A stretch of DNA of 64,000 nucleotides from Gracilaria domingensis (Eukaryota; Rhodophyta; Florideophyceae; Gracilariales; Gracilariaceae), in NCBI GenBank assembly GCA_022539475.1, contig VCMS01000044.1, positions 1-64,000 of the forward strand, read 5' to 3'. Of the stretch, positions 1 through 64,000 are shown piece by piece. The notes under the pieces were generated by a model. The model did no database searches, was not told the DNA's origin, and was given only the letters and a program-made list of their open reading frames with translations. The position numbers and the translations under genes are program-made. Every line of letters starts with the position of its first letter. The stretch's first letter is position 1.

Positions 1-141
1 ATACTTGGGAAGGGTCGGACCCGGTCTTACACCCGGCATTGCGGTGTCGTACCTGTTGGAGCGCTCTACTGCTGTGCTCGGCCTCTTGAGAGAGGGTCTG
101 AACCGCCTTTGCGTGTCATGTTCCCATCGCTGGTTTGCACA
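1..141 (+). repeat. 3' end of the 5' LTR of element 1
   Basis: This stretch repeats at about 11076-11213. Both copies end in GCACA, the expected ACA end of a TGT...ACA LTR. The start of this LTR is outside the window. The sequence just after it (from about 145) begins with a TGG-containing stretch, as a tRNA primer-binding site would; the tRNA was not identified. Confidence 0.8.
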
Positions 142-1149
142 CAATTGGTCTCCCGATAGAAGTCGCTTGATCCAGCCAAGTTGAGTTTCTGATCAATTTC
201 CGGGTTTGCCGGTCGTATCTGTGTGAGATACACTACCACAGTTCTACTGATGCCTTGCCGACAGACGTGTGTTGGTACTGCTTTCTTCATTTGGGGTTGT
301 TGTTTGGAACACGGTTTACTACCGGCTGGCACTACCCTATTCCGGAGTCGTGTGATTCCCGTCGGTACGGTGTTGTCACCCCGTTTGGGTTGTCTACTGT
401 TCCCAGCAATCTGGTCGGAATCAGCCCTAAATTCCGTATACGGCTGTTCCCGCTGGTACCGCGTTGGTTCGTCGATTTGTCGGTTTATCGTCACTCGTGT
501 GAGGACGCTACACTCATTCGAGTTAATTTGTTGTATTGCTTTCCTGTTCCCAGGTTGTTCTGTTGTATCTCCGTCGTGGACGATGGCGTCGGGCAAGCGC
601 TCGAGCCCTACGGAGTCTCGCTCCGTTGGCTCTGGCTTGCCCCACGTCTGCAGTCTGTTCCTGAACCCCTACAGGGTGATGGAAAGAAACCCGGAAACCG
701 AAACAGCCGGACAGTCGTCTGACGCCCGTGGCTGGGCTCTCATTTGCTCCTTGGAGCGGTCTTATTACCCGCTGTCGCGGCTAAGATGCGCCTCTTAAAC
801 GAGTTGGAGACTCAAGTTTCGTGGTGCTTGAGCTTCAGAATTGCTGTCATGAGGAGTTCTCTGAAGGCACTGTTCCTGAGGTCGACACCACTTTCGTTTG
901 AGGTTTGACGCAGCCCTCAACGGAGGGGTATCAGATGATCTAGTATCTTTTTACGAAGGATGTTAATGCCCTCTTGGAGGTTCTTCAAGGATATTCCAGT
1001 TTCACCGAGGGAGGGTTAACACGAAGTTGCATTCGGATCCTTGGCCGTCTTGAGACATTAGGGCACCATCCAGTGAGGATGACGGCCCTGCTGCGCCTCT
1101 GCGGGAGTGTCTCGATGGTAACCACGTGACCGGAAGTCCGGAAGAGTCG

Positions 1150-2660
1150 CTCTAGAAGAGGGAATTCGACGAGTATGGACTCGGATTCGTCACAGCTTCT
1201 GCGTATTTCAAACCGCCTCGGCGGGTTCGCTTATCATCAGTTCGTCAAGTTGGACGGTAACGTCGCGCTCGTTCTACGCGTTCGCGGTTCACGTGCCACT
1301 ATGTGTCTGTTGGTTACCCGGAAACGGGTGGGCGAAAGCACTCAGGTTGAGGGAACTGGAGCCGCGAATCCCATTGTCAAAAGGTTGTATCTACGGTATT
1401 ACCGTTTGGAAGATCAAAGTCTGAACCGACGCCCGTGGCACGGGTCAGTGAAGGACTGCATCAAACGCATGTCCTTAACCTTCGCAACCAGTTGTTCACT
1501 GGGAGGATCCATTCTGGTTGCTGACTGTTCTTTCACGCTTTGTAGCGGAAAGCTGACATCCTCGGCAATGAGTGAGGAGGCAAGTTATGTATGCCTTACC
1601 GTTTTCTACGGGGACTCGTGGAAGATCAGATATAACTCTGTAACGAGTTCATCTGCGCCTCTGAGGAGGGGTCACCTGCTGGCCCGAAGCAGTCAGATTT
1701 GTGCGCTTCGTATGCGATCAAATACTCTATCGAGGAAGCATCACCGCGTTGCGGGAGACGAACACAACGCCCGAAGGAGTCGGAAACGAGTACTCTGGTA
1801 CGCGCTGAATAAGGCATTTCCACCAGTTGGCAATGTTACTACTCCAAACGAGCTTGCACACTGTAATCACGATTGAATCCGGCTATTCGACTACTGGTGC
1901 CCAGCGACGGAAGACCGGGAAGAAGACTACCTATCTGGAGTATAGTGCAGTTACTTCGAAGGCGGAGGGAGACGCCTTGCGCTCACGCACGGATACCGGG
2001 TTTCACCAAAGCGTTGCACCTCGAAGGAGGGTCGTCATCAGCTTCACTGCTACCGCAGGACCTTTTCTGGCCACGATGTGGATAACTTACATCTCGCACA
2101 GGTGGACCTGGATTCTATTCCGACTACGGAGTTGCTTCTACTTCGAAGCCTCGTCGAAGACGGAAGATGCGCTGCTTTACGCCAGACCGTCCACGCGTTC
2201 GCGGTCCTCAAGTACCCTATTCAGGAGTCGTTCCCAGGACCTGGTTGGGTAGACCCGCGAACGGTGAGTTCCAAGACCCACGGAGTTCCGGAAGACCACC
2301 CTGATCTGTTTCACGTGTTACAACCACGGTCATGCAGCTCCGAACTGCAACCTCTCGATGAGGGAATGCCCACGGTTGTGGCGAATTTTGAAGCGCTGAC
2401 CCCCGCGAACAGGCGTCAGTGCCGGTAACCGCATATCTGCGTGCGAAGGTGAGTACCCCCGTAGGGTGTTCTGCTGCAGAATTGGCTGCGTTACTGCACT
2501 CTGGTTCGACCCAGGTCAATGTTTCACCGGCTCAAGCCGTGGCGGCACCGCTGTGCGGGTAGTTCTGTCGCTGTTCCACAGGAATCTTGAAGATGCCTGC
2601 TGCCAGGACGCCGTTCCCGTTAGAACGGATGGAACTCAGTTAAACTGAGTAGGGAGTCTC
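1150..2660 (+). pseudogene. Gag remnant of element 1
   Basis: The region lies between the 5' LTR leader and the protease. The only clear Gag mark is one CX2CX4HX4C zinc knuckle at about 2305-2347, the nucleic-acid-binding motif at the end of many Gag proteins. The rest is too decayed for me to recognise capsid sequence. Treated as a fossil. Confidence 0.6.
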
Positions 2661-3615
2661 CAATGGAGAGGCGCCCGAGTCGAGGTCTACGGCGCCCGAG
2701 GCGTCACCGCCTCGCTCCCAGGTCAAAATCCTTTCGAGGAAACAGACCGTCTTAGACGTGGACTCTACCACCATCGGTGTGTTACGTCGCCGTGGATACG
2801 GTTCAGGAACAACCGGATCCCGGATCGAGTCATGGTTGGCCAAGCGAAACTACAAATATTTGCTGACCTTGGCCTATCCACCCAGTATATGGTGGCGTCA
2901 TCTCTCTGTCTTGGATACAGGTGCTGGCCCCAACTCATTTTGAGTCTTACTCCGCGGAAGTCCGTTGTCGAATCCGCTCTGGACCCGTCATGGACGTGGC
3001 AGATGCTAACATAACCGTTAAAACGGCTGGAATGGTTTCACTGATTGTCAGGATTGGTAACTGCATCGAGCAGGTAGAATTCATCGTCTGCAAGACGCTC
3101 GCTGCCCCTGTCATTCTAGGGTGTGACTTCTGCGACAGATATGTCGAAGCATACGACCGCGTGCGCGTGAAGTGGAAATGGAAGATGGTTCGGTTGTACC
3201 GATTGTTCGTCGCTCATTACGCGAGCGTCAGCTAAGCTGGTACCACTACCGCTCCTCTACAGGATTCCTCACCTCCGAAGGAGTCGCCGAAGCTCCGCGT
3301 AGCGCGTCAATTTCTATTCCGCCAGAATCCAGGTTTGGGTTGATGTTACTGCCGCACCGCGTGGTTTGCGGGTTGTTCAACCATTGAACTCGTTATACGA
3401 GAAGTATCAGGTCGCGTTGGCGAACGAGTTGTTCAAATCAACAGCGAACACCCTTTCGGGTTATGTTGGCCAACTTTGGCAAGAAGCCCCAGTATCTGGT
3501 GAAGAACCAAGTAATTGGTTACTGTCTTACCGCACCCTACGGCGCTTATCCCTACAAAGGTGACTGCCGCCGAGATGCTCGGGCTTGCTGAAGAACGCAC
3601 TGGTTGCTTCACCCT

Positions 3616-3633
3616 AAGGAGGGGGAGGGAGAA
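3616..3633 (+). other. Internal polypurine tract of element 1, first copy
   Basis: This is an uninterrupted A/G run preceded by CT, lying between protease and reverse transcriptase. It is nearly the same as the tract at 6737-6753 in the same element. A matching pair exists in element 2. Possible internal plus-strand primer site, by analogy with central polypurine tracts of Ty1 and lentiviruses. Confidence 0.45.
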
Positions 3634-6600
3634 TCGTCGCGCTCTCTGCGTCGGACCGTCCCTGCGCCAGACGGTTGAACACACGAATGATCGGAAGCTA
3701 GGACCGTTCCTACGAGTTATGACAAGATTGACCCTATCAAGGAGTTAGAAGAATTGAATCTCGGTCATGTACCGGTTTCACACCGTGAGAAGTTGCGCAA
3801 CATGTTGCGAGAGTTTACACCAATGTGGGATGGTTCCTCGGAGAGGTTTCAACTACGGAACACCGGATTGACCTCCTGCCGGAGACCAAGCCGATTGCTC
3901 AGCACCCTTACAGGGCAGGCCCGAAAGCACGGAAGAGGAAGAGTTTCAGATCAACAAAATGCTCCGCGCTGGCGTGATAGAACCGGCTCAGTCGCCGTGG
4001 GCATCTCCAGTTGTACTGGCTCCGAAACCGACGGGTCCTGGCGCTTTTGTATCGACTATCGTCGCTTGAACGATGTCACCGTCAAAGACGTGTACCCCAT
4101 ACCTCGTATGGACGAGTATATCGACTCGCTTGGCGATGCTACTGTTTTCTCCACTTTGGATGCAAACTGGGGTTACTGGCAAGTACCAGTTAGACCGGAA
4201 GACCGTGACAAGACCGCGTTTACCTGTCATTCAGGACTATACCGCTTTAAGCGTATGCCGTTCGGGTTAACGAACGCCCCCGCTACGTTTCAGCGTGCTC
4301 TGGACATTTTGTTACTCGCTTCAAATGGCGGAGTTGCTTGGTATACCTCGATGACATCATCGTGTTTTCCAACAGTTTGGACGATCACCTCGAACATGTT
4401 CGGGAGATAATGACCGCTTTGCGGGATGCTGGAATACTCTCAATTGAGGAAGTGTGAGTTTTTCACTCACTCAGTGAAGTATCTGGGCCATGTCATACGT
4501 CCAGGACGGTACTGATCGAGGAAAGCTCGCGTGAAGTCCCTCAAAGAGGCGAAGCACCCCACTACACAGACAGAGCTACGCTCCTTTCTGGGCTATGCAA
4601 CGTTTATAGACGGTTCATTTCTCGCTCGCGAAGATCGCGGGACGCTCAACGACTCTGAAGAAGGGACAACCGCCCAAATTGGACCACTTACCCCACGCAA
4701 GTGGAGCCTTCAACTCTCTTAAAGAGGCTGTTACACGGCACCCGTGTTAGCGTTACCGAAGAACGGGTTGCCGTACACCGTGGATACGGATTCGAGCGAT
4801 TACCAAATGGCTGCGCTCTCTTCAGACTACACCCGAAGGGAACGCAAACCAATTGGCTATTGGTCTCGTACACTCAACGTGCACGAGCGCAATTACTCGG
4901 TATCCGAGAGGAGTGTCTCGCCATGGTATGGGCTTTGCAGACTCTACGACCATATCTTATGGGTGTGCACTTTACCGTCAATACGGATCATTCCGCCTTG
5001 CGTTGGTTAATGTCAGTCACGGAGCCTTCCGGACGCTTAATGCGTTGGCGTCTTCGGCTTGCCGAGTTTGACTACGAGTCACCTATAAGAAGGTTGTTTA
5101 AACGCGCAGCGGATGCTCTTTCACGTCTAGGAACTGAAGGTGAAGCTTTACCCTCGATGACGAGGATGAAATATCCTGTTCCTCATGGGGAGGGTGATGA
5201 AGACTACGACATCGTGTCGGACGACATCTGTGATGATTTGCTCGTCGCAGACGGTGAAGACCCGGAATCCGGTACATTCGTCCCCCATTACCCCAGAAGA
5301 GCTGGTGCGGGAACAGCAATCTGACCCGTTCTGTACGAGGATACGCTCCCAAATTAATGGTGGTGCTAACATCCCGTTCGGGGTCAACACACAGGTTACC
5401 TCGTCAGAGTGGTTCGTTCTGCCCACAGATTGTGGTTTCTCACTCCTTACAAACAGGGTATTGCATCTCTCGCATCACTCGCGGATGGCTTCCCATCCGG
5501 GTGCTAAGCGGTTATACACGACACTGCGTCGCGATTTCTACTGGCCCGCGTTAGCGTTGGACTGCTACACCACCGTGAAGGCGTGTACACATTGTGCTCG
5601 CGAGCGAGTTAACAGCGTCGCCATGCGAAGAAACTAAACTTTCCCGCAAGGGCGCCGTTGGAGTTTATTGCCATCGATATACTCGGTGAGTTCTTGCGTA
5701 CTTCCCGAGGAAATCGGTTCTTACTCGTTATTACGGATAGATTCAGTAAGCTAGTCCGGACAGTTCCGTTGAAGTCGATTACAGCACGCCAGTGTTGCGG
5801 AGGCATTCGTTCGCCATTGGGTTATGGTCTACCGGTCCCCCGGTCAATCTCCTCTCAGATAATGGTCCGCAGTTTACTGCACGTTTCTTCCAGGATGTCT
5901 GTCGGATACTCGACGTGAAGAATCTCTTCACGACGACGTATCATCCCAATGCAATGGGCAAGTCGAACGGTTTAACCGGACGATGCTCTCCGCGTTGCGG
6001 GCTTATACTGTTGAACACCCGAAAACTTGGGATCTCTACACGGATACCGTGACGTATGCGTATAATACGCAAGTTCACAGAGTAACTGGTTTATCGCCCT
6101 TTGAGCTCGTGCTCTCACGGACACCACCGCCAGTTGCGGTTGAACCATCAGCAAGCTGGATACGTCACCGTCAATACGGGATCACTACTTGCAATGGAAG
6201 CAGTGGTTATCCGCAATGGTACCTGTCGCCAGGTCGTCAATGGCGAAAGCACAACACGCTTACAAGCGGAACTTTGATGCCCGGGTACGGAGACCACTAC
6301 CGCCACTGAAAGTGGGAAACCTCGCCTTTGTCAGGAAGGAGTACTACAACCCTGAAAAGGAGCGGCGCCACAAGCTTTCACCCATCGCTGATGGTCCGTA
6401 CCGCGTTGTCAGCGTGAACAAGGACACAGCCGTACTGGAAGTTGGTGACGCTCATGAGCGTTTCTCCCGCGATCGCGTGGTAAGAGGTCCAACCGTTCAC
6501 ACGGAAGTACTTTCGGACACACAGCAGGAAGCTGGACAGACAGAGAACGAGGAACCTCGTCGCAGAACACTACACCCACTGTGGGGCTCCGTCACCCAAC

Positions 6601-6736
6601 ACGGGGTCTCGCAGATGTACCGATTATATCGTCGCAAGCCGAGGTATCGGAACATACACCGCTGGTGAAATCGCGTTTCACAGCGTCTGTTACACCGTCA
6701 ACCGACGTGATGACTGCTCCCCGTAACGCTCCACCT

Positions 6737-6753
6737 AAGGAGGGGGAGGGGAA
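6737..6753 (+). other. Internal polypurine tract of element 1, second copy
   Basis: This A/G run sits in the linker downstream of integrase. It shares the core CTAAGGAGGGGGAGGG with 3616-3633. Whether it primes DNA synthesis is inference. Confidence 0.4.
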
Positions 6754-8126
6754 TTCACGCGTTGTCGCGGAGAGTGAGTCACCGGTGTCGCTACCGTCGC
6801 AGCACCGTGATTCACGGGAAAGAAATGAAGCAGAGGCAGAGTCGCCTCAGGACACCGTCGAAGACGTAGTTGCTACGGACACCACTGTCAGTGGGAAGGA
6901 TCACCCGCTGTCGCGTGTTGAAGTCGCGAAGGACGCGCCGCAGTCGGCCGCTGTCGCGCAGAACTCTGCGGAGGATACACAACCTTCCACGAAGGATCGC
7001 GACCTTCAGGAAGGACACCGCACGCAACGAACGGACTCAAAGTTGTCCCAGGATACTGGTATTGCTCACCCATCTGGGGAATTGTCACAAGAACACGCGC
7101 CCATCGTCGCACGGACGCAGGACGCGGAGCATGCTCTCGTTCGCGAAGTTTCCACGGCAAGGCCGGAAGTTGATCAAGAACACCCGACTTCTCGCAGAGC
7201 AAGGCTACAGCGAAGCTGGATACTGTATCACGGAGTATTTCGGACGCGCAGTCGCCGCATTCCGCCGCTGACGACCGCCGCAAACCGCCTTCGCAGGCGC
7301 GCTGTAGGGTAGTCACGGCAGATCCCGGTATCGTTGACACTGCAGAGCAGGAAGAAGAGAAGACGCTCGCTGAAGCGAAGATCAAGCACCCCGGTTCGGG
7401 TAATGGTAGTGTATCGTTGCACCCAGCTTTGGGAAGTCGCAAGTCGCACGTCATGACGTTTCACCAAGTCATGACGGCGCACCGCTCGTTGGAGATACAG
7501 ATTACAGCCCTGATTTAGGGAAAACGCACACTGCATCTGCAGGAGCGCTTGCGCACCACAAATCTTGGGGTGCGCAGCGCGCGCCACACAATGGGCCAAT
7601 CACAGCTCGTGGCAGTGCCACCACCGCGAAACGTCGCGTGTCTTCACGTGAACCGGCACGTGCCGTGGTGAACAATCCGCCTCCGCGTTCGCCTTCACCG
7701 TCAGGACGGGAACTACCGCATGAACTAGCCGTTCGCGGACCCGCCGAAGCGGCGAAGCTGCTTGAGAAGACCCGGATTCCGGAAGCGACCACTCAGCGGA
7801 GGACACACTTACCGCCGAAGGCGTCAGGAGAAACTCACAGCACCGCTGGTGACTATGTAACGGCACCGCCGCAGCGCGCTGACGACCCTTCGCAGGAAGA
7901 GCTCGAGCGGGGCGTATACTCGAAAGAGTTCGTCGTAGACCACATCGTGGGACACAGTTGGAATCCGAAGGGGTATGTTCAGTACCAGGTACGCTGGTAT
8001 GGCTATCCGCCGTCGCGGGATTCGGACGAACCCGTGGAGCACTTACCCCGATCGAAGATCGTGCAGTACCATCGTCGAACTAACACGGCGTTGCCGGCTA
8101 ACCTACATCAAGCGATGGTCGGATAA

Positions 8127-10445
8127 CACACGTCGTTAGAGACGGAGGCTTATCGCGTACCGCGCACGAACGGTTCTACGAACGACAACACTCAATCGAG
8201 GAACACTGCGACAACCTCCAGAGGAGTACTGTACCGCTACTCGCGTGGTGAGGAGACACTCTAGGAAGAGGAGAGTTGAGTTCAAGATCAGTTATGCCCT
8301 CAGGATGAGGAGAAGTTTAGTTGCACTCTGAAGAGGATGAAGTACACTCGGAGAAGAATGAAGACTCTATGGAGAGGAATTGTCATTCAGATGCGAAGTT
8401 ATGAAGAAGGAGTTTCACATGTGACTCTCACCCATGTCGGGTCACTTGGTTGCTCGCATTTTGCGGTTGGAATCCGACTCATGTCGTGTCTAATCGCTAT
8501 TCAATCGTTTTCGATGTTGTTTACCTGTTAGGTTTTTTGTCCAGCTTGCGGGTTCGCTACTACCATAGTGGACCGCAATCACGGTTTTTCCCTAGCAGAA
8601 GGGTGTACAATTTCCGTGTACATCATGTGTATCTACCGGTTTGATCACCTTTTGCCATTTTCGAGGAGCACCGCTCGTTCGTTTGGCTTTCACGTTGAAC
8701 AGGGTTCGTTCTCGTCAGTGACGGTCTTTGCACGTTTCACGGTTCTCACTGCACGCCACATGCGGCCGAGGTTCGAAACCGTCACGCATATTGCGGAAGA
8801 ACCCCGATCTTCATCGGTTATCATCACCTTTGTAAGGGTTCGTCACTCTCGTGGTCGAGGATAGTTTCTGGTTAACCGATATCTCTGGAGCTTCGTTTGC
8901 GCCCGCAATGCGGCCTATCATTCCATCTCACCGTTTGCACGGGTTTTCGAAAGCTTACCGAGACGTTCTCGTGAGTTCTGCACGGTACGGGACCGGAAGA
9001 TACACATCTTGTTGAAGGATCATTGTTGTTTTGCGACCCATTTTTATGGTGTCATTTGTTGTCTCAGCCTTGCTGGTGTGTTTGATTTTGGGTTTCACGA
9101 ACCCTCTGTGAGGTCTAGTGACTGCCCTCGGTAGAGGTTGAACCTTGATTAAGGTCTAGTACGCCGTCATCCGGTTGAAAGTTTTCACGGATTACCGGTT
9201 TAATTGCTGCTGTCAACGACTTTCGACCACGTCTACTACTGTTCACTCCGTTGTGGAGGCCGTCTTTTACGCTTCTGCGGTCTCTGGTACAGCCGCACAA
9301 GGCGTTGGTATCGATTACCAGTCGTTTCTGGTCTTTTTCGCGGTTCTCCGATGTCGGGTGTATCACCTCTACAGTACCTTGCGAGGGTCATCTGCAAAAG
9401 ACCCGTAACTCGGTGAATACTGGCTCGTTTCTTCAACGGTTTTGTACCAGTAGTCACTGGATGTATACAAACACTTTGGCGGAAACCGAACGCAATTGTC
9501 TTGAAGAACTTTGGTACTACGGCACCGTTTCGGTTCAACAATCTATTTTTAGACCGCATTTTTGTCAACTGAAATGGGTCGGGCTTTCCCACTTAGTGGT
9601 GTTCAATCCCAACAGTTTTGTTGTCAAATGAAAGCTCTGATTCTCAGGAGTTCTCCGATGTATCGGGTTTGTTCAGAGCGTAGCTGGTTCAAAAGTTATG
9701 GCGACTACAATTTTTCGGGTATGTCAAATTCCCAATTTCTTTGTGTGAAGTTTCCGAAACGTCGTCGGCAGCGTTGATTCGACAATGTCGTAACTTCTGA
9801 ACCCATCTAGAGACTACGTGCCGCTTGATTGCGTGATGTGAGCGACCGTATAACGGGACGGTGGACCTCGGAGAGGAAGGAATTGGGCAGGAAAAGGTCG
9901 CTACTGTACTGGGTGACCTTGGATCGCGCTTGTCGATTCCACAGTGTGGCAACCGCCCCTGAAAGGGAAAATAGGCGCCTCAGAGAGGTATAGCACCGGA
10001 ACCCCGGGACAGTGAACGAAGTTCAGAAGGACCGCTCCCGTTCGGGTGTGTCGAGCGTTGCTGCAGCACTGCTTGGCAGGAAGTCCGCTCGCCGTACTGC
10101 GGGCAAGGGCACCGTCAAGGACGTTGGTTGCGCACCCACTAGAGAAGCCCAAACGCATATTGCGCGGGCTCCAGGACCGTTATTGGGCGTGAATGAAACG
10201 CAGTGAACCCCAATCTGGGCGTGCTGCAACCATTTTCACGACGATGTCGGGAACGTTATGGCACGTCGATAGACGGTGATCGCAACTTCAAAGGAGGTAC
10301 AGGACGACGCATATAGACCCAGAAACGGGTAAGATGGCGCAAATTCATCACGATCGCTCGCAGATACCGCTCTTGCGGTTGGATGCACAACGTTGTTGGT
10401 TTGTCCGGTGCTTCAACCGTCATGAAGACGTAGTGTTCGCACCTC
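8127..10445 (+). other. Long untranslated 3' region of element 1
   Basis: This 2.3-kb stretch lies between the chromodomain and the LTR-proximal purine tract. No convincing reading frame is seen on either strand. I compared its minus-strand frames by eye with the antisense gene of element 2 and saw no resemblance. It may be a lost extra gene or a long 3' untranslated region. Confidence 0.5.
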
Positions 10446-10455
10446 AGAAGGGGGA
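10446..10455 (+). other. Polypurine tract next to the 3' LTR of element 1
   Basis: The run AGAAGGGGGA lies two bases before TGTAGAG, the inferred first bases of the LTR. This is the usual place of the plus-strand primer tract. Confidence 0.6.
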
Positions 10456-10457
10456 TA

Positions 10458-11213
10458 TGTAGAGCCACGCTTTATGCGGTATTTGCTCGCTTTTGGTGTG
10501 AAATCACTGCCCCTGCAGTGCAGTGGAAGTCGGGGACTCTGGTGAGGTTGGCACAGCATTGCTGGATGGCTACACACGTGTATGGACGGATGGCACCCAA
10601 CTTTGGGATATTCTAGATATTTATTATTTATTTTAGTTAGCCCGGTTGCACACTTGACAGTGGCACTCTACACTACTTAGTAGGTTGAGCTACACCCATT
10701 GTCGGGGAAGTAAACAAAACAACCGAGTGTTCGGCTCTGATGTTTCACCCTTGGTGACCGATATCCTCCTCCCGGAGAGTCGACACCTTGTGCAGGGTTC
10801 ATCATCCGCCTCGCGGCATCATTAACACCACTACCGCTTTCGCGTGTTTACTTTGTGTGTGTTTTCTTTATTTCTGTCCCTGTTATACAGGTAGCACTAC
10901 TTGGTGTACCGGTGCATACCGTTCGTGGCTCGACACACTCGCGTGGGCTATTACCGCTCTCGCGTGTCATCGCCACACTCGTGGGTACCGTGTGCTACAC
11001 ACGTGACGCTACTGCCGACTTGTGTCGTGTGTTCTCTACCGCTGGACGCTTCTTCTTCGCCGCTTCGCTCCCTCCATTACTTGGGAAGGGTCGACCCCGG
11101 TCTTACACCCGGCATTGGTCGTACCTGTGGGAGCGCTCTACTGCTGTGCTCGCCTCTTGAGAGAGGGTCTGAACCGCCTTTGCGTGTCTTTCCCCATCGC
11201 TGGGTTTTGCACA
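10458..11213 (+). repeat. 3' LTR of element 1
   Basis: The inferred LTR of about 756 bp starts TGTAG and ends GCACA. The right end is fixed by the repeat of its last ~140 bases at 1-141. The left end is inferred from the purine tract plus the TGT start. An AT-rich patch lies about 150 bases in (10608-10640), a candidate promoter or polyadenylation region; element 2's LTR has a similar patch at a similar depth. Confidence 0.7.
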
Positions 11214-11433
11214 ACAAGAACCACCAGGATATATTTGGGCCCCCGGCACGGAGCGCAGGCACGAGACACGCAAATGCGCGACCCAATGCAGCCACATCTC
11301 ATCAGGTACACCTCGTCACGGAGCAGGACCAAACGGATCCCGCCCCGCAGGCGGAAAACGCCGAACAGTTGGGATAGAGGCCTTCCCCAACTGTCCGAAG
11401 ACGGAAGGCCTTCCAGAACCAAGTGGTGCAAGT
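11214..11433 (+). other. Segment of element 2 upstream of pol
   Basis: This short piece lies between the end of element 1 and the pol start. One plus frame stays open and stops at 11377, 56 bases before the pol ATG; its hydrophilic translation could be the tail of an upstream Gag frame, but nothing in it is diagnostic. An ACCANNTGGT palindrome lies at 11418-11427. Confidence 0.4.
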
Positions 11434-14400
11434 ATGGACAATTACCCATTGGTTACAGGGGAGGAGAGCCTCATGGACGGCACCGAACCGATATGCTTTC
11501 TCAAGCATAGTAACTATAAGGTAAACGTCACCCTCGGGTTTACTTCTAACCACTTGGTACCATGCGTCACTGTCCTGGACACCGGGGCAGGACCTAATCT
11601 GGTGAATGCCAAACTATTAACTAACAGACAACTTAATAAGCTTCAGCCATGTACATTAACTAACCCAATGGTTGACGCCAACAACAGACCACTAACCGTC
11701 ATGGGAGCGCTTACCATAATGGTATTGATTGACACCATGAGGGTCCGAGTTCGCTTCATAGTCGTTAACCAACTGGCAACAGACTGTATCCTTGGAACAA
11801 CTTTTATAGACCAGCATGTCAGGGCAATTTTTCCACGTTCTAAGACAGTTCTGTTCCATAATGGCCCCCGGATCGCCATTATTGGTAACCACAAGGGTGC
11901 CTCTACGAAAGAGAACCGCACTCAACACCAACCGGTCCCGGAAAACACACTCTCCAACAAGGTGCGATTGGCAAAGGCGGTAACAATACCGCCTATGAAC
12001 CACTTGGTAGTGAAGGTCACATGCCAACAACCTGGCCTGTTATCCATTCAGAACCATTCACGGTTGGCCGAACGACACATGACCTTAATGGCGAATGGTA
12101 TAGTCGACAACATACCGACAAAACCGTTTCAGGTCTACCTGAGTAACTTCAGCAACCGCCCGGTCAAGTTGCCAAAACACACCGTAATTGGTCTTGCCTT
12201 ACCGGCTCCCCGTACGATCTTAACAATTATACCACAATTGTCCCACGAGGTCGTGGATGCTAAGGAAGGGGGGGGCAGTGTCAATTCGTTGAATTCGTCG
12301 CGAACAGACCATATGGTGCAGCGACTAGCTGAGCGAGAAGACCAGAAACTGGAGCTCGACCCAGTGACCAATTGGAAGACGGAGGTGAATATAGGACTTG
12401 AAGGGGAAGAGCTCAGAGCTCGGATCCTTGGACTCCTGGAGCCATTCAGTACCATGTGGTCGGGTAAGCTGGGAGCCATTAAGGCCACCCAGCACAGGAT
12501 TGGCCTCAAACCGGACTCCCGTCCCATCCACCAACAGCCATACCGCACGGGACATAAGGCCCGTGAGGTAGAGCTGGAGGAGGTAGAGCGGATGCTCCGC
12601 GAGGGGGTTATAGAACCGGCAAACTCGGAATGGGCTAGCCCTGTAGTGCTAGTCCAAAAACGAGGAGAGACCCGTATGAGGTTCTGTATTGACTACAGAA
12701 AACTTAATGCCGTAACGGTAAGGGACTCGTACCCCATCCCGAGGATGGATGAATGCATCGACTCCCTAGGAGATGCGAACATCTTTACCACACTGGACGC
12801 CAACTGCGGGTATTGGCAGATCGAAATACCAGAGGGTGACCGTGATAAGACTGCGTTTACATGCCACGCAGGCCTGTATCGCTTCTTACGCATGCCGTTT
12901 GGTTTAAGAAACGCCTCCGCTACCTTCCAAAGGGCGTTAGACATTATACTGTCTAAAGTGAAGTGGACAACCGCATTGGTATACATAGATGACGTAGTCA
13001 TCTACTCGAGGTCCATAGAGGAGCACTTCTCGCACGTCCAAGTGGTACTGCAGTTGCTACAAGAGGCAGGCGTGACCCTCAAACTACGAAAGTGTATGTT
13101 CTTCAACCAAGAGGTAGAGTACCTAGGGCATACAATAAGCCCCGGGAAACTCGAAGTGACCAAACGGAATATCCGAGCGGTACAGGAAGCGAAGCTCCCT
13201 ACGTCGCAGACGGACATACGATCCTTTATAGGTCTATGCAACGTGTACCGGCGGTTCATCAAGGGTTTTGCAAAGATAGCCGCACCCCTGAACCGGAGGT
13301 TGCAGAAGGGGCAGCCCACACACTTTGACCACCTGGAAGAGGACGAGGTAGAGGCGTTCTATACATTGAAAGCAGCGCTTCTCTCCCCACCGGTACTGGC
13401 ATTGCCCAAAACGGGACTCCCGTATACACTGGACACGGATGCGTCGGACGCCCAAATAGGTTGCTGCCTAATGCAGGAACAGGAGGACGGCAAGCTCGCA
13501 CCAATTGGGTATTGGAGTAGAGCTCTTAACCAAGCAGAGCAGAACTACACCGTAACGGAGAAGGAATGCCTAGCGGTTGTTTGGAGCATGCTCATGCTAC
13601 GTCCTTACCTATATGGTGTGCGCTTCACGCTCCGAACGGATCACGACTCCTTGAGGTGGATATTAGGCTTGGCGGACGCATCGGGTCGTCTGGCCCGATG
13701 GCGTCTGAGACTCTCGGAGTTTGAGTACGATGTGCAGTACCGCCCCGGGGTCAAGCACCGAGTGGCGGATGCATTGTCCCGGTTGAATACCGAAGGATTG
13801 GACACTGACCCAGTGGACGACGACATCCCATGCTTTACTATAGAACCAGCTAACCACGAGGTCAATGAAGTTCTGAAGGGATACTGGCATGATGACAGTA
13901 CGTACCAAGTGGTAGTGGAGACCCTCCTTCCTGTGGAGGAAGGGGAACACGCTCCAATCACCCGTGAGGAATTCTTACGCGAACAGTCGACCGATAGGTT
14001 GTGCAAAACGCTCGCTGACGTACTTGGAAGGAAGGATTCTCATTTCGACGTCGACCACAATGGGTACCTCATCAGACGCTCACCTTTAGACGGAGCTCTC
14101 CAGAAGGTCGTACCTGAGTCATTAAGACAAAGGGTGTTATATCTGTCACACAATCCACGGCTTTCGGGGCACCCTGGAGCCACGCGGTTGTACTATACCC
14201 TTCGGAGGCAATTCTACTGGCCGCATATAGCTAACGATGTATATACCTATGTGGCGCAATGCAATTCGTGCATTAAGACCCGAGGTGGTGTGGCGAAGCA
14301 CAGGAAGTACCTAAAGCTATTCCCGGCGGCGGGGCCCCTGGAATTCGTAGCAATCGACATACTGGGGCCCCTGCCCAAGACCTCAGAGGGTTATCGCTTT

Positions 14401-15678
14401 GTAGTAGTCATAACCGACAGGTTCACAAAGCTCACCAGAGCCATACCTCTGAAGAACCAAACGGCAACGACACTAGCGACAGCCTTCCTGGAGAATTGGG
14501 TCTGCCCGTACGGTGCTCCCATGTACCTACTGACCGATAACGGTTCGAACCTAGCTTCTAAGTTCTTCGAGGCGGTTTGTACAATGCTAGGGGTCAAGCA
14601 CTACTTTACCACGGCCTATCATCCGCAAACAAACGGCCAAGTGGAACGCTTCAATAAGACCCTAGTGGCACGCCTACGGCACTATGTCGAAGAGCACCAA
14701 ACCACATGGTCGGAGTATGTCCAACCATTGACATATGCGTACAACCTCCAGGTCCACAGGGTCACTCAAACAACCCCATTCGACCTGGTACTTTCGCGAA
14801 CACCACATGGTATTATCGTCCAGCCCGGACCTGACCGCTCGGAAGCGGCCGGGACACTCACACCGGCGAAGGTCAAGAGAAACATACTCCAGAAGTTACG
14901 CGCCGCTTTGGCTGCTGCCAAAGTTAAGATGACAGCAGCCCAAGAACGGTATAAAGCGGACTATGACCGAACGGTGAGCAAAGTGACCAAAGTGGTAGCA
15001 GGAGACATGGTCTTCCTTGACGTGCCACCAAAAGGTAAGCGACCAACCCCAGCGGAGATGGAAGAGGACATCCGCCTTGAGGAGGATATCAATTCTAAAC
15101 TACTACCCAAGTCCACGGGACCATACAAGGTGATTCGCTCCGATGAGCATACCGCTACGGTCATAATGGAAGGTTTGGAGAACACGGTCTCCATCGACAG
15201 GATTGTCAAGGCCGCACAACCGACGACAGCGAATACACAACCAATAGGTGAGCCAACGCAGCAAGAAGCGGAGAGGGAGCAAACGTCTCCCATACCCTCT
15301 CCTATGATGAGTCAGCCGAGCGGTCAACCTTCCACCAGAGCCGTAACGGCTGACCCCACGACCCAAGCGACACAGGAGATCGAGCCTCGGCAAGACCAAC
15401 GGGTCACACCACCCACGGGGAGCCACGCACCCCATAACCAAATGGAAGAGTCACACCCTCAAGTAGACACTCAGGAGTGCGCTATTGACACCATTGTAGG
15501 TCACGAACACACCACAAAGGGTATGCGCTACCGGGTAAGATGGTATGGATGGTCGCCCGAGCACGACTCTATGGAACCATCTGGTCATATCCCTAACAAC
15601 TTCATCATCCGATACTGGCGCAAACAAGGGCGAACGCCCCCACCAACTGGTATTGCTTCGCGTGGTACGCGTCTCTAA
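11434..15678 (+). CDS. Pol polyprotein of element 2 (PR-RT-RH-INT-chromodomain)
   Basis: A 1414-residue polyprotein of a Ty3/gypsy chromovirus. In order it has an aspartic protease (DTGAG near residue 50), reverse transcriptase with the YIDD catalytic box near residue 515, RNase H, integrase with an HHCC zinc-binding region and a DDE core followed by NGQVERFN, and a C-terminal chromodomain (VRWYGW near residue 1370). Chromodomains at this place can guide integration to particular chromatin. There is no Gag in this frame, so Gag would have to be a separate frame upstream, outside the window, or the antisense gene. It looks whole. Treated as a virus-like element, so no further detail is given. 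Confidence 0.9.
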   Translation: MDNYPLVTGEESLMDGTEPICFLKHSNYKVNVTLGFTSNHLVPCVTVLDTGAGPNLVNAKLLTNRQLNKLQPCTLTNPMVDANNRPLTVMGALTIMVLIDTMRVRVRFIVVNQLATDCILGTTFIDQHVRAIFPRSKTVLFHNGPRIAIIGNHKGASTKENRTQHQPVPENTLSNKVRLAKAVTIPPMNHLVVKVTCQQPGLLSIQNHSRLAERHMTLMANGIVDNIPTKPFQVYLSNFSNRPVKLPKHTVIGLALPAPRTILTIIPQLSHEVVDAKEGGGSVNSLNSSRTDHMVQRLAEREDQKLELDPVTNWKTEVNIGLEGEELRARILGLLEPFSTMWSGKLGAIKATQHRIGLKPDSRPIHQQPYRTGHKAREVELEEVERMLREGVIEPANSEWASPVVLVQKRGETRMRFCIDYRKLNAVTVRDSYPIPRMDECIDSLGDANIFTTLDANCGYWQIEIPEGDRDKTAFTCHAGLYRFLRMPFGLRNASATFQRALDIILSKVKWTTALVYIDDVVIYSRSIEEHFSHVQVVLQLLQEAGVTLKLRKCMFFNQEVEYLGHTISPGKLEVTKRNIRAVQEAKLPTSQTDIRSFIGLCNVYRRFIKGFAKIAAPLNRRLQKGQPTHFDHLEEDEVEAFYTLKAALLSPPVLALPKTGLPYTLDTDASDAQIGCCLMQEQEDGKLAPIGYWSRALNQAEQNYTVTEKECLAVVWSMLMLRPYLYGVRFTLRTDHDSLRWILGLADASGRLARWRLRLSEFEYDVQYRPGVKHRVADALSRLNTEGLDTDPVDDDIPCFTIEPANHEVNEVLKGYWHDDSTYQVVVETLLPVEEGEHAPITREEFLREQSTDRLCKTLADVLGRKDSHFDVDHNGYLIRRSPLDGALQKVVPESLRQRVLYLSHNPRLSGHPGATRLYYTLRRQFYWPHIANDVYTYVAQCNSCIKTRGGVAKHRKYLKLFPAAGPLEFVAIDILGPLPKTSEGYRFVVVITDRFTKLTRAIPLKNQTATTLATAFLENWVCPYGAPMYLLTDNGSNLASKFFEAVCTMLGVKHYFTTAYHPQTNGQVERFNKTLVARLRHYVEEHQTTWSEYVQPLTYAYNLQVHRVTQTTPFDLVLSRTPHGIIVQPGPDRSEAAGTLTPAKVKRNILQKLRAALAAAKVKMTAAQERYKADYDRTVSKVTKVVAGDMVFLDVPPKGKRPTPAEMEEDIRLEEDINSKLLPKSTGPYKVIRSDEHTATVIMEGLENTVSIDRIVKAAQPTTANTQPIGEPTQQEAEREQTSPIPSPMMSQPSGQPSTRAVTADPTTQATQEIEPRQDQRVTPPTGSHAPHNQMEESHPQVDTQECAIDTIVGHEHTTKGMRYRVRWYGWSPEHDSMEPSGHIPNNFIIRYWRKQGRTPPPTGIASRGTRL
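12262..12275 (+). other. Internal polypurine tract of element 2
   Basis: AAGGAAGGGGGGGG lies inside pol, between protease and reverse transcriptase. The same sequence, one G longer and again preceded by CT, lies at the pol stop codon (15677). Element 1 has a pair with its own variant sequence. Confidence 0.5.
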
Positions 15679-15691
15679 GGAAGGGGGGGGG
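15677..15691 (+). other. Polypurine tract at the pol stop of element 2
   Basis: The run AAGGAAGGGGGGGGG overlaps the stop codon of pol. It is almost 4 kb from the 3' LTR, so it is not the LTR-proximal primer tract unless the antisense gene was inserted between tract and LTR. Confidence 0.5.
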
Positions 15692-15785
15692 TTATCGAAG
15701 CCGTTGAACGCCCCGCTACACGAAAAGCTAACTAACTAACCTAACAGGAAAACAAAAGAAGATCAGAGATCACAATGCAAGACAC

Positions 15786-15791
15786 TTTATT
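15786..15791 (-). terminator. Polyadenylation signal AATAAA of the antisense gene
   Basis: On the minus strand AATAAA lies about 40 bases after the stop codon of the antisense gene, a normal distance. It suggests that this gene makes its own mRNA and ends before it meets pol. Confidence 0.6.
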
Positions 15792-15829
15792 AGTCGAGAA
15801 GAATCCACGAGAGGGAACCACGAGGTGAC

Positions 15830-18607
15830 TTAGGAGGCCTTGGAGGACCCACGGCCACGTCCGCGCCCACGACTGGTTCCACGACCGCGACCACGTCCAC
15901 GGGAGGTCCCGCGAGATGAAGCGGAACCTCCACGACCAGAGGACACCGACATAGGTCCGGCGGAGCTTCCGCCCCCGCCGCTAGCCGCGCTCGATGGCGC
16001 ACCACTACTTGGTAAGGGAGCAGAAGTACCAGCAGGTCCCGCAGGGGTACCGCTGCTGACTACCGGCATGGTATTCGCAGGACCAGTGGGTGGATGGAAG
16101 GAAGGCGGTAAGCTAGACGGAGGGATGCCACCAGAGGTCGGAGGAGCAAGACCACTAGACGGCCCTGCACCGGGGGTCAGACCAGTAGGCGGCCTAGGAG
16201 CACCGGACGTCGGCGGAAGCGGAGCCGAACGGAAACCAGTTGAGAAACCACTTGGTGCTCCTGTCCCAGTACTTGCTGGAGGAAGAGGAACGTTGTGAGG
16301 ACCAAGCGGAGTATGGAAAGGTGCCGCAGGATCACCACCAGGAGGTCCACCAGGGAGTTGATACGTACCAAGGCCACCAAAGCCTACCATTGGGGTCGCA
16401 GCTTGCTGTGACGCAGGAGCGTACGGGTTGAAACTTTCCACAGGGGGTCGATGTAACGGCGCGTGGCCTTCCACAAGGTTGCTCAACTGACCAACATAGG
16501 CTGTCACCTCACGGTAGAGATTGCGCTGGAAGTAGTCGCGGAACTGTCGCAGCTCAGAAGTGCGCCGCTCGTGGTGAGCAACCACGGGGAGCAAGTTGGT
16601 AAGAGTATCCACAGCGGTGAGGATGTCATTGGGACCAGGACGGTTGAAGTGCACCATCGAGGCGTGGTTGAGACGAGCCAGAGCGCTCCGTATCGCGCCA
16701 CTATCACCACCAGGGGGCACCGGATTCAACGGAAGCGACTGGAAAACAACCCGAAGAGGCCCCTGGGCAGCCCGTCCGGGAGGGTGAGCAGCCGCCTGAG
16801 GGTTCGCCGGACCACTTGGAACAGGCGCAGCCACGCTGGTCGGAGGAGTAGCCTGTACAGGTGCCGACGGAGGCAATGCGGGGGACTCATAGTTCTCGGC
16901 AGCCACCATCACGGTATCGTCATTACCAAATGGGTCTTCGCCAGCCATGTGCTGCTGTTGGAGAGGCACGATGCTATGAACCTCCGGGTCGTAGACATCC
17001 CAACCCTGTTCAGGCCCCCAATTGTGGTTACTTACCGCAGTGAGGTAGCCATCCAACTGCTGCGCAGTATATTTGGTGCCCTCCACGATGTTGGAGAGCC
17101 CCATGGCACGAATGTCGCCGACCACATCGTTGGGAATATTGAAGATACGACCAACTGGTTGAGTTCCGCTGATCCCGACAGACTTGTCAGGGCAGCGCGT
17201 GTCCCAAGTCACACCTTCCACGGAAGCCTGAAGGGCGAGGATAGCCACCATGACGGCCCACTCGCTGCGCGCGACCGACCAAACGGCATATGCGTTGTTC
17301 CTCTCGAGGGAGATGCTACTACCAAAGTACGCAAGGACTGGCGGGGTCGGCACTTCCAGCCACTGACATACTTCATAGTGGTCCCACCAAGAGGGTCGAT
17401 TGACATACCATGTCCGGCGGTTGTGGTCGCTCTGCGACCAATACTCAACGTTGTGGAACAGGAACATGGTCCGCGTACGGTTGTTACGGTGACGAACACG
17501 GCTCTCAGCCATCGCATCGGTCGCCCACCTCCCACGGTCAGTCCAATAATTGGTATCTAAAGGGCGCTCAAACGCGACGTACTCCAGATCGACCTCGATG
17601 TGCGTAGCAGGTTCGTCCAAGCGGTGAAGGATATCTACCAAACGGCGGAAGTAGTGGACCTCCCCATCGCAGCGGATGAAGGGGAGATCCGACGGTACGG
17701 CCACGGGGATGTAGTATAGAAACTTCGTGTGTCGCTGCCGCACATGGAAACACTGTTGTCGACCGAACCGGCTCTGCTTCTCGCCCTTGCGTGGTGGAGG
17801 AGGTGCCATAGGCACCGCCTCCAACCGGCGACAATCCCAACGGGCAATTGCGGTATACTGCGTGAGACCCATGTGGCGGAACCGCAAGGGACAGAGTGAG
17901 GAACTGATGTGGAAAGGCCAGTTCCCCAGAGCGACCAATTCGGCGGAGATATCGGCAAAGCGTGCACCATAGTGGGCATGCGGCTGCCCGTGCGTCCTAT
18001 TAAGGTCATGAGGATTCAGCTGTTGAGCGTCGACCGTACCGGCCACCGCAAGAGGGTTAACGTTGCTCGGGCCCGCGGCGGCTGCGTAGGGATCATACCC
18101 ACCGCGACCGTAAGGGTCTTGACGAGAACGCGTACTCGACCGCGTGTTAGGCTTGAAGATGCCACCTCCGCGGCCGCGCGCCACCCCAGGGGTCTTGCCA
18201 GACATCCTCGACCGGGAGGCAACAGTTTCGCGAACCGAACGGTTGACCTCCGCCGAGGGGGAGACTTCAGAAGCCGAATATCTCTTTATAGGGTCGAAGT
18301 GCGGCTCCTCCAATACCAAGTGGTTGGCCTCCACGGGAGCCTCGGCGCCCGATGGAAAGGACACAGGTGTACCAGTCTGGGACGGCAGACAGGGCTGCGA
18401 AGAGTCAACCACGTGGTAATTCGATTGAAACGGCGCCGTCTCACCCCCGGGGTCCACCACAACGGGAAGGGCGCGCGTGATGCCCTCCTCGGCACCGTCT
18501 TCACGGCGTTCGAACGTCATCGACCACCCCGTTGGGGAAGCGGGTTGATCACCCATGAGGTATAAAAGGCGCGAGTTGGAGCGAGAGCGTGCCACGGAGG
18601 ATACCAA
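15830..18607 (-). CDS. Large antisense protein of element 2, function unknown
   Basis: A 925-residue protein encoded opposite to pol, between pol and the 3' LTR. I do not recognise a family. Visible parts: a disordered basic N-terminus with an RG patch (about 1-200); a folded-looking middle rich in Trp, Tyr and Arg (about 210-560); a Pro/Ala-rich spacer; a helical stretch (about 640-720); a long Pro/Gly/Ser-rich tail; and a C-terminus of repeated RG dipeptides. RG-rich tails bind nucleic acids, and spumavirus Gag uses GR-rich boxes instead of zinc knuckles, so a Gag-like or RNA-binding role is possible but unproven. The ATG at 18607 is the first in a long open frame; a second ATG follows 17 codons later. 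Extra antisense genes between pol and the 3' LTR are known in some plant Ty3/gypsy elements. Confidence 0.75.
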   Translation of the reverse strand: MVSSVARSRSNSRLLYLMGDQPASPTGWSMTFERREDGAEEGITRALPVVVDPGGETAPFQSNYHVVDSSQPCLPSQTGTPVSFPSGAEAPVEANHLVLEEPHFDPIKRYSASEVSPSAEVNRSVRETVASRSRMSGKTPGVARGRGGGIFKPNTRSSTRSRQDPYGRGGYDPYAAAAGPSNVNPLAVAGTVDAQQLNPHDLNRTHGQPHAHYGARFADISAELVALGNWPFHISSSLCPLRFRHMGLTQYTAIARWDCRRLEAVPMAPPPPRKGEKQSRFGRQQCFHVRQRHTKFLYYIPVAVPSDLPFIRCDGEVHYFRRLVDILHRLDEPATHIEVDLEYVAFERPLDTNYWTDRGRWATDAMAESRVRHRNNRTRTMFLFHNVEYWSQSDHNRRTWYVNRPSWWDHYEVCQWLEVPTPPVLAYFGSSISLERNNAYAVWSVARSEWAVMVAILALQASVEGVTWDTRCPDKSVGISGTQPVGRIFNIPNDVVGDIRAMGLSNIVEGTKYTAQQLDGYLTAVSNHNWGPEQGWDVYDPEVHSIVPLQQQHMAGEDPFGNDDTVMVAAENYESPALPPSAPVQATPPTSVAAPVPSGPANPQAAAHPPGRAAQGPLRVVFQSLPLNPVPPGGDSGAIRSALARLNHASMVHFNRPGPNDILTAVDTLTNLLPVVAHHERRTSELRQFRDYFQRNLYREVTAYVGQLSNLVEGHAPLHRPPVESFNPYAPASQQAATPMVGFGGLGTYQLPGGPPGGDPAAPFHTPLGPHNVPLPPASTGTGAPSGFSTGFRSAPLPPTSGAPRPPTGLTPGAGPSSGLAPPTSGGIPPSSLPPSFHPPTGPANTMPVVSSGTPAGPAGTSAPLPSSGAPSSAASGGGGSSAGPMSVSSGRGGSASSRGTSRGRGRGRGTSRGRGRGRGSSKAS

Positions 18608-19542
18608 CCGAGAGGGGGAACACCACCAATTGGATGACTAGATGAAACCTGAGGGGTCACAGAGAACGGGCACGCCGCTCGAGCGAGCTGACACACCGTG
18701 AAAATGACCAGGGTTGTGCGCCGGCTGGACGGGTTCCGTGAACCAGGGAGGTTACAACCACCCCAGAGGGAACCTAAGGGACGGAAGGAGACCGCGAGGA
18801 ACCAGGTGGAGGGGCGCTGAACGCCACGCAGTCGGGTAAACCCCTCGGCTGGACCTGAATCAAGCCTGAACACCCCGATGAGGCAGACCACTAGGTAGAA
18901 GCGGCGTCAGCACCGGTACGGTCACGAAGTCTGAAGAGCCACGGGCAGGAGTCTCCTCACCCTCGACGCGGCCGCCCAAGGCAACGACACCCCAGTGGCG
19001 CCCTCACTCAAGCGGAGAGACAGTACGTGTCGGAACCAACGAGGTATCACCTCAGTACGGCACAAGACCAAGTGGCCAACAGAGAATAGGAGCGACACCA
19101 CGAGGGGGTGGTGTGCCGATCGGTTGACAACTGCGAACCCCACCGAAGGGAGGCTCGAAACCAACTGGTAAGCCGGGACTAACCCGCCCAGGGGGAGGAC
19201 GGACAGGGGAAGATGGAGTGACGGACTCCTCCGGGAGGGACCAAAGAAGCGAAGACAACCACGTGGTACCAGGCGCGCGACAAGATCAACCTGAATGGTC
19301 GCGGTTCGCGGTTTCGCGTTCCAATACCACGAGGGACGTAAGGTACGATCGCACCTACCACAGGGGGTACGGCGGCGTGGGTAATGGCGCTGCAGTGCAT
19401 GTGGCGAGCCGCGCCGTGCACCGCGCCATCTTCGCGTCATCGCGAGACGCGCCGTGCGCCAGGCGATGCGCGCCGACGACCGTTTGGTGAAAAGGCGGCA
19501 AACGCCGTGGGACCTTCGCAGCCACGGGGCGTGCCTGTCGGT
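18608..19542 (-). other. Leader of the antisense gene
   Basis: This 0.9-kb GC-rich stretch separates the antisense gene from the 3' LTR. It has no convincing gene. It carries exact ACCANNTGGT palindromes at 19160-19169 and 19258-19267 and several near matches, so it could hold upstream control sites for the antisense gene. Confidence 0.4.
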
Positions 19543-19552
19543 AGGAGGGGGG
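19543..19552 (+). other. LTR-proximal polypurine tract of element 2
   Basis: AGGAGGGGGG is followed by TC and then TGTAG, the inferred LTR start. Element 1 has the same arrangement before its own TGTAG. Confidence 0.55.
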
Positions 19553-19554
19553 TC

Positions 19555-20125
19555 TGTAGTATAGCTCGGCCAGATCAACGGGGGCTCTACAAGACCAAGT
19601 GGTGACGTCACGGGCTCCCGGGCACGTGTGTCTACTGTACCACGTGGACGCGCAAGCGCAGGCTTGGACAGGACTAATTAGTCTATTCTCGATAATTTAG
19701 AATTAATAATTACTAGGTAGTGTAGATATGTGGCCGGGGTGGTGCACCACAAATGCACCTCCCGGTGGCCCACGTGGCACTAGGCCCGTGAGAGCCGGAG
19801 GGGCGCTCGGGTGTACTAAACCCCCGAGCCGCCAACCTCTCACACCAAATGGTAAAGTCAAGCACCAACTAGGCTGATTTGACACCAGTTCGGTTCTACA
19901 GTCACCAATTGGTAAGTCTAGTAGTCCTCTAATAGTTTTGCTGACCTCGAGGGTTATACGTGCCTGCCGCACACCAGTGCAGGCGTATTCACCACTTGGT
20001 CACCGTGCACTATAGGCAACGGTGGGTGCTGCCGACCTATTAGGTGTCACGCGTTTCACTCCTCCGCCGGGTCGAGCCCACGCGGGGCTCCCCACTAGCA
20101 GCTCGCACCGATCGGTTATACCACA
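19555..20125 (+). repeat. 3' LTR of element 2
   Basis: The inferred LTR of about 571 bp begins TGTAG after a purine tract and ends CCACA. Base composition turns AT-rich directly afterwards, which fits an element edge. An AT-rich patch about 125 bases in (19675-19720) could be the promoter or polyadenylation region. Four ACCANNTGGT sites lie inside, at 19594, 19844, 19904 and 19991. The partner 5' LTR is not in the window, so the limits rest on the purine tract, the TGT...ACA ends and composition. Confidence 0.6.
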
Positions 20126-21428
20126 ATGAAAGAAATTAAAAGTACCACAACGACCGTGCCAAGGAAAAAGACAAGAATGAACGCTTTGGTTACTCTTGCA
20201 TTGCTAGCCCGAGTAGAATCCATGTTCGTAGAGGTAATGCAAATAGTGTTCACATCGTAGAAAGTAGTGAGCTGGCTGATTTCAAGCATTTGTGTCTGCG
20301 TTTGTTAACAAATTAAACCAAGTTTAAACTTAAACCGTTCTTCTACATCACTTTTTCATAAGGTACATTAAAGATGTGGTGCCTAGAGATATGTTTGATT
20401 TTTTGCAAAGGTAAACTGTCGTTCTAATTGTTACTGGTTCTCTTTTGTTATAAGGATAACGAGAACTGAGTTAATATCATCTACAATATTAGGTGGCAAT
20501 AGTTTTGCCATGTTAGGATCATTCTTGTTTATAATGAGTTTAGTTTTCATTATTGCATAAAATGATCCCTTTTGGTTACATGTCGATCGTCTACGTAGAT
20601 TAGCTATTCGGGAAGGAAAGAGTCTGGCAATGACCCTCGAATCAGACATCGTTTGTGTAACATAAGCTCTGACCCCTGTTTTATAGATATACTGTGTGCG
20701 TTTGGTCATGAGTGATTGATGTTTCTCATGATAATGTTCATCACAACACAGCGATGACATCAGTGCGTGATGTGTCTAGAAAATAAAGATTTGAAAATGT
20801 TTCGTAATTTGTACTGCATTTTCTCAGGTGGTAACCTATAAGTCACTATGAAATAGCCCCATTTGTAGCCTCCGTGGCTTTGAAATCGTCACGGGTTGTC
20901 ACTCGCGACGACTGCGATACATGTCAGCTGACAAGAGAGAGACCCCTTGTATAGGGGTTAAATGGTCAAATAATCTTATATTAGCGACAAGTTCGTGCCG
21001 ATTAGCGCCGAAAACGTTGATGGCGCCACAACATTGCCGCATGCTGGCTCTGCGACCATCTACACTACAAAAAGTGGCCCAAACAGATGCGCGAACTTCT
21101 TCAATGTGCCCTCCGGATCAGAAAGCTACGCACATACACCGCTGTTGCCGCCGTGGGCGTCGCTGCTTCTGCACTTCAGAAGCAGTGACGGCCACTTCTG
21201 GCGTCAGGACTGGGTTGCTAGCGCAGCCTAGAAGGCTGCGCTAGCAACCCAGTCCTGAAAACACATGTCGCGTTTTGAGCATACGTATTTTTACACGTGG
21301 GTGCACAATAGTTTGGTTTTGTTTGCACGCAAATGATTAGATTTGTCGGAGCCAGACTGGCCGCATAACCTGTGAGAGGAACTCTGCCGGAGGCACTACT
21401 CGCGAGCTCGCTCATCTGGTGTGCTTTT
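20126..21428. other. AT-rich intergenic stretch
   Basis: Composition drops sharply in GC after the retrotransposon. A minus frame at 20431-20760 and plus frames near 20921-21244 are short and without recognisable motifs; I do not support them as genes. The clearest structure is the hairpin at 21204-21258, preceded by a smaller one (9-bp arms) near 21160. Confidence 0.5.
21204..21258. repeat. Perfect hairpin: 26-bp arms, 3-base loop
   Basis: The left arm 21204-21229 is the exact reverse complement of 21233-21258, with loop AGA. It lies just downstream of the broken beta-propeller gene. It resembles in form, but not in sequence, the hairpins at 30100, 34378 and 41892. Confidence 0.95.
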
Positions 21429-22260
21429 CTAGAGAGTGCTACTGTAATGCTGATTGACAATAAGATCTCCGGATAGAAAAACACTCAGTTCAATAGCGCT
21501 GCGAATCCCCTCCGCATATAAAGATATTCCAGATTGCTCGGCTGTCTGTTCTAAACGAGCCACTGCTGGATCATCAGATGTCCACTGCAACACGCGACTC
21601 ACGTTCTGCTTCCGAATGTCGACCTTAAGGATAGCTGCGGAGTATATGCAATCTGGAAGGTCGCCTTGCGCTGACGATGCTGCTCCACCGTTGTTGAAAG
21701 TGGAGATCGACACGAACAAATTCGATGACACGGGATCCACGGCTGTGCCGTACACTGCGCCGCTGCTCAGCGAGACGGGGAGACCCTCAACAAGTGGACC
21801 CATCACTTCGATGGTGTCGGTCTGCGCATCAAATCGTAATTTCTCGACCTTGCCGTTCTGCCAGCCGGAGGCTGGGAACCCCTGATCTCTCCATTGGAAC
21901 GAACTTGTTGATACATAGTATATTCCCAGTAGGAACGGGGTCTGAAGTGATGCCGAGAATAGAGCGACCGGGTCCAACGGAAATCTTTTGCAGCAAGCGA
22001 ACGAAGACGTATTGAGTAGGCTTCACTTGATTGATGAGGATCAATTGAATGTTGCCGAGCACTGTGCCAATGAGCAGACGGGAGGAACCACCGCGGATGA
22101 ATTCAACAGAACTGGGGCTCTGGATGGTATACTGTGTTCCATTTGTGTACGTGAGAACGGTATCAAAGAACTTGGTTTCAGTGTCCGAAGAGCAGGCAGG
22201 TGACACCCGGAAGAAGATTAGAACCAGGAGAAGGATTGGGTAGTAGGTGAGGACCGCCAT
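21429..22260 (-). pseudogene. Secreted beta-propeller (NHL/sorbosone-dehydrogenase-like) protein, broken and truncated
   Basis: The first ATG (22260) starts a clear signal peptide (MAVLTYYPILLLVLIFF..). After that come strands typical of secreted beta-propellers, with a LGIT-DP-..-YYVSTS..NGKV pattern seen in proteins related to glucose/sorbosone dehydrogenases. The frame shifts by one base near 21920: upstream residues end in PVPTGN and the logical continuation YYVSTSSF lies in the next frame. The protein stops after about 275 residues in total, where the family would continue with several more blades. This is either a decayed partial copy or a sequencing error plus an unseen intron; I favour decay. 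The hairpin at 21204 lies just past the end. Confidence 0.55.
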
Positions 22261-23759
22261 GGGTCCGAGTGCCAAAACAGGTTGAATTGGAAGGGAGTGT
22301 ATTGTGTTTGTATACTACTGCATGTTGAGGGTTCTACAGGGGAAGACGTTCAATGACACCTGGGACGGACCCTACGGCGTGGATTTTGGGGGGCGCAAGA
22401 GACTTGGGAGCCACGGGCCTTAAATCGTGTGAAAGCCGAGCTGATCTCACGAAGGCAGGAATGTCGATTTACCCTTGCCGAGGATAGATACTGATTGTCA
22501 AGCGGACGGTAATTACGGGCGTTAGTCGCGCGGTGATGCTGGGCGGCTTTTACGAAACGCATGTATTGTTTTGGAAACCGAACATGACATGCGCCTCGTA
22601 AAAGGCCGACATCGATACCGAACGATACCGAACGGACATCGTACGGACTGTTCCCAAGCGTTAGAATTCCTGTGCTGCATGTTTCACCTAATCGGCCTCT
22701 TGTAAGGCGGGGGGAGTTCACAGTTTCTCAATGCGTTGCGTGCACTAACTTTACGTAATATTGTTCGCTTTAATCGTCCGTCGCTAGCTCCGACTTAGCA
22801 GAGACTGGAGCAACAACGCGCGAAGACTGAAGAAGAAAGAATGTGTGTTACTTGTTTCCAAAAGTCGTAGTTGTGAACGTGAAATACCGATGAGTATGCA
22901 TGTTAACATCGCGGGAACGGTTTGCCTGGGCTGCGGCGCAGAGCACAAAAATTTGTGCCACAAAGGTTCGCAAAACTTGTATTTCTTATCGCCGTTTGTA
23001 ACGTGATCTTCGCTCTCCTTGTCTCGAGAGTCTCGAGTCGAGACGCAAGGTAGAAGGATAGCGCTCCTGCTGTATGCCCTCGAAGTGTGCGTTTTTGCGT
23101 GAGCTCATCCGTCATGGCTCGTGCGCGGCGCACGTTTTGAAGATTGTGCGGACTGCGGACACAGTCTGCCGTCACGAGAGCGCGCAGTTGTTCGTAGTTC
23201 GGGAAGCGTTGTCGTACTTGCTGGCGTTGCCATGAGAGCGTCCGCCTATGAATGTTGACGCGCCGTCGCCGAACGTCTCACTCTGGAGCGCGAAGGTATC
23301 ACAGGTATTCCCATAGCGTTGGTAATATTACGACCAGCTCGTACCTTGATACGAAACTATGTTCGTTCGAAATGGCTTGTCGTGATATGCCTCTATGGCA
23401 CCGATCTCCGGAGGTTGAGAGTGAAAGCGTGAGAAAAGCTGTAGTCGGCAGGGGAGCGCTGAACAGGATGCTTTCCTTCGTGCTGCATAGTACCTTGGTA
23501 TATATACGGTACGATGGATCGTTTGCTGTGCGTGCAGCACAGCGCGGTTTTGTGTGAAATGCAGCTTGACAACTTGTTCTAGTCTACCGGAAATGGACCA
23601 CAAAGTCTTGGCAAGCTTATAAATAGCGTTAGCTTCAGTAGTTGCAGTAAGTGTCAGAATGCTTTTTGAGTTTGAGCCTGCTCCGTGCCAATTTATTTGC
23701 ACTGCGCAGGTGAACGATCAAGTCGAACTGAAATCAAGCCATCCTCGTCTACTGCAAAT
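22261..23759. other. Intergenic, no gene seen
   Basis: Only short shadow frames are present. A small tandem repeat of CGATACCGAA (two units) lies near 22612-22632. The region just before 23760 should contain the promoter of the thiamine-triphosphatase gene, but no clear TATA box was found. Confidence 0.4.
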
Positions 23760-24509
23760 ATGTGGGCGTTCCTCCCCGCCACAAGACCTTTCTTGTCCCG
23801 TCAAACGTTTGGTCCACGGTGTATCAATTCCGTCTCTATTCTAGGATCCTCAGCATCAAAGTGCACAAGAAGGTTAAACTTTAGCCGATGGATTTGTGCG
23901 CAAGCAAAACCGGATCTCATCGAAGTTGAATCGCGATTTCGCGCCTCGCCACAGGCAAGAGAGGCACTCAACATGTTTGCGGGAGACTGTAAACAAGTTC
24001 GGTTCAGAGATCGCTATTATTGCGAACAGTTGGCGTTGTTGGACAAATGGTTGCGTCGAAGAGAGGACCAGTGGGAGCTCAAAATTCCCGTCGAGCTTGG
24101 TTCTCGTTCTCAACGCGGAGCTGTTGTTTACAAAGAACTCGTTGGAAGTGCTGCTTTGCAGCATATTGGCCAGCTTGGATTATCGACGAGCGCGATGCAA
24201 GTGTACGCCTCCATCACCACTGTGAGGAGCATTTGGGCATTCGAGTCTCGATTGCCGTGGGGAAATTATCAGATGCATATCACCGCTGACGAGTGCTTCG
24301 CAGATGATGGCTTCCAGTATAGCATCGGTGAGATTGAGGTTCTCGTGGCTCGAGATGAGCAGGTTGATGGTGCCGCCCAAGCTGTCGAGCATACCTGTCG
24401 ACAACTTGAGCTGGAAAAGATTGACAACAGTGGTGGAAAGCTTATGCGTTACTTGTATGAGAACAACTCCAAGCTGTTCAGAAAACTGAAAGACAGCGGC
24501 GTGGTATGA
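23760..24509 (+). CDS. THTPA: Thiamine-triphosphatase-like CYTH-domain phosphohydrolase
   Basis: Predicted to hydrolyse thiamine triphosphate to the diphosphate. From the ATG at 23760 the protein has 249 residues. The CYTH start motif reads LIEVESRF (about 53-60), close to LIEVERKF of animal ThTPase, with Lys of the ExExK metal/phosphate motif replaced by Arg. Further family marks are WLRRRED (about 97-103), WELK, YKEL (about 124-127), FQYSIGEIEVLV (about 185-196) and a KLMRYLYENN tail matching the animal enzyme's KLIVYLQRF. The first ~50 residues, beginning MWAFLPATRPFLSRQ, look like a plastid or mitochondrial targeting peptide. The frame opens earlier (23685 region) but without a family match, so 23760 is preferred. 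Confidence 0.82.
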   Translation: MWAFLPATRPFLSRQTFGPRCINSVSILGSSASKCTRRLNFSRWICAQAKPDLIEVESRFRASPQAREALNMFAGDCKQVRFRDRYYCEQLALLDKWLRRREDQWELKIPVELGSRSQRGAVVYKELVGSAALQHIGQLGLSTSAMQVYASITTVRSIWAFESRLPWGNYQMHITADECFADDGFQYSIGEIEVLVARDEQVDGAAQAVEHTCRQLELEKIDNSGGKLMRYLYENNSKLFRKLKDSGVV

Positions 24510-26060
24510 GACATGGCTAGGAAGGGAAGGCTGCGTGTGACTCAGCTTGTGAGCATGTGTCGCGTCCGTTTGTTCGCAGGTTAACAAGTTGTCTACAGTG
24601 CTCCTTTGCTTCTCTTGGCGCACGGTTCTGCACTGCGCCAGTTTCTTTGCCGAACAAAAGCAATGCATTGTTCGACGCCAGGCCGTGTCAAGAACGTGTT
24701 TCGGAACGAAACAGAGCACACCCAGCCCCGCTTCCATTCCAACCACAACCCACTGCACTTGCGTCCATCAGATCATCTTCAGCCGCTATAATCTGCCTGC
24801 TGCCCCGGCTCTCGCGCCGTCAAGACGACCAAATGATCCGAGCAGAATTCACTCAACGCCAAGAGTGCCTTTTTGGATGAAATAAGGTTGGTTGCTGCCC
24901 CAATCATTTTCGGGACGTCACCTCCTTGCGCAAGATTCCTTTACTTCCTGAAAGGAATGTGCTCGGCTCCTATAAACCCATCAGAGCGACGAATTACAAG
25001 ATATCTTTGTCTACACTTGCATCTTTGTTTCAGGTGCGCGGCTCCCAAGATAAGCCATCTATCGTCATCATGATGGTGATGCTATCCTAGCAGTGGGCTC
25101 GTGACATTGACAAGATGATAGTGCTTCGCGGGCAATGCGTCATCATGACGGATGATAACCCCATACCAAGATGATTCCTCCACACCAACATGACTCCCCC
25201 AGTTGACTAGATTTATTCGCGCTTTTCATATACATTATACAAGTGGAAAGCGCGGGTTCACTGCAAGACAATACTGTAGCCTTCAGAGTTGGCCCCATTT
25301 CAGCGCTTCCCAATGCGTCATGCAGAGCGGTGTCGACTTGAGCGTGCATACTTCTCTTTAATTGGAAATTGACAAATCATGAAGCAACGATTGTTGACAG
25401 CCCATCTTCTTCAAACAGGAGGAATCGCAAGAGCCTCGAACAAAGATTGGTTCCAACCGTTGCCCAGACACGCTAGAAACGCAAATTTGCGACACTTAAA
25501 CAATCACTCTTTCGCTGTGCTCAGCAAACGAGCTTCAGCGACATGTTTGTTGCGGGACCCACGGAGAAAAGAGGAACAAGTAAAATTGTCACGCGATGCA
25601 AACGGAAGAACGGGAAACAAAATTAGTCTTCAACCGAGAGAAATTGTTAGGTTAGGACGCGAGACTGGAATGGATGCAGGAAGCAATAGATGGTTATGAG
25701 CGATGCAGTGGTACACAACCTCTTCTTACCCTTGGTACGCGTGGCCTGTTCCACCAGACTGCAGAATCGTTGCATCGATTCAAACACAGTCTTTACTGTA
25801 CACTCCCTCGCAAAGCCAAATGGCACAGAGGGAAAAACCATTCGTCGTCGGAAACGTCCACGTTCGACAACCCATAGCAATCCTTGTTACTGGATGAGTC
25901 TCTCTTGTTCAAGCTCTGTCTTGCCCTTCCTCCTACATGAGCACGGCTTCGGTTCTTTAGCTTGATACGCTCTTTCTTTCTTCCATTCTTTTCAAACCGC
26001 CCATCGGAGCTGAATTCTTGGTCCGTTTGCTCTTTCATCAGAAGCATTTCGCACTTTAGA
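24510..26060. other. Intergenic, one weak open frame
   Basis: A plus frame from an ATG at 25379 to 25699 (106 codons, basic, no motif) could be a small gene or first exon, but nothing supports it beyond length. Further short plus frames overlap it at 25674-25965. A cluster of TCATCATGA-type words lies at 25065-25155. No other structure was seen. Confidence 0.35.
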
Positions 26061-26744
26061 ATGCCTTCGAACGACTTGGGGCGTCTTTCAGAGAAACAGC
26101 GCGAAACGCTTATGCGTGAGTGTGAGCATAGAATCAAGAGATTCGGCTGTGAACAATCAATGGTGAATCTTGCTACTCTTATATTCCTCGACCCTACCAA
26201 GCAAGGCAACTATCAACAAGCAATCCAACTGTGTGAACGTGCAATCAAACAGCACAACAGTTGTTTGGGGATGTATGCTCTTGCAGAACATTTTTACTTT
26301 GAGGGAACGAAGAAGCAGAAAAAGCGAGTGATCCCTCTGCTAGAATCGTCCATACGACTAAAGCCGATGGAAGGGTCATTGTACTTTCTGGGCAAGGCTT
26401 TGTTTTATGGCAAATTTGGTGAAACGGATCAACCGAGAGCGATCAATCTCCTGAGACGAGCGCTAACCATGGATGAAAACTACATCACAATGGGCAGTCT
26501 AGCAAAGATGTGTTTAATCTATGAACACGAAGATATAAAGAAAAAGGATGCACTTGAAATGTTTGCAAAGGTCATTGAAATAGGTAAGGACCCGTACCAT
26601 ATGCGACAGTTGGCTAAACTGTACGAAATTGGCACGCCTGTGTTGAAGCCTTGCGAGAGATGTAGGTTGAAATGGACGCAAATGGCTGAAGAATATGAAC
26701 AGAATTCTGATTCTCAACAGTTATCACCCTCTCCGAATCAGTAA
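26061..26744 (+). CDS. TPR/Sel1-like repeat protein
   Basis: A 227-residue helical repeat protein from the ATG at 26061; the frame is open further upstream but has no earlier ATG. After a basic N-terminus it shows repeated units of the form A..L(C/Y)..G....A/I.L...AI....(M/S), for example NYQQAIQLCERAIKQHNSCLGMYALAE and QPRAINLLRRALTMDENYITMGSLAK, typical of Sel1/TPR solenoids that scaffold protein complexes. A CERC pair lies near the C-terminus. It faces the CMPK2-like gene tail to tail with about 500 bases between stops. Substrate or partner unknown. Confidence 0.7.
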   Translation: MPSNDLGRLSEKQRETLMRECEHRIKRFGCEQSMVNLATLIFLDPTKQGNYQQAIQLCERAIKQHNSCLGMYALAEHFYFEGTKKQKKRVIPLLESSIRLKPMEGSLYFLGKALFYGKFGETDQPRAINLLRRALTMDENYITMGSLAKMCLIYEHEDIKKKDALEMFAKVIEIGKDPYHMRQLAKLYEIGTPVLKPCERCRLKWTQMAEEYEQNSDSQQLSPSPNQ

Positions 26745-27243
26745 GTGCAATGCCATCCATGCTCACTGAATAAATGTTTTGCGACATGATCGCCCGCATG
26801 TGAAAGCGACCCTGCTCAGCTTCATGCAAGGTCGCTTTTGAGTCTGTAAGGTACCGTGTAGCGGTTTCTTACTGATTTTACGTTGACATGAAAATGATGA
26901 TCATGATGATCATGATTGGGCGCCATGCATATTGACAAACATCTACCCAGATCCAGAGCAACGAACAGGTCAATATGTCCAGTAATGCTTGAAATTCTTC
27001 CCAGCAGGGTGAAGTAAAGTTGGAATAGAAGCTATTGTAAGAAGCCTTCTCACGCGTTTCGTTATCTTTCTAGCGCTTTCGCAGGTATCCTTATGATCAT
27101 CCCTTTTCACCAGTGCAATAGCAAATTGTACAGCGTCTGTTGAACGATTGAATCGTTTGCTCACGGTAGGGCTGCATCTTTTCAGACTTTATAGTCCTTG
27201 TCGCACGGCCATTTTTAGCATATGGCTAGGTAAGCATTGTTAA
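26745..27243. other. Convergent intergenic region between TPR and CMPK2-like genes
   Basis: It contains the palindromic string ATGATCATGATGATCAT near 26896-26912. No gene seen. Both neighbours should end their transcripts here. Confidence 0.5.
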
Positions 27244-29415
27244 CTACAATACCTTGCGCCACAAGTTGCGATTGACGAAGTGCACGATCTGTCGTAAAGA
27301 TTCATGCATCGCTTGGTCCCCGTCTTCAGAGTTTTGCACTTGAAGCACAGGAATGCTGAGATCAGCGAACTCCGAAAGAAGCTCTGCACCCTGAACATCT
27401 AAAGCCTCATGGAGTTCTGCACACTCGTGAGACTCGTCTATCATCGGTATGCGTTTTGAATTCTCTTCAATACGTCGTCGCCGAATGCATGTTTCTACTT
27501 CAATTCTTAAGTGAACAAAGAGAACAACGGCTTTTTCCAGCTCGGACCTGATCGCGGCCTTAGCCCTCTCGATGACTTGTCCTGCATTCTGCTGCGATTC
27601 GGTCGATGATTTCTGTCGGAGTAGAGACCAGGCCATGTTCCCTACATGCCATGTCTCTACTACGCGACTAGATGTGGTCGTCCTGTCCCGTTCACACTCA
27701 GCAGAATGAACAACATCGTCCCAAGGCGTGGTTAACGCAAGTTTTTCTGCTGTGCCGTCTCCAGTTCTGTGCCCACCAGCAACGATCTTGTCTTTGTCTC
27801 GCAAAATGTCGCCAAGTTTAGGGTGAAATGACCAACCGAATATGGCAGCTAGTCGTTCGCCCACAGTTTTCTTGCCGGAAGTATGAGTGCCAAGAATAGC
27901 GACCGTAACCGGCAATACAGTTTTTCCATGTAGAACACCACATGAAGATTGTAGGGAAGTAGTTTGTATTGGGATAGACCACCCACTCTCATCACGAACC
28001 CAATCGTACGATTGGGTCGAATCACGGGAAAATAAGCTTCCAGTTCGCAGTCTCATGCGCAGTGGGACAAATTTTGTGAGATAGTAGCCTGTTTCGACTT
28101 CCAGCTCACTCGTCGACGTGCCCTCAAAGAGTAACGACTGTGTTTTTTCCTTACGCTTCGATCGTTCGCAGATGCATCCGTAATTAGAAGCCGATAAAAC
28201 TGGGCTCGGAGTGATTCCCATTTCCACACATTCCGCTTCTGTAACTTTGCGTAGTATCCCGTCTGCTCTCCAGCGGTACTCGTTGGGGTACTCTCCTTGA
28301 ACCCATATAGCAGACGCTAAAGCATTTCTTCGTGGGTGGAGCCAGTCTTCCATATGGTCTACGGAGAATGAGAGAATGCAATCGTCATCAACTGCCTCAA
28401 TTTCATGGTTCTCTAAGAATACATTTCGGTTGTCTGTATCGTTTACGCAGACTTGATAATTCCATATCTTGCGCTCGTATCGCTGGCCATTTTCTTCGCT
28501 GCAGTACCCAAGAGATGAAGATACCCATCGAAACAATCCAAGAGGGTTGTGACGAAAGTATTGCATAGGTAAAAGTTGACGGAACATCCTTTCCGTGATA
28601 ACCTTGTAACTTTCTCTCAGAACATCTTCCTTCGATTGATTAGCTGATAGATGAAAAGATTTTCGGGGTCCTGATTTTCGCTCCCACACTCGCACAATGC
28701 GCCTTCCGAGATTCTCATCCTTGTTAAGACGATCATCCCATGGATTGTGGTTCAAGAGTTTTCCTCGCCTGCTGATTCGCTCTCTTCTGACCTGGCTGTC
28801 AACGTGAAGCACAATCATTAGGTCTGGAACATCCAAGTCCTTTGGCCATTCGAGAAGGGACGTATGCAATGCATCAACAGACTCGGGTCCTCCAGAAGTG
28901 TTCTTCCATCCTATGGAGTAGGCACAGGTTGAAGAATACCATCGATCAACAAAAAGTATCGCATGGGGATCCTTCTCCGACGTGACACGCATTTCGTGTT
29001 GCAAGATGTAGTTGCTCACCATATAAAACGCTCTAGACACCAATCCTCCACACTTATCGAAAATGTCTCGAACTGAAGCAACGGAAGCAGTCGGTGTCCC
29101 AACAGCATACCCGTTAAACCTCTGTCCTTCTATCTTAAGCGTTTGTGCTGCCAGGGAATTTACCAGCGTTGTCTTCCCAGTGCCATCAAGACCTTCAACA
29201 AGTACAACGAAAGGCGGTGTGGTAGGCCGTTTAAACAGGTGATACCCAACGACGTTTAAAAGTTGAAAGAAAGCATCCAAACTACCTTCTTCCTCTTCGA
29301 GGTCTTCGTCAAGTTGATTCGATTTCCTACTCTTCTGAAGAATAGTTGCGGCTGTCAAAAAATCGCTGAAGAAGCCTTTATCCATGTTTGTCTTAGTTCT
29401 GGTGCTTGTCTCCAT
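27244..29415 (-). CDS. CMPK2: CMPK2-like nucleoside monophosphate kinase with a second P-loop domain
   Basis: The 723-residue product joins two P-loop kinase regions. The first (about 66-270) belongs to the thymidylate-kinase fold and matches vertebrate mitochondrial UMP-CMP kinase 2: Walker A EGLDGTGKTT (74-83), a VRDIFDKCGGLVSRAFYMVSN stretch close to CMPK2's RKIFDDEPTIIRRAFYSLGN, DRWYSST (157-163) and WPKDLDVPDL. CMPK2 phosphorylates CMP, UMP and deoxy forms. A middle part (about 310-490) is unrecognised. The second region (about 503-720) has Walker A GTHTSGKKT (509-517) and looks like another nucleotide or nucleoside kinase. A second ATG lies at codon 11; no strong targeting peptide is evident. 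The viperin gene lies upstream on the same strand, 1.86 kb away, as RSAD2 and CMPK2 are neighbours in vertebrates. The likely shared job is making CTP for viperin; that is inference. Confidence 0.85.
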   Translation of the reverse strand: METSTRTKTNMDKGFFSDFLTAATILQKSRKSNQLDEDLEEEEGSLDAFFQLLNVVGYHLFKRPTTPPFVVLVEGLDGTGKTTLVNSLAAQTLKIEGQRFNGYAVGTPTASVASVRDIFDKCGGLVSRAFYMVSNYILQHEMRVTSEKDPHAILFVDRWYSSTCAYSIGWKNTSGGPESVDALHTSLLEWPKDLDVPDLMIVLHVDSQVRRERISRRGKLLNHNPWDDRLNKDENLGRRIVRVWERKSGPRKSFHLSANQSKEDVLRESYKVITERMFRQLLPMQYFRHNPLGLFRWVSSSLGYCSEENGQRYERKIWNYQVCVNDTDNRNVFLENHEIEAVDDDCILSFSVDHMEDWLHPRRNALASAIWVQGEYPNEYRWRADGILRKVTEAECVEMGITPSPVLSASNYGCICERSKRKEKTQSLLFEGTSTSELEVETGYYLTKFVPLRMRLRTGSLFSRDSTQSYDWVRDESGWSIPIQTTSLQSSCGVLHGKTVLPVTVAILGTHTSGKKTVGERLAAIFGWSFHPKLGDILRDKDKIVAGGHRTGDGTAEKLALTTPWDDVVHSAECERDRTTTSSRVVETWHVGNMAWSLLRQKSSTESQQNAGQVIERAKAAIRSELEKAVVLFVHLRIEVETCIRRRRIEENSKRIPMIDESHECAELHEALDVQGAELLSEFADLSIPVLQVQNSEDGDQAMHESLRQIVHFVNRNLWRKVL

Positions 29416-30099
29416 TTCGACCTTCTCTGAACCAGTTCAAACCACTCAGTGCAGTTGCCGTCTTACGCTCAGGTTTCTTCTACGCTGTTCAACGACGCTG
29501 ATCTCTAGAAGCCAAATCTCACTCCTGTAAATCGTTGGAGTATGAGTAGAGGCGGTGATGGGTACTTTTTCGCTTCTTATTCACAACGGCACGCGGGCTC
29601 GTTAGCAATCGTTTCCGATTTACTTGTACTGCTGCAGTGCGTCCATCGCGTTCAGATACAGTAGTTGTTTACCGAGAATGTATAGCATGAGAACGGACGA
29701 ATGATATAATCTTCGGATTCCAGAACTCTTAAGGTATGAATATCGAGAGATGTGGGCCTCGTTCAGAATCCCAGAGGTAGATTCGTTTCGCTTCCGTTTC
29801 AGACATTAATATCGTCAACGTAATTTAATCATAATACGATTATGAACAAAATGGCGAAAAGCATTCCAGTCCGGCGTGGAACTCTTCGCTGAAAGCACAG
29901 AATCGATGCAGAATCGAAACTGCATGAAAGTGACAGCCGGAGTAGAGTCAACGAACGAACGAGACCTTTAGTTAAGGGTAGTTAAAAACACGTTGTGCTA
30001 AGTGGACACGCCGCGTACTGCGATGTCAAGCGATAGACGTCGTCGGTTGACGGCTGCTGCAGTTCGCTGCAATACGGTTCGCTCCACCTATGCTCCACC

Positions 30100-30170
30100 A
30101 ATACCATACCTTCGTGCTCAGCTGGAGGCCTCCAGGGGAGGTCTCCAGCTGAGCACGAAGGTATGGTATT
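30100..30170. repeat. Hairpin: 34-bp arms with one mismatch, 3-base loop
   Basis: Arms 30100-30133 and 30137-30170 are reverse complements except for one position, which would be a G-U type pair in RNA; the loop is AGG. The outer flanks (ACC and CGGT) extend the pairing with one bulge. Confidence 0.95.
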
Positions 30171-30334
30171 CGGTGAGTACAATCAAGTTGCAGAATCACA
30201 CATCTATTTATTAGATATTAATCTTTACCTTCGTAGACTCAATACCTTCTCGTCGAGCGGAAAACAGGGTTGCAAATTACAAATGTTGGGACAACGCAAA
30301 GATGGGCCATTTTTAAACCTTTTGGGACTAAAAG

Positions 30335-30364
30335 TTCTTATGTCTAGTGAGCTAGACATAAGAA
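30335..30364. repeat. Palindrome unit 1 (TTATGTCTAG core)
   Basis: The arms are TTCTTATGTCTAG and CTAGACATAAGAA (13 bp, perfect) with loop TGAG. The ten-base core TTATGTCTAG is shared with the units at 30521 and 30609; the outer three bases are TTC/GAA here. Confidence 0.95.
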
Positions 30365-30520
30365 AGAGCCAATGAGAAGGAAAGAAATGACTCGATCAGG
30401 CGGCTGAGGCAGAGCGGTGTAACAAACCATGTTGATTTAAATACACGTGGTACTCGAGTTCGAATGGTATTGGTTTGATTTCAAACAGATTGAATTTGTA
30501 GCCAATTGAAAAGATTGTTC

Positions 30521-30548
30521 GCTGATGTCTAGTGAGCTAGACATAAGC
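30521..30548. repeat. Palindrome unit 2
   Basis: The arms are GCTGATGTCTAG and CTAGACATAAGC (12 bp, one mismatch) with loop TGAG, same orientation as unit 1. Confidence 0.9.
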
Positions 30549-30608
30549 CAAGCAGACAAGTGGCACGCTGTCAACGATTGGTTATAGCGGCTACCCAATC
30601 ATGTTGCC

Positions 30609-30638
30609 CGCTTATGTCTAGCTCACTAGACATAAGCG
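30609..30638. repeat. Palindrome unit 3, inverted
   Basis: The arms are CGCTTATGTCTAG and CTAGACATAAGCG (13 bp, perfect) with loop CTCA, the reverse complement of TGAG, so this unit lies in the opposite orientation. The outer bases are CGC/GCG, differing from unit 1 on both sides while keeping pairing. Confidence 0.95.
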
Positions 30639-30677
30639 AAGCGTCTCAAAAGGGTTAAACTGCATCGATACCGCCGG

Positions 30678-30694
30678 CTGTACCGTCGGTACAG
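30678..30694. repeat. Small hairpin CTGTACC-GTC-GGTACAG
   Basis: Perfect 7-bp arms (8 with the inner pair) around a 1-3 base loop. The same arms with loop TTT recur near 42788. Confidence 0.85.
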
Positions 30695-31273
30695 TTTTGG
30701 CCACAACAGTACGTAACACGGCAACGTGGCTTCTCACAGTCGACCGTCAGAAGTCCTACGACACAGGCTGTGGCGGTGTCGTGAGCCGTGACCGTGCAGG
30801 CGTTACCCTTGGGTACAAACAGGACACAAGTCCTCGAGAGTCCGCGAGTCGAGACTTCAAGGCTATAAGGATATAAGGCTGACGCCTGCGCGGTCACGCT
30901 AAGCTTGCGAAGGTCGTGCACTGCACTTGCTTCGCTGCATGGCCAACCAATCGAAGTGCTTGCGAGGAGAGCTCTTTGCACATTAGTGCTCTTCGGGGCA
31001 CTAGCCTTATTACGACCTCATCACCGTCATGATTAATGTGATAGCAAAGAGCCTCTTTCATATGCACAGGCTAGGAGAAACAGCAGAATGTACGGGTTAC
31101 AGGACTGTCACTTATCTCGTCGGGAATACTAACAGAAGATTCACGCAAACAATTGGATGCAGATCTTTACGCACTATGATCATTTGATGCTTTCTAGCTA
31201 GTTCAAACATCTGATATCGTTTCTCGTTGAAGCCGCTGTAGCCAAAGAAGTCCTAAAAGGTACCCGTGCAGCC

Positions 31274-32323
31274 TCATTGATCTCTATCGCGCCTCCAATC
31301 GTACACTCCACCTCGCTTCGTGAACATGCTTTGGTCAAACCCACTCTGCTCGATAGCCTTGTACACGCCAACATCCAAAATGCTTGCGCTGGGAACCTTT
31401 CCGCCACTGGAGCAATCGAGGAAGCGGAGTTCTTCATCCAACAGAAGATATGAATTCTGCATCACGTTATTGGGTTCGGGAATCAACTGTTCAATATCCG
31501 AATGTCGAAACACAAAGCTCTGATACTGGCGATCTGATACAACGAGCGGCCGGGCATCCCGAAGCTCTCCTGGAAGCCCTGAGTTTTCGTCCTTGAGAAT
31601 GAGAACTTGGAATACTTTCCACCTCATAGGATCGAGCTTTCGCACGTTCTCGTTCATGTCCTCTTCCCAGTTAAGGCTGCAAACAACTGTATTCATTTTG
31701 AACATGATATTGTGTTTAGCGCATTGGTCTCTCACTCTTAGAATACGCTCAATATGCTTATTGTTCGCGTCACCACCACGTCCGATTGCAGCGTTCGTCT
31801 TCGGATCAAATGAGTCAACAGATACCCCCAAAATATCTACGTAACGCCCGTATTGCTGCATCCATTTCGGAGTGATGAGAGAACCATTACTGATTATGGA
31901 AACCGCCATGCCCAACTCGTAGGCCGTCGTGCATAATTCACCCAACAGTCCATGCTGCAGAAACGGCTCTCCGCCTGCAAAGTTAATTTTCTCTGTTCCA
32001 GCTTCTCGTAGCTTCTGCAAACCTAGACGAGCCTGGTCTATATCAAGAACGGTAGTATTCTTCTGAGTGTGGAAGCAGAATTTGCAGCTGTAGTTGCAGG
32101 CTCGGGAGATGAAGTAGTTTACAGATTGGACGGCGGACGAAGCCATGTGCCGATTTCGGGCAATAACCTCATTCTTTGAACCCTTCGGACTAGATCTCGA
32201 ACAGCATTTCGGAGAAAGTGTGAACGATTGTGTCCGAAGAGGAGAAAAGCGATGAAGCAACGCCGGGTGAGACACAAACAATAGAGGTCTCAGCACCAAT
32301 GATGACGCTCCATCACCAAGCAT
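31274..32323 (-). CDS. RSAD2: Viperin-like radical SAM enzyme
   Basis: A 349-residue protein whose residues 67-343 match viperin along the full catalytic part. The CX3CX2C cluster motif is C76-C80-C83 (CNYSCKFCFH), followed by NFAGGEPFLQ (114-123), SNGSLI (145-150), the DMNENVRKLDPMRWKVFQV stretch (222-240), SYLLLDEELRFLDC and SILDVGV, then FTKRGGVYDW. Viperin uses SAM and a 4Fe-4S cluster to turn CTP into ddhCTP, a chain terminator of viral polymerases. The animal C-terminal Trp is absent; the protein ends a few residues after YDW. The N-terminal ~60 residues are Ser/Arg/Leu-rich without acids at first, like an organelle-targeting peptide, and replace the amphipathic helix of animal viperin. 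An internal ATG (32146) would give a protein without it. The CMPK2-like kinase gene lies downstream on the same strand. Confidence 0.93.
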   Translation of the reverse strand: MLGDGASSLVLRPLLFVSHPALLHRFSPLRTQSFTLSPKCCSRSSPKGSKNEVIARNRHMASSAVQSVNYFISRACNYSCKFCFHTQKNTTVLDIDQARLGLQKLREAGTEKINFAGGEPFLQHGLLGELCTTAYELGMAVSIISNGSLITPKWMQQYGRYVDILGVSVDSFDPKTNAAIGRGGDANNKHIERILRVRDQCAKHNIMFKMNTVVCSLNWEEDMNENVRKLDPMRWKVFQVLILKDENSGLPGELRDARPLVVSDRQYQSFVFRHSDIEQLIPEPNNVMQNSYLLLDEELRFLDCSSGGKVPSASILDVGVYKAIEQSGFDQSMFTKRGGVYDWRRDRDQ

Positions 32324-33855
32324 CTTGTTTATCTCTGTAAGAACTTTGGCGGTCTCGGAGCAAGAAAGCTAAGGCTTGCGTTGATCGGTTGCGATTCAGA
32401 CGGACCCTTACGATGTTCTCTTCTTTCCAGACCAAATGTCGTAAAGCCCGGCAGATATCTACAGACGTAGATACAGAGTGCAACGACCTGTATGACAGGC
32501 AGGTTTTCGTGTCCTTATTTGCTACACAAACGTGATACCAAATCCTGGTGTCCGAAGTCAAGCGGGAACTTCTTAACGATAAATGAATACATTTGTAGCT
32601 AAGGTCTCGGGAGGAAGACTGCGTGGGAACGTTTCAATACCCTGTACGGTCGCTACCTTGTAGACTATTTTCTCTTCGCAGATATTGACTGTTCGGCGTC
32701 CAGAGCACAAAATATCGTTTCATGAAGCCACCCGTTACGCCCTTGGGAGAAGAGACCCTGTACAGTTTGGCACCGAATCAGCTTCATGCTTGCCGCTATT
32801 TGCTGCCTATTGAGATGTGTGAGCAGGAGAGAAGCGTTCCGCCGCACTCTTTAGTACAACGGCATTCTGAGGTATGAAGCAATCCTTGGCGAATCAATCG
32901 TGATTTTGGATGAATCCCTTGTCATAAAGGATAGAAGGCTAACGGTCAGCTGTACGCAACTAACGTATTGTCGATTCTGTCGTACACGTAGAGTTTTTTG
33001 TATACAGCCTATCATCATCAAGGAAGAATATGTCAAAAGGAGAAACGTTGTCAAAAATGCTGCCTGGATTCAGAGAAGCCCTATTCTTCACTACCGAAAA
33101 CAAGTATAAGTTGTCGAATAGGAAGCAAACGCAACAACGGCAGCCTTAATGCAGACGGGCAACCGCCAATCGATAGGTTTCTTTGTTAACGATATCATAA
33201 TGTAAAACAAATGAGCATTGCGACGTCGGTTGTGCAGTTTCAGAATCCATGAACATTCCCGCTCCATTACTCGCATTGTAGTGCCATACCGGCAATCTTG
33301 TCTTCAAGAAAAACCAAGAACCACGGTTTGCAGCATTGCGATCTCACCATGTCTTTGATAAACGTAACGTAACTTAGAACACAAAGAGAACGAGGAACGA
33401 GGAACCGTCCAGTACAAGGGAACAAAGAATAAATGTTAGAAGCAAATTCTAATCTAAGCGGAACTATGAAGGTACCGAATGTAGATACAAGGAGAAAGAT
33501 CACAACTTGTACTGTACAACTTGTGCGGGATATGGCGTTAAGGGGTATAAAGTGTTAACAAAAGCAGTCACCCACATCGTGTTTCGGATTGCGTTTCACT
33601 GTTTCAAATAAAGTTGCTGATTTGCAAGTAACCACATACTAACTGCTAGTAGTAGTGTGTAGCAGCAGCAGGTGCATCCAAAGCAGACTGGAAACACGAA
33701 CGCAACCAACACGGTGCAGCCTGTCACCTCACACGGTTCCGGCTAAAGCGAACGAATGGGAAGGGAATGACCATCTGCATCTATCACGGTTTCCTCCTCT
33801 TCTTCTTCTTTACTGTGGACAACAACTTCTAATTCCTAAGTTGTAGTAAAACTTT
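32324..33855. other. Upstream region of viperin, no gene seen
   Basis: This 1.5-kb stretch contains only short frames without motifs. A short inverted string TTGTACTGTACAA lies near 33507. No clear TATA box was fixed for viperin. Confidence 0.4.
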
Positions 33856-34377
33856 CTACAGAAAGTTTTCTCTCTTTAAGAAGGCCAACATTCTGTGCGG
33901 AAATTGTCTAATCATCTCTGGAAGACTAAGATTTTGCCTTTCGGCCATTGGAGGTAGTGTTTCTCGGCGTGAGGTGTTTGTCAGCGAGCAGCGCAGGACT
34001 ACATGTTCCGCGTCTCTTTTGACATTTGTGCCACATACGCACCGTTCGATCCGTCCGTTAAGGTAGGAAGCTACTGGATGTAACGCTGGAACATGTCCCG
34101 TGTAGAATTGTGACAGAATCACCTCCGCTTTTCGCATACCGACTTCGTTTTTCGACAATTCAGGCCAGTTCGTAAGAAGAGGTTCCTCCTCTGCGTGATG
34201 TGAACTCGTGGTGTCCATTCGGTAGTCGTCGTCTTTGTGTATCTGTGCAACGTTGGTGCTTTTCCGCTTGTGCCCAAATTCTGATACTGGGCAACGCATT
34301 CATATATGAATGGTTATTCCATGCAATAGATCGTTTGTGCAAACAGTCATCCTTCGATTTCTCCGCCGCGCTCTTAC
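33856..34377 (-). mobile_element. Non-LTR retrotransposon (LINE) scrap, C-terminal end
   Basis: The minus frame 33856-34299 carries LSQFYTGHVPALHPVASYL followed by CVCG...DAEHVVLRC, the pattern found after the RNase H domain at the C-terminus of many LINE ORF2 proteins (TGH..YL..C.CG...H.L..C). The reading frame changes upstream (around 34160-34396) and no reverse transcriptase is present, so it is a 5'-truncated, decayed fragment. The hairpin at 34378 borders it. Confidence 0.5.
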
Positions 34378-34432
34378 TCAAGTCTTGGTTGCCCACTCTA
34401 TAACAGTTATAGAGTGGGCAACCAAGACTTGA
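34378..34432. repeat. Perfect hairpin: 27-bp arms, 1-base loop
   Basis: Arms 34378-34404 and 34406-34432 are exact reverse complements around a single A. It lies at the upstream edge of the LINE scrap. Confidence 0.95.
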
Positions 34433-34462
34433 ATATATAGTATAACCATCAACAAAGCCATC

Positions 34463-34861
34463 TTAACAAGCGCCACAGTGTTCGAAGCAATGCGTCTGCT
34501 GCAAGGCGCGGAACCTCCGTGAGGTAGTCCTCTCAGCGCTAAGCTGTGTCAAATATATAATCGCGGGGAATTGGAAGGTTCCAACTTCCTCTGATAGAGG
34601 TTTTCGCTCTTTCGGATGAAGATTACCGTTAACGGCAAGATGTTCTTGTGCGTTTCGCGTTAGTCTAGGACCGTTTTTCTTTATAGGTCCGGTCACGAGT
34701 GATATTACTTCATTCATCAGCTGCGTGGGAGATTCCTCTCTCATGGTACGCAAACAGAGAGTAGCGAGCTTCTCCTTGGAAACAGTTCCCATCGAAAGAG
34801 GCTGAACTACATCCCGACAGACTGCTATTGACATGGGCAAGACACATCCATTGTGAATGCA
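34463..34861 (-). CDS. Unrecognised open frame, possibly a remnant
   Basis: A minus-strand frame of about 130 codons that stays open somewhat further upstream without a good ATG. Its translation (..LATLCLRTMREESPTQLMNEVISLVTGPIKKNGPRLTRNAQEHL..) looks protein-like, but I know no family. It could be a mobile-element fragment, as its neighbour is one. Confidence 0.25.
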   Translation of the reverse strand, partial: CIHNGCVLPMSIAVCRDVVQPLSMGTVSKEKLATLCLRTMREESPTQLMNEVISLVTGPIKKNGPRLTRNAQEHLAVNGNLHPKERKPLSEEVGTFQFPAIIYLTQLSAERTTSRRFRALQQTHCFEHCGAC

Positions 34862-35463
34862 CAAAGCAACGTTTCGAATTTCCGCATCGGGGGCAGGCCT
34901 TCCTAGAAGAGAACCTCTTTTGGAAGTTCTACTTCAGCCTAGAACATCGACAGCCGTATTAAAGAATGGCAAGAAGATGACGTTCAATTAATATCAATCG
35001 CACTGATCGCACCCCTGAGTAAATTGAGATTCAGGTATGCTCGGATCACTTAAGATTATGATCTTCAAGAGTTCATTAGTCTTCAGAGACGCTTGGAAGA
35101 GAGGCGGCGTATCAAATAGACGAAACGGGGAAAGCTGACATTATGAGCTGTACGTATGCAGTTGCTTGTCTAGCCCTGTAGTTTCACCAGATGCAACTCA
35201 AGTATGGAGATCAAATCAGCCTGGGTTTACGTCGACGACTATTCAAAGCCAACAGCGCGTACTTCCCTAGCCATCTAAGCAGAAGTGTATCAGCATTGAT
35301 CTCCATTCTCCATCTGGTGCGACGGAGCTGCTTCTTCATGCAGTGACGGGAGAGAAGGAAAAGGCCAGACATGAAAGATACGAACCATTTACATTGCTTG
35401 AACTCTTCTACGGATTACTTTCTCGGCCATTTGACATCGTTATTGAAAGCCGCGTTCGTGTGG
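34862..35463. other. Intergenic, nothing recognised
   Basis: No gene, repeat or clear signal seen downstream of the RBR gene. The plus frame at 35343-35765 is a shadow of that gene. Confidence 0.4.
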
Positions 35464-36786
35464 CTAGTGGGCATGGAGATGGCCATGATTGTTCACTTGA
35501 TGATTGCGAAGAGAGGCGTAATGATAGAAGGGACGGTTACAACACAGATGAACTTCATGTCTTTGGACAAACGCGAGATGCTGTTCTAAAGAACGCATGC
35601 TTTGAAATTGGATATCGCAATCTTCATATGGACACACATTCATTGCCAAGGATCTCAACATTGCTTGAGGAAGAGGGCCGCCCATTTCACGCAGATCTCC
35701 TGATAAGCATTTCTTCACGTTCACATAGCCGTTTGGACCTGCGACACCTGGATAAAATTCAATAGGGTCCTCCACCTGCGGTTCGGGCGGTTGCGGCCTT
35801 TGTTGACGAGGTTGAGGTGGCTGCTCAGCTTCTACCGGCGGGAACAACGAGCAATTGCATCCAGGCATTCCATGCACATTGTCCGAAGTTGCCTCTAAAG
35901 TCATGTACGCGGCACCGCACGAATGACAAAAGCCACAGCCACAGGTGCATCGAACAAAATTACAATCCCCGTTACGCTTTTCGATAAGATGGCCACATTC
36001 AGGACATCTGGTCCATTTGTTGAGGCGAGTGAGAAGCGAGAGCGACTCTAGATCTTGCTGGACGGCATGCTCCTCACAAGTTTCGTCCTCGTGCCAGACA
36101 CAGCGGCAGACGGCACAGGTCTCGGTGTCGCAAAAGGGGCAAAGAACTCTGGCGATTTGTGCGATGTTTTGGCCGCCGGCATCGTCGACAACCCAATCAA
36201 ACGGCATGGCGCACTTGGAGTTGGCGCAGTACCGAATCTTCTTGGTGTAGTCTTTGTTGATGATGAGGCGTTCCAACGCTTCATAGTCCTCTCCAGTTCC
36301 TGACAGAGCCTTCAAGCAGGCATCGTTTTCCAAGTTGATTCTGCAACTTGGACATGTGATAGGGTAAGGATGTCCTCTTTGAATGACCAGTCGCAAGTAT
36401 TGCGCCATGCAGGGGAAGCAAAAGTGGTGCTTGCAATCGTTTGATGCAAACACCAAGTGTGGAAGAAATTCATCGAAGCATATCTGACATTCCACAGTAC
36501 TTTCTTCTTGTTCTAAACACTCCTTGGGCTCTGGTTCTACGCAGCAGGCGTCTGGCGTCAGGCCGTGTTGCGTGGCTGCCAGACTGCGCGCAAACTTTGA
36601 ATCGCTGACGACACGCTGATTGGATGCTTCTAGCGCCTGGGCGAGGGCTAGACTTTCGAGCATATCGTACGAGGTATGTGCGTGGGTGTCGAGGCCGAGC
36701 ATGTCTACGACTGGGAGGTCGCCGGCGCCGTTCTCCCTAAGTTGCAGACGGAGGGCTAGGAGGTAGTCGGTGTCTGGAGCAGCCAT
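35464..36786 (-). CDS. RBR-type E3 ubiquitin ligase with C-terminal zinc fingers
   Basis: A 440-residue RING-between-RING ligase, which carries ubiquitin on a Cys of RING2 before passing it to the target. RING1 spans C100-C148 (CQICFDEF..CPSC), IBR about C187-C238, and RING2 begins at C261 (CPECGHLIEKRNGDCNFVRC), where C275 aligns with the catalytic Cys of parkin/HHARI. A Pro/Gln-rich linker (about 318-340) leads to two C2H2-like fingers (about C385-H403 and C415-H435). The N-terminal 90 residues are acidic and helical with no domain I know. The gene is a single exon and shares a 627-bp divergent upstream region with the first ankyrin gene. Confidence 0.88.
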   Translation of the reverse strand: MAAPDTDYLLALRLQLRENGAGDLPVVDMLGLDTHAHTSYDMLESLALAQALEASNQRVVSDSKFARSLAATQHGLTPDACCVEPEPKECLEQEESTVECQICFDEFLPHLVFASNDCKHHFCFPCMAQYLRLVIQRGHPYPITCPSCRINLENDACLKALSGTGEDYEALERLIINKDYTKKIRYCANSKCAMPFDWVVDDAGGQNIAQIARVLCPFCDTETCAVCRCVWHEDETCEEHAVQQDLESLSLLTRLNKWTRCPECGHLIEKRNGDCNFVRCTCGCGFCHSCGAAYMTLEATSDNVHGMPGCNCSLFPPVEAEQPPQPRQQRPQPPEPQVEDPIEFYPGVAGPNGYVNVKKCLSGDLREMGGPLPQAMLRSLAMNVCPYEDCDIQFQSMRSLEQHLAFVQRHEVHLCCNRPFYHYASLRNHQVNNHGHLHAH

Positions 36787-37413
36787 GTCGTAAAGGCGCT
36801 TTTCGGCAGTGGCGTAGAAGTGGACGGACGCAGTTCGAAAGTGAAGGATGAACCTGAATGGGTCTATCTCTAAAAGCTGCAGAGTGGGTCGGATCGTGGG
36901 GAAGCTGTGAGGGCGACAGTAGATATAAGGATATCCTTACCTTCGTAGAAGGTTACCGCCGGCACCGTCGCACACGATATCTACCAGCGTTATGTTTCAA
37001 TTTTGGTAAAATTTTGGGAACGGATATGCGGATCGGATCATCCGCATATTCCACGAGATAAGGTTACAGTACACGTTTTCACACGTGCGAAATCCCGGTG
37101 CCGCAGAACACGTCGCACGGTGCCGCTGAGTCTCGAGTTGAGCCTGTCGTGTCATCACAGGAACAGCAGCGCTCGCCGTGCTCGACGACACGCAACGTTG
37201 CTTCGACAACAAGCTGCTAAACCCGCTGGTTTGTGGAAGCCAACGCCTCCAACAAGTCAGCTCTGCCTTATCTCGCGTGTCTCGCCGCCTTGCAAACCGC
37301 TCTTATCCGTTATATCCCCCTTCTTCATTCCTGCGCTCGAAAATGGTGACGTTCTCGTTTCGTGAGCGCTTCACCTCGGTCTTCGTGCGCTGCCCGCCGC
37401 CGCTGCCTGGTAC
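36787..37413. promoter_or_regulatory. Divergent promoter region of RBR ligase and ankyrin gene 1
   Basis: Both genes start outwards from this 627-bp interval. It contains a perfect 14-bp palindrome TAAGGATATCCTTA (about 36927-36940) and an imperfect hairpin near 37023-37051 (10-bp arms ATATGCGGAT/ATCCGCATAT). No typical TATA box is certain. Confidence 0.4.
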
Positions 37414-39450
37414 ATGATGTCCGCTTCGCAGGGCGAGAGGCTTATCTTGGCTGCTCGTCATGGCGATGTGCCTTGTGTGTTGACTTTGCTTGACGAGGGT
37501 GTCCATGTCGATTATCAGGGTGTCAAACGATTTACCGCTTTGCTATGGGCTGCTCGTTTAGGACATGTTGATGTGATTAACTTGTTGTTGCAACGAAACG
37601 CAAACGTGAATCACGTCAATAATCTCAACCGCACTGCTTTAAGTCTGGCCTCCGGTTTTGGTCAACGTCAAGTCGTTCAAGTATTGCTGCAAGCTGGTGC
37701 TCATGTCAATCATACCGATCGTGATGGCTACACTGCTTTGAGAAATGCTGCGTGTTACGGACACCTTTCTGTGGCCAATACCCTCATTCAAGCCGGTGCA
37801 AATGTCAATTGTGTTGATAAGCGCTCTATCTCGCCCCTTATCATTGCTGCTCGGAGAGAGCGGCCTCTTCTGCTGCGTACCCTGATTGAGAATGGCGCTC
37901 AACTTGAAATTTCCGATCATTGTGGACGTACAGCGCTGTTTACGCCTCACATGGCTTGTGTTGATGCCCTGTGTCAAGCGGGTGCTGACGTACATCATGT
38001 GGATAACGATGGTGATACCCCACTAACATACGCTGCAATGCATGCGGAATCGTCTGTCGTAAAACGCTTATACGATGCTGGTGCCAACCCTTATCATATC
38101 AATTCGTATGGAGCCACAGCATTAATGCTTGCCGCTGCTTCCGGAAATGAGGCCACCATCGACGTACTTCTGAAAGCGAATGTAGACGTCAACTTCGCCA
38201 ACCTGAATGAAAGCACCGCTCTTATGTGGGCTGCGCATCATGCTCAAACAGCCGTCGTGAAGATGTTGTTGAATGCAAATGCGCACGTTAACGCTATTGA
38301 TAAACAAGGTAATACCGCTATTCATTTCGCACTTGATCGTTGCATCATTAACCGCAGCCAGGATATCGCCACCATTCTGGTCGAAAGCGGTGCAGATTTA
38401 AATATCCCTAATCATAATGAGGATACGCCGCTTTCTCTTTTACCGAGCACCTCTAATTTGCATCGAACTTTGCTTGAGCAGTTTGACGATGATGTGGATA
38501 TGATGTGGCATCGATTTGTGGTGGGCGTTCAGAGTTCGGTCTCGACAGAGCAGCTGCTTGACGTGCTGCGCGGCACCAGTATACGTTCATTGTATTCGTT
38601 ATTGGCGGCTCACAACTTGCTTCTGCTACTCGTTCGCACGGGGCAGTTTACAGAAAGCCAGCTGTCTTGTTTGAGAGGGTCAGCTGGCTTTTTGCTGGAG
38701 AACGTATATCTCCCCGTTTCAAAATTATCTCTTAGTACAGAGGAGCACACGTTGGCGTCGGTTGTGATAAGATACGCAGAGGCCGTTGGTTTCATACCTG
38801 AATGCGCTACAGTGTGGGTGAACCATGCGATAGAAGTACGTTCAGAAATTCGCGAAAACCGTCTTCTGCTGCAGGTTGCAATGGAGAAGGTTATGGATGA
38901 TATCTGCTCACTGCATACACGGGTGTATCGAGTGGAAGTATGGACGCATGAGGCGTCGGAAGAATTTCAAAGGCTGGCGCAGAACAATGAGAAGATGGTG
39001 GAAGATATGAAGCAGTTGTACCACAATCTGAATGAACTGCACAGAAATCTACGGCAGCAACAACGACGCCTGATTTACACAGCCATAGCTCGCACTGTAC
39101 TTTCAGTCATTCCCGTGTTTGGAAAGGCGTTGTGCGATGCGACGTACGCCGGCGTCGAGCTGTTCTGCGGACTTGCGGCAGAGGATATGGTTGAGATTGG
39201 CACCGACGTTGTAAAAGGAACTGTTTCGCTTGGCATTGCTTTGGACATGAGCGATCCGAGATATGTTCGAAAGCTGACCAGCGCGGCGTTCCTGCCGCAA
39301 CTGGAGCCCATTGCCAGGGAGCGCTTAGAGTTTGTCGTGTCTCAGAGCGACTTCAAATGTGTGGAGGCGCTGCACCGCGGGCTGCTGACGGTTGAGGAGC
39401 CGATCGCGATCGCGAACAAGGGCAACGAGCGTGGCGCGAACGTTTCATAA
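37414..39450 (+). CDS. Ankyrin-repeat protein 1 with paralog-specific C-terminal domain
   Basis: A 678-residue single-exon protein. About ten to eleven ankyrin repeats fill residues 8-345 (TALLWAARLGHVDVINLLLQRNANVNHVN and similar), a fold for protein binding. A helical part (about 350-490) and a coiled coil (about 495-550) follow. The C-terminal domain (about 558-655) starts with the hydrophobic stretch TVLSVIPVFGKALCDATYAG and continues ELFCGL..MVEIGTD..KG.VSL...DMSD, ending near R.RLEFVVSQSDF. The same C-terminal domain occurs in the genes at 43874 and 47217. The hydrophobic stretch could insert in a membrane or form an oligomer core. I know no named family for it. The second codon is also ATG; the first is used. 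Confidence 0.85.
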   Translation: MMSASQGERLILAARHGDVPCVLTLLDEGVHVDYQGVKRFTALLWAARLGHVDVINLLLQRNANVNHVNNLNRTALSLASGFGQRQVVQVLLQAGAHVNHTDRDGYTALRNAACYGHLSVANTLIQAGANVNCVDKRSISPLIIAARRERPLLLRTLIENGAQLEISDHCGRTALFTPHMACVDALCQAGADVHHVDNDGDTPLTYAAMHAESSVVKRLYDAGANPYHINSYGATALMLAAASGNEATIDVLLKANVDVNFANLNESTALMWAAHHAQTAVVKMLLNANAHVNAIDKQGNTAIHFALDRCIINRSQDIATILVESGADLNIPNHNEDTPLSLLPSTSNLHRTLLEQFDDDVDMMWHRFVVGVQSSVSTEQLLDVLRGTSIRSLYSLLAAHNLLLLLVRTGQFTESQLSCLRGSAGFLLENVYLPVSKLSLSTEEHTLASVVIRYAEAVGFIPECATVWVNHAIEVRSEIRENRLLLQVAMEKVMDDICSLHTRVYRVEVWTHEASEEFQRLAQNNEKMVEDMKQLYHNLNELHRNLRQQQRRLIYTAIARTVLSVIPVFGKALCDATYAGVELFCGLAAEDMVEIGTDVVKGTVSLGIALDMSDPRYVRKLTSAAFLPQLEPIARERLEFVVSQSDFKCVEALHRGLLTVEEPIAIANKGNERGANVS

Positions 39451-39788
39451 AAAAGACCAAAAACGTGGGGCGTCATCTCATGATGCATCTCATGTGTCTC
39501 GCAATCTCCGCGCGCCGTTTCATCAGACATGTCATCAGACGTGGCTTTTGGACACAGTGCTCTCCGTCCGCCATCCTCCTCGTCCCCGGTCCTTCAAGTC
39601 ACCACACACCGCTGCGTGGTCTTGGGCCACTGGCTGACAAGGTCTAAGCACCTCAAGGTAGACAATGACCGCTGCTGCAACTCAACTGAGTTCCGAGTGA
39701 ATTGTATCTACTTGAACCGTTTGTTTGCTCCTCCCTATCACCTTCACCTTCCGATATTGTTCCGCTTGCAATAGCTGCGAGAGGAGGT

Positions 39789-40775
39789 ATGTATGCGTTC
39801 GTTCCAACAGCGGTGCGCTTGGCGGCGCCGTGCCGCACGAGTGCGACAGTCAGCCATGCATCAAAGTCGTCATTCGTGTCACCCATACCACAGAGATCGT
39901 CTCTTCCTAGCCGTATCTTTGTGAATTCGACGACGTCCACTACATCACCATCCAAGAAATCGATCACCCGAACACCAATAACAGCAGTCCAGAAGTCTCC
40001 TGCCGAAACATTTGAGGCCGCCGTCACATTGGGATCGTCCAAAGCGTCGCTCCCAAGCTGGAAGGTAACACTGCTCGCAATCCTGGCAGGCGCTTATATC
40101 GCGTTAGGCGCCCTTTTGGCACTCTGCGTAGGCGGAGCGGCCCCGGCGTTGAAGGCGGCTAATCCTGGCTTGCAAAAACTTTTGTTCGGGGCATTTGGAT
40201 TGCCTGGTGGATTACTACTAGTATGTGTTGCTGGCGGTGAATTGTTCACTGGTAATACGGCGCTGCTTACGTGCGCATTCATGCAGAAACGTGCCGGATT
40301 TGGTGGTGTTTTGCGTAATTGGATCTGGAGTTATATCGGAAACGTTCTGGGATGCGCGCTGGTGACCTGGTTAGCAGTTGTCAGCGGATGTGTCGGTGGA
40401 GCTGGTGGTGCGGCAGCGGCGGCGATTGCGAGCGCCAAGGTCGGTATGCCGTTCATGACGGCGTTTATGAAGGGTATTGTGTGCAATTGGTTGGTGTGTC
40501 TGGCGGTGTATACGCAGAACGGAGCGAATGATCTCATAGGAAAGTTCATTGCGATCTGGTTGCCGATATGCGCGTTTGTTGCCATGGGATTTGAACACTG
40601 TGTGGCAAACATGTTTCTGATTCCGTTCGGAATGGCTATGGGCGCAGAGGTTACTGTGAAGCAGTATCTAATGGCCAATTTGTTGCCGGTGACGCTGGGA
40701 AATCTCGTAGCGGGAGTTGTGTTTGTCGGGTTGGCTTATTCACTTGCTTTTGGGAAGAAGAAGGCCGCTGCTTGA
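39789..40775 (+). CDS. Plastid-type formate/nitrite transporter (FNT family)
   Basis: A 328-residue membrane protein counted from the ATG at 39789. The first ~80 residues (MYAFVPTAVRLAAPCRTS..) are rich in Ser, Thr and basic residues without acids, and carry an early Phe, like red algal plastid transit peptides. Six hydrophobic segments follow with FNT marks: GA.LALCVGG in the first, GGELFTGN at the second, a central NW.W.Y.GN loop, KGIVCNWLVCLAVY, and GFEHCVANMF. In green algae the plastid FNT (NAR1 type) brings nitrite into the chloroplast for nitrite reductase; the same role is likely here. The frame is open upstream to 39702, but the start at 39789 gives the better transit peptide. It lies 338 bases after ankyrin gene 1 on the same strand. 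Confidence 0.85.
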   Translation: MYAFVPTAVRLAAPCRTSATVSHASKSSFVSPIPQRSSLPSRIFVNSTTSTTSPSKKSITRTPITAVQKSPAETFEAAVTLGSSKASLPSWKVTLLAILAGAYIALGALLALCVGGAAPALKAANPGLQKLLFGAFGLPGGLLLVCVAGGELFTGNTALLTCAFMQKRAGFGGVLRNWIWSYIGNVLGCALVTWLAVVSGCVGGAGGAAAAAIASAKVGMPFMTAFMKGIVCNWLVCLAVYTQNGANDLIGKFIAIWLPICAFVAMGFEHCVANMFLIPFGMAMGAEVTVKQYLMANLLPVTLGNLVAGVVFVGLAYSLAFGKKKAAA

Positions 40776-41891
40776 ATTGATGGCATGACGCCGTTGGATT
40801 TCTCCCGCTATCTCGCCCATGTGCATCACCCATGGCTGAAGTAATGGGTTTTGTTTGCAGGGGCAGAATCGAATTTCTGCAGTTTCGTGCTTCTTTCCTG
40901 TCACATCCGAGCTTTTCGATTACCTTTCAAATGTTGCTGGACTTCATGATCTCCTAGTTGATACCAGGGTATTGGCATGGAGCTCAAGTCCGTGATAGAC
41001 TTTAAATAACGAGTTAAACTTCTTACTACAGCGGAAGAATTGGTTCACTACCAAATCATCGCAATTAGCAGTTGCAGTGCGCAAGCTGCTTTCTGTGAAC
41101 CGGCCATACGCGCTGATAGAAAACAGCCCTGTTAGAAAACAGCCCGCCACAATGAAGGCTTTAGCGCGGAGCATCGCCTGGCCTCGCGAGGCGTGTTGTG
41201 CGGTGTCTCTAGGCCAAACGCAGTAAGTCCATGGCCAACACCACATCGTACTCACACTTGAACATCATCATGATGCTCGAGAAGTCCTCCGGAGCAGTTG
41301 AATCCCTGCAAACTGCAACCCCTCTGTAGCGACGCAAACAAGAGACGGTGCATTATTTTGCGTAGAACAGCTAACTCGCGCGGTAGGCGGGCGTTAACGG
41401 CCCTGGCGGTGTCGTCAGTGTCGTAGAACAGCACCCATGTCGCGGGGGGCAGTTAGAACAGCGCACAGGCGTCGAACGGCCTCATGGGAGGCGTTCACTG
41501 CAGGATTGAAACTCTGACCATGAACAGGGTTCACCCCTGGCTGTTGGCCAACTTGCAGTGCACGACATTTTCGATGCCACTGGAGTCGGCGTGACCTTAA
41601 CACTTCGCTCTTTGCCCTAAGGTCATGGCGGGATATGCCGCGACGGAAAAACTTTTGTATTAGACAAGCCCCTCACAATCACAACTGTACAGAGTATGGA
41701 ATTTCTTCATCAGGGGTAGAGGTAAACGACTGAACTATTATGATGATGAAGTTGAGAGAAGCTCAGGTTGGTGCTTTGATGACATTGGCGAGTCTGGATA
41801 TCAGAGATTGCATGTAAATTTCAATATTCGTTCACCGTACAAACTTTGTCAAAATACACGGTGTTGGAGAATGGCGAGGGAGCTAACTCGC

Positions 41892-41940
41892 TGTCAGAAC
41901 ATCATACAGGGTGTAATATACCCCGTATGATGTTCTGACA
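41892..41940. repeat. Hairpin: 24-bp arms with two mismatches, 1-base loop
   Basis: Arms 41892-41915 and 41917-41940 are reverse complements except for two positions. Its form matches those at 21204, 30100 and 34378, with unrelated sequence. Confidence 0.9.
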
Positions 41941-42259
41941 TATTATGAAATCCATATGTTGAAAAAACAATGAATTCATAACAACGGGCAATACTTTTTA
42001 GAGGCGAGAAAGAGCATCATAACTTGGATGGCGTAGATGTCTGTGACCGTCACATGTTATAGAATCTGGGAGAACTGACAAGATAACCTGGAGCCCAAAA
42101 ACAAGGTAATATTATCGCCTACATGCCAGGCGCACGTATTGGTGCTTCCCATCCTCAGAAGAACACCACTATATCCCTGGTCAACGACGTTGCTCTTACG
42201 GGTTCAGCCTCCACCTGAAACCTATAACCCCATACGTTAGTGGTTGGAACAACTTGACC

Positions 42260-42321
42260 AACATCAGAATGATGCTCAATGGAAGGAAGTAGAATATGAG
42301 AATGAGCATCATTCTGATGTT
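42260..42321. repeat. Inverted repeat: 19-bp perfect arms, 24-base loop
   Basis: Arm 42260-42278 is the exact reverse complement of 42303-42321. It has a longer loop than the other hairpins. A short CCTTCCGATT tandem repeat follows at about 42338-42360. Confidence 0.9.
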
Positions 42322-42787
42322 CATTTTGATATTCCCCTTCCTTCCGATTCCTTCCGATTCTGATTCCGATTCATGAATTCCGAACGTGGCGGTAAAAGAG
42401 ATAATGACTTGAGCAACACAATTTCAAATCTTGACGGATGCACGAGTAAACGTGTATCACAGTGTCCCAGTTGTCCTGTAGCCATACCAGGGTTCTCTCG
42501 AGTAGAAAAGCAGCAACAACGCGGTTCAAAAGCTTCATCTCCGGAAACGCGGTCGACAAGGGTAGAAATGATTCCTTCGATTATGACCATCAATTATGAA
42601 GATGTTGAATTCTATACTCCTGTTTGTTCGGTAAAGCTATCATGTATCTGTAAAGAACAGTTGACAAAACTCTTGTTATGTAAAGTTATAGATCTGATCA
42701 TCGATAAAACCCGTACTGTTTACAAGTGTTACTATGCGACGCTTTCGCGTATGTTTCTTCTAGTGAAATCAGTGTCACGTCGTCTAG

Positions 42788-42806
42788 CTGTACCTTTGGT
42801 ACAGCA
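42788..42806. repeat. Small hairpin CTGTACC-TTT-GGTACAG
   Basis: Perfect 8-bp arms (GCTGTACC/GGTACAGC) with loop TTT. The same inner arms occur at 30678-30694. Confidence 0.85.
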
Positions 42807-42837
42807 ACGATCTTCTCGATATCTTAGTAGTATCGAT

Positions 42838-43185
42838 ATGGGCGACGCCGCGCTACCGCCGGCGACCCCCGGCGAGAAGACAGAGAACTCGGACAGAGGC
42901 GGACCGAGAAAAAAGAAGAGGCCAGGACTGTTACTAAACAGTCGGGTTCGTGCCCATGTTTCACTTTAGTTTTCGCTTCCGGTGCAACAACCAGCGCCAT
43001 ATCTTCCGGACAGTGTCTCGTATCCTCCTTGGGTCTTTGAAGGCAAAGAACAAAACCTCAAGCTACATCAATTATTCCACAGGGGATTATCCCGTGTGGA
43101 CTGCCTTACGCTCGGCGATACTGTACACTGTCACGTTGAATCTCGCCCACATTTTTTTCTTGACATACGCAACTTCGTGACGTAG
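42838..43185 (+). pseudogene. Possible small two-exon gene or remnant
   Basis: A GC-rich coding-like start (MGDAALPPATPGEKTE..RKKKRPG) runs from an ATG at 42838 to a stop at 42967. Shortly after, another frame reads YLPDSVSYPPWVFEG..LHQLFHRG to a stop at 43183-43185. The LPDS.YP.W pattern faintly recalls mitochondrial ribosomal protein mL54. An intron joining the two is possible but no splice site is compelling. I also see a small hairpin CTGTACC-TTT-GGTACAG at 42788, upstream. Weak call. Confidence 0.25.
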
Positions 43186-43873
43186 CGGGCTATCTTAAGC
43201 ATAGAAGGCTGATCCTAGGCGATTCCGCTCTGTTCCATGCGTTGAGGGCAGAGTTTCCCCTGTTTGGCTTTCGTAGGGAGAAAAGCCGATCCCATCTGCA
43301 GTTTAATTGCACGTGTAACAGTTCCTGTGACGAGACTTTTAGAAAAGCTCCAAAAATCCTCAGCTTTATCCTTTCCTCCAAAGCAGGCCACGAAGCAGAA
43401 CTTAGCCTATGATTCGGCGTGATGGGAGCCGGTCAAGGAGAGAGCATGAGGCCGTCCATCATACATTTCGTCAGCGTTCTCGCAATCTCGATTGTAATGT
43501 ATCTACTTGTCGTTTGCATGCGCAGAACAATGAGTAAACAACCTACGAAAGTGCTCTTATCCCAACCAGTTGGCGTTTATTTGTTGTACTCCATATCGAC
43601 ATTTTACTCCACGTTTGCTCTATTTACCACCAGGTAGACCTTTTGCGCTAATGAGCACGCTCGCTGAGCAGTCCAAATGCTTGTAAGCCAGAGCATCAAC
43701 TCCCTTCAACCCCGCATGCCATAACCTCCGTTGTCGTCAAGAAACGACCCATCCCATATCTTGACTCTGCTCAAATCAACCAAAAATTATCACTCTATCG
43801 GGTGTCTGTTTGACCTGAGTCATTCAGAGATTATAACCGACAATCCAGGCTAATTTCTTGACTATCACTCATT
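43186..43873. other. Upstream region of ankyrin gene 2
   Basis: A short plus frame at 43419-43637 encodes two hydrophobic stretches but has no supporting feature. No promoter motif was fixed. Confidence 0.35.
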
Positions 43874-45250
43874 ATGGTGCACAATGGGGGTCAACAACTC
43901 CTTAACGCAGCTCGTGCCAATTACGAAAGTGAAGTGCAACGCCTTCTGAGAACCGGCGTTGATCCCAACTACCAGGATGAAAATCGTTACACCGCTCTGC
44001 ACAAAGCTGCTGCTCAAGAGAATGGGCTGGGTGTATTAGAGCTTTTACTTGGACACAAGAAGACTGATGTGAACATACGGAACCGAAACAAACAAACACC
44101 TCTTATTCTAGCCGCTCGAAACGGAAATTACTACGCTGTTCAAAACCTTTTGAAACGCAAGGCCAAAGTCGGCTACCAGGACAGGTGGAGATGCAATGCT
44201 TTGGATTATGCGACGCAAGTTAGTCACGAGGACATTGTTAATGTTCTTAAGAAAGCTGGCGCTCGCCCTACAGCGAGAAAACATATAGCCAAGAACTCGT
44301 TTCGTCGCGAAGTGGTACCCAAGGATACAGCAGAGACGATGCTCACGAAGGTTCTTGTAGATCCTACGGTCAGAATCACGGACGATCAACTTCGTAATGT
44401 GTTACAAGGGTCCAAAATCACCGACATGCGTCTATTCCATTCTGCAAACTACCTAATCCACATGTTGAAGAGGATGAGACACTCTGCCGTGAAGGGGTTT
44501 TGTGACTACAGAAGCTCTGGTGGTTTCGTGAAACTAAATCTTTTCTATAGCGTTTGTCGTTTGCCACTTAACCGAGAAGAGACGTTCATGGTCAAGCAGT
44601 TGGCTGATTACGCTGCGGCTCGTGAACTTATTGGACCTGAATCACCCGCGGACGTGAAGGAAATGCTAAACGTTTATAAAAATATTGGCATTCAGAAGGA
44701 GAAGTATCGGAAGCTGACAAATGACGTCTTACATGAGCTGCTCAAAGTTGACAAGCGCATTTGTAAAGTGGAACAAATGTCGACAGAAACCCGTATGGAG
44801 ATGAAGAGACTTGCCGACAATGAGAAACACGTGAATAGAGACATGAAGAGGATGCTCGATTTCCTTAATGAGCTACACGGGGCTTTGCAGAGGAAGGAGA
44901 GACGCGACAGGTATGTGGGAATAGCCCGCTTTTTACTTTCTGCTATTCCAATCTTCGGGACTATGTTAGGCAACGCTACCGACGCTGCATATGGAGCAGC
45001 GGAAGTGTTCTGTGGATTGACTACTGAAAGTATGGTCGGCATTGGAACTGACATGCTAAAGAGCGGCGTATCATATGGACTTGGTGCGGATCTGAGTGAC
45101 ATCACCAGCGTGCGTGCTGTGACGAGTAGACCGTTCTTGTCCAACTTGGCCCCAAAATCCCGAAAAAGAATAGAATTCATTGTACAGAAAAGCATGTTCA
45201 GAGGTAGAGAAAACCTTCGCAAGGACCTTAAGGCTGTTGACGATGACTAG
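43874..45250 (+). CDS. Ankyrin-repeat protein 2, paralog of the genes at 37414 and 47217
   Basis: A 458-residue single-exon protein. It has three to four ankyrin repeats (about 6-130; YTALHKAAAQENGLGVLELLL.., TPLILAARNGNYYAVQNLL..), a helical middle (about 150-270), a coiled coil (about 275-345) and the shared C-terminal domain from residue 350 (FLLSAIPIFGTMLGNATDA, EVFCGL, MVGIGTDMLK, DLSD, KRIEFIVQKSMF). Compared with ankyrin protein 1 it has far fewer repeats. It is closer to the gene at 47217 (shared AA.NGNYYAV..LL and RW..NALDYA). The shared tail with variable ankyrin number suggests a constant effector or membrane part and a changing recognition part; that is inference. Confidence 0.85.
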   Translation: MVHNGGQQLLNAARANYESEVQRLLRTGVDPNYQDENRYTALHKAAAQENGLGVLELLLGHKKTDVNIRNRNKQTPLILAARNGNYYAVQNLLKRKAKVGYQDRWRCNALDYATQVSHEDIVNVLKKAGARPTARKHIAKNSFRREVVPKDTAETMLTKVLVDPTVRITDDQLRNVLQGSKITDMRLFHSANYLIHMLKRMRHSAVKGFCDYRSSGGFVKLNLFYSVCRLPLNREETFMVKQLADYAAARELIGPESPADVKEMLNVYKNIGIQKEKYRKLTNDVLHELLKVDKRICKVEQMSTETRMEMKRLADNEKHVNRDMKRMLDFLNELHGALQRKERRDRYVGIARFLLSAIPIFGTMLGNATDAAYGAAEVFCGLTTESMVGIGTDMLKSGVSYGLGADLSDITSVRAVTSRPFLSNLAPKSRKRIEFIVQKSMFRGRENLRKDLKAVDDD

Positions 45251-47216
45251 AAGGTAGGCGACCACAGCCAAAAATATCAGGAGTTCAAGTTCACACGGTG
45301 CATGGGGGACGATAACAAGATACCTGTAATGTAATTGTAGACTACATCATTGGCGAATATCGGGTGTATGTTAGAATGCCAATCATGTTCTTTAAGGTTT
45401 TAAAAAACTCACTAATTGTCAATATTTACACGTATCCTCCGTTCACTAATATTTGAGCTTCAAATATGCAATTAATCTTTGTGTTTTATAATAGTATTGC
45501 AAAATGCTCTGTTGAACAGGCAAATTATATGCGCAGGTGTCGCAGTTGCCCAGTGGCTTTTCCATAAATTAATGCCTTTAAAGCCATCTAATTGAAAGGT
45601 ATGGATCAAAAGATGATAACCGAAAGATGCTTCCATTGAAAAGGCCATACGCACCTTTCAGCTTGCATGATGCACTGGAATTTAGAGGATGGCTAGATGA
45701 GAAGAAGAATTCGTCTCGGTCGGAAGAAGCACCACTAATACCTACAGCGCCGGGAAAGCCACATCTCGTAGATGACTCTGCCGTGGTATTCATCACGACA
45801 AATGACGCCATGAAGCGGGAATATGTTCGGGCATCAGCAGCATTGACAGGCCACTCTGCTCTTGATGTCAAGTGACAGCAAATAAGGTGATGAAAATGAA
45901 CGTCAACGAAATATATGTTTACACGTTCATGTAAATCCATCAGCAATACCCTTACTGTTTGTACTGACAAATTGTTGGGTCCTGGGAATGCGATGTTTTC
46001 ACTGTTGGCTCAGAAATTCATAACCCTTAACAGGGATAAATGCGTCACATTTAAACAAACATTATGTTAGTTGGTTTAAGGCCTTACGCGGCACCTTTGA
46101 GCTGAACCAAGGTGTCGACCTGCCCGGCACGCGCGTTTCAATTGAAACTTTCAATCCCACAGCGAACACGTTGAGACGAATCTAACCTAAGTCTAAAATG
46201 TAGAACCTGCATATGTTTCTTTAGGATACCTACAAGCAATCCCCTGTGTTTGTTCTTGAAATCTGCAAGACAGAAAGCGGTAGGAGGGAAGTACACCTGC
46301 AGGTTCACCTTGTGCTTCGCCATAGTTAATGGTACAACTCGTAGCATCAAATATCCCGAGAGGAAATACCTTCGTAATTTAGTGTTCAGCGCGAAATTCA
46401 ATGGGTGTCAAAATTTTTGGCATTCTCATGAGAGAGAGAGAGCTGCTTTTGCGGATAGCTCCGCTAACGGGTCGGAAAAGTTGTGCTATTGGTCGGGCAG
46501 ACGGTAAAAGAGACGGAAATAGATGTTCCAAAGCTGAACACTTCTCGATTCTTTCCCCCACACACGTTTGAGCGTGACGTAAATTAGCGAATTCCGGTTT
46601 TCTTTACGTTCTCTTGCATTTCTTCTTACGAGTGGCACATATAAATCAGTGTTTAACATAGACCTGACCTCGACTGTACGTGTAGTAGATTGGGCCAACG
46701 TCAGAGATAGATTAGAGGCGAGATGGTCTCGAGAGGTCAGGCGCCGGTTGTGGCATCACAAAACCATATGTACTCTCCAATACAACAATCCCAATAGCAA
46801 AAGGGAGGACATCTTCGAAGATTCGCAATACATTTCGTCTCTTTCTTAGGAAATGCAAACAGTTAATCACTCCCTTCCTGGGAGTACACGAAGAGTAAGA
46901 AGTACAGCTAAACATACCAATCACACTTTTCTGAAGTAGAGAATGATGAACACAAGAATGTCTGAGTGATTGCGGTCTGCGCAACTTATACAACTGTATC
47001 GGCTCATTTGCGTCTAAGACGCTACCTGTGCGGAGCAAACTGGCATGAAACCAGATACATCCCTTCACAAGGCATGTCTTGCATGCCTTTGTCTCCAGGA
47101 ACGCAACTTGCAGAATTCTCCCTTCTCTAACACATTTAACCTCACTTCCGACGGATATCTACTTGAAACACGTTAGCAATGCTTCTCCACCCATAGTACA
47201 CATCATTTGTTTTGTT
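45251..47216. other. Intergenic, no gene supported
   Basis: Several short frames but none with motifs. It contains a (GA)n run near 46429-46441, the palindrome GTTTCAATTGAAAC near 46133-46147, and the small hairpin AGGCATG-TCTTG-CATGCCT near 47070-47088. Confidence 0.45.
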
Positions 47217-48578
47217 CAATGGGACAGACAAGGAGATAAACTCCTACAAGCATCCCGAGATGGACTGGAAGGTCGTGTGCGCAGATATCTCGCTGCTGGC
47301 GTTGATGCGGGTTACGAAGATTCTGAGGGCTGGACGGCACTTCACGAAGCTAGTTGTCGGAAGCAGAGCCTTGGGGTGTTGTTAATCTTGCTCAAGTCGG
47401 CGAATATCGATGTCAACAAAAGAAATCAAGACAAAGAAACCCCTCTCATCTTAGCGGCTCAAAATGGAAATTATTATGCAGTTGTCCACCTTTTGCAATA
47501 CAATGCAAAGATCAATAGGCAGCACAGGTGGGGATACAACGCTTTGGACTATGCTTCACAAAATCGTTATCGGCACATTGTTCGTGCTCTGCGTGAAGAC
47601 GGTGCCCGAAAATCTGACAACCTAGGGAAAAGAAAGAGCTCTTTAGTTCGAGCAATGGTACACATGGATACACCAGAAACAATGCTCCGCCGAGTTCTTG
47701 AAGAGCCTACCGTCCGCATCACATTCAATCAGCTTGCGAACGTGTTGAACGTCTCTAGAATCACCTCGGCCCTTCAGTTCTTCTCAGCCAATTTTCTTGC
47801 TCAATTACTTAAGACGGCTAGGCATCCCCTCATGGTTTGGTTTTCTGATTTCGATGAGTCAAGGGACTATTTGCAAGAGAATGTATACCTTCAAGCTGCT
47901 TATATACGACTTAACAAAGGAGAACAGTTCATGGCTCAGTTGGTAGCTCAACGTGCCGAAGATTGCAAATTAATTCGGCCTGAGTCTGCGGTTATTGTGA
48001 GACATTCCATAAGGTTTGGTTCAGAACTCCGTTCGTATGCAGATAAGCTTCAAGAGGTAAGGGATGAACTTCTGAAAGAGTACCTCAACTTACGCAATCG
48101 CATGTGTAGGGTGGAGGAAATGTCATCAAAAGTACGCGAAATCCTTTATGAACTTGTTGATGATGATCAGCAAATGGCACAGACAGTGACTGCATTGTGC
48201 GATTCGTTCAATAAGTTGTCCTGGGCTTTGGAGAAGAAAGAGAGACTCGAGAAATATGCAGGAGTATTCCGCTTCTGTCTTTCATTTATCCCAATAGTCG
48301 GACCATCATTGGCCCTTTCATGCGCATCTGCTGACCTGTTCGCTGGGCTGCCTGCTGAGAATGTATTTGGAGTAGCCACCGATCTAGCTAAGGGTGTAGT
48401 CTCGTTGTTGTGTGGCGTGGATTTAAGTGACAGCATCAGCGTCGGTGCAGTGACCAGTAGAGCATTTATGTCGAACATTCCTCGAAAATCCAGGAAACAA
48501 ATTGAATTTGCTGCGCAGCAAAGCGAGTTTGGATGTTTACGAAACGTATCCAAAGAGCTTGATTTGGTTGATCATTAA
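47217..48578 (+). CDS. Ankyrin-repeat protein 3, paralog without an in-frame ATG start
   Basis: A frame with the same plan as ankyrin protein 2: ankyrin repeats (GWTALHEASCRKQSLGVLLILL, TPLILAAQNGNYYAVVHLL, GYNALDYASQNRYRHIV), helical middle, coiled coil (near RVEEMSSKVREILYEL) and the shared C-terminal domain (FCLSFIPIVGPSLALSCASADLFAGL, VFGVATDLAKGVVSL, DLSD, KQIEFAAQQSEF). The position matching the start codon of protein 2 is 47217. The frame stays open upstream to about 47079 but contains no ATG until the middle of the protein. At the place of the paralog's ATG the DNA reads TTTG. Possible explanations are a non-AUG start, an upstream exon or early decay. The rest of the frame is clean for 450 codons, which argues against long decay. 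Confidence 0.75.
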   Translation, partial: QWDRQGDKLLQASRDGLEGRVRRYLAAGVDAGYEDSEGWTALHEASCRKQSLGVLLILLKSANIDVNKRNQDKETPLILAAQNGNYYAVVHLLQYNAKINRQHRWGYNALDYASQNRYRHIVRALREDGARKSDNLGKRKSSLVRAMVHMDTPETMLRRVLEEPTVRITFNQLANVLNVSRITSALQFFSANFLAQLLKTARHPLMVWFSDFDESRDYLQENVYLQAAYIRLNKGEQFMAQLVAQRAEDCKLIRPESAVIVRHSIRFGSELRSYADKLQEVRDELLKEYLNLRNRMCRVEEMSSKVREILYELVDDDQQMAQTVTALCDSFNKLSWALEKKERLEKYAGVFRFCLSFIPIVGPSLALSCASADLFAGLPAENVFGVATDLAKGVVSLLCGVDLSDSISVGAVTSRAFMSNIPRKSRKQIEFAAQQSEFGCLRNVSKELDLVDH

Positions 48579-49880
48579 ACGCAAGGCAGGTGAGTATCTG
48601 AAAATGGTGTCATGGAGAGCAGTAGTCCAGCTTCTTGATGGATATTGAAGAGCTGTAAAGCGGTAATTGTATGTCTTCAATGCCATCGAGTATCTTAAGT
48701 ATTCAGTCCGTTCATCTTGCAATATCAGTCTCAGTTGCCTTTGATTGCCTTCGAGGCAACCTGGATCACTGAACAGACTTTGGGCGGAGGCAGAAGAGGC
48801 CTGGGCAGATAATGCAGCCCTTGCTACCCTATTAAATGGAACTGGGCTAACTAAGTAAAACTTGAAAGAGTCGGCAAGGATTAACTCTGTTACATGGATC
48901 TATGTTGTAGTCGACGACAGGTCTAATTGTTTGCTCTACAGAGCTATTATTTCTATAGATCATCTCATGGTGCGTGCAGGTCGTCTTGTGTATCAGTGAA
49001 AGACCAGGAGAAAGTCTATGACTATTTTAAGTGACTACTACAGAATTTTTTTAGTCATGTAGTCATAGTCATTACAATATCTGGCGTAGTCGTGGAGTCG
49101 AAAATACGGGCCTGCGTGAATGTCGTCCCACCCTAACCGGTTAGGGAGGTTTATGGCAGCGACGATCGTATTGCTACGCTCTTGGTCATGTTGGATTATG
49201 TACGAGATGCAGGAGAGCCCCAACTCCGCGTATCTTCTGTTATGTCCATACGAGACTATCACTGGAAGAAAAAGGTATCGAAACGCTCGAAAAGATTTGC
49301 AAATGCGTGTGAACTCATGCGCCCAATTGGAGAGAGCAAGACATGAGGAAGGTAAAGCTCGCACTGTAATGAGACGCCGTTCACGTTTTGTCAGCGGCGA
49401 CGATGACTCTCAAACGGCACGAAACCAAGCACAACTCACGACCATACCTGCCTAGAACGTGGCACGCGGTGATTGGACGTCGTGTAGCACAATTGTTCAG
49501 CTGTGGCTGTGATTGGCCCGTTATTGAATGCGAACACGATGCCACGCCGTGCTGCGTTCAGGTTTAGGAATGACAGGCGAGGACGACTTGTCCTGGATGA
49601 GCCCGTGCTTTGACATCGGGTGTTGTGATCGCTCGCGCTTGTTCCCCAAACGTGCCTTGAACGGGACGGAGGCCCGCGTTTTACTGGTTGGTTGCCTCGT
49701 GAACGTTTCGCGGATCGCCTATCTGATAGTTTTTGGAGCCCTTTCCCGCTTCCCCGTATATAGAGATCGGCTGATACAGGCCACTCTCAGGTCGATTGTG
49801 GTACTCTCTCTCTTTTACAGCTGATTTCGACTGTTTCTCTCCAATCCATTAGCGATTCGTATCTCGCTGATTGTCCCATT
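48579..49880. other. Intergenic and citrate synthase promoter
   Basis: No gene supported in 1.3 kb. It holds the 16-bp palindrome CCCTAACCGGTTAGGG at 49131-49146 and a likely TATA box near 49757. Confidence 0.5.
49757..49763 (+). promoter_or_regulatory. Candidate TATA box of citrate synthase
   Basis: TATATAG lies 118 bases before the ATG at 49881, with a pyrimidine-rich stretch between, as expected for a short 5' leader. Confidence 0.4.
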
Positions 49881-51281
49881 ATGGTGTTTTATCGACTTCG
49901 ATCCATTGTTCCTCACGTGCGCTCGCACATTCGTCACGCGAGCGTCGTCGCTCCTGCAAACTCCTCCGGTCTGAAGGAAGCCATCGCCGCCAAGATACCG
50001 TCTGCGATCGAGGAGGTTAAGGAAGTGCGTTCCAAGTATGGCGACATGCAATTGGGAACCTGCACTGTGACGCAGGCCTATGGTGGAATGCGATCTGTCA
50101 AGGCAATGACATATGAAACGTCTCATCTGGATACCGAAGAGGGAATTCGTTTTCGTGGCTACACGCTTCCGGAGTGTCAGCAATTGCTACCAAAGGCAAA
50201 AGGCGGCGAAGAACCGTTGCCAGAGGCGTTGTTCTGGCTCTTGATCACCGGAGATATGCCGACCGACAAGCAGATCGATGCGCTGCGGAGCGATTTGGCT
50301 GCCAGATCAAAGGTTCCACAGTCTGTTATTGATGCCATTGACGGGTTACCCATCGACTTGCATCCTATGACTCAATTCTCAATTGGCATTCTAGCCATGC
50401 AGCAGCAGAGTGTCATGGCTCATGAGTACGCCATGGGTACACCCAAGAGCATGTTCTGGGAGCATTGTTTGGAAGATTCGCTCGTTATTCTGGCACAGTT
50501 GCCAGAGGTTGCCGCCCGAATCTACAGAAGGTCATTCAAGGGTGGTTCTTATATTCCGAGCGACGCTGAGAACTTAGATCTCAGTGCGAATTTCGCGCGA
50601 ATGATGGGCTTTGATGATCCTCATTTTGATGACCTCATGAGATTGTATCTCACCATTCACGCAGACCATGAAGGAGGTAATGTATCTGCTCATGCCATTC
50701 GCCTGGTCGGATCGGCTCTGAGCGATCCTTACTTATCGCTCTCTGCGGGAATGAATGGTCTCGCTGGTCCTTTGCATGGACTGGCGAATCAAGAAGTGCT
50801 ACGCTGGATCGTGGGGATCCAAGAGAAATTGGGCGGTAAAGAACCTACACATGAGAATCTCGCAGAACTCTGTTGGGAAACACTCAACTCTGGAAAAGTC
50901 ATTCCTGGATATGGCCATGCTGTCCTTCGTAAGACAGATCCGCGATACACATGTCAACGGGAGTTTGCTTTGAAGCATTTAGGAGAAGATGAGATGTTTA
51001 AGATGGTTTCTCTCTTATATGAAGTTGTTCCAAAGGTGCTGGCGGAGCAAGGCAAGGTGAAGAACCCGTGGCCTAATGTTGACGCACATTCTGGCGTTCT
51101 CCTGAGGTACTACGGACTTACGGAGGAACTTTATTACACAGTTTTGTTTGGCGTCTCACGAGCCATCGGTCCACTGGCAAGCCTTGTATGGGATCGCGCT
51201 CTTGGTCTACCCATTGAACGCCCCAAGTCCGTCACCACGAGTTGGATCAAGAATCATTTTGAGAAGAAAATGGCAGCATAA
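49881..51281 (+). CDS. CIT: Mitochondrial citrate synthase
   Basis: A 466-residue enzyme that joins acetyl-CoA and oxaloacetate to citrate at the entry of the TCA cycle. It is of the eukaryotic mitochondrial type: the first ~30 residues ([21 protein letters not shown]) form a basic amphipathic presequence, followed by [24 protein letters not shown] and GGNVSAHA. The three catalytic residues are seen in [24 protein letters not shown] and [10 protein letters not shown]. Length is normal. The gene is a single exon with its stop 98 bases from the stop of the oxidoreductase on the other strand. Confidence 0.97.
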
Positions 51282-51379
51282 ACATGTGCTTTCCGGGTTA
51301 TAAATGATCGCTAATTTTGTTCCTACGGTTTCCGAACCGTCCTAGACGTTATTCCAGAACTAGAGAGAATTCTTCTTAT

Positions 51380-52636
51380 CTAATACAAGTCTGTATGTAT
51401 TGTTTTCATCTCGCAGAAGTTCGCGGTCAAGCTTGCGTTGTTGATTATGCTGCGCCGAGTGAGGGAATCAAGTTGTTCTGGAAAATGCACACCTGGTGCC
51501 ATGGCTTGCGACACAAGCATTTCGTAGGCGAATGCGGCAGTCGCCTCTCCAACGCATGCTGCCAAGCTCTCATGTTCGAAACAGAACTCTACTCGTTGGT
51601 CACTCCCTTCTACAAGAACAGCCATTGCGGTGCGAGCACCACTAAGCATATCTACCAAACGAACAATTGGAAGGCTGAACTGCGAAAACTTGAGCATTGC
51701 TACTCGGTTCTTCAGAAGACCATTTGGGGCCCATTTGGCTGTTGCCTGTAGTAACCAGTTCCACACTGGAGGAGCTGTGCTGAACTTTGCCCAGATCGTA
51801 GCATTTGGGGCTATGGCATGCAACGAGCTTACTTCTGGCAGGTTTAACAGGTACGTCATCTTACGACCGATGTTACCTCTAAAATCGAATTGTTCGGTAT
51901 CACCAGCAGGAGGTCGTAGTACTGGGTTGCCATTCACAAAACATAACGCTTGTTCGCTCAAAAGGAGGAACGTGCTGGCCAAAATTGTGGCGCCGATGCC
52001 ACCAGTTCCAGCTGTGTGATAGTACAGCTTCAGAGCATTTATATCGCTCATTGATGAACACGCCTCTGCAGCCATCAAGTTACTGAGACCCGGATATATT
52101 CCAGTAGAGATGAGCGCAGTGTATCCTCGTTTACATGCGGCTCCGTGGAGCTCTTTACAGTGAAGAGCGTGATCGAGATCGTCGCAGACATCCATGTACT
52201 TGACGTTAGCATGCATTGCAGCTCGCAGTACGGCGTCTGGCGCTTCTTTCCGTTGAAAGGGACCAGCCGTATGTATAACGAGGTCAAAATTTCTCAGCAG
52301 AGAAGGCAATGATTGCGGGTCCGTAATATCTGCTTTCGCAAAGGAAAATTGATGGACAGAAGTCGATGATTGAAGTTGGCTGCAGATTGCATTTCCGCGA
52401 GTCGCGTTACGTCCGCCGAGGGTTATGTTCAATTGTTGTGACGAGATTCGGGCGAGGGCTTTTATGGTTTCCGTTCCAACCCGTCCTGTTCCTCCTAGAA
52501 CCAATACGTTTCGGTTGGAGCACATTGATGCTGACTCCTTTCTACTTGCACGTTTCGCGTGATAAAGGCAGTTCTTGAAACGTTTGCGTTCAGTTGTAAA
52601 TGTCGAAAGACAATATGCAACTGCCTTTGGTTTCAT
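51380..52636 (-). CDS. Saccharopine-dehydrogenase-like NAD(P)-binding oxidoreductase
   Basis: A 418-residue protein of the saccharopine dehydrogenase/SCCPDH-like group. The nucleotide-binding loop VLVLGGTGRVGTETIKAL begins right after an internal ATG (52525), then come LGGRN, KADITDPQSLPSLLRNFDLVIHTAGPFQ, YMDVCDD and ISTGIYPGLSNLMA, as in the plant and cyanobacterial members. The true substrate of these proteins is mostly unknown. The first 37 residues are basic and could be a targeting peptide; without them the protein starts one residue group before the Rossmann fold. Tail to tail with citrate synthase. Confidence 0.8.
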   Translation of the reverse strand: MKPKAVAYCLSTFTTERKRFKNCLYHAKRASRKESASMCSNRNVLVLGGTGRVGTETIKALARISSQQLNITLGGRNATRGNAICSQLQSSTSVHQFSFAKADITDPQSLPSLLRNFDLVIHTAGPFQRKEAPDAVLRAAMHANVKYMDVCDDLDHALHCKELHGAACKRGYTALISTGIYPGLSNLMAAEACSSMSDINALKLYYHTAGTGGIGATILASTFLLLSEQALCFVNGNPVLRPPAGDTEQFDFRGNIGRKMTYLLNLPEVSSLHAIAPNATIWAKFSTAPPVWNWLLQATAKWAPNGLLKNRVAMLKFSQFSLPIVRLVDMLSGARTAMAVLVEGSDQRVEFCFEHESLAACVGEATAAFAYEMLVSQAMAPGVHFPEQLDSLTRRSIINNASLTANFCEMKTIHTDLY

Positions 52637-53485
52637 TTTGATAAGATCACGGAATGCATTAGAGAATTGTTTCAGCCAGTAGAGATCAATATAAAGAGGC
52701 CAATAGGATCAACAAGAAGAGAAAATTTATGCGGACGGATAGGGCATTAACTCATCACCGTCGCATCGAAGTTCGAGGAACGAACACGCGCAGAGCACAA
52801 GAACGAAGTCGACATGTCGGAACTCGGAAGAGAATCTCATTTTGGGATTTTGTCTTCGCATAAACTACATGTGGCATGAACAAATTGATTCGAATGTAAT
52901 TATTACGTCCAAACCAGATAAAAGGGCGGCAGGCACGAGGCGCCCTCCGTCGCGAAGGCCCGCCAGCGAGCCGTTCGTTCTTCCTCGGAAGGCGCGCGGT
53001 GAGCACCTGACAAGTTTCTTCATTTTCTCACCCAATCGACATGATATCAGCTTTCTTGAATGCTGGCTTTTACTGACTTTGGTTTATTTGAATTCGCGTA
53101 TCAGATGAAGGGCATGTTCAGTGGTTGTCAGATCGCAACCCGGTTGTCCGTATGGATGTGCGATCACGTGTTAATTACCAGACTCGTGTTCCCGTTAGTG
53201 GTGGCTTTCACGTGAGAGGAGGCACTGATCACTGGAGGATCTCTTGTACACGCGACGCGCTGCGCTGATTAACACGATGTACTCGTATGTTCACGGCCCG
53301 ATATGCGGAAGTACACAATGTGTCGATTTTCGTCGATGAATTCTACCAAGAAGAAAGAGTCGGGCAAACAATCTTGAATTCATATGTCCATGGCAGAACA
53401 TGTAGTTTATTTGCAAGGCGAGTTATAATACGACGAACGAGCAGATCAATATAAACAAGAGTGACGCCGACTCTGACCATTACTG
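52637..53485. other. Intergenic, nothing recognised
   Basis: Upstream of the oxidoreductase and downstream of MINDY. No gene, clear promoter motif or large repeat seen. Confidence 0.4.
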
Positions 53486-54670
53486 TTACTGAATGACACA
53501 CTTGTCATCTTTTCTCTTTCTCCCGAAACCTGTACTAGAAGAGCAATCATTCGTTTGGTTCGCTAGCATAGAACCAGGGTACGGCCTTGACTCTGCTGGT
53601 GGTGGTTGTGCCGTTTGAGCAGGTCTGGTGTAGCGCAGCGTATGTGCCTTCGCTGGAGAGTTTGTAGAGCTCTGCGGTTTGGAGGCGTTCGCAACTGCTG
53701 GTGCGGGCTCAGCGACTCGTCCGTCTGGTGATAGTTTGCGAAATTGTGCATTGTAGAATGTACTGTCTCCGTTGACGTCCATGAGCTTCTCCCACACGCA
53801 GTTTTCTCTAAGATAGCCTTCGTCCGTAACAAGAGTATATATCTCACCCTGATGCTTGCGCATCACGTAAAAGTGGCAATTGCGGAACAGAATGGCGGTC
53901 TCGTTTTCATTCATGCTGGAATGTAGCTCTGTCAAACCATACACAGTTAGCTGAGTAGGATTACTCTCAAAAAAGTCCATCACAGCCGGACGCATTTCGC
54001 GAATGTTGGCGGTGATTGGAGAATCTTGCGGGGGCAAAACTTGCGGCTCGTCCGGCTCGTCGAAGGCCTCGGGAGGCGGCGCAGAGGGATCATCATACGG
54101 GCTGGAGTCTGGTGCGGTGGCCACGAGTTCATTCGCTACTTGATTGTAAGATAGGTTTCCTAACGCGGCAGTGAGACGCGCATCTTGCGGGTCGACGAGC
54201 CAACCATGTAAGAGACGAAGCGGAAATATATCAAACACTCCGACCTCACGGGTGAATTCAAAGGAAGTAGGTGAAGTGAAACGCATGTTGATTGTCATAC
54301 CAGACGTAAGGCGCGGAAGCAAGTCTAGAAAATCGGCGACAGCATGCTCGCGTTGGGGATCATTGGATACTGAAGGGCGGGAGGCCCAGTCGGCTAGCAG
54401 TGCCATGAGATCGGATTCCGGTAGCTCGGTTGTGCCTGGTCGTATAGTTGTATGGCCAGTTATAAGCATGGCGTTGGCCAGCGCGAGAAGAGCACATGGT
54501 CCGTTCTGGTTTTGAAGCAAAATTGGGGTGGTACTCGTGGAGGTGACGAGCCATTTGACGCGATACGTTTGCTTTTGCGCCGACGGCGGCTGCTCCGACT
54601 CAGGAGAGGCAGCGGAAGCGGGTGTGGAAGCCGACGGCTGCTCTCCCGCTTGCGGTGAGGCGCGTGACAT
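53486..54670 (-). CDS. MINDY: MINDY-family deubiquitinase with a C-terminal CAAX box
   Basis: A 394-residue cysteine protease of the MINDY-1/2 family, which trims long Lys48-linked ubiquitin chains. After a Pro/Ser-rich N-terminus the catalytic domain begins near residue 40: PILLQNQNGPCALLALANA holds the catalytic Cys with its preceding Gln, MTINMRFTSPTSFEFT and LLHGWLVDPQD follow, and FRNCHFYVM carries the catalytic His. LVTDEGYL and WEKL..VNGDSTFYN complete the family pattern. The tail is disordered and ends KRKDDKCVIQ: a basic stretch plus CVIQ, a prenylation signal that would anchor the enzyme at membranes. It starts 471 bases from the divergent Tfb1 gene. Confidence 0.9.
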   Translation of the reverse strand: MSRASPQAGEQPSASTPASAASPESEQPPSAQKQTYRVKWLVTSTSTTPILLQNQNGPCALLALANAMLITGHTTIRPGTTELPESDLMALLADWASRPSVSNDPQREHAVADFLDLLPRLTSGMTINMRFTSPTSFEFTREVGVFDIFPLRLLHGWLVDPQDARLTAALGNLSYNQVANELVATAPDSSPYDDPSAPPPEAFDEPDEPQVLPPQDSPITANIREMRPAVMDFFESNPTQLTVYGLTELHSSMNENETAILFRNCHFYVMRKHQGEIYTLVTDEGYLRENCVWEKLMDVNGDSTFYNAQFRKLSPDGRVAEPAPAVANASKPQSSTNSPAKAHTLRYTRPAQTAQPPPAESRPYPGSMLANQTNDCSSSTGFGRKRKDDKCVIQ

Positions 54671-55141
54671 GAGGGAAGCGAAGGATGTACGGTGATGTGG
54701 CTCTCAGAGATAACGGTCGTATGCTGCGAATGTGCTTGGGGATGAGGCTTCGCAGGCGCTTGTTGGAGTTGGACTGAAGGGCTAAGGGCTGTTTGCCGAG
54801 CTTATAAAGGCCGAGGGCGGAGTTGTTGAGGGGCGTTGGGACTGCTGATGGCGTTGCCGCGCAAGGAGTGGCTCGCAAGTGGAGGTGGCGAGCAAGGTGC
54901 CATTGCTGTACAGTGGGGAACTCACAGAAGCGAAGCGTAGAAACCGCAACGTGCAGCGATATCATTGGCAACGGCAACAGCTCCATACAAATGAGAAAAA
55001 CAAAAACTGTGTCAATCAGATTCTCCTGCGTGCTGGGCCTGCGGGGCCGCCTGTCAAGAACCGCGAACTCGCACAAAGCTGAGGTATCGTAAGAACGCCG
55101 CTCTTCATTTGCAAGCGGAGTGCATCTCGCGCTCAAAAGCC
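54671..55141. promoter_or_regulatory. Divergent promoter region of MINDY and Tfb1
   Basis: A TATAAAGG string on the plus strand lies at 54803-54810. Both genes start outwards from this interval; which start it serves is not clear. Confidence 0.4.
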
Positions 55142-56383
55142 ATGGCGGACTTTGAGATCGAGCGACGCTGCTCGTTCGAGAAGCGGCCTGGCATTGTGCA
55201 ATTGTCGGCTACCAACCTTGTCTGGACGCCCGACTCTGCTGCCGATGGCCGCGAGCAGCGCGTACCGTTTACTGCCATATCGCAGTTTCAGGTGTCGAAG
55301 GAGGGATCTGCGAAGAAGGCTATGATTCGCCTCACGTGTTCCGACAGGCCCACCAAGATCACACTTGACTTTGGTGCTAGTTTCACTGATAGGGATGCCG
55401 TGCGTGATGTTCTGAATCGCCTGCAGTCTGCGCCAGCTTTTGCGCCACCTGTTGTGCAACAGCCACCCAAGAAACCGCTTTCTGACAAACAGAAGCTGTG
55501 GCGAACTTCTTTACTGCGGAAGAAGGAAGTGCGCCAAATGCACCAGCGCCTCGTACTTACGCGCGCTGTTACGGAGGAGACGTTTTGGAAAGGTATGAAA
55601 TTTCGGTACACCCCCAAGGGCGAGTTGAAGAATCCGAATGAACCTCTTGAACATGCTGACGCGCTCAATGATGCTGGCGTTCCTTCAGACGCCTTCACTG
55701 CCACTAATTCATGTGACGATCTTAAGTGGGATACTATACCATCTCCAGCCCAACGACATCAGATTTTCCTCGCTCATCCGGCATTGAAACGAGCCTTTTT
55801 GCATAAGAACGTTGGCTTCGATGATGAGAAGATGTGGGCCATGTTTGCTGCGTCCAGTATGGCACCTCGTAGCGCCCGTCTCAGATCTAAAAGCGACTCT
55901 GTCAGGGCTGGCGCGGCTGACGCTTTTTTCGCCCCTTTCCAGGCTAGAGAAGCAGAAAGGGCTATGAAAGATCGTGATAAAAGCGTACATAACTTGGATG
56001 CCACTTTGGCCATCGATCGATTTGATGACCATCGAACAGAACACATTCAGGACCCTCATCCGCCGAAGAGGGCGCGCGTGTCGGACGCCTTACGCTTGAT
56101 GCGTATGGTTAATACCCATGGTGCCATGATCGTTGGCGACGGCTGGAAAGACAGTGATGAACGTCCGCTTGAAGACCTCGTGGATGAGCCCGAGAAATCC
56201 TTCGCTCCACTTGCCGTTCGAGAAAATGCCCCTAAGATTCAGACCGCTGCTGTTGATTCATATGCAGCTGTGGCCTTCTCAGATGCCATGAGGCTTTGGC
56301 GAGCTGACGTAGCCCGCTTTTCTGAACCTATTGCTTCAAGTGGGGATGTGCTGCAGAAATTAATCGAATCCATGAGACCGTGA
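55142..56383 (+). CDS. TFB1: TFIIH subunit p62/Tfb1
   Basis: A 413-residue core subunit of TFIIH, used in transcription start and nucleotide excision repair. An N-terminal PH domain (about 1-95; ERRCSFEKRPGIVQLSATNLVWTPD, FTAISQFQVSKEGSAKKAMIRL) binds activators and XPC in other species. Two BSD domains follow (about 125-165, LLRKKEVRQMHQRLVLTRAVTEETFWK; and about 205-245, RHQIFLAHPALKRAFLHKNVGFDDEKMW with the characteristic FW/MWAMF ends). The C-terminal half is helical and shorter than in yeast or human, so the protein is compact. ATG 55142 is chosen because the PH domain follows at once; the frame opens 33 bases earlier. Confidence 0.9.
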   Translation: MADFEIERRCSFEKRPGIVQLSATNLVWTPDSAADGREQRVPFTAISQFQVSKEGSAKKAMIRLTCSDRPTKITLDFGASFTDRDAVRDVLNRLQSAPAFAPPVVQQPPKKPLSDKQKLWRTSLLRKKEVRQMHQRLVLTRAVTEETFWKGMKFRYTPKGELKNPNEPLEHADALNDAGVPSDAFTATNSCDDLKWDTIPSPAQRHQIFLAHPALKRAFLHKNVGFDDEKMWAMFAASSMAPRSARLRSKSDSVRAGAADAFFAPFQAREAERAMKDRDKSVHNLDATLAIDRFDDHRTEHIQDPHPPKRARVSDALRLMRMVNTHGAMIVGDGWKDSDERPLEDLVDEPEKSFAPLAVRENAPKIQTAAVDSYAAVAFSDAMRLWRADVARFSEPIASSGDVLQKLIESMRP

Positions 56384-56957
56384 GCCCTTCGAAATTTTGA
56401 AAGCGCGGCAACGTGGTTTTCTCAAAGAGAATCATTTCCCGATGTGAGATGGATACAACTTCCGTTGTGTTCAGTCACAAGCAGTTACAAATGCTGCAGC
56501 AAATGTGAATGTGTTGCAGGAGCTGACAGACAACTCGCTGGTATGACTTCTTGGAAGGCACCATCAGCTCTTGATATGTCCCGTCGAAAACGGGGAGAAA
56601 CTCGTGAACCTTCGCTGAACTGGCCGTCCGTCAAGTACGTGTTGTGTCCTCGAAGAAGCCTTATTTCTAGGAGTTTGAGCTGGACTCTTGGAGTGTAAGA
56701 AGCGTGATTTGACTGTCCTCGAACTACCGTTCAGTGCTTCGCTCCTAACAGTCTTGTGGCCCATGGAGTATGAACAAAGTCATACGAGTTTGGCCTCATA
56801 TCGGCGAATGGGGCAGATGTTGAAACGATGTACTGTTGCAATGCGGCGCTTGGGCCATGGGTTTGTGTATAGTCGTGCAGTCACTTTTCCATAGAGGTTA
56901 GCCTTTCTCTCTCGTTCGCAGCGTCTCAGGTTGGAGACTAAGCGGCAGACCAGAACG
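56384..56957. other. Intergenic, no gene seen
   Basis: Only shadow frames; a pyrimidine-rich stretch precedes the next gene. Confidence 0.4.
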
Positions 56958-57602
56958 ATGCGTCTTGCCGCAGTGTTCTTCGCCGTCTTCGCGGCGGTTG
57001 CTACCGCTCAGATGGCCTCTGAAGAGGCTGAGCTTGAATTTCAAACGGAATATGGTTGGATTGAAGCCTCTTTTTGCAGTTCTTATGAGGAGCTTCAGGA
57101 ACAATTGCTGTCGGTTGTAACTGTTTTGATTAACTGTGGAATTTCAAAGGAGAGAGCGGCGAACTACTCCCAGTGGGTTGTCAACGAGAATGTGTATACT
57201 GTCGTTGATGAGCCTGATATGGTGTGCATTCCGCCGGAATCAAACACTGATATCGGTACACGTTTAGGCGAGATTGCCCGCGAACATGTTCGAATGAAGG
57301 GATGGGAGAAGCGCCGTCGTGATGACTCTCCTCAGCTCGCGTTTGATGGAACCGATAGAGACGACACGCTTGCGCAAAAGTCGTGCTGCAAGTGCAGTGC
57401 AGATGAGTATCCTCGGGGTAAGGGAAAGTGTAAGGCTGGACCATGCTGCCCAAATGCGTGTTCGTCTTTAAGTCAACTCTTGGGTGGCAGTGCTGAAATG
57501 GTTTCATCGTGCTGTGAGGAGAGCAGGACCAAGTGCATGCACAAGAGAGCAAAGCAGAATTCGGATGGGCAGCGTGGAAAGAGGCCACCGCCGACGTTCT
57601 AA
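56958..57602 (+). CDS. Secreted Cys-rich protein, function unknown
   Basis: A 214-residue protein with a clear signal peptide (MRLAAVFFAVFAAVATA, cleavage likely near residue 18). The acidic mid part is helical with paired Cys residues; the C-terminal third is Cys-rich (CCKCSADEYPRGKGKCKAGPCCPNAC..CCEESRTKC) and would form a small disulfide-stabilised domain, then a basic Pro-ending tail. I recognise no family; it could be a cell-wall or extracellular protein. An AATAAA lies at 57814-57819. The second in-frame ATG (56958) is chosen because the signal peptide starts there. Confidence 0.65.
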   Translation: MRLAAVFFAVFAAVATAQMASEEAELEFQTEYGWIEASFCSSYEELQEQLLSVVTVLINCGISKERAANYSQWVVNENVYTVVDEPDMVCIPPESNTDIGTRLGEIAREHVRMKGWEKRRRDDSPQLAFDGTDRDDTLAQKSCCKCSADEYPRGKGKCKAGPCCPNACSSLSQLLGGSAEMVSSCCEESRTKCMHKRAKQNSDGQRGKRPPPTF

Positions 57603-58308
57603 GTCAGTTGGCAATGTATTGATATGTGGTGTATAATGTAAGAAGAGTTGATGCGGGCACATGTTTGAGAGGCATCTGTTGTGGACTGCGTAGTTATAGC
57701 TCTAAGAGACGTGATGGTTTGTTGATGGTGTGGAGGGCTGATGGTGTGTATTTGGATAGCGATGTACATTTAACGATGCTGTTCCCGGAAGACTTGACGT
57801 TTTGTGTTTCTTAAATAAAAAGATCATTGTTCATTTTGTGAGAACAAAGGTGGGAGTTGTGCGACGGAGAAGCATCCCATCTGCGGACCATAAAGGTGGT
57901 ATGCATAATGCAGAAAGGTCATCTACAGTTGGCACCAAGAAGTATCTACCTCGAAAGTTATTAGATCGGAACTTGATTTTCGATATCTACACACGTTTTT
58001 GTACTTTTGGACATGTACTTTTTTTGTATTAAATTTGCGTACGAGAGCACACATCATGCGCTTGATGCGCGTTGTGATCAATATGGAGCGCATACAGGCC
58101 AGAAAACATACAGACGGTGTTGATGATTGGTGGCTGATGAAAGCAGACGTTATCCTTGCCGGTAAAGCGACACAGGTCTGAAGCAATTGCTTTGCTGCCA
58201 ATGCACGCCGTGGCTGCTGAAAGATACAAGCTCGAGTCTCGAATGGATGCTTCGATAACTGTTTACACACACAAAAACAACAGTACACAATACGACCAAA
58301 AACAAAAT
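57603..58308. other. Convergent intergenic region
   Basis: Transcript ends of the secreted protein and of the zinc-finger gene are expected here; AATAAA at 57814 fits the first. No gene seen. Confidence 0.45.
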
Positions 58309-58845
58309 CTACTCTACAACATGGGAGCGGGGCGCAGACGAGGAAGAAGGACGACTGGAAGATGAAGACGGTTGTACATGTGAAGCAGAAGACTTGGGAT
58401 TTGGCTGTGAGTCCCTTCTTTTTCTAATGGCGTTGAGACGTCGTCTCGAATTGGTCCTCATGTAGACCCAGCACTGGGCTCGAGTAAGGCCGGCACAAGC
58501 ATCCTTGCAGTGCGGACACACCCAAAGCGGGTCGTCCTTGATGTCGTTCCACGGCCAGCCTATGTCGTGCACACATCGCTGACAAACGACTTTTCGACAG
58601 GTGCCTTCGCGAATGTTTGAACAGACCACAACCGGTTTGGTGAGAGCCGGCCGACAGCAGATGTGGCAATGAGAAGAGGGCTTTGCTCGGTGATAACGCT
58701 TTCTGCGTTGCTGCACAGGAGAGGACTGAGTCAGAAACCTCAGCAGCGAGTTGAGAGAGTTCTTGGCGGATTGAAGTTCGGTTTGGAAGTTCTTTGCATG
58801 AGAATCGGTTGAAGTTTGTAAATTGGTTATTATCTCATTGTACAT
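58309..58845 (-). CDS. Cys-rich zinc-finger protein, 5' end uncertain
   Basis: From the ATG at 58845 it has 178 residues. A helical N-terminus leads to CHIC..C......CRKVVCQRC..........W.CPHC.DAC....RAQC, a spacing that recalls the zf-4CXXC_R1 domain of CDCA7-like chromatin proteins, then a basic and Ser-rich tail. The frame is open further upstream to a GTG at 58920 and to a splice-acceptor-like CTCTCCGCGCAG (minus strand, about 58955-58966), so an upstream exon is possible. It lies head to head with DET1. Role in chromatin is a guess. Confidence 0.55.
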   Translation of the reverse strand: MYNEIITNLQTSTDSHAKNFQTELQSAKNSLNSLLRFLTQSSPVQQRRKRYHRAKPSSHCHICCRPALTKPVVVCSNIREGTCRKVVCQRCVHDIGWPWNDIKDDPLWVCPHCKDACAGLTRAQCWVYMRTNSRRRLNAIRKRRDSQPNPKSSASHVQPSSSSSRPSSSSAPRSHVVE

Positions 58846-59469
58846 GGCGTCAAGAGGCTGGACATTTGGAGCGGAATGCGTCGAGGAAGGAATGTCAACG
58901 TGCGACAGCAGCGCGTGCACTATTGAGGCACGGTGCCCAGAGGTGAGGGCGGCCTGCGCGGAGAGGGAGGTGCGCGCGGAGGGCGGAAGCGACGAGGACG
59001 ACGCCGTCGCAAGCGACGCGCACCGAGCATTGGGAGTCGACGTGATGGTTGCGAGGAGGAGGCGGGCACGAGGGGCGGAGACGCTGGGGAAGAGGCGAGT
59101 TGCGGCGGCTTCCTCACGTGATTGGAGCGAGCGCGGACGCGATGGTGGGCGGCGATGGACGCGACGCGGACGCCATGCGTGTCTGCGAGGGGGGTATCTA
59201 GATGCGCAGCGCGGGCGCGCTGTCAGAGCTGGCGCTCAACGGCTTTTGGCGCGGCGCGCTGGCGCCGGCCCGGTTTGACTGTCAGCAGCGGCGCGCAGAT
59301 AAGATAGATAGCTGCTCCATCTATCCACGCGCCGAGGCTCTCGCCGCGGGCGCCAACGCGCCGCCCAAAATTTTTGTCCGGAGGATAAACCCTGCGCCAC
59401 CCCCCTCGTACCTTCGTCCCCTGCCGCCCGCGCCCGACATGAGCGCTGCGAGCCCGCGGCGCAGCTTCC
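58846..59469. promoter_or_regulatory. GC-rich divergent region between zinc-finger gene and DET1
   Basis: Very rich in CpG and GCGC words. It may contain a first exon of the zinc-finger gene on the minus strand (about 58920-59117). No TATA box seen. Confidence 0.4.
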
Positions 59470-61506
59470 ATGACACGACGCGCTGGTCGTCGTGGTGTGC
59501 TGCATGCGCTGCGTCTCCGTGAGCGCGGCGTCTTGTCGGCGCACGCCTTTCGCCGCGCCGCCTACTCCGCGCTCGTGCCCGCCTCCACCTTCATCCATGT
59601 GCAGTCCGTGCCCAACCTGTACTTTCGCCGCTTCACCGCGTGCGGCCAGTATCTCATCGCGCTGGATGCCAACAACCGCCTCATCGTGTTCCGCTTTGAG
59701 ACCGGCGGCCGAAAGATCGAATCGGTTGGCGCTGCGCGCGCATCTCGGCCTCACTTGTATGACACTTTTGCCTTTCCGCCGCCTTCCCCGCCCCTTCAGT
59801 CCCACCTGATTCCTCAGCTCGCTGCGGGCGCCCAGCTGCAGCTGCCGCCGCACTCCAATCAGGCCGCTTCTCTCCTGCTATCCTTACCTGTTCCGCTCGT
59901 CGCGTCCGCTGCACAACAGTCGCAGTCCGCTTCACATGTACAACATCCGTCCTATTCCTGCCACTTTGCACAGTTTTTCACCCACATGTATACAAAGTCC
60001 ATAGTCCCGCCCACCGCCCATATTGCAAGGGACTTTTCAATAACTACCTCCAGCGGCAGGTATCTCATACTTGCTTCCTATCAAACTCACGATCAACCGC
60101 TTCACCCTCCCCCGCAAACGAATCCGCTACCGGCCATTTCAACCCTTCCGTCCATGACCATCACTTTTTATCTGCTCGAGGTTGGCACTGGTGTCGTTGC
60201 CGATCGTTTTGTACTTTTGGATGATTACGTCAGGTTTGCCTCACATGAAGGCGTCCATTTTTATGGCGACATGCTTTGTATTCTGTCCATGAGACATCAG
60301 CTCTTGCATATCGTCAAGATACAGGAGACGCTGGGAAAGTTTACCGAGGAGCGATGCATTGGTGCCATGTGCGACAGAGATGACTATCAGGTCATTGCGC
60401 GTGCGCGAGAGGCACAAAATTCATATGTGGCTCAGCGCCAACAAAGGACCCAATCTGTATCGCAGCAACCCTCACTTTCAAACCAGTCGCAGAACAGCGA
60501 GCGTGATCGAAACGTACCGGACCCGGTGCCTGCTCCTGCGCCAGTTGCCGAGGATGACGACGAAAATCAACCCGAGCACAATGAACCAAAGGAGACCGGC
60601 TTGGGTAATGGAATGCTCAAGGATACGTTTTACGTCGGGCTCATGCAAAGGTTGCTGGTATATGTGTATAGACGCATGAATTCTGAGGGTAATGCGTCAC
60701 TGTTTTATCGCCACATCGGACAGTACAGCCTTCTGGTGATGCGCAAAGCACAGTTTTTGGATGATGATCATCTCTTGATTCGTTTGGGATCATTCAATGG
60801 TAGTGAACATGGTATTCAGCAGCAGAATGTGCTGGCGAGAGAGACCTGTTTCTTTGTCGTCTACTGCATGTCCACCACCCGCATTATAAACTTGTTTGAA
60901 AACAGATCTATCCAACTTTTGCGAACGTTTCACATGTACAGAGAGGATTTTGTAGGCGATGAAATGGAGGCGGCATCATTACCGCCTCTGCGAAACAGTG
61001 TGCTGGACGAACAGGACGGCAGGGAGAGGCCTGGCGCTAATGAAGGGAGCGCTCCTCGTAGGAATGGCACGAACGAAAGAGTAGAGCGGTCGTGGACGGA
61101 CTCCGCAAATCGACGAGGCACTTCTGACAGAGTAAGAAGGACCAGGCTGGAGTTATCGCGTATTCCTGTGTCCAGACAGGTGCGGATGGTATCGCCTTAT
61201 CTGGACCGCTCATTGTTTTCGTATAATCCGGAGAGAAGCAATGTCCTGACTGCTCGGCGATTTGCTCCTGCCAAGGATTTAGGCAGTGTTAAGTTTATGA
61301 GCGCTGAAACAGGCGAATTGAGATTCAAGTTGGCGACCGAGTTTAGTTTGCTGGATGGGGAAGCGGAAGGAGAGAGAGGTGTGACGGAAAATGAGGACGT
61401 TGGTCTCCGACGAAGAATGTTTCTTTTTCACCCGCTCTTGCCGTTTGTTATGGCAATGGAGGGGCATCGGCCTGTGAACTTTCATGTTTACGGGCATGCC
61501 GAATGA
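59470..61506 (+). CDS. DET1: DET1 homolog (CUL4-DDB1 adaptor, light-signalling repressor)
   Basis: A 678-residue nuclear protein homologous to DE-ETIOLATED 1, which with DDB1 and COP10 forms an adaptor of CUL4 ubiquitin ligases; in plants it represses light responses. Family marks: VPNLYFRRFTACGQYLIALD (about 47-66), FSITTSSGRYLILAS, DRFVLLDDYVRFASHEGVHFYGDMLCILSM near the middle, TEERCIGAMCDRDD, GLMQRLLVYVYRRM, ETCFFVVYCMSTTRIINLFENRS, SPYLDRSLFSYNPE and the C-terminal FLFHPLLPFVMAME...VNFHVYG. It is longer than human DET1 (about 550) because of low-complexity insertions (Pro/Gln-rich at about 100-160, and at about 315-380). The first residues after the ATG are Arg-rich. Single exon. Confidence 0.92.
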   Translation: MTRRAGRRGVLHALRLRERGVLSAHAFRRAAYSALVPASTFIHVQSVPNLYFRRFTACGQYLIALDANNRLIVFRFETGGRKIESVGAARASRPHLYDTFAFPPPSPPLQSHLIPQLAAGAQLQLPPHSNQAASLLLSLPVPLVASAAQQSQSASHVQHPSYSCHFAQFFTHMYTKSIVPPTAHIARDFSITTSSGRYLILASYQTHDQPLHPPPQTNPLPAISTLPSMTITFYLLEVGTGVVADRFVLLDDYVRFASHEGVHFYGDMLCILSMRHQLLHIVKIQETLGKFTEERCIGAMCDRDDYQVIARAREAQNSYVAQRQQRTQSVSQQPSLSNQSQNSERDRNVPDPVPAPAPVAEDDDENQPEHNEPKETGLGNGMLKDTFYVGLMQRLLVYVYRRMNSEGNASLFYRHIGQYSLLVMRKAQFLDDDHLLIRLGSFNGSEHGIQQQNVLARETCFFVVYCMSTTRIINLFENRSIQLLRTFHMYREDFVGDEMEAASLPPLRNSVLDEQDGRERPGANEGSAPRRNGTNERVERSWTDSANRRGTSDRVRRTRLELSRIPVSRQVRMVSPYLDRSLFSYNPERSNVLTARRFAPAKDLGSVKFMSAETGELRFKLATEFSLLDGEAEGERGVTENEDVGLRRRMFLFHPLLPFVMAMEGHRPVNFHVYGHAE

Positions 61507-63699
61507 TGATCACCGCATATGACGATTTTTACGGGCGAAAGTAGTCTGCGGATCTGAACTGCTGCGCAATACATACATACATGGATTGGCAATGTACCCA
61601 ACGTTGTCTTTGTCCATGTACCTTTTCCGTTCATGACGAATCTGGGCAAGTGCGATTCATTCAATCCCTATCTACACAATCGGACTCCAGATACTGATTT
61701 GAGGGCACGGTCAATATTGGTTTTCTCATTAACGCCTTTCTCACATATGACGCCGTCAACGGGGCGAAATTCGCGAAAAGCTAACTACTTCAGGTCGAAC
61801 TGCGCAGTGTGGCCCTGTAGACTCGCAATAGATTGCGTCAAAGCTCTGCAGTTCACTCTTTTTTCGCTCTTAAGCTTGGAAGGAATCACAAAAGCACCTA
61901 AGTGTATGACTCAGATATACAAATTTCATTGAAGTTGATCATGATGGTGAACGGAACTTTTGTATCCAAAATTATTGGAAGGAGTACAGATTAGTTTGAG
62001 TTGCTTTGTGACCCACCGGACTTTAGCTCGTGTACTTGCTAGAGCATGAAACGGGGTAGTAATCGTACAGAGAGTGGAATACGTCCCATGGCAGTGAACA
62101 CAGGGCATCCGGCAATGAACGGGCTCGAATGGTGGGAAGATGAACAGCTATGAATGCCGTTCCCACGTGCGCTGCGGGTTACGACGTTACCAAGGCAAAT
62201 ATGTTTAGTCACACTCAAACGCGCTCACGACAGCCTCCTATGATCACCTAAACATTTCTCTTACCATGTAGCGCCGCTAGCGCTTTGTCTGCTCTTACAA
62301 TCTGGACCACCGTCATATCGAAGCCACCAACTTGCAAATTGCTGAGTGGATATAAGGGTGATCAAACTTGTTCTTTTTCTAAGGAACACCTAAACCTATT
62401 CTTCGGGTTTAGGAAAGAGATTCGCTTTACTCGGAGCGGTATGTAAGAGATATGACGTCCACAATGAATTAAGCTGTTCTATGCTCAAGAAGGAAGTGAT
62501 TTCGTTCAGAGACGAACCCTTCTGGGCGTGGGAACAGTCTGTTTAAAGAAATCAGAAGCGCTTCGGAACTGAATTCTAAATAGAGACATTGTACCAGGGG
62601 TACCGTACTTTCAAGCAAACCAGAAACAGACTCTTGTGAGTGGACGAGTGATGCTGATGATGTAAGCCGAGCGTCTTTTGCACACGTTGGCAATGGCTTT
62701 CTTCGGAGCAGGACTGCTATCTTCAGCTAGTCGAATTATGACTAGTCCTGAGTTTTGGTCCACGGCAAATGCGGAATGCAAGACGCGCACACTGTTCACA
62801 GAGGGTGGGGACGTCTTGTTGCAAATGGAGCGGCGTGTCGCGAGAGGATAGTGGTGATTGTCTGGGTGGTGTGATGGATAATGTTATCATAGGGCTAGAA
62901 CTGCTTGCTGCATGAGCCAGTTCATAGTGAACTGATGAGTGCAAGGACGTGACGAACGACGTGAGGGGAAGCAAAAGTTTGTTGTCATGAAGAAGTTAGA
63001 ATTTTCCACTGGAAGAATACCACATGTAAAACGCTTTACTGTTAGTTATCATTCGTCGTATCATGTCGTGTTTTGTCTGGCGTGGTGGGTCAGCTCCAGA
63101 GCTGGGGTGCGGATGAGATTCTGTGGAGAAACTGAACAGAGAATCATCCTAGGGGGTTGGGCATCTGCGGGAGATATGTATCACGCGAGGCAAAATGTAT
63201 ACGCAAGGTTGCTGACGAGGCAAAAGGCTTGGAGCCACGGCACGCGGTGGCACCTTCTTTTCCAATCAACGTAACTTTAACAAACCAAACGGTGCGAGAG
63301 ATGCGTCGGGGATACCAGGGGTAGAGTTAACTCTAACTCTAGCGCGCACGGCGGCAGGCGGCAGCCAGCAGAGAGGGTGGAACCCACCGGCGTCGGGCGG
63401 ATGAACGGCTGCGCGCGCCGTTCAGCGCGGCGCGCGCGCGCGGCCCGTTACGCGCGTGGGAGCGCGCCGGCGCGCGCGGCGCGCTGAGCGGTCGCCGCGC
63501 GCAGCGCCTCGCTTACAGCGCGCCACGCGTGCGCGCCATTGGCTGCGTCGTCAGCGCTTTTGATCCGCACGTGGCGCGGGCGCCGCGCTGGTAAAGGCGA
63601 GCCGCCGCCCGGCTGCATCGCTCGCGCTCCGCCCGCCCACCCTCCCCCGTCCTCCCGAGTGTGTGTGTGTGTGTGAGTGTGCGAGTGAGACGCACCGCC
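61507..63699. other. Intergenic, ends in a CGCG-rich promoter-like island
   Basis: No gene supported in 2.2 kb. There is a small hairpin CCTAAACC...GGGTTTAGG near 62386-62413. From about 63330 the sequence becomes extremely rich in GCGC/CGCG, then a pyrimidine-rich stretch and a (GT)n run precede the next ATG. Confidence 0.5.
63659..63674 (+). repeat. (GT)8 microsatellite in the 5' leader
   Basis: Eight GT units 26 bases before the ATG of the last gene, followed by a degenerate GT/GA run. Confidence 0.9.
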
Positions 63700-64000
63700 A
63701 TGTCCACGGGCGCCTCTGGCTTGCTGCGCTCGTTCCGGCGCCACCGCCACGAGCGCGCCGGGTCCACCAAGAAGCTCACCCCCAGGAAGCTGCCGTCGAA
63801 CGAGCAGCTCTCCACGTCTTCCACCCTGTCGAACGCCACGGACGAGCCCGATGAGTCGCCCGAAAAGCAGCGCGGTCGCTCACTCTCGGCCTCGTCCGCC
63901 TTGCACGACACCTACAGCCCCGTTTCGCACCCGTCCCCGTGGCAGGACGGCGGTTCCATGTCCACCGACGTGTCGAATTCTTTCAAGCGAGCCTTTCAGC
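63700..64000 (+). CDS. 5' part of an unknown gene, cut by the window end
   Basis: From the ATG at 63700 (context GCCATGTCC) a plus frame stays open to the window edge, 100 codons. It starts MSTGASGLLRSFRRHRHE and is rich in Ser, Pro, Arg and Thr, with no folded domain yet: a disordered basic N-terminus as in many kinases or regulators. The strong third-position G/C bias and the promoter-like island before it support a real gene. Its function cannot be told from this piece. Confidence 0.6.
   Translation, partial: MSTGASGLLRSFRRHRHERAGSTKKLTPRKLPSNEQLSTSSTLSNATDEPDESPEKQRGRSLSASSALHDTYSPVSHPSPWQDGGSMSTDVSNSFKRAFQ

Follow-up and report, generated by a model that had tools for sequence, protein, structure and literature searches.

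Linkage of viperin genes to nucleotide kinase genes is as such already known from vertebrates and bacteria and is not new: Shomar et al. reportedly treated it for eukaryotes in 2024, and Bernheim et al. are said to have described prokaryotic viperins with associated kinases in 2021. According to excerpts of the respective papers, vertebrate CMPK2 is considered to provide the CTP from which ddhCTP is made (PMC10058120, PMC12889620), the human viperin and CMPK2 genes are transcribed divergently (PMC12889620; PMC10058120) and share a promoter region (PMC12889620), the kinase domain of CMPK2 is C-terminal (PMC9132166), and a CMPK2-like kinase adjoins 15% of bacterial viperin genes (PMC11249213). 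One of these excerpts also reports that CMPK2 knockdown in human cells brought no significant drop in ddhCTP (PMC12889620). As far as we searched the open literature, we found no algal viperin–kinase pair. Few defences have been described in red algae, and a viperin beside a CMPK2-class kinase is a concrete candidate antiviral pathway in this group. Red algae are, to our knowledge, devoid of interferon-type immunity.

The locus described here lies in a window (the whole stretch of DNA that was analysed) of 64,000 nucleotides from Gracilaria domingensis, whose genome contains phycobilisome linker genes, in agreement with the probable red alga that a sequence-only reading had proposed as host. 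It comprises a viperin gene (349 aa; positions 31274-32323, minus strand) and, downstream on the same strand, a kinase gene (723 aa; 27244-29415, minus strand), each an uninterrupted open reading frame. Both here and at the vertebrate RSAD2-CMPK2 locus, a viperin from the eukaryotic clade adjoins a kinase of the CMPK2 class, but the algal genes stand head to tail and the human ones, in the excerpts cited above, are divergent. The sequence-only reading had the gene ends, the shared strand and the stop-to-start distance of 1.86 kb right (1,858 bp from viperin stop to kinase ATG; 29416-31273), while its further figure of 1.1 kb does not fit the kinase frame, which opens 7 codons ahead of the ATG (730 aa in all). 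Within the gap lie a dispersed repeat of about 350 bp with internal 26-bp palindromes (30313-30660) and an inverted repeat with 41-nt arms, 90% complementary and spaced by 3 nt (30093-30177), for which a search of the 77.9 Mb assembly for further copies returned a single place.

The first gene was read early on as a full-length viperin-type radical SAM enzyme, and the open reading frame, family score and PDB matches all agree with this. Its translation carries the motifs CX3CX2C (CNYSCKFC, residues 76-83; 32075-32098, minus strand), NFAGGEP, MRWKVFQV and SILDVGV, including the core elements RWKxFQ and SILxVGV. The protein reaches 264.8 bits with the viperin family model NF038283 of NCBIfam (curated cut-off 180) and matches the PADLOC pVip profile (E 1.4e-75) as well as nine distinct PDB sequences (E 7e-92 to 8e-77); five of these bear the name viperin or RSAD2, and the other four are entered as "Radical SAM core domain-containing protein". 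We leave it outside the narrow class of antiviral viperins defined by TIGR04278 because its 350.5 bits fall below the curated cut-off of 450. In a tree of 50 hand-picked viperin rows, it stands inside a eukaryotic clade of 21 rows with support of 100/100 and thus not outside the viperins; a separate set (A3) holds 19 viperins including this one. These data support its assignment as a viperin of the eukaryotic clade, with synthesis of ddh-nucleotides as the predicted activity. A MoaA/NirJ-type radical SAM enzyme was considered and rejected, with the best non-viperin NCBIfam model reaching just 63 bits. Searched against its own assembly, the viperin finds a single locus plus one weak radical SAM match (29 bits).

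The neighbouring kinase, also at a single locus when searched against its own assembly, is larger than the sequence-only reading had recognized: the first domain matching CMPK2 was seen correctly, and a barrel and a second kinase domain behind it were overlooked. The predicted model (pLDDT 87) combines a CMPK2-like nucleoside monophosphate kinase domain (residues 65-283; 28567-29223), a split barrel of the flavin-oxidase type (residues 284-498; 27922-28566) and a second P-loop kinase domain with a deoxynucleoside-kinase-like fold (residues 500-723; 27247-27918), all on the minus strand. Half of the homologue matches (14/28, own protein excluded) align over 98-100% of the kinase, and these full-length relatives come from a diatom, a transcriptome and further contigs; the analysis further used sets of 20 (A1) and 29 (A2) sequences. 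The fused three-domain kinase and the occurrence of the pair in a red alga appear to be the new part of this locus. We know of no barrel or second kinase domain in CMPK2.

Pfam and NCBIfam label the first domain thymidylate kinase (32.4 bits with Pfam Thymidylate_kin, cut-off 27), which would fit a common dTMP kinase that has grown by fusion to other domains. However, both NCBIfam dTMP kinase models miss their cut-offs (NF005923, 46.6 of 193 bits; TIGR00041, 37.4 of 83.25 bits), and the domain scores 81 bits to a human CMPK2 sequence entered by hand, compared to 20 bits to the alga's own dTMP kinase. The latter is the only other PF02223 match found in the genome (138 bits, on another contig), a separate gene that led us to reject a housekeeping dTMP kinase as candidate. 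A 99/99 split in a tree of 43 hand-chosen rows likewise counts against dTMP kinase identity. After removal of the human row, entered by hand since none of the 40 proteins collected bore the name of an animal CMPK2, and of three long rows (L019, P0177 and P0184), the resulting 39-row tree gives a borderline p-AU of 0.055 for algal and dTMP kinases as one clade and thus no strict rejection. We consider an enlarged dTMP kinase improbable. The suspicion that the kinase might lie nearer to thymidylate kinase than to CMPK2 is answered in favour of CMPK2 by scores and split, with the p-AU value borderline, and this supports a CMPK2-like first domain with correspondingly predicted substrates.

We call the protein CMPK2-like and not CMPK2 because its kinase domain is N-terminal and does not follow a long N-terminal region as the C-terminal domain of CMPK2 does (PMC9132166, in excerpt). 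Kinases of the trypanosomatid type (P0158, named "UMP-CMP kinase, mitochondrial", and P0159-P0162) align over the kinase domain and some of the extension N-terminal to it (E 2.3e-32), but at 274-282 aa they are too short for the further domains; the 39-row tree does not reject them as one clade with the algal kinases (p-AU 0.274).

Assignment of the middle domain to the PNPOx/PhzG split-barrel fold is carried by the fold match of its predicted model. Foldseek aligns it with PhzG 4hmt (E 4.5e-7, probability 1.00) and matches further PNP oxidases, whereas profile matches are weak (1ci0 at E 0.014; 6h00 at E 0.5, with the middle-domain profile alone reaching a PNP oxidase). A genome search with PF12766 gave three matches, none within the kinase gene, and the Pfam families listed for 20 kinase family members (25 of 26) include no PNPOx family. 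There is also no PNPOx row among the 50 VIA rows listed, which is no argument against the fold. Compared to PhzG and PNP oxidases, the modelled algal domain has changed residues at positions 335 and 336, which we take to map to FMN contacts of PNPOx proteins: they are E and N here. Among the 21 rows with a letter, position 335 is R or K in 17, and position 336 is T or S in 18.

The C-terminal domain resembles deoxynucleoside kinases and AbmG in its predicted fold, and differs from them at position 533, which is Lys in the alga where these enzymes have a catalytic-type Glu. By its spacing after strand 2, Lys533 would occupy the place of the catalytic Glu of deoxynucleoside kinases, and we therefore do not class the domain as an active enzyme of this kind. 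It may be inactive in Gracilaria because the residue replaced by Lys533 is kept as Glu in 25/27 family rows with a letter. Deoxynucleoside kinases carry an "ER/DR" motif where this domain has "ETWH".

We judge it rather probable that viperin and a bifunctional pyrimidine kinase form a ddh-nucleotide antiviral module here. Viperin would strip the 3'-hydroxyl from CTP (or UTP), and the resulting ddhCTP (or ddhUTP) would act as a chain terminator for viral RNA polymerases, with the neighbouring kinase raising or restoring the pyrimidine nucleotide pool that viperin uses. The CMPK2-like domain would phosphorylate CMP or UMP and perhaps ddhCMP, and the deoxynucleoside-kinase-like domain may originally have been a nucleoside kinase converting cytidine or ddhC to the monophosphate, placing two successive phosphorylation steps on one polypeptide; the barrel between them possibly has a structural role only. 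Counting against this module are Lys533, the changed barrel residues, direct linkage in one genome with indirect evidence elsewhere, the rarity of such kinases at other viperin genes (2/29, see below), the borderline p-AU, the VakA scores given below and the missing significant drop of ddhCTP after CMPK2 knockdown in human cells. The three-domain kinase offers a handle on what leads viperins across bacteria, animals and protists to acquire nucleotide kinase partners repeatedly, and it bears on whether the partner feeds CTP or re-phosphorylates ddhC.

The pair could also be adjacent by chance, the kinase serving general pyrimidine salvage with no tie to viperin, and the linkage is indeed known from one genome, head to tail with 1.86 kb and a dispersed repeat between the genes and no obvious shared promoter. 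Moreover, 27 of the 29 other viperin open reading frames examined in genomes and on viral contigs are without a CMPK2-like kinase, leaving two with one. However, vertebrates and bacteria already show this pairing, and an accidental recurrence is unlikely (about 1 in 10^4 per given neighbour, a rough gene-density estimate); three kinase relatives lie on contigs equal in size to viperin-bearing contigs where 0.4 would be expected. This comparison set 33 kinase rows, being 27/29 of one search (Gracilaria's own kinase and P0002, which has no contig, dropped) plus 6/40 of another, against 110 of the 120 viperin rows listed from 1,893 matches (Gracilaria's own and nine without recorded size dropped); its null model smears the sizes of the 110 viperin rows and ignores their source, and the three matches share a source label. 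The coincidences are a hint of linkage elsewhere, and long kinase contigs such as those of P0004 (17.6 kb) and P0005 (26.0 kb) equal none of the 110 viperin contigs in size. Taken together, we hold chance adjacency to be unlikely. Of the earlier proposal that the genes are "kept as a linked pair", the linkage stands in this one genome and the size coincidences lean the same way, while we infer that selection may do the keeping.

Prokaryotic viperins (PADLOC pVip, VakA and the pVip-kinase fusion) likewise adjoin a nucleotide kinase, but the prokaryotic kinases found at L039, L045 and four plasmid loci consist of one domain of about 195-211 aa, unlike the 723-aa algal fusion. The PADLOC profiles matching the algal kinase include PDC-M51B (E 4.1e-16) and VakA (E 5.8e-9), the latter a name that we take to mean viperin-associated kinase. 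The VakA profile, which has no curated cut-off, gives it 34.7 bits, compared to 182-230 bits for the kinases beside five bacterial viperins. Conversely, the algal domain-1 profile gives VakA kinases of four plasmids (plasmid viperins were examined at 8 of 14 places) 33-36 bits, little above the 28.5 bits that it gives the alga's own dTMP kinase. The partner kinases of bacteria and of the alga may thus belong to more than one lineage. High scores of the L039, L045 and L017 proteins with a broad kinase profile mean little because the profile contains them; the 2/29 count does not use it. With a Vibrio viperin-linked kinase joining the dTMP kinases in the 39-row tree (support 98/92), the p-AU values of 0.055 and 0.274 and these close VakA scores, trees and scores are compatible with more than one relationship between bacterial and eukaryotic partner kinases.

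Joint acquisition of the pair from a bacterium or virus could draw on the existing prokaryotic pairs and on the two IMG/VR contigs L017/L020, where kinases of the CMPK2-like and the second-domain type are encoded as separate genes close to an integrase. We regard it as very improbable: the viperin is nested among eukaryotic ones, the kinase relatives bearing an organism or transcriptome name (a minority) are all eukaryotic, and none of the 12 viperin loci found by HMM on viral contigs shares a locus with the 6 kinase loci within the stretches examined. In tblastn searches, the second kinase domain had no match in phages, nor had the L020 second-domain kinase and the L039 kinase any in plasmids. 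More speculatively, and with considerable doubt, the kinase fusion may form with viperin a distinct algal antiviral nucleotide machine, in which it would phosphorylate cytidine or ddh-cytidine twice, so as to supply viperin and also re-arm spent ddhC, its barrel perhaps a redox partner or nucleotide sensor; the fusion would have arisen from neighbouring kinase genes as on L017/L020. When viral contigs were scanned with the second domain and, separately, the L020 kinase, neither picked up any contig beyond these two, whose separate neighbouring kinases suggest how such fusions arise.

The viperin ORF (349 aa, 32323 to 31274, minus strand) and, downstream of it, the kinase ORF (723 aa, 29415 to 27244, minus strand) of Gracilaria domingensis are both uninterrupted and run in the same direction with 1,858 bp between them, confirming that they are neighbors on one strand as the sequence-only reading had stated. 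They lie on contig C44 of a 77.9 Mb assembly of 680 contigs in which our searches found no second copy of either gene. Elsewhere in this genome, the viperin query met a weak match to another radical SAM gene (29 bits), and the sole other thymidylate kinase match found is a dTMP kinase. The assignment as viperin is borne out by NF038283 (264.8 bits, cut-off 180) and by a tree of 50 rows that places the protein inside a eukaryotic viperin clade (21 rows, support 100/100) as sister of the eukprot protein P0031, which is named as a Trinity transcript. It scores 350.5 bits with the narrower TIGR04278, under the cut-off of 450, and is matched by nine PDB sequences (E 7e-92 to 8e-77). Residues K209, N211, R234, K236, and Y292, which are among the CTP contacts of mouse viperin, are invariant in a 19-row viperin alignment, and residues 1-65 align poorly with most relatives. 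Animal viperins end in tryptophan, whereas the algal protein lacks this final residue and ends in RDRDQ.

The proposal of a linked antiviral ddhCTP module in an alga is mostly right, but viperin-kinase linkage as such is already known. Eukaryotic viperins are reportedly linked with nucleotide kinases, as Shomar et al. are said to have described in 2024. Human RSAD2 and CMPK2 are neighbors with divergent transcription (PMC12889620), unlike the head-to-tail algal pair, and the same paper cites a fusion in some lower organisms. In defense against PEDV, a porcine coronavirus, CMPK2 has been placed upstream of viperin (PMC10058120), but in EBV-induced cells ddhCTP was not significantly lower on CMPK2 knockdown (PMC12889620). 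Viperins have been found across eukaryotes in a study whose text contains neither "kinase" nor "CMPK2" (PMC10732462). New here are the occurrence in a red alga, the head-to-tail arrangement and, most of all, the fusion of CMPK2-like, split-barrel, and dNK-like domains in one kinase. We moderately favor, as the most likely mechanism, that this enzyme would supply or recycle pyrimidine nucleotides used in ddhCTP synthesis by viperin, with a putative activity of its last two domains.

Among 29 other viperin ORFs above 85 bits (12 on viral and 17 on genome contigs, some ended by contig edges), a CMPK2-like kinase adjoins viperin in two, from Uabimicrobium and Vibrio. For plasmid viperins (8 of 14 places examined), a kinase annotated as deoxynucleoside or thymidylate kinase adjoins on the same strand in four of eight (Nostoc, Sphaerospermopsis, Anabaena, and Pseudoalteromonas) and is absent in the other four. 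These four kinases and that of Vibrio score 182-230 bits with the PADLOC profile VakA, but with the algal domain-1 profile the plasmid kinases reach only 33-36 bits, against 28.5 for the alga's own dTMP kinase, and our profile of the second algal kinase domain matches none of the four plasmid kinases. Two IMG/VR contigs (L017 and L020) encode a homologue of the last algal domain and a CMPK2-like kinase (domain-1 profile, 64 bits) in separate genes. These flank a GreA/GreB-type gene at a distance of 566 bp from each other; their upstream neighbor is an integrase and their downstream neighbor a methyltransferase (L020:8749-13393), and no viperin was found within the stretch examined. The PADLOC candidate PDC-M51B matches kinase domain 1 (28567-29223) better than VakA does and PDC-M51A matches the viperin weakly (E 0.003); PDC-M51 may therefore be another pair of radical SAM enzyme and CMPK2-like kinase.

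Searching with the kinase yielded 29 proteins, one of them the query itself; relatives with names are diatoms (P0012, P0022), and the remainder derive from transcriptomes (eukprot and mmetsp) or unnamed contigs. Linkage of the pair is seen directly in this genome, and for other organisms the evidence is three coincidences of contig size. Comparing 33 kinase with 110 viperin rows, three kinase clusters match a viperin cluster in source label and exact size of the longest contig: P0007 and P0044 (8131, lgn), P0009 and P0145 (4703, ena), and P0017 and P0128 (2860, lgn). The expected number is 0.39-0.42, with at least three in 0.6-0.75% of simulations, and by length each contig would have room for both proteins, pointing indirectly to linkage elsewhere.

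The gap between the algal genes holds a dispersed repeat of ca. 350 bp (30313-30660), MITE-like by look. When 40 of 119 candidates were scored, 39 further places shared 82-97% identity with it, so that an insertion may account for some of the distance now seen between the genes. Exact copies of its 26-bp palindrome number 66 genome-wide, including two in this repeat. An inverted repeat at 30093-30177 (41-nt arms, 3 nt between them) met no other place in the genome search. Upstream of viperin lies a RING/IBR-type E3 ligase-like gene (35464-36786, minus strand), and past the kinase 3' end follow a Sel1/TPR-repeat protein (25962-26744) and a CYTH-domain protein of a triphosphatase-type family (23685-24509), both on the plus strand. 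Also on this strand are three probable tandem paralogues (37414-39450, 43874-45250, and 47079-48578), whose proteins show ankyrin-type repeats on visual inspection and resemble one another in the C-terminal part, and an open 1414-aa Ty3-like retroelement polyprotein (11434-15678) with RT, integrase, and a chromodomain-like end by eye; further pieces lie at 3754-8126. A profile search of the genome found 14 phycobilisome linker family matches, ten outside contig C680 and four on it (one frame of 878 aa); C680 is probably the plastid. This gene content points to a red alga, or less probably to another phycobilin-bearing alga. On contig C82 (157627-169310), three radical SAM matches that score identically and are spaced 5,593 bp apart reflect either tandem triplication or an artefact of assembly.
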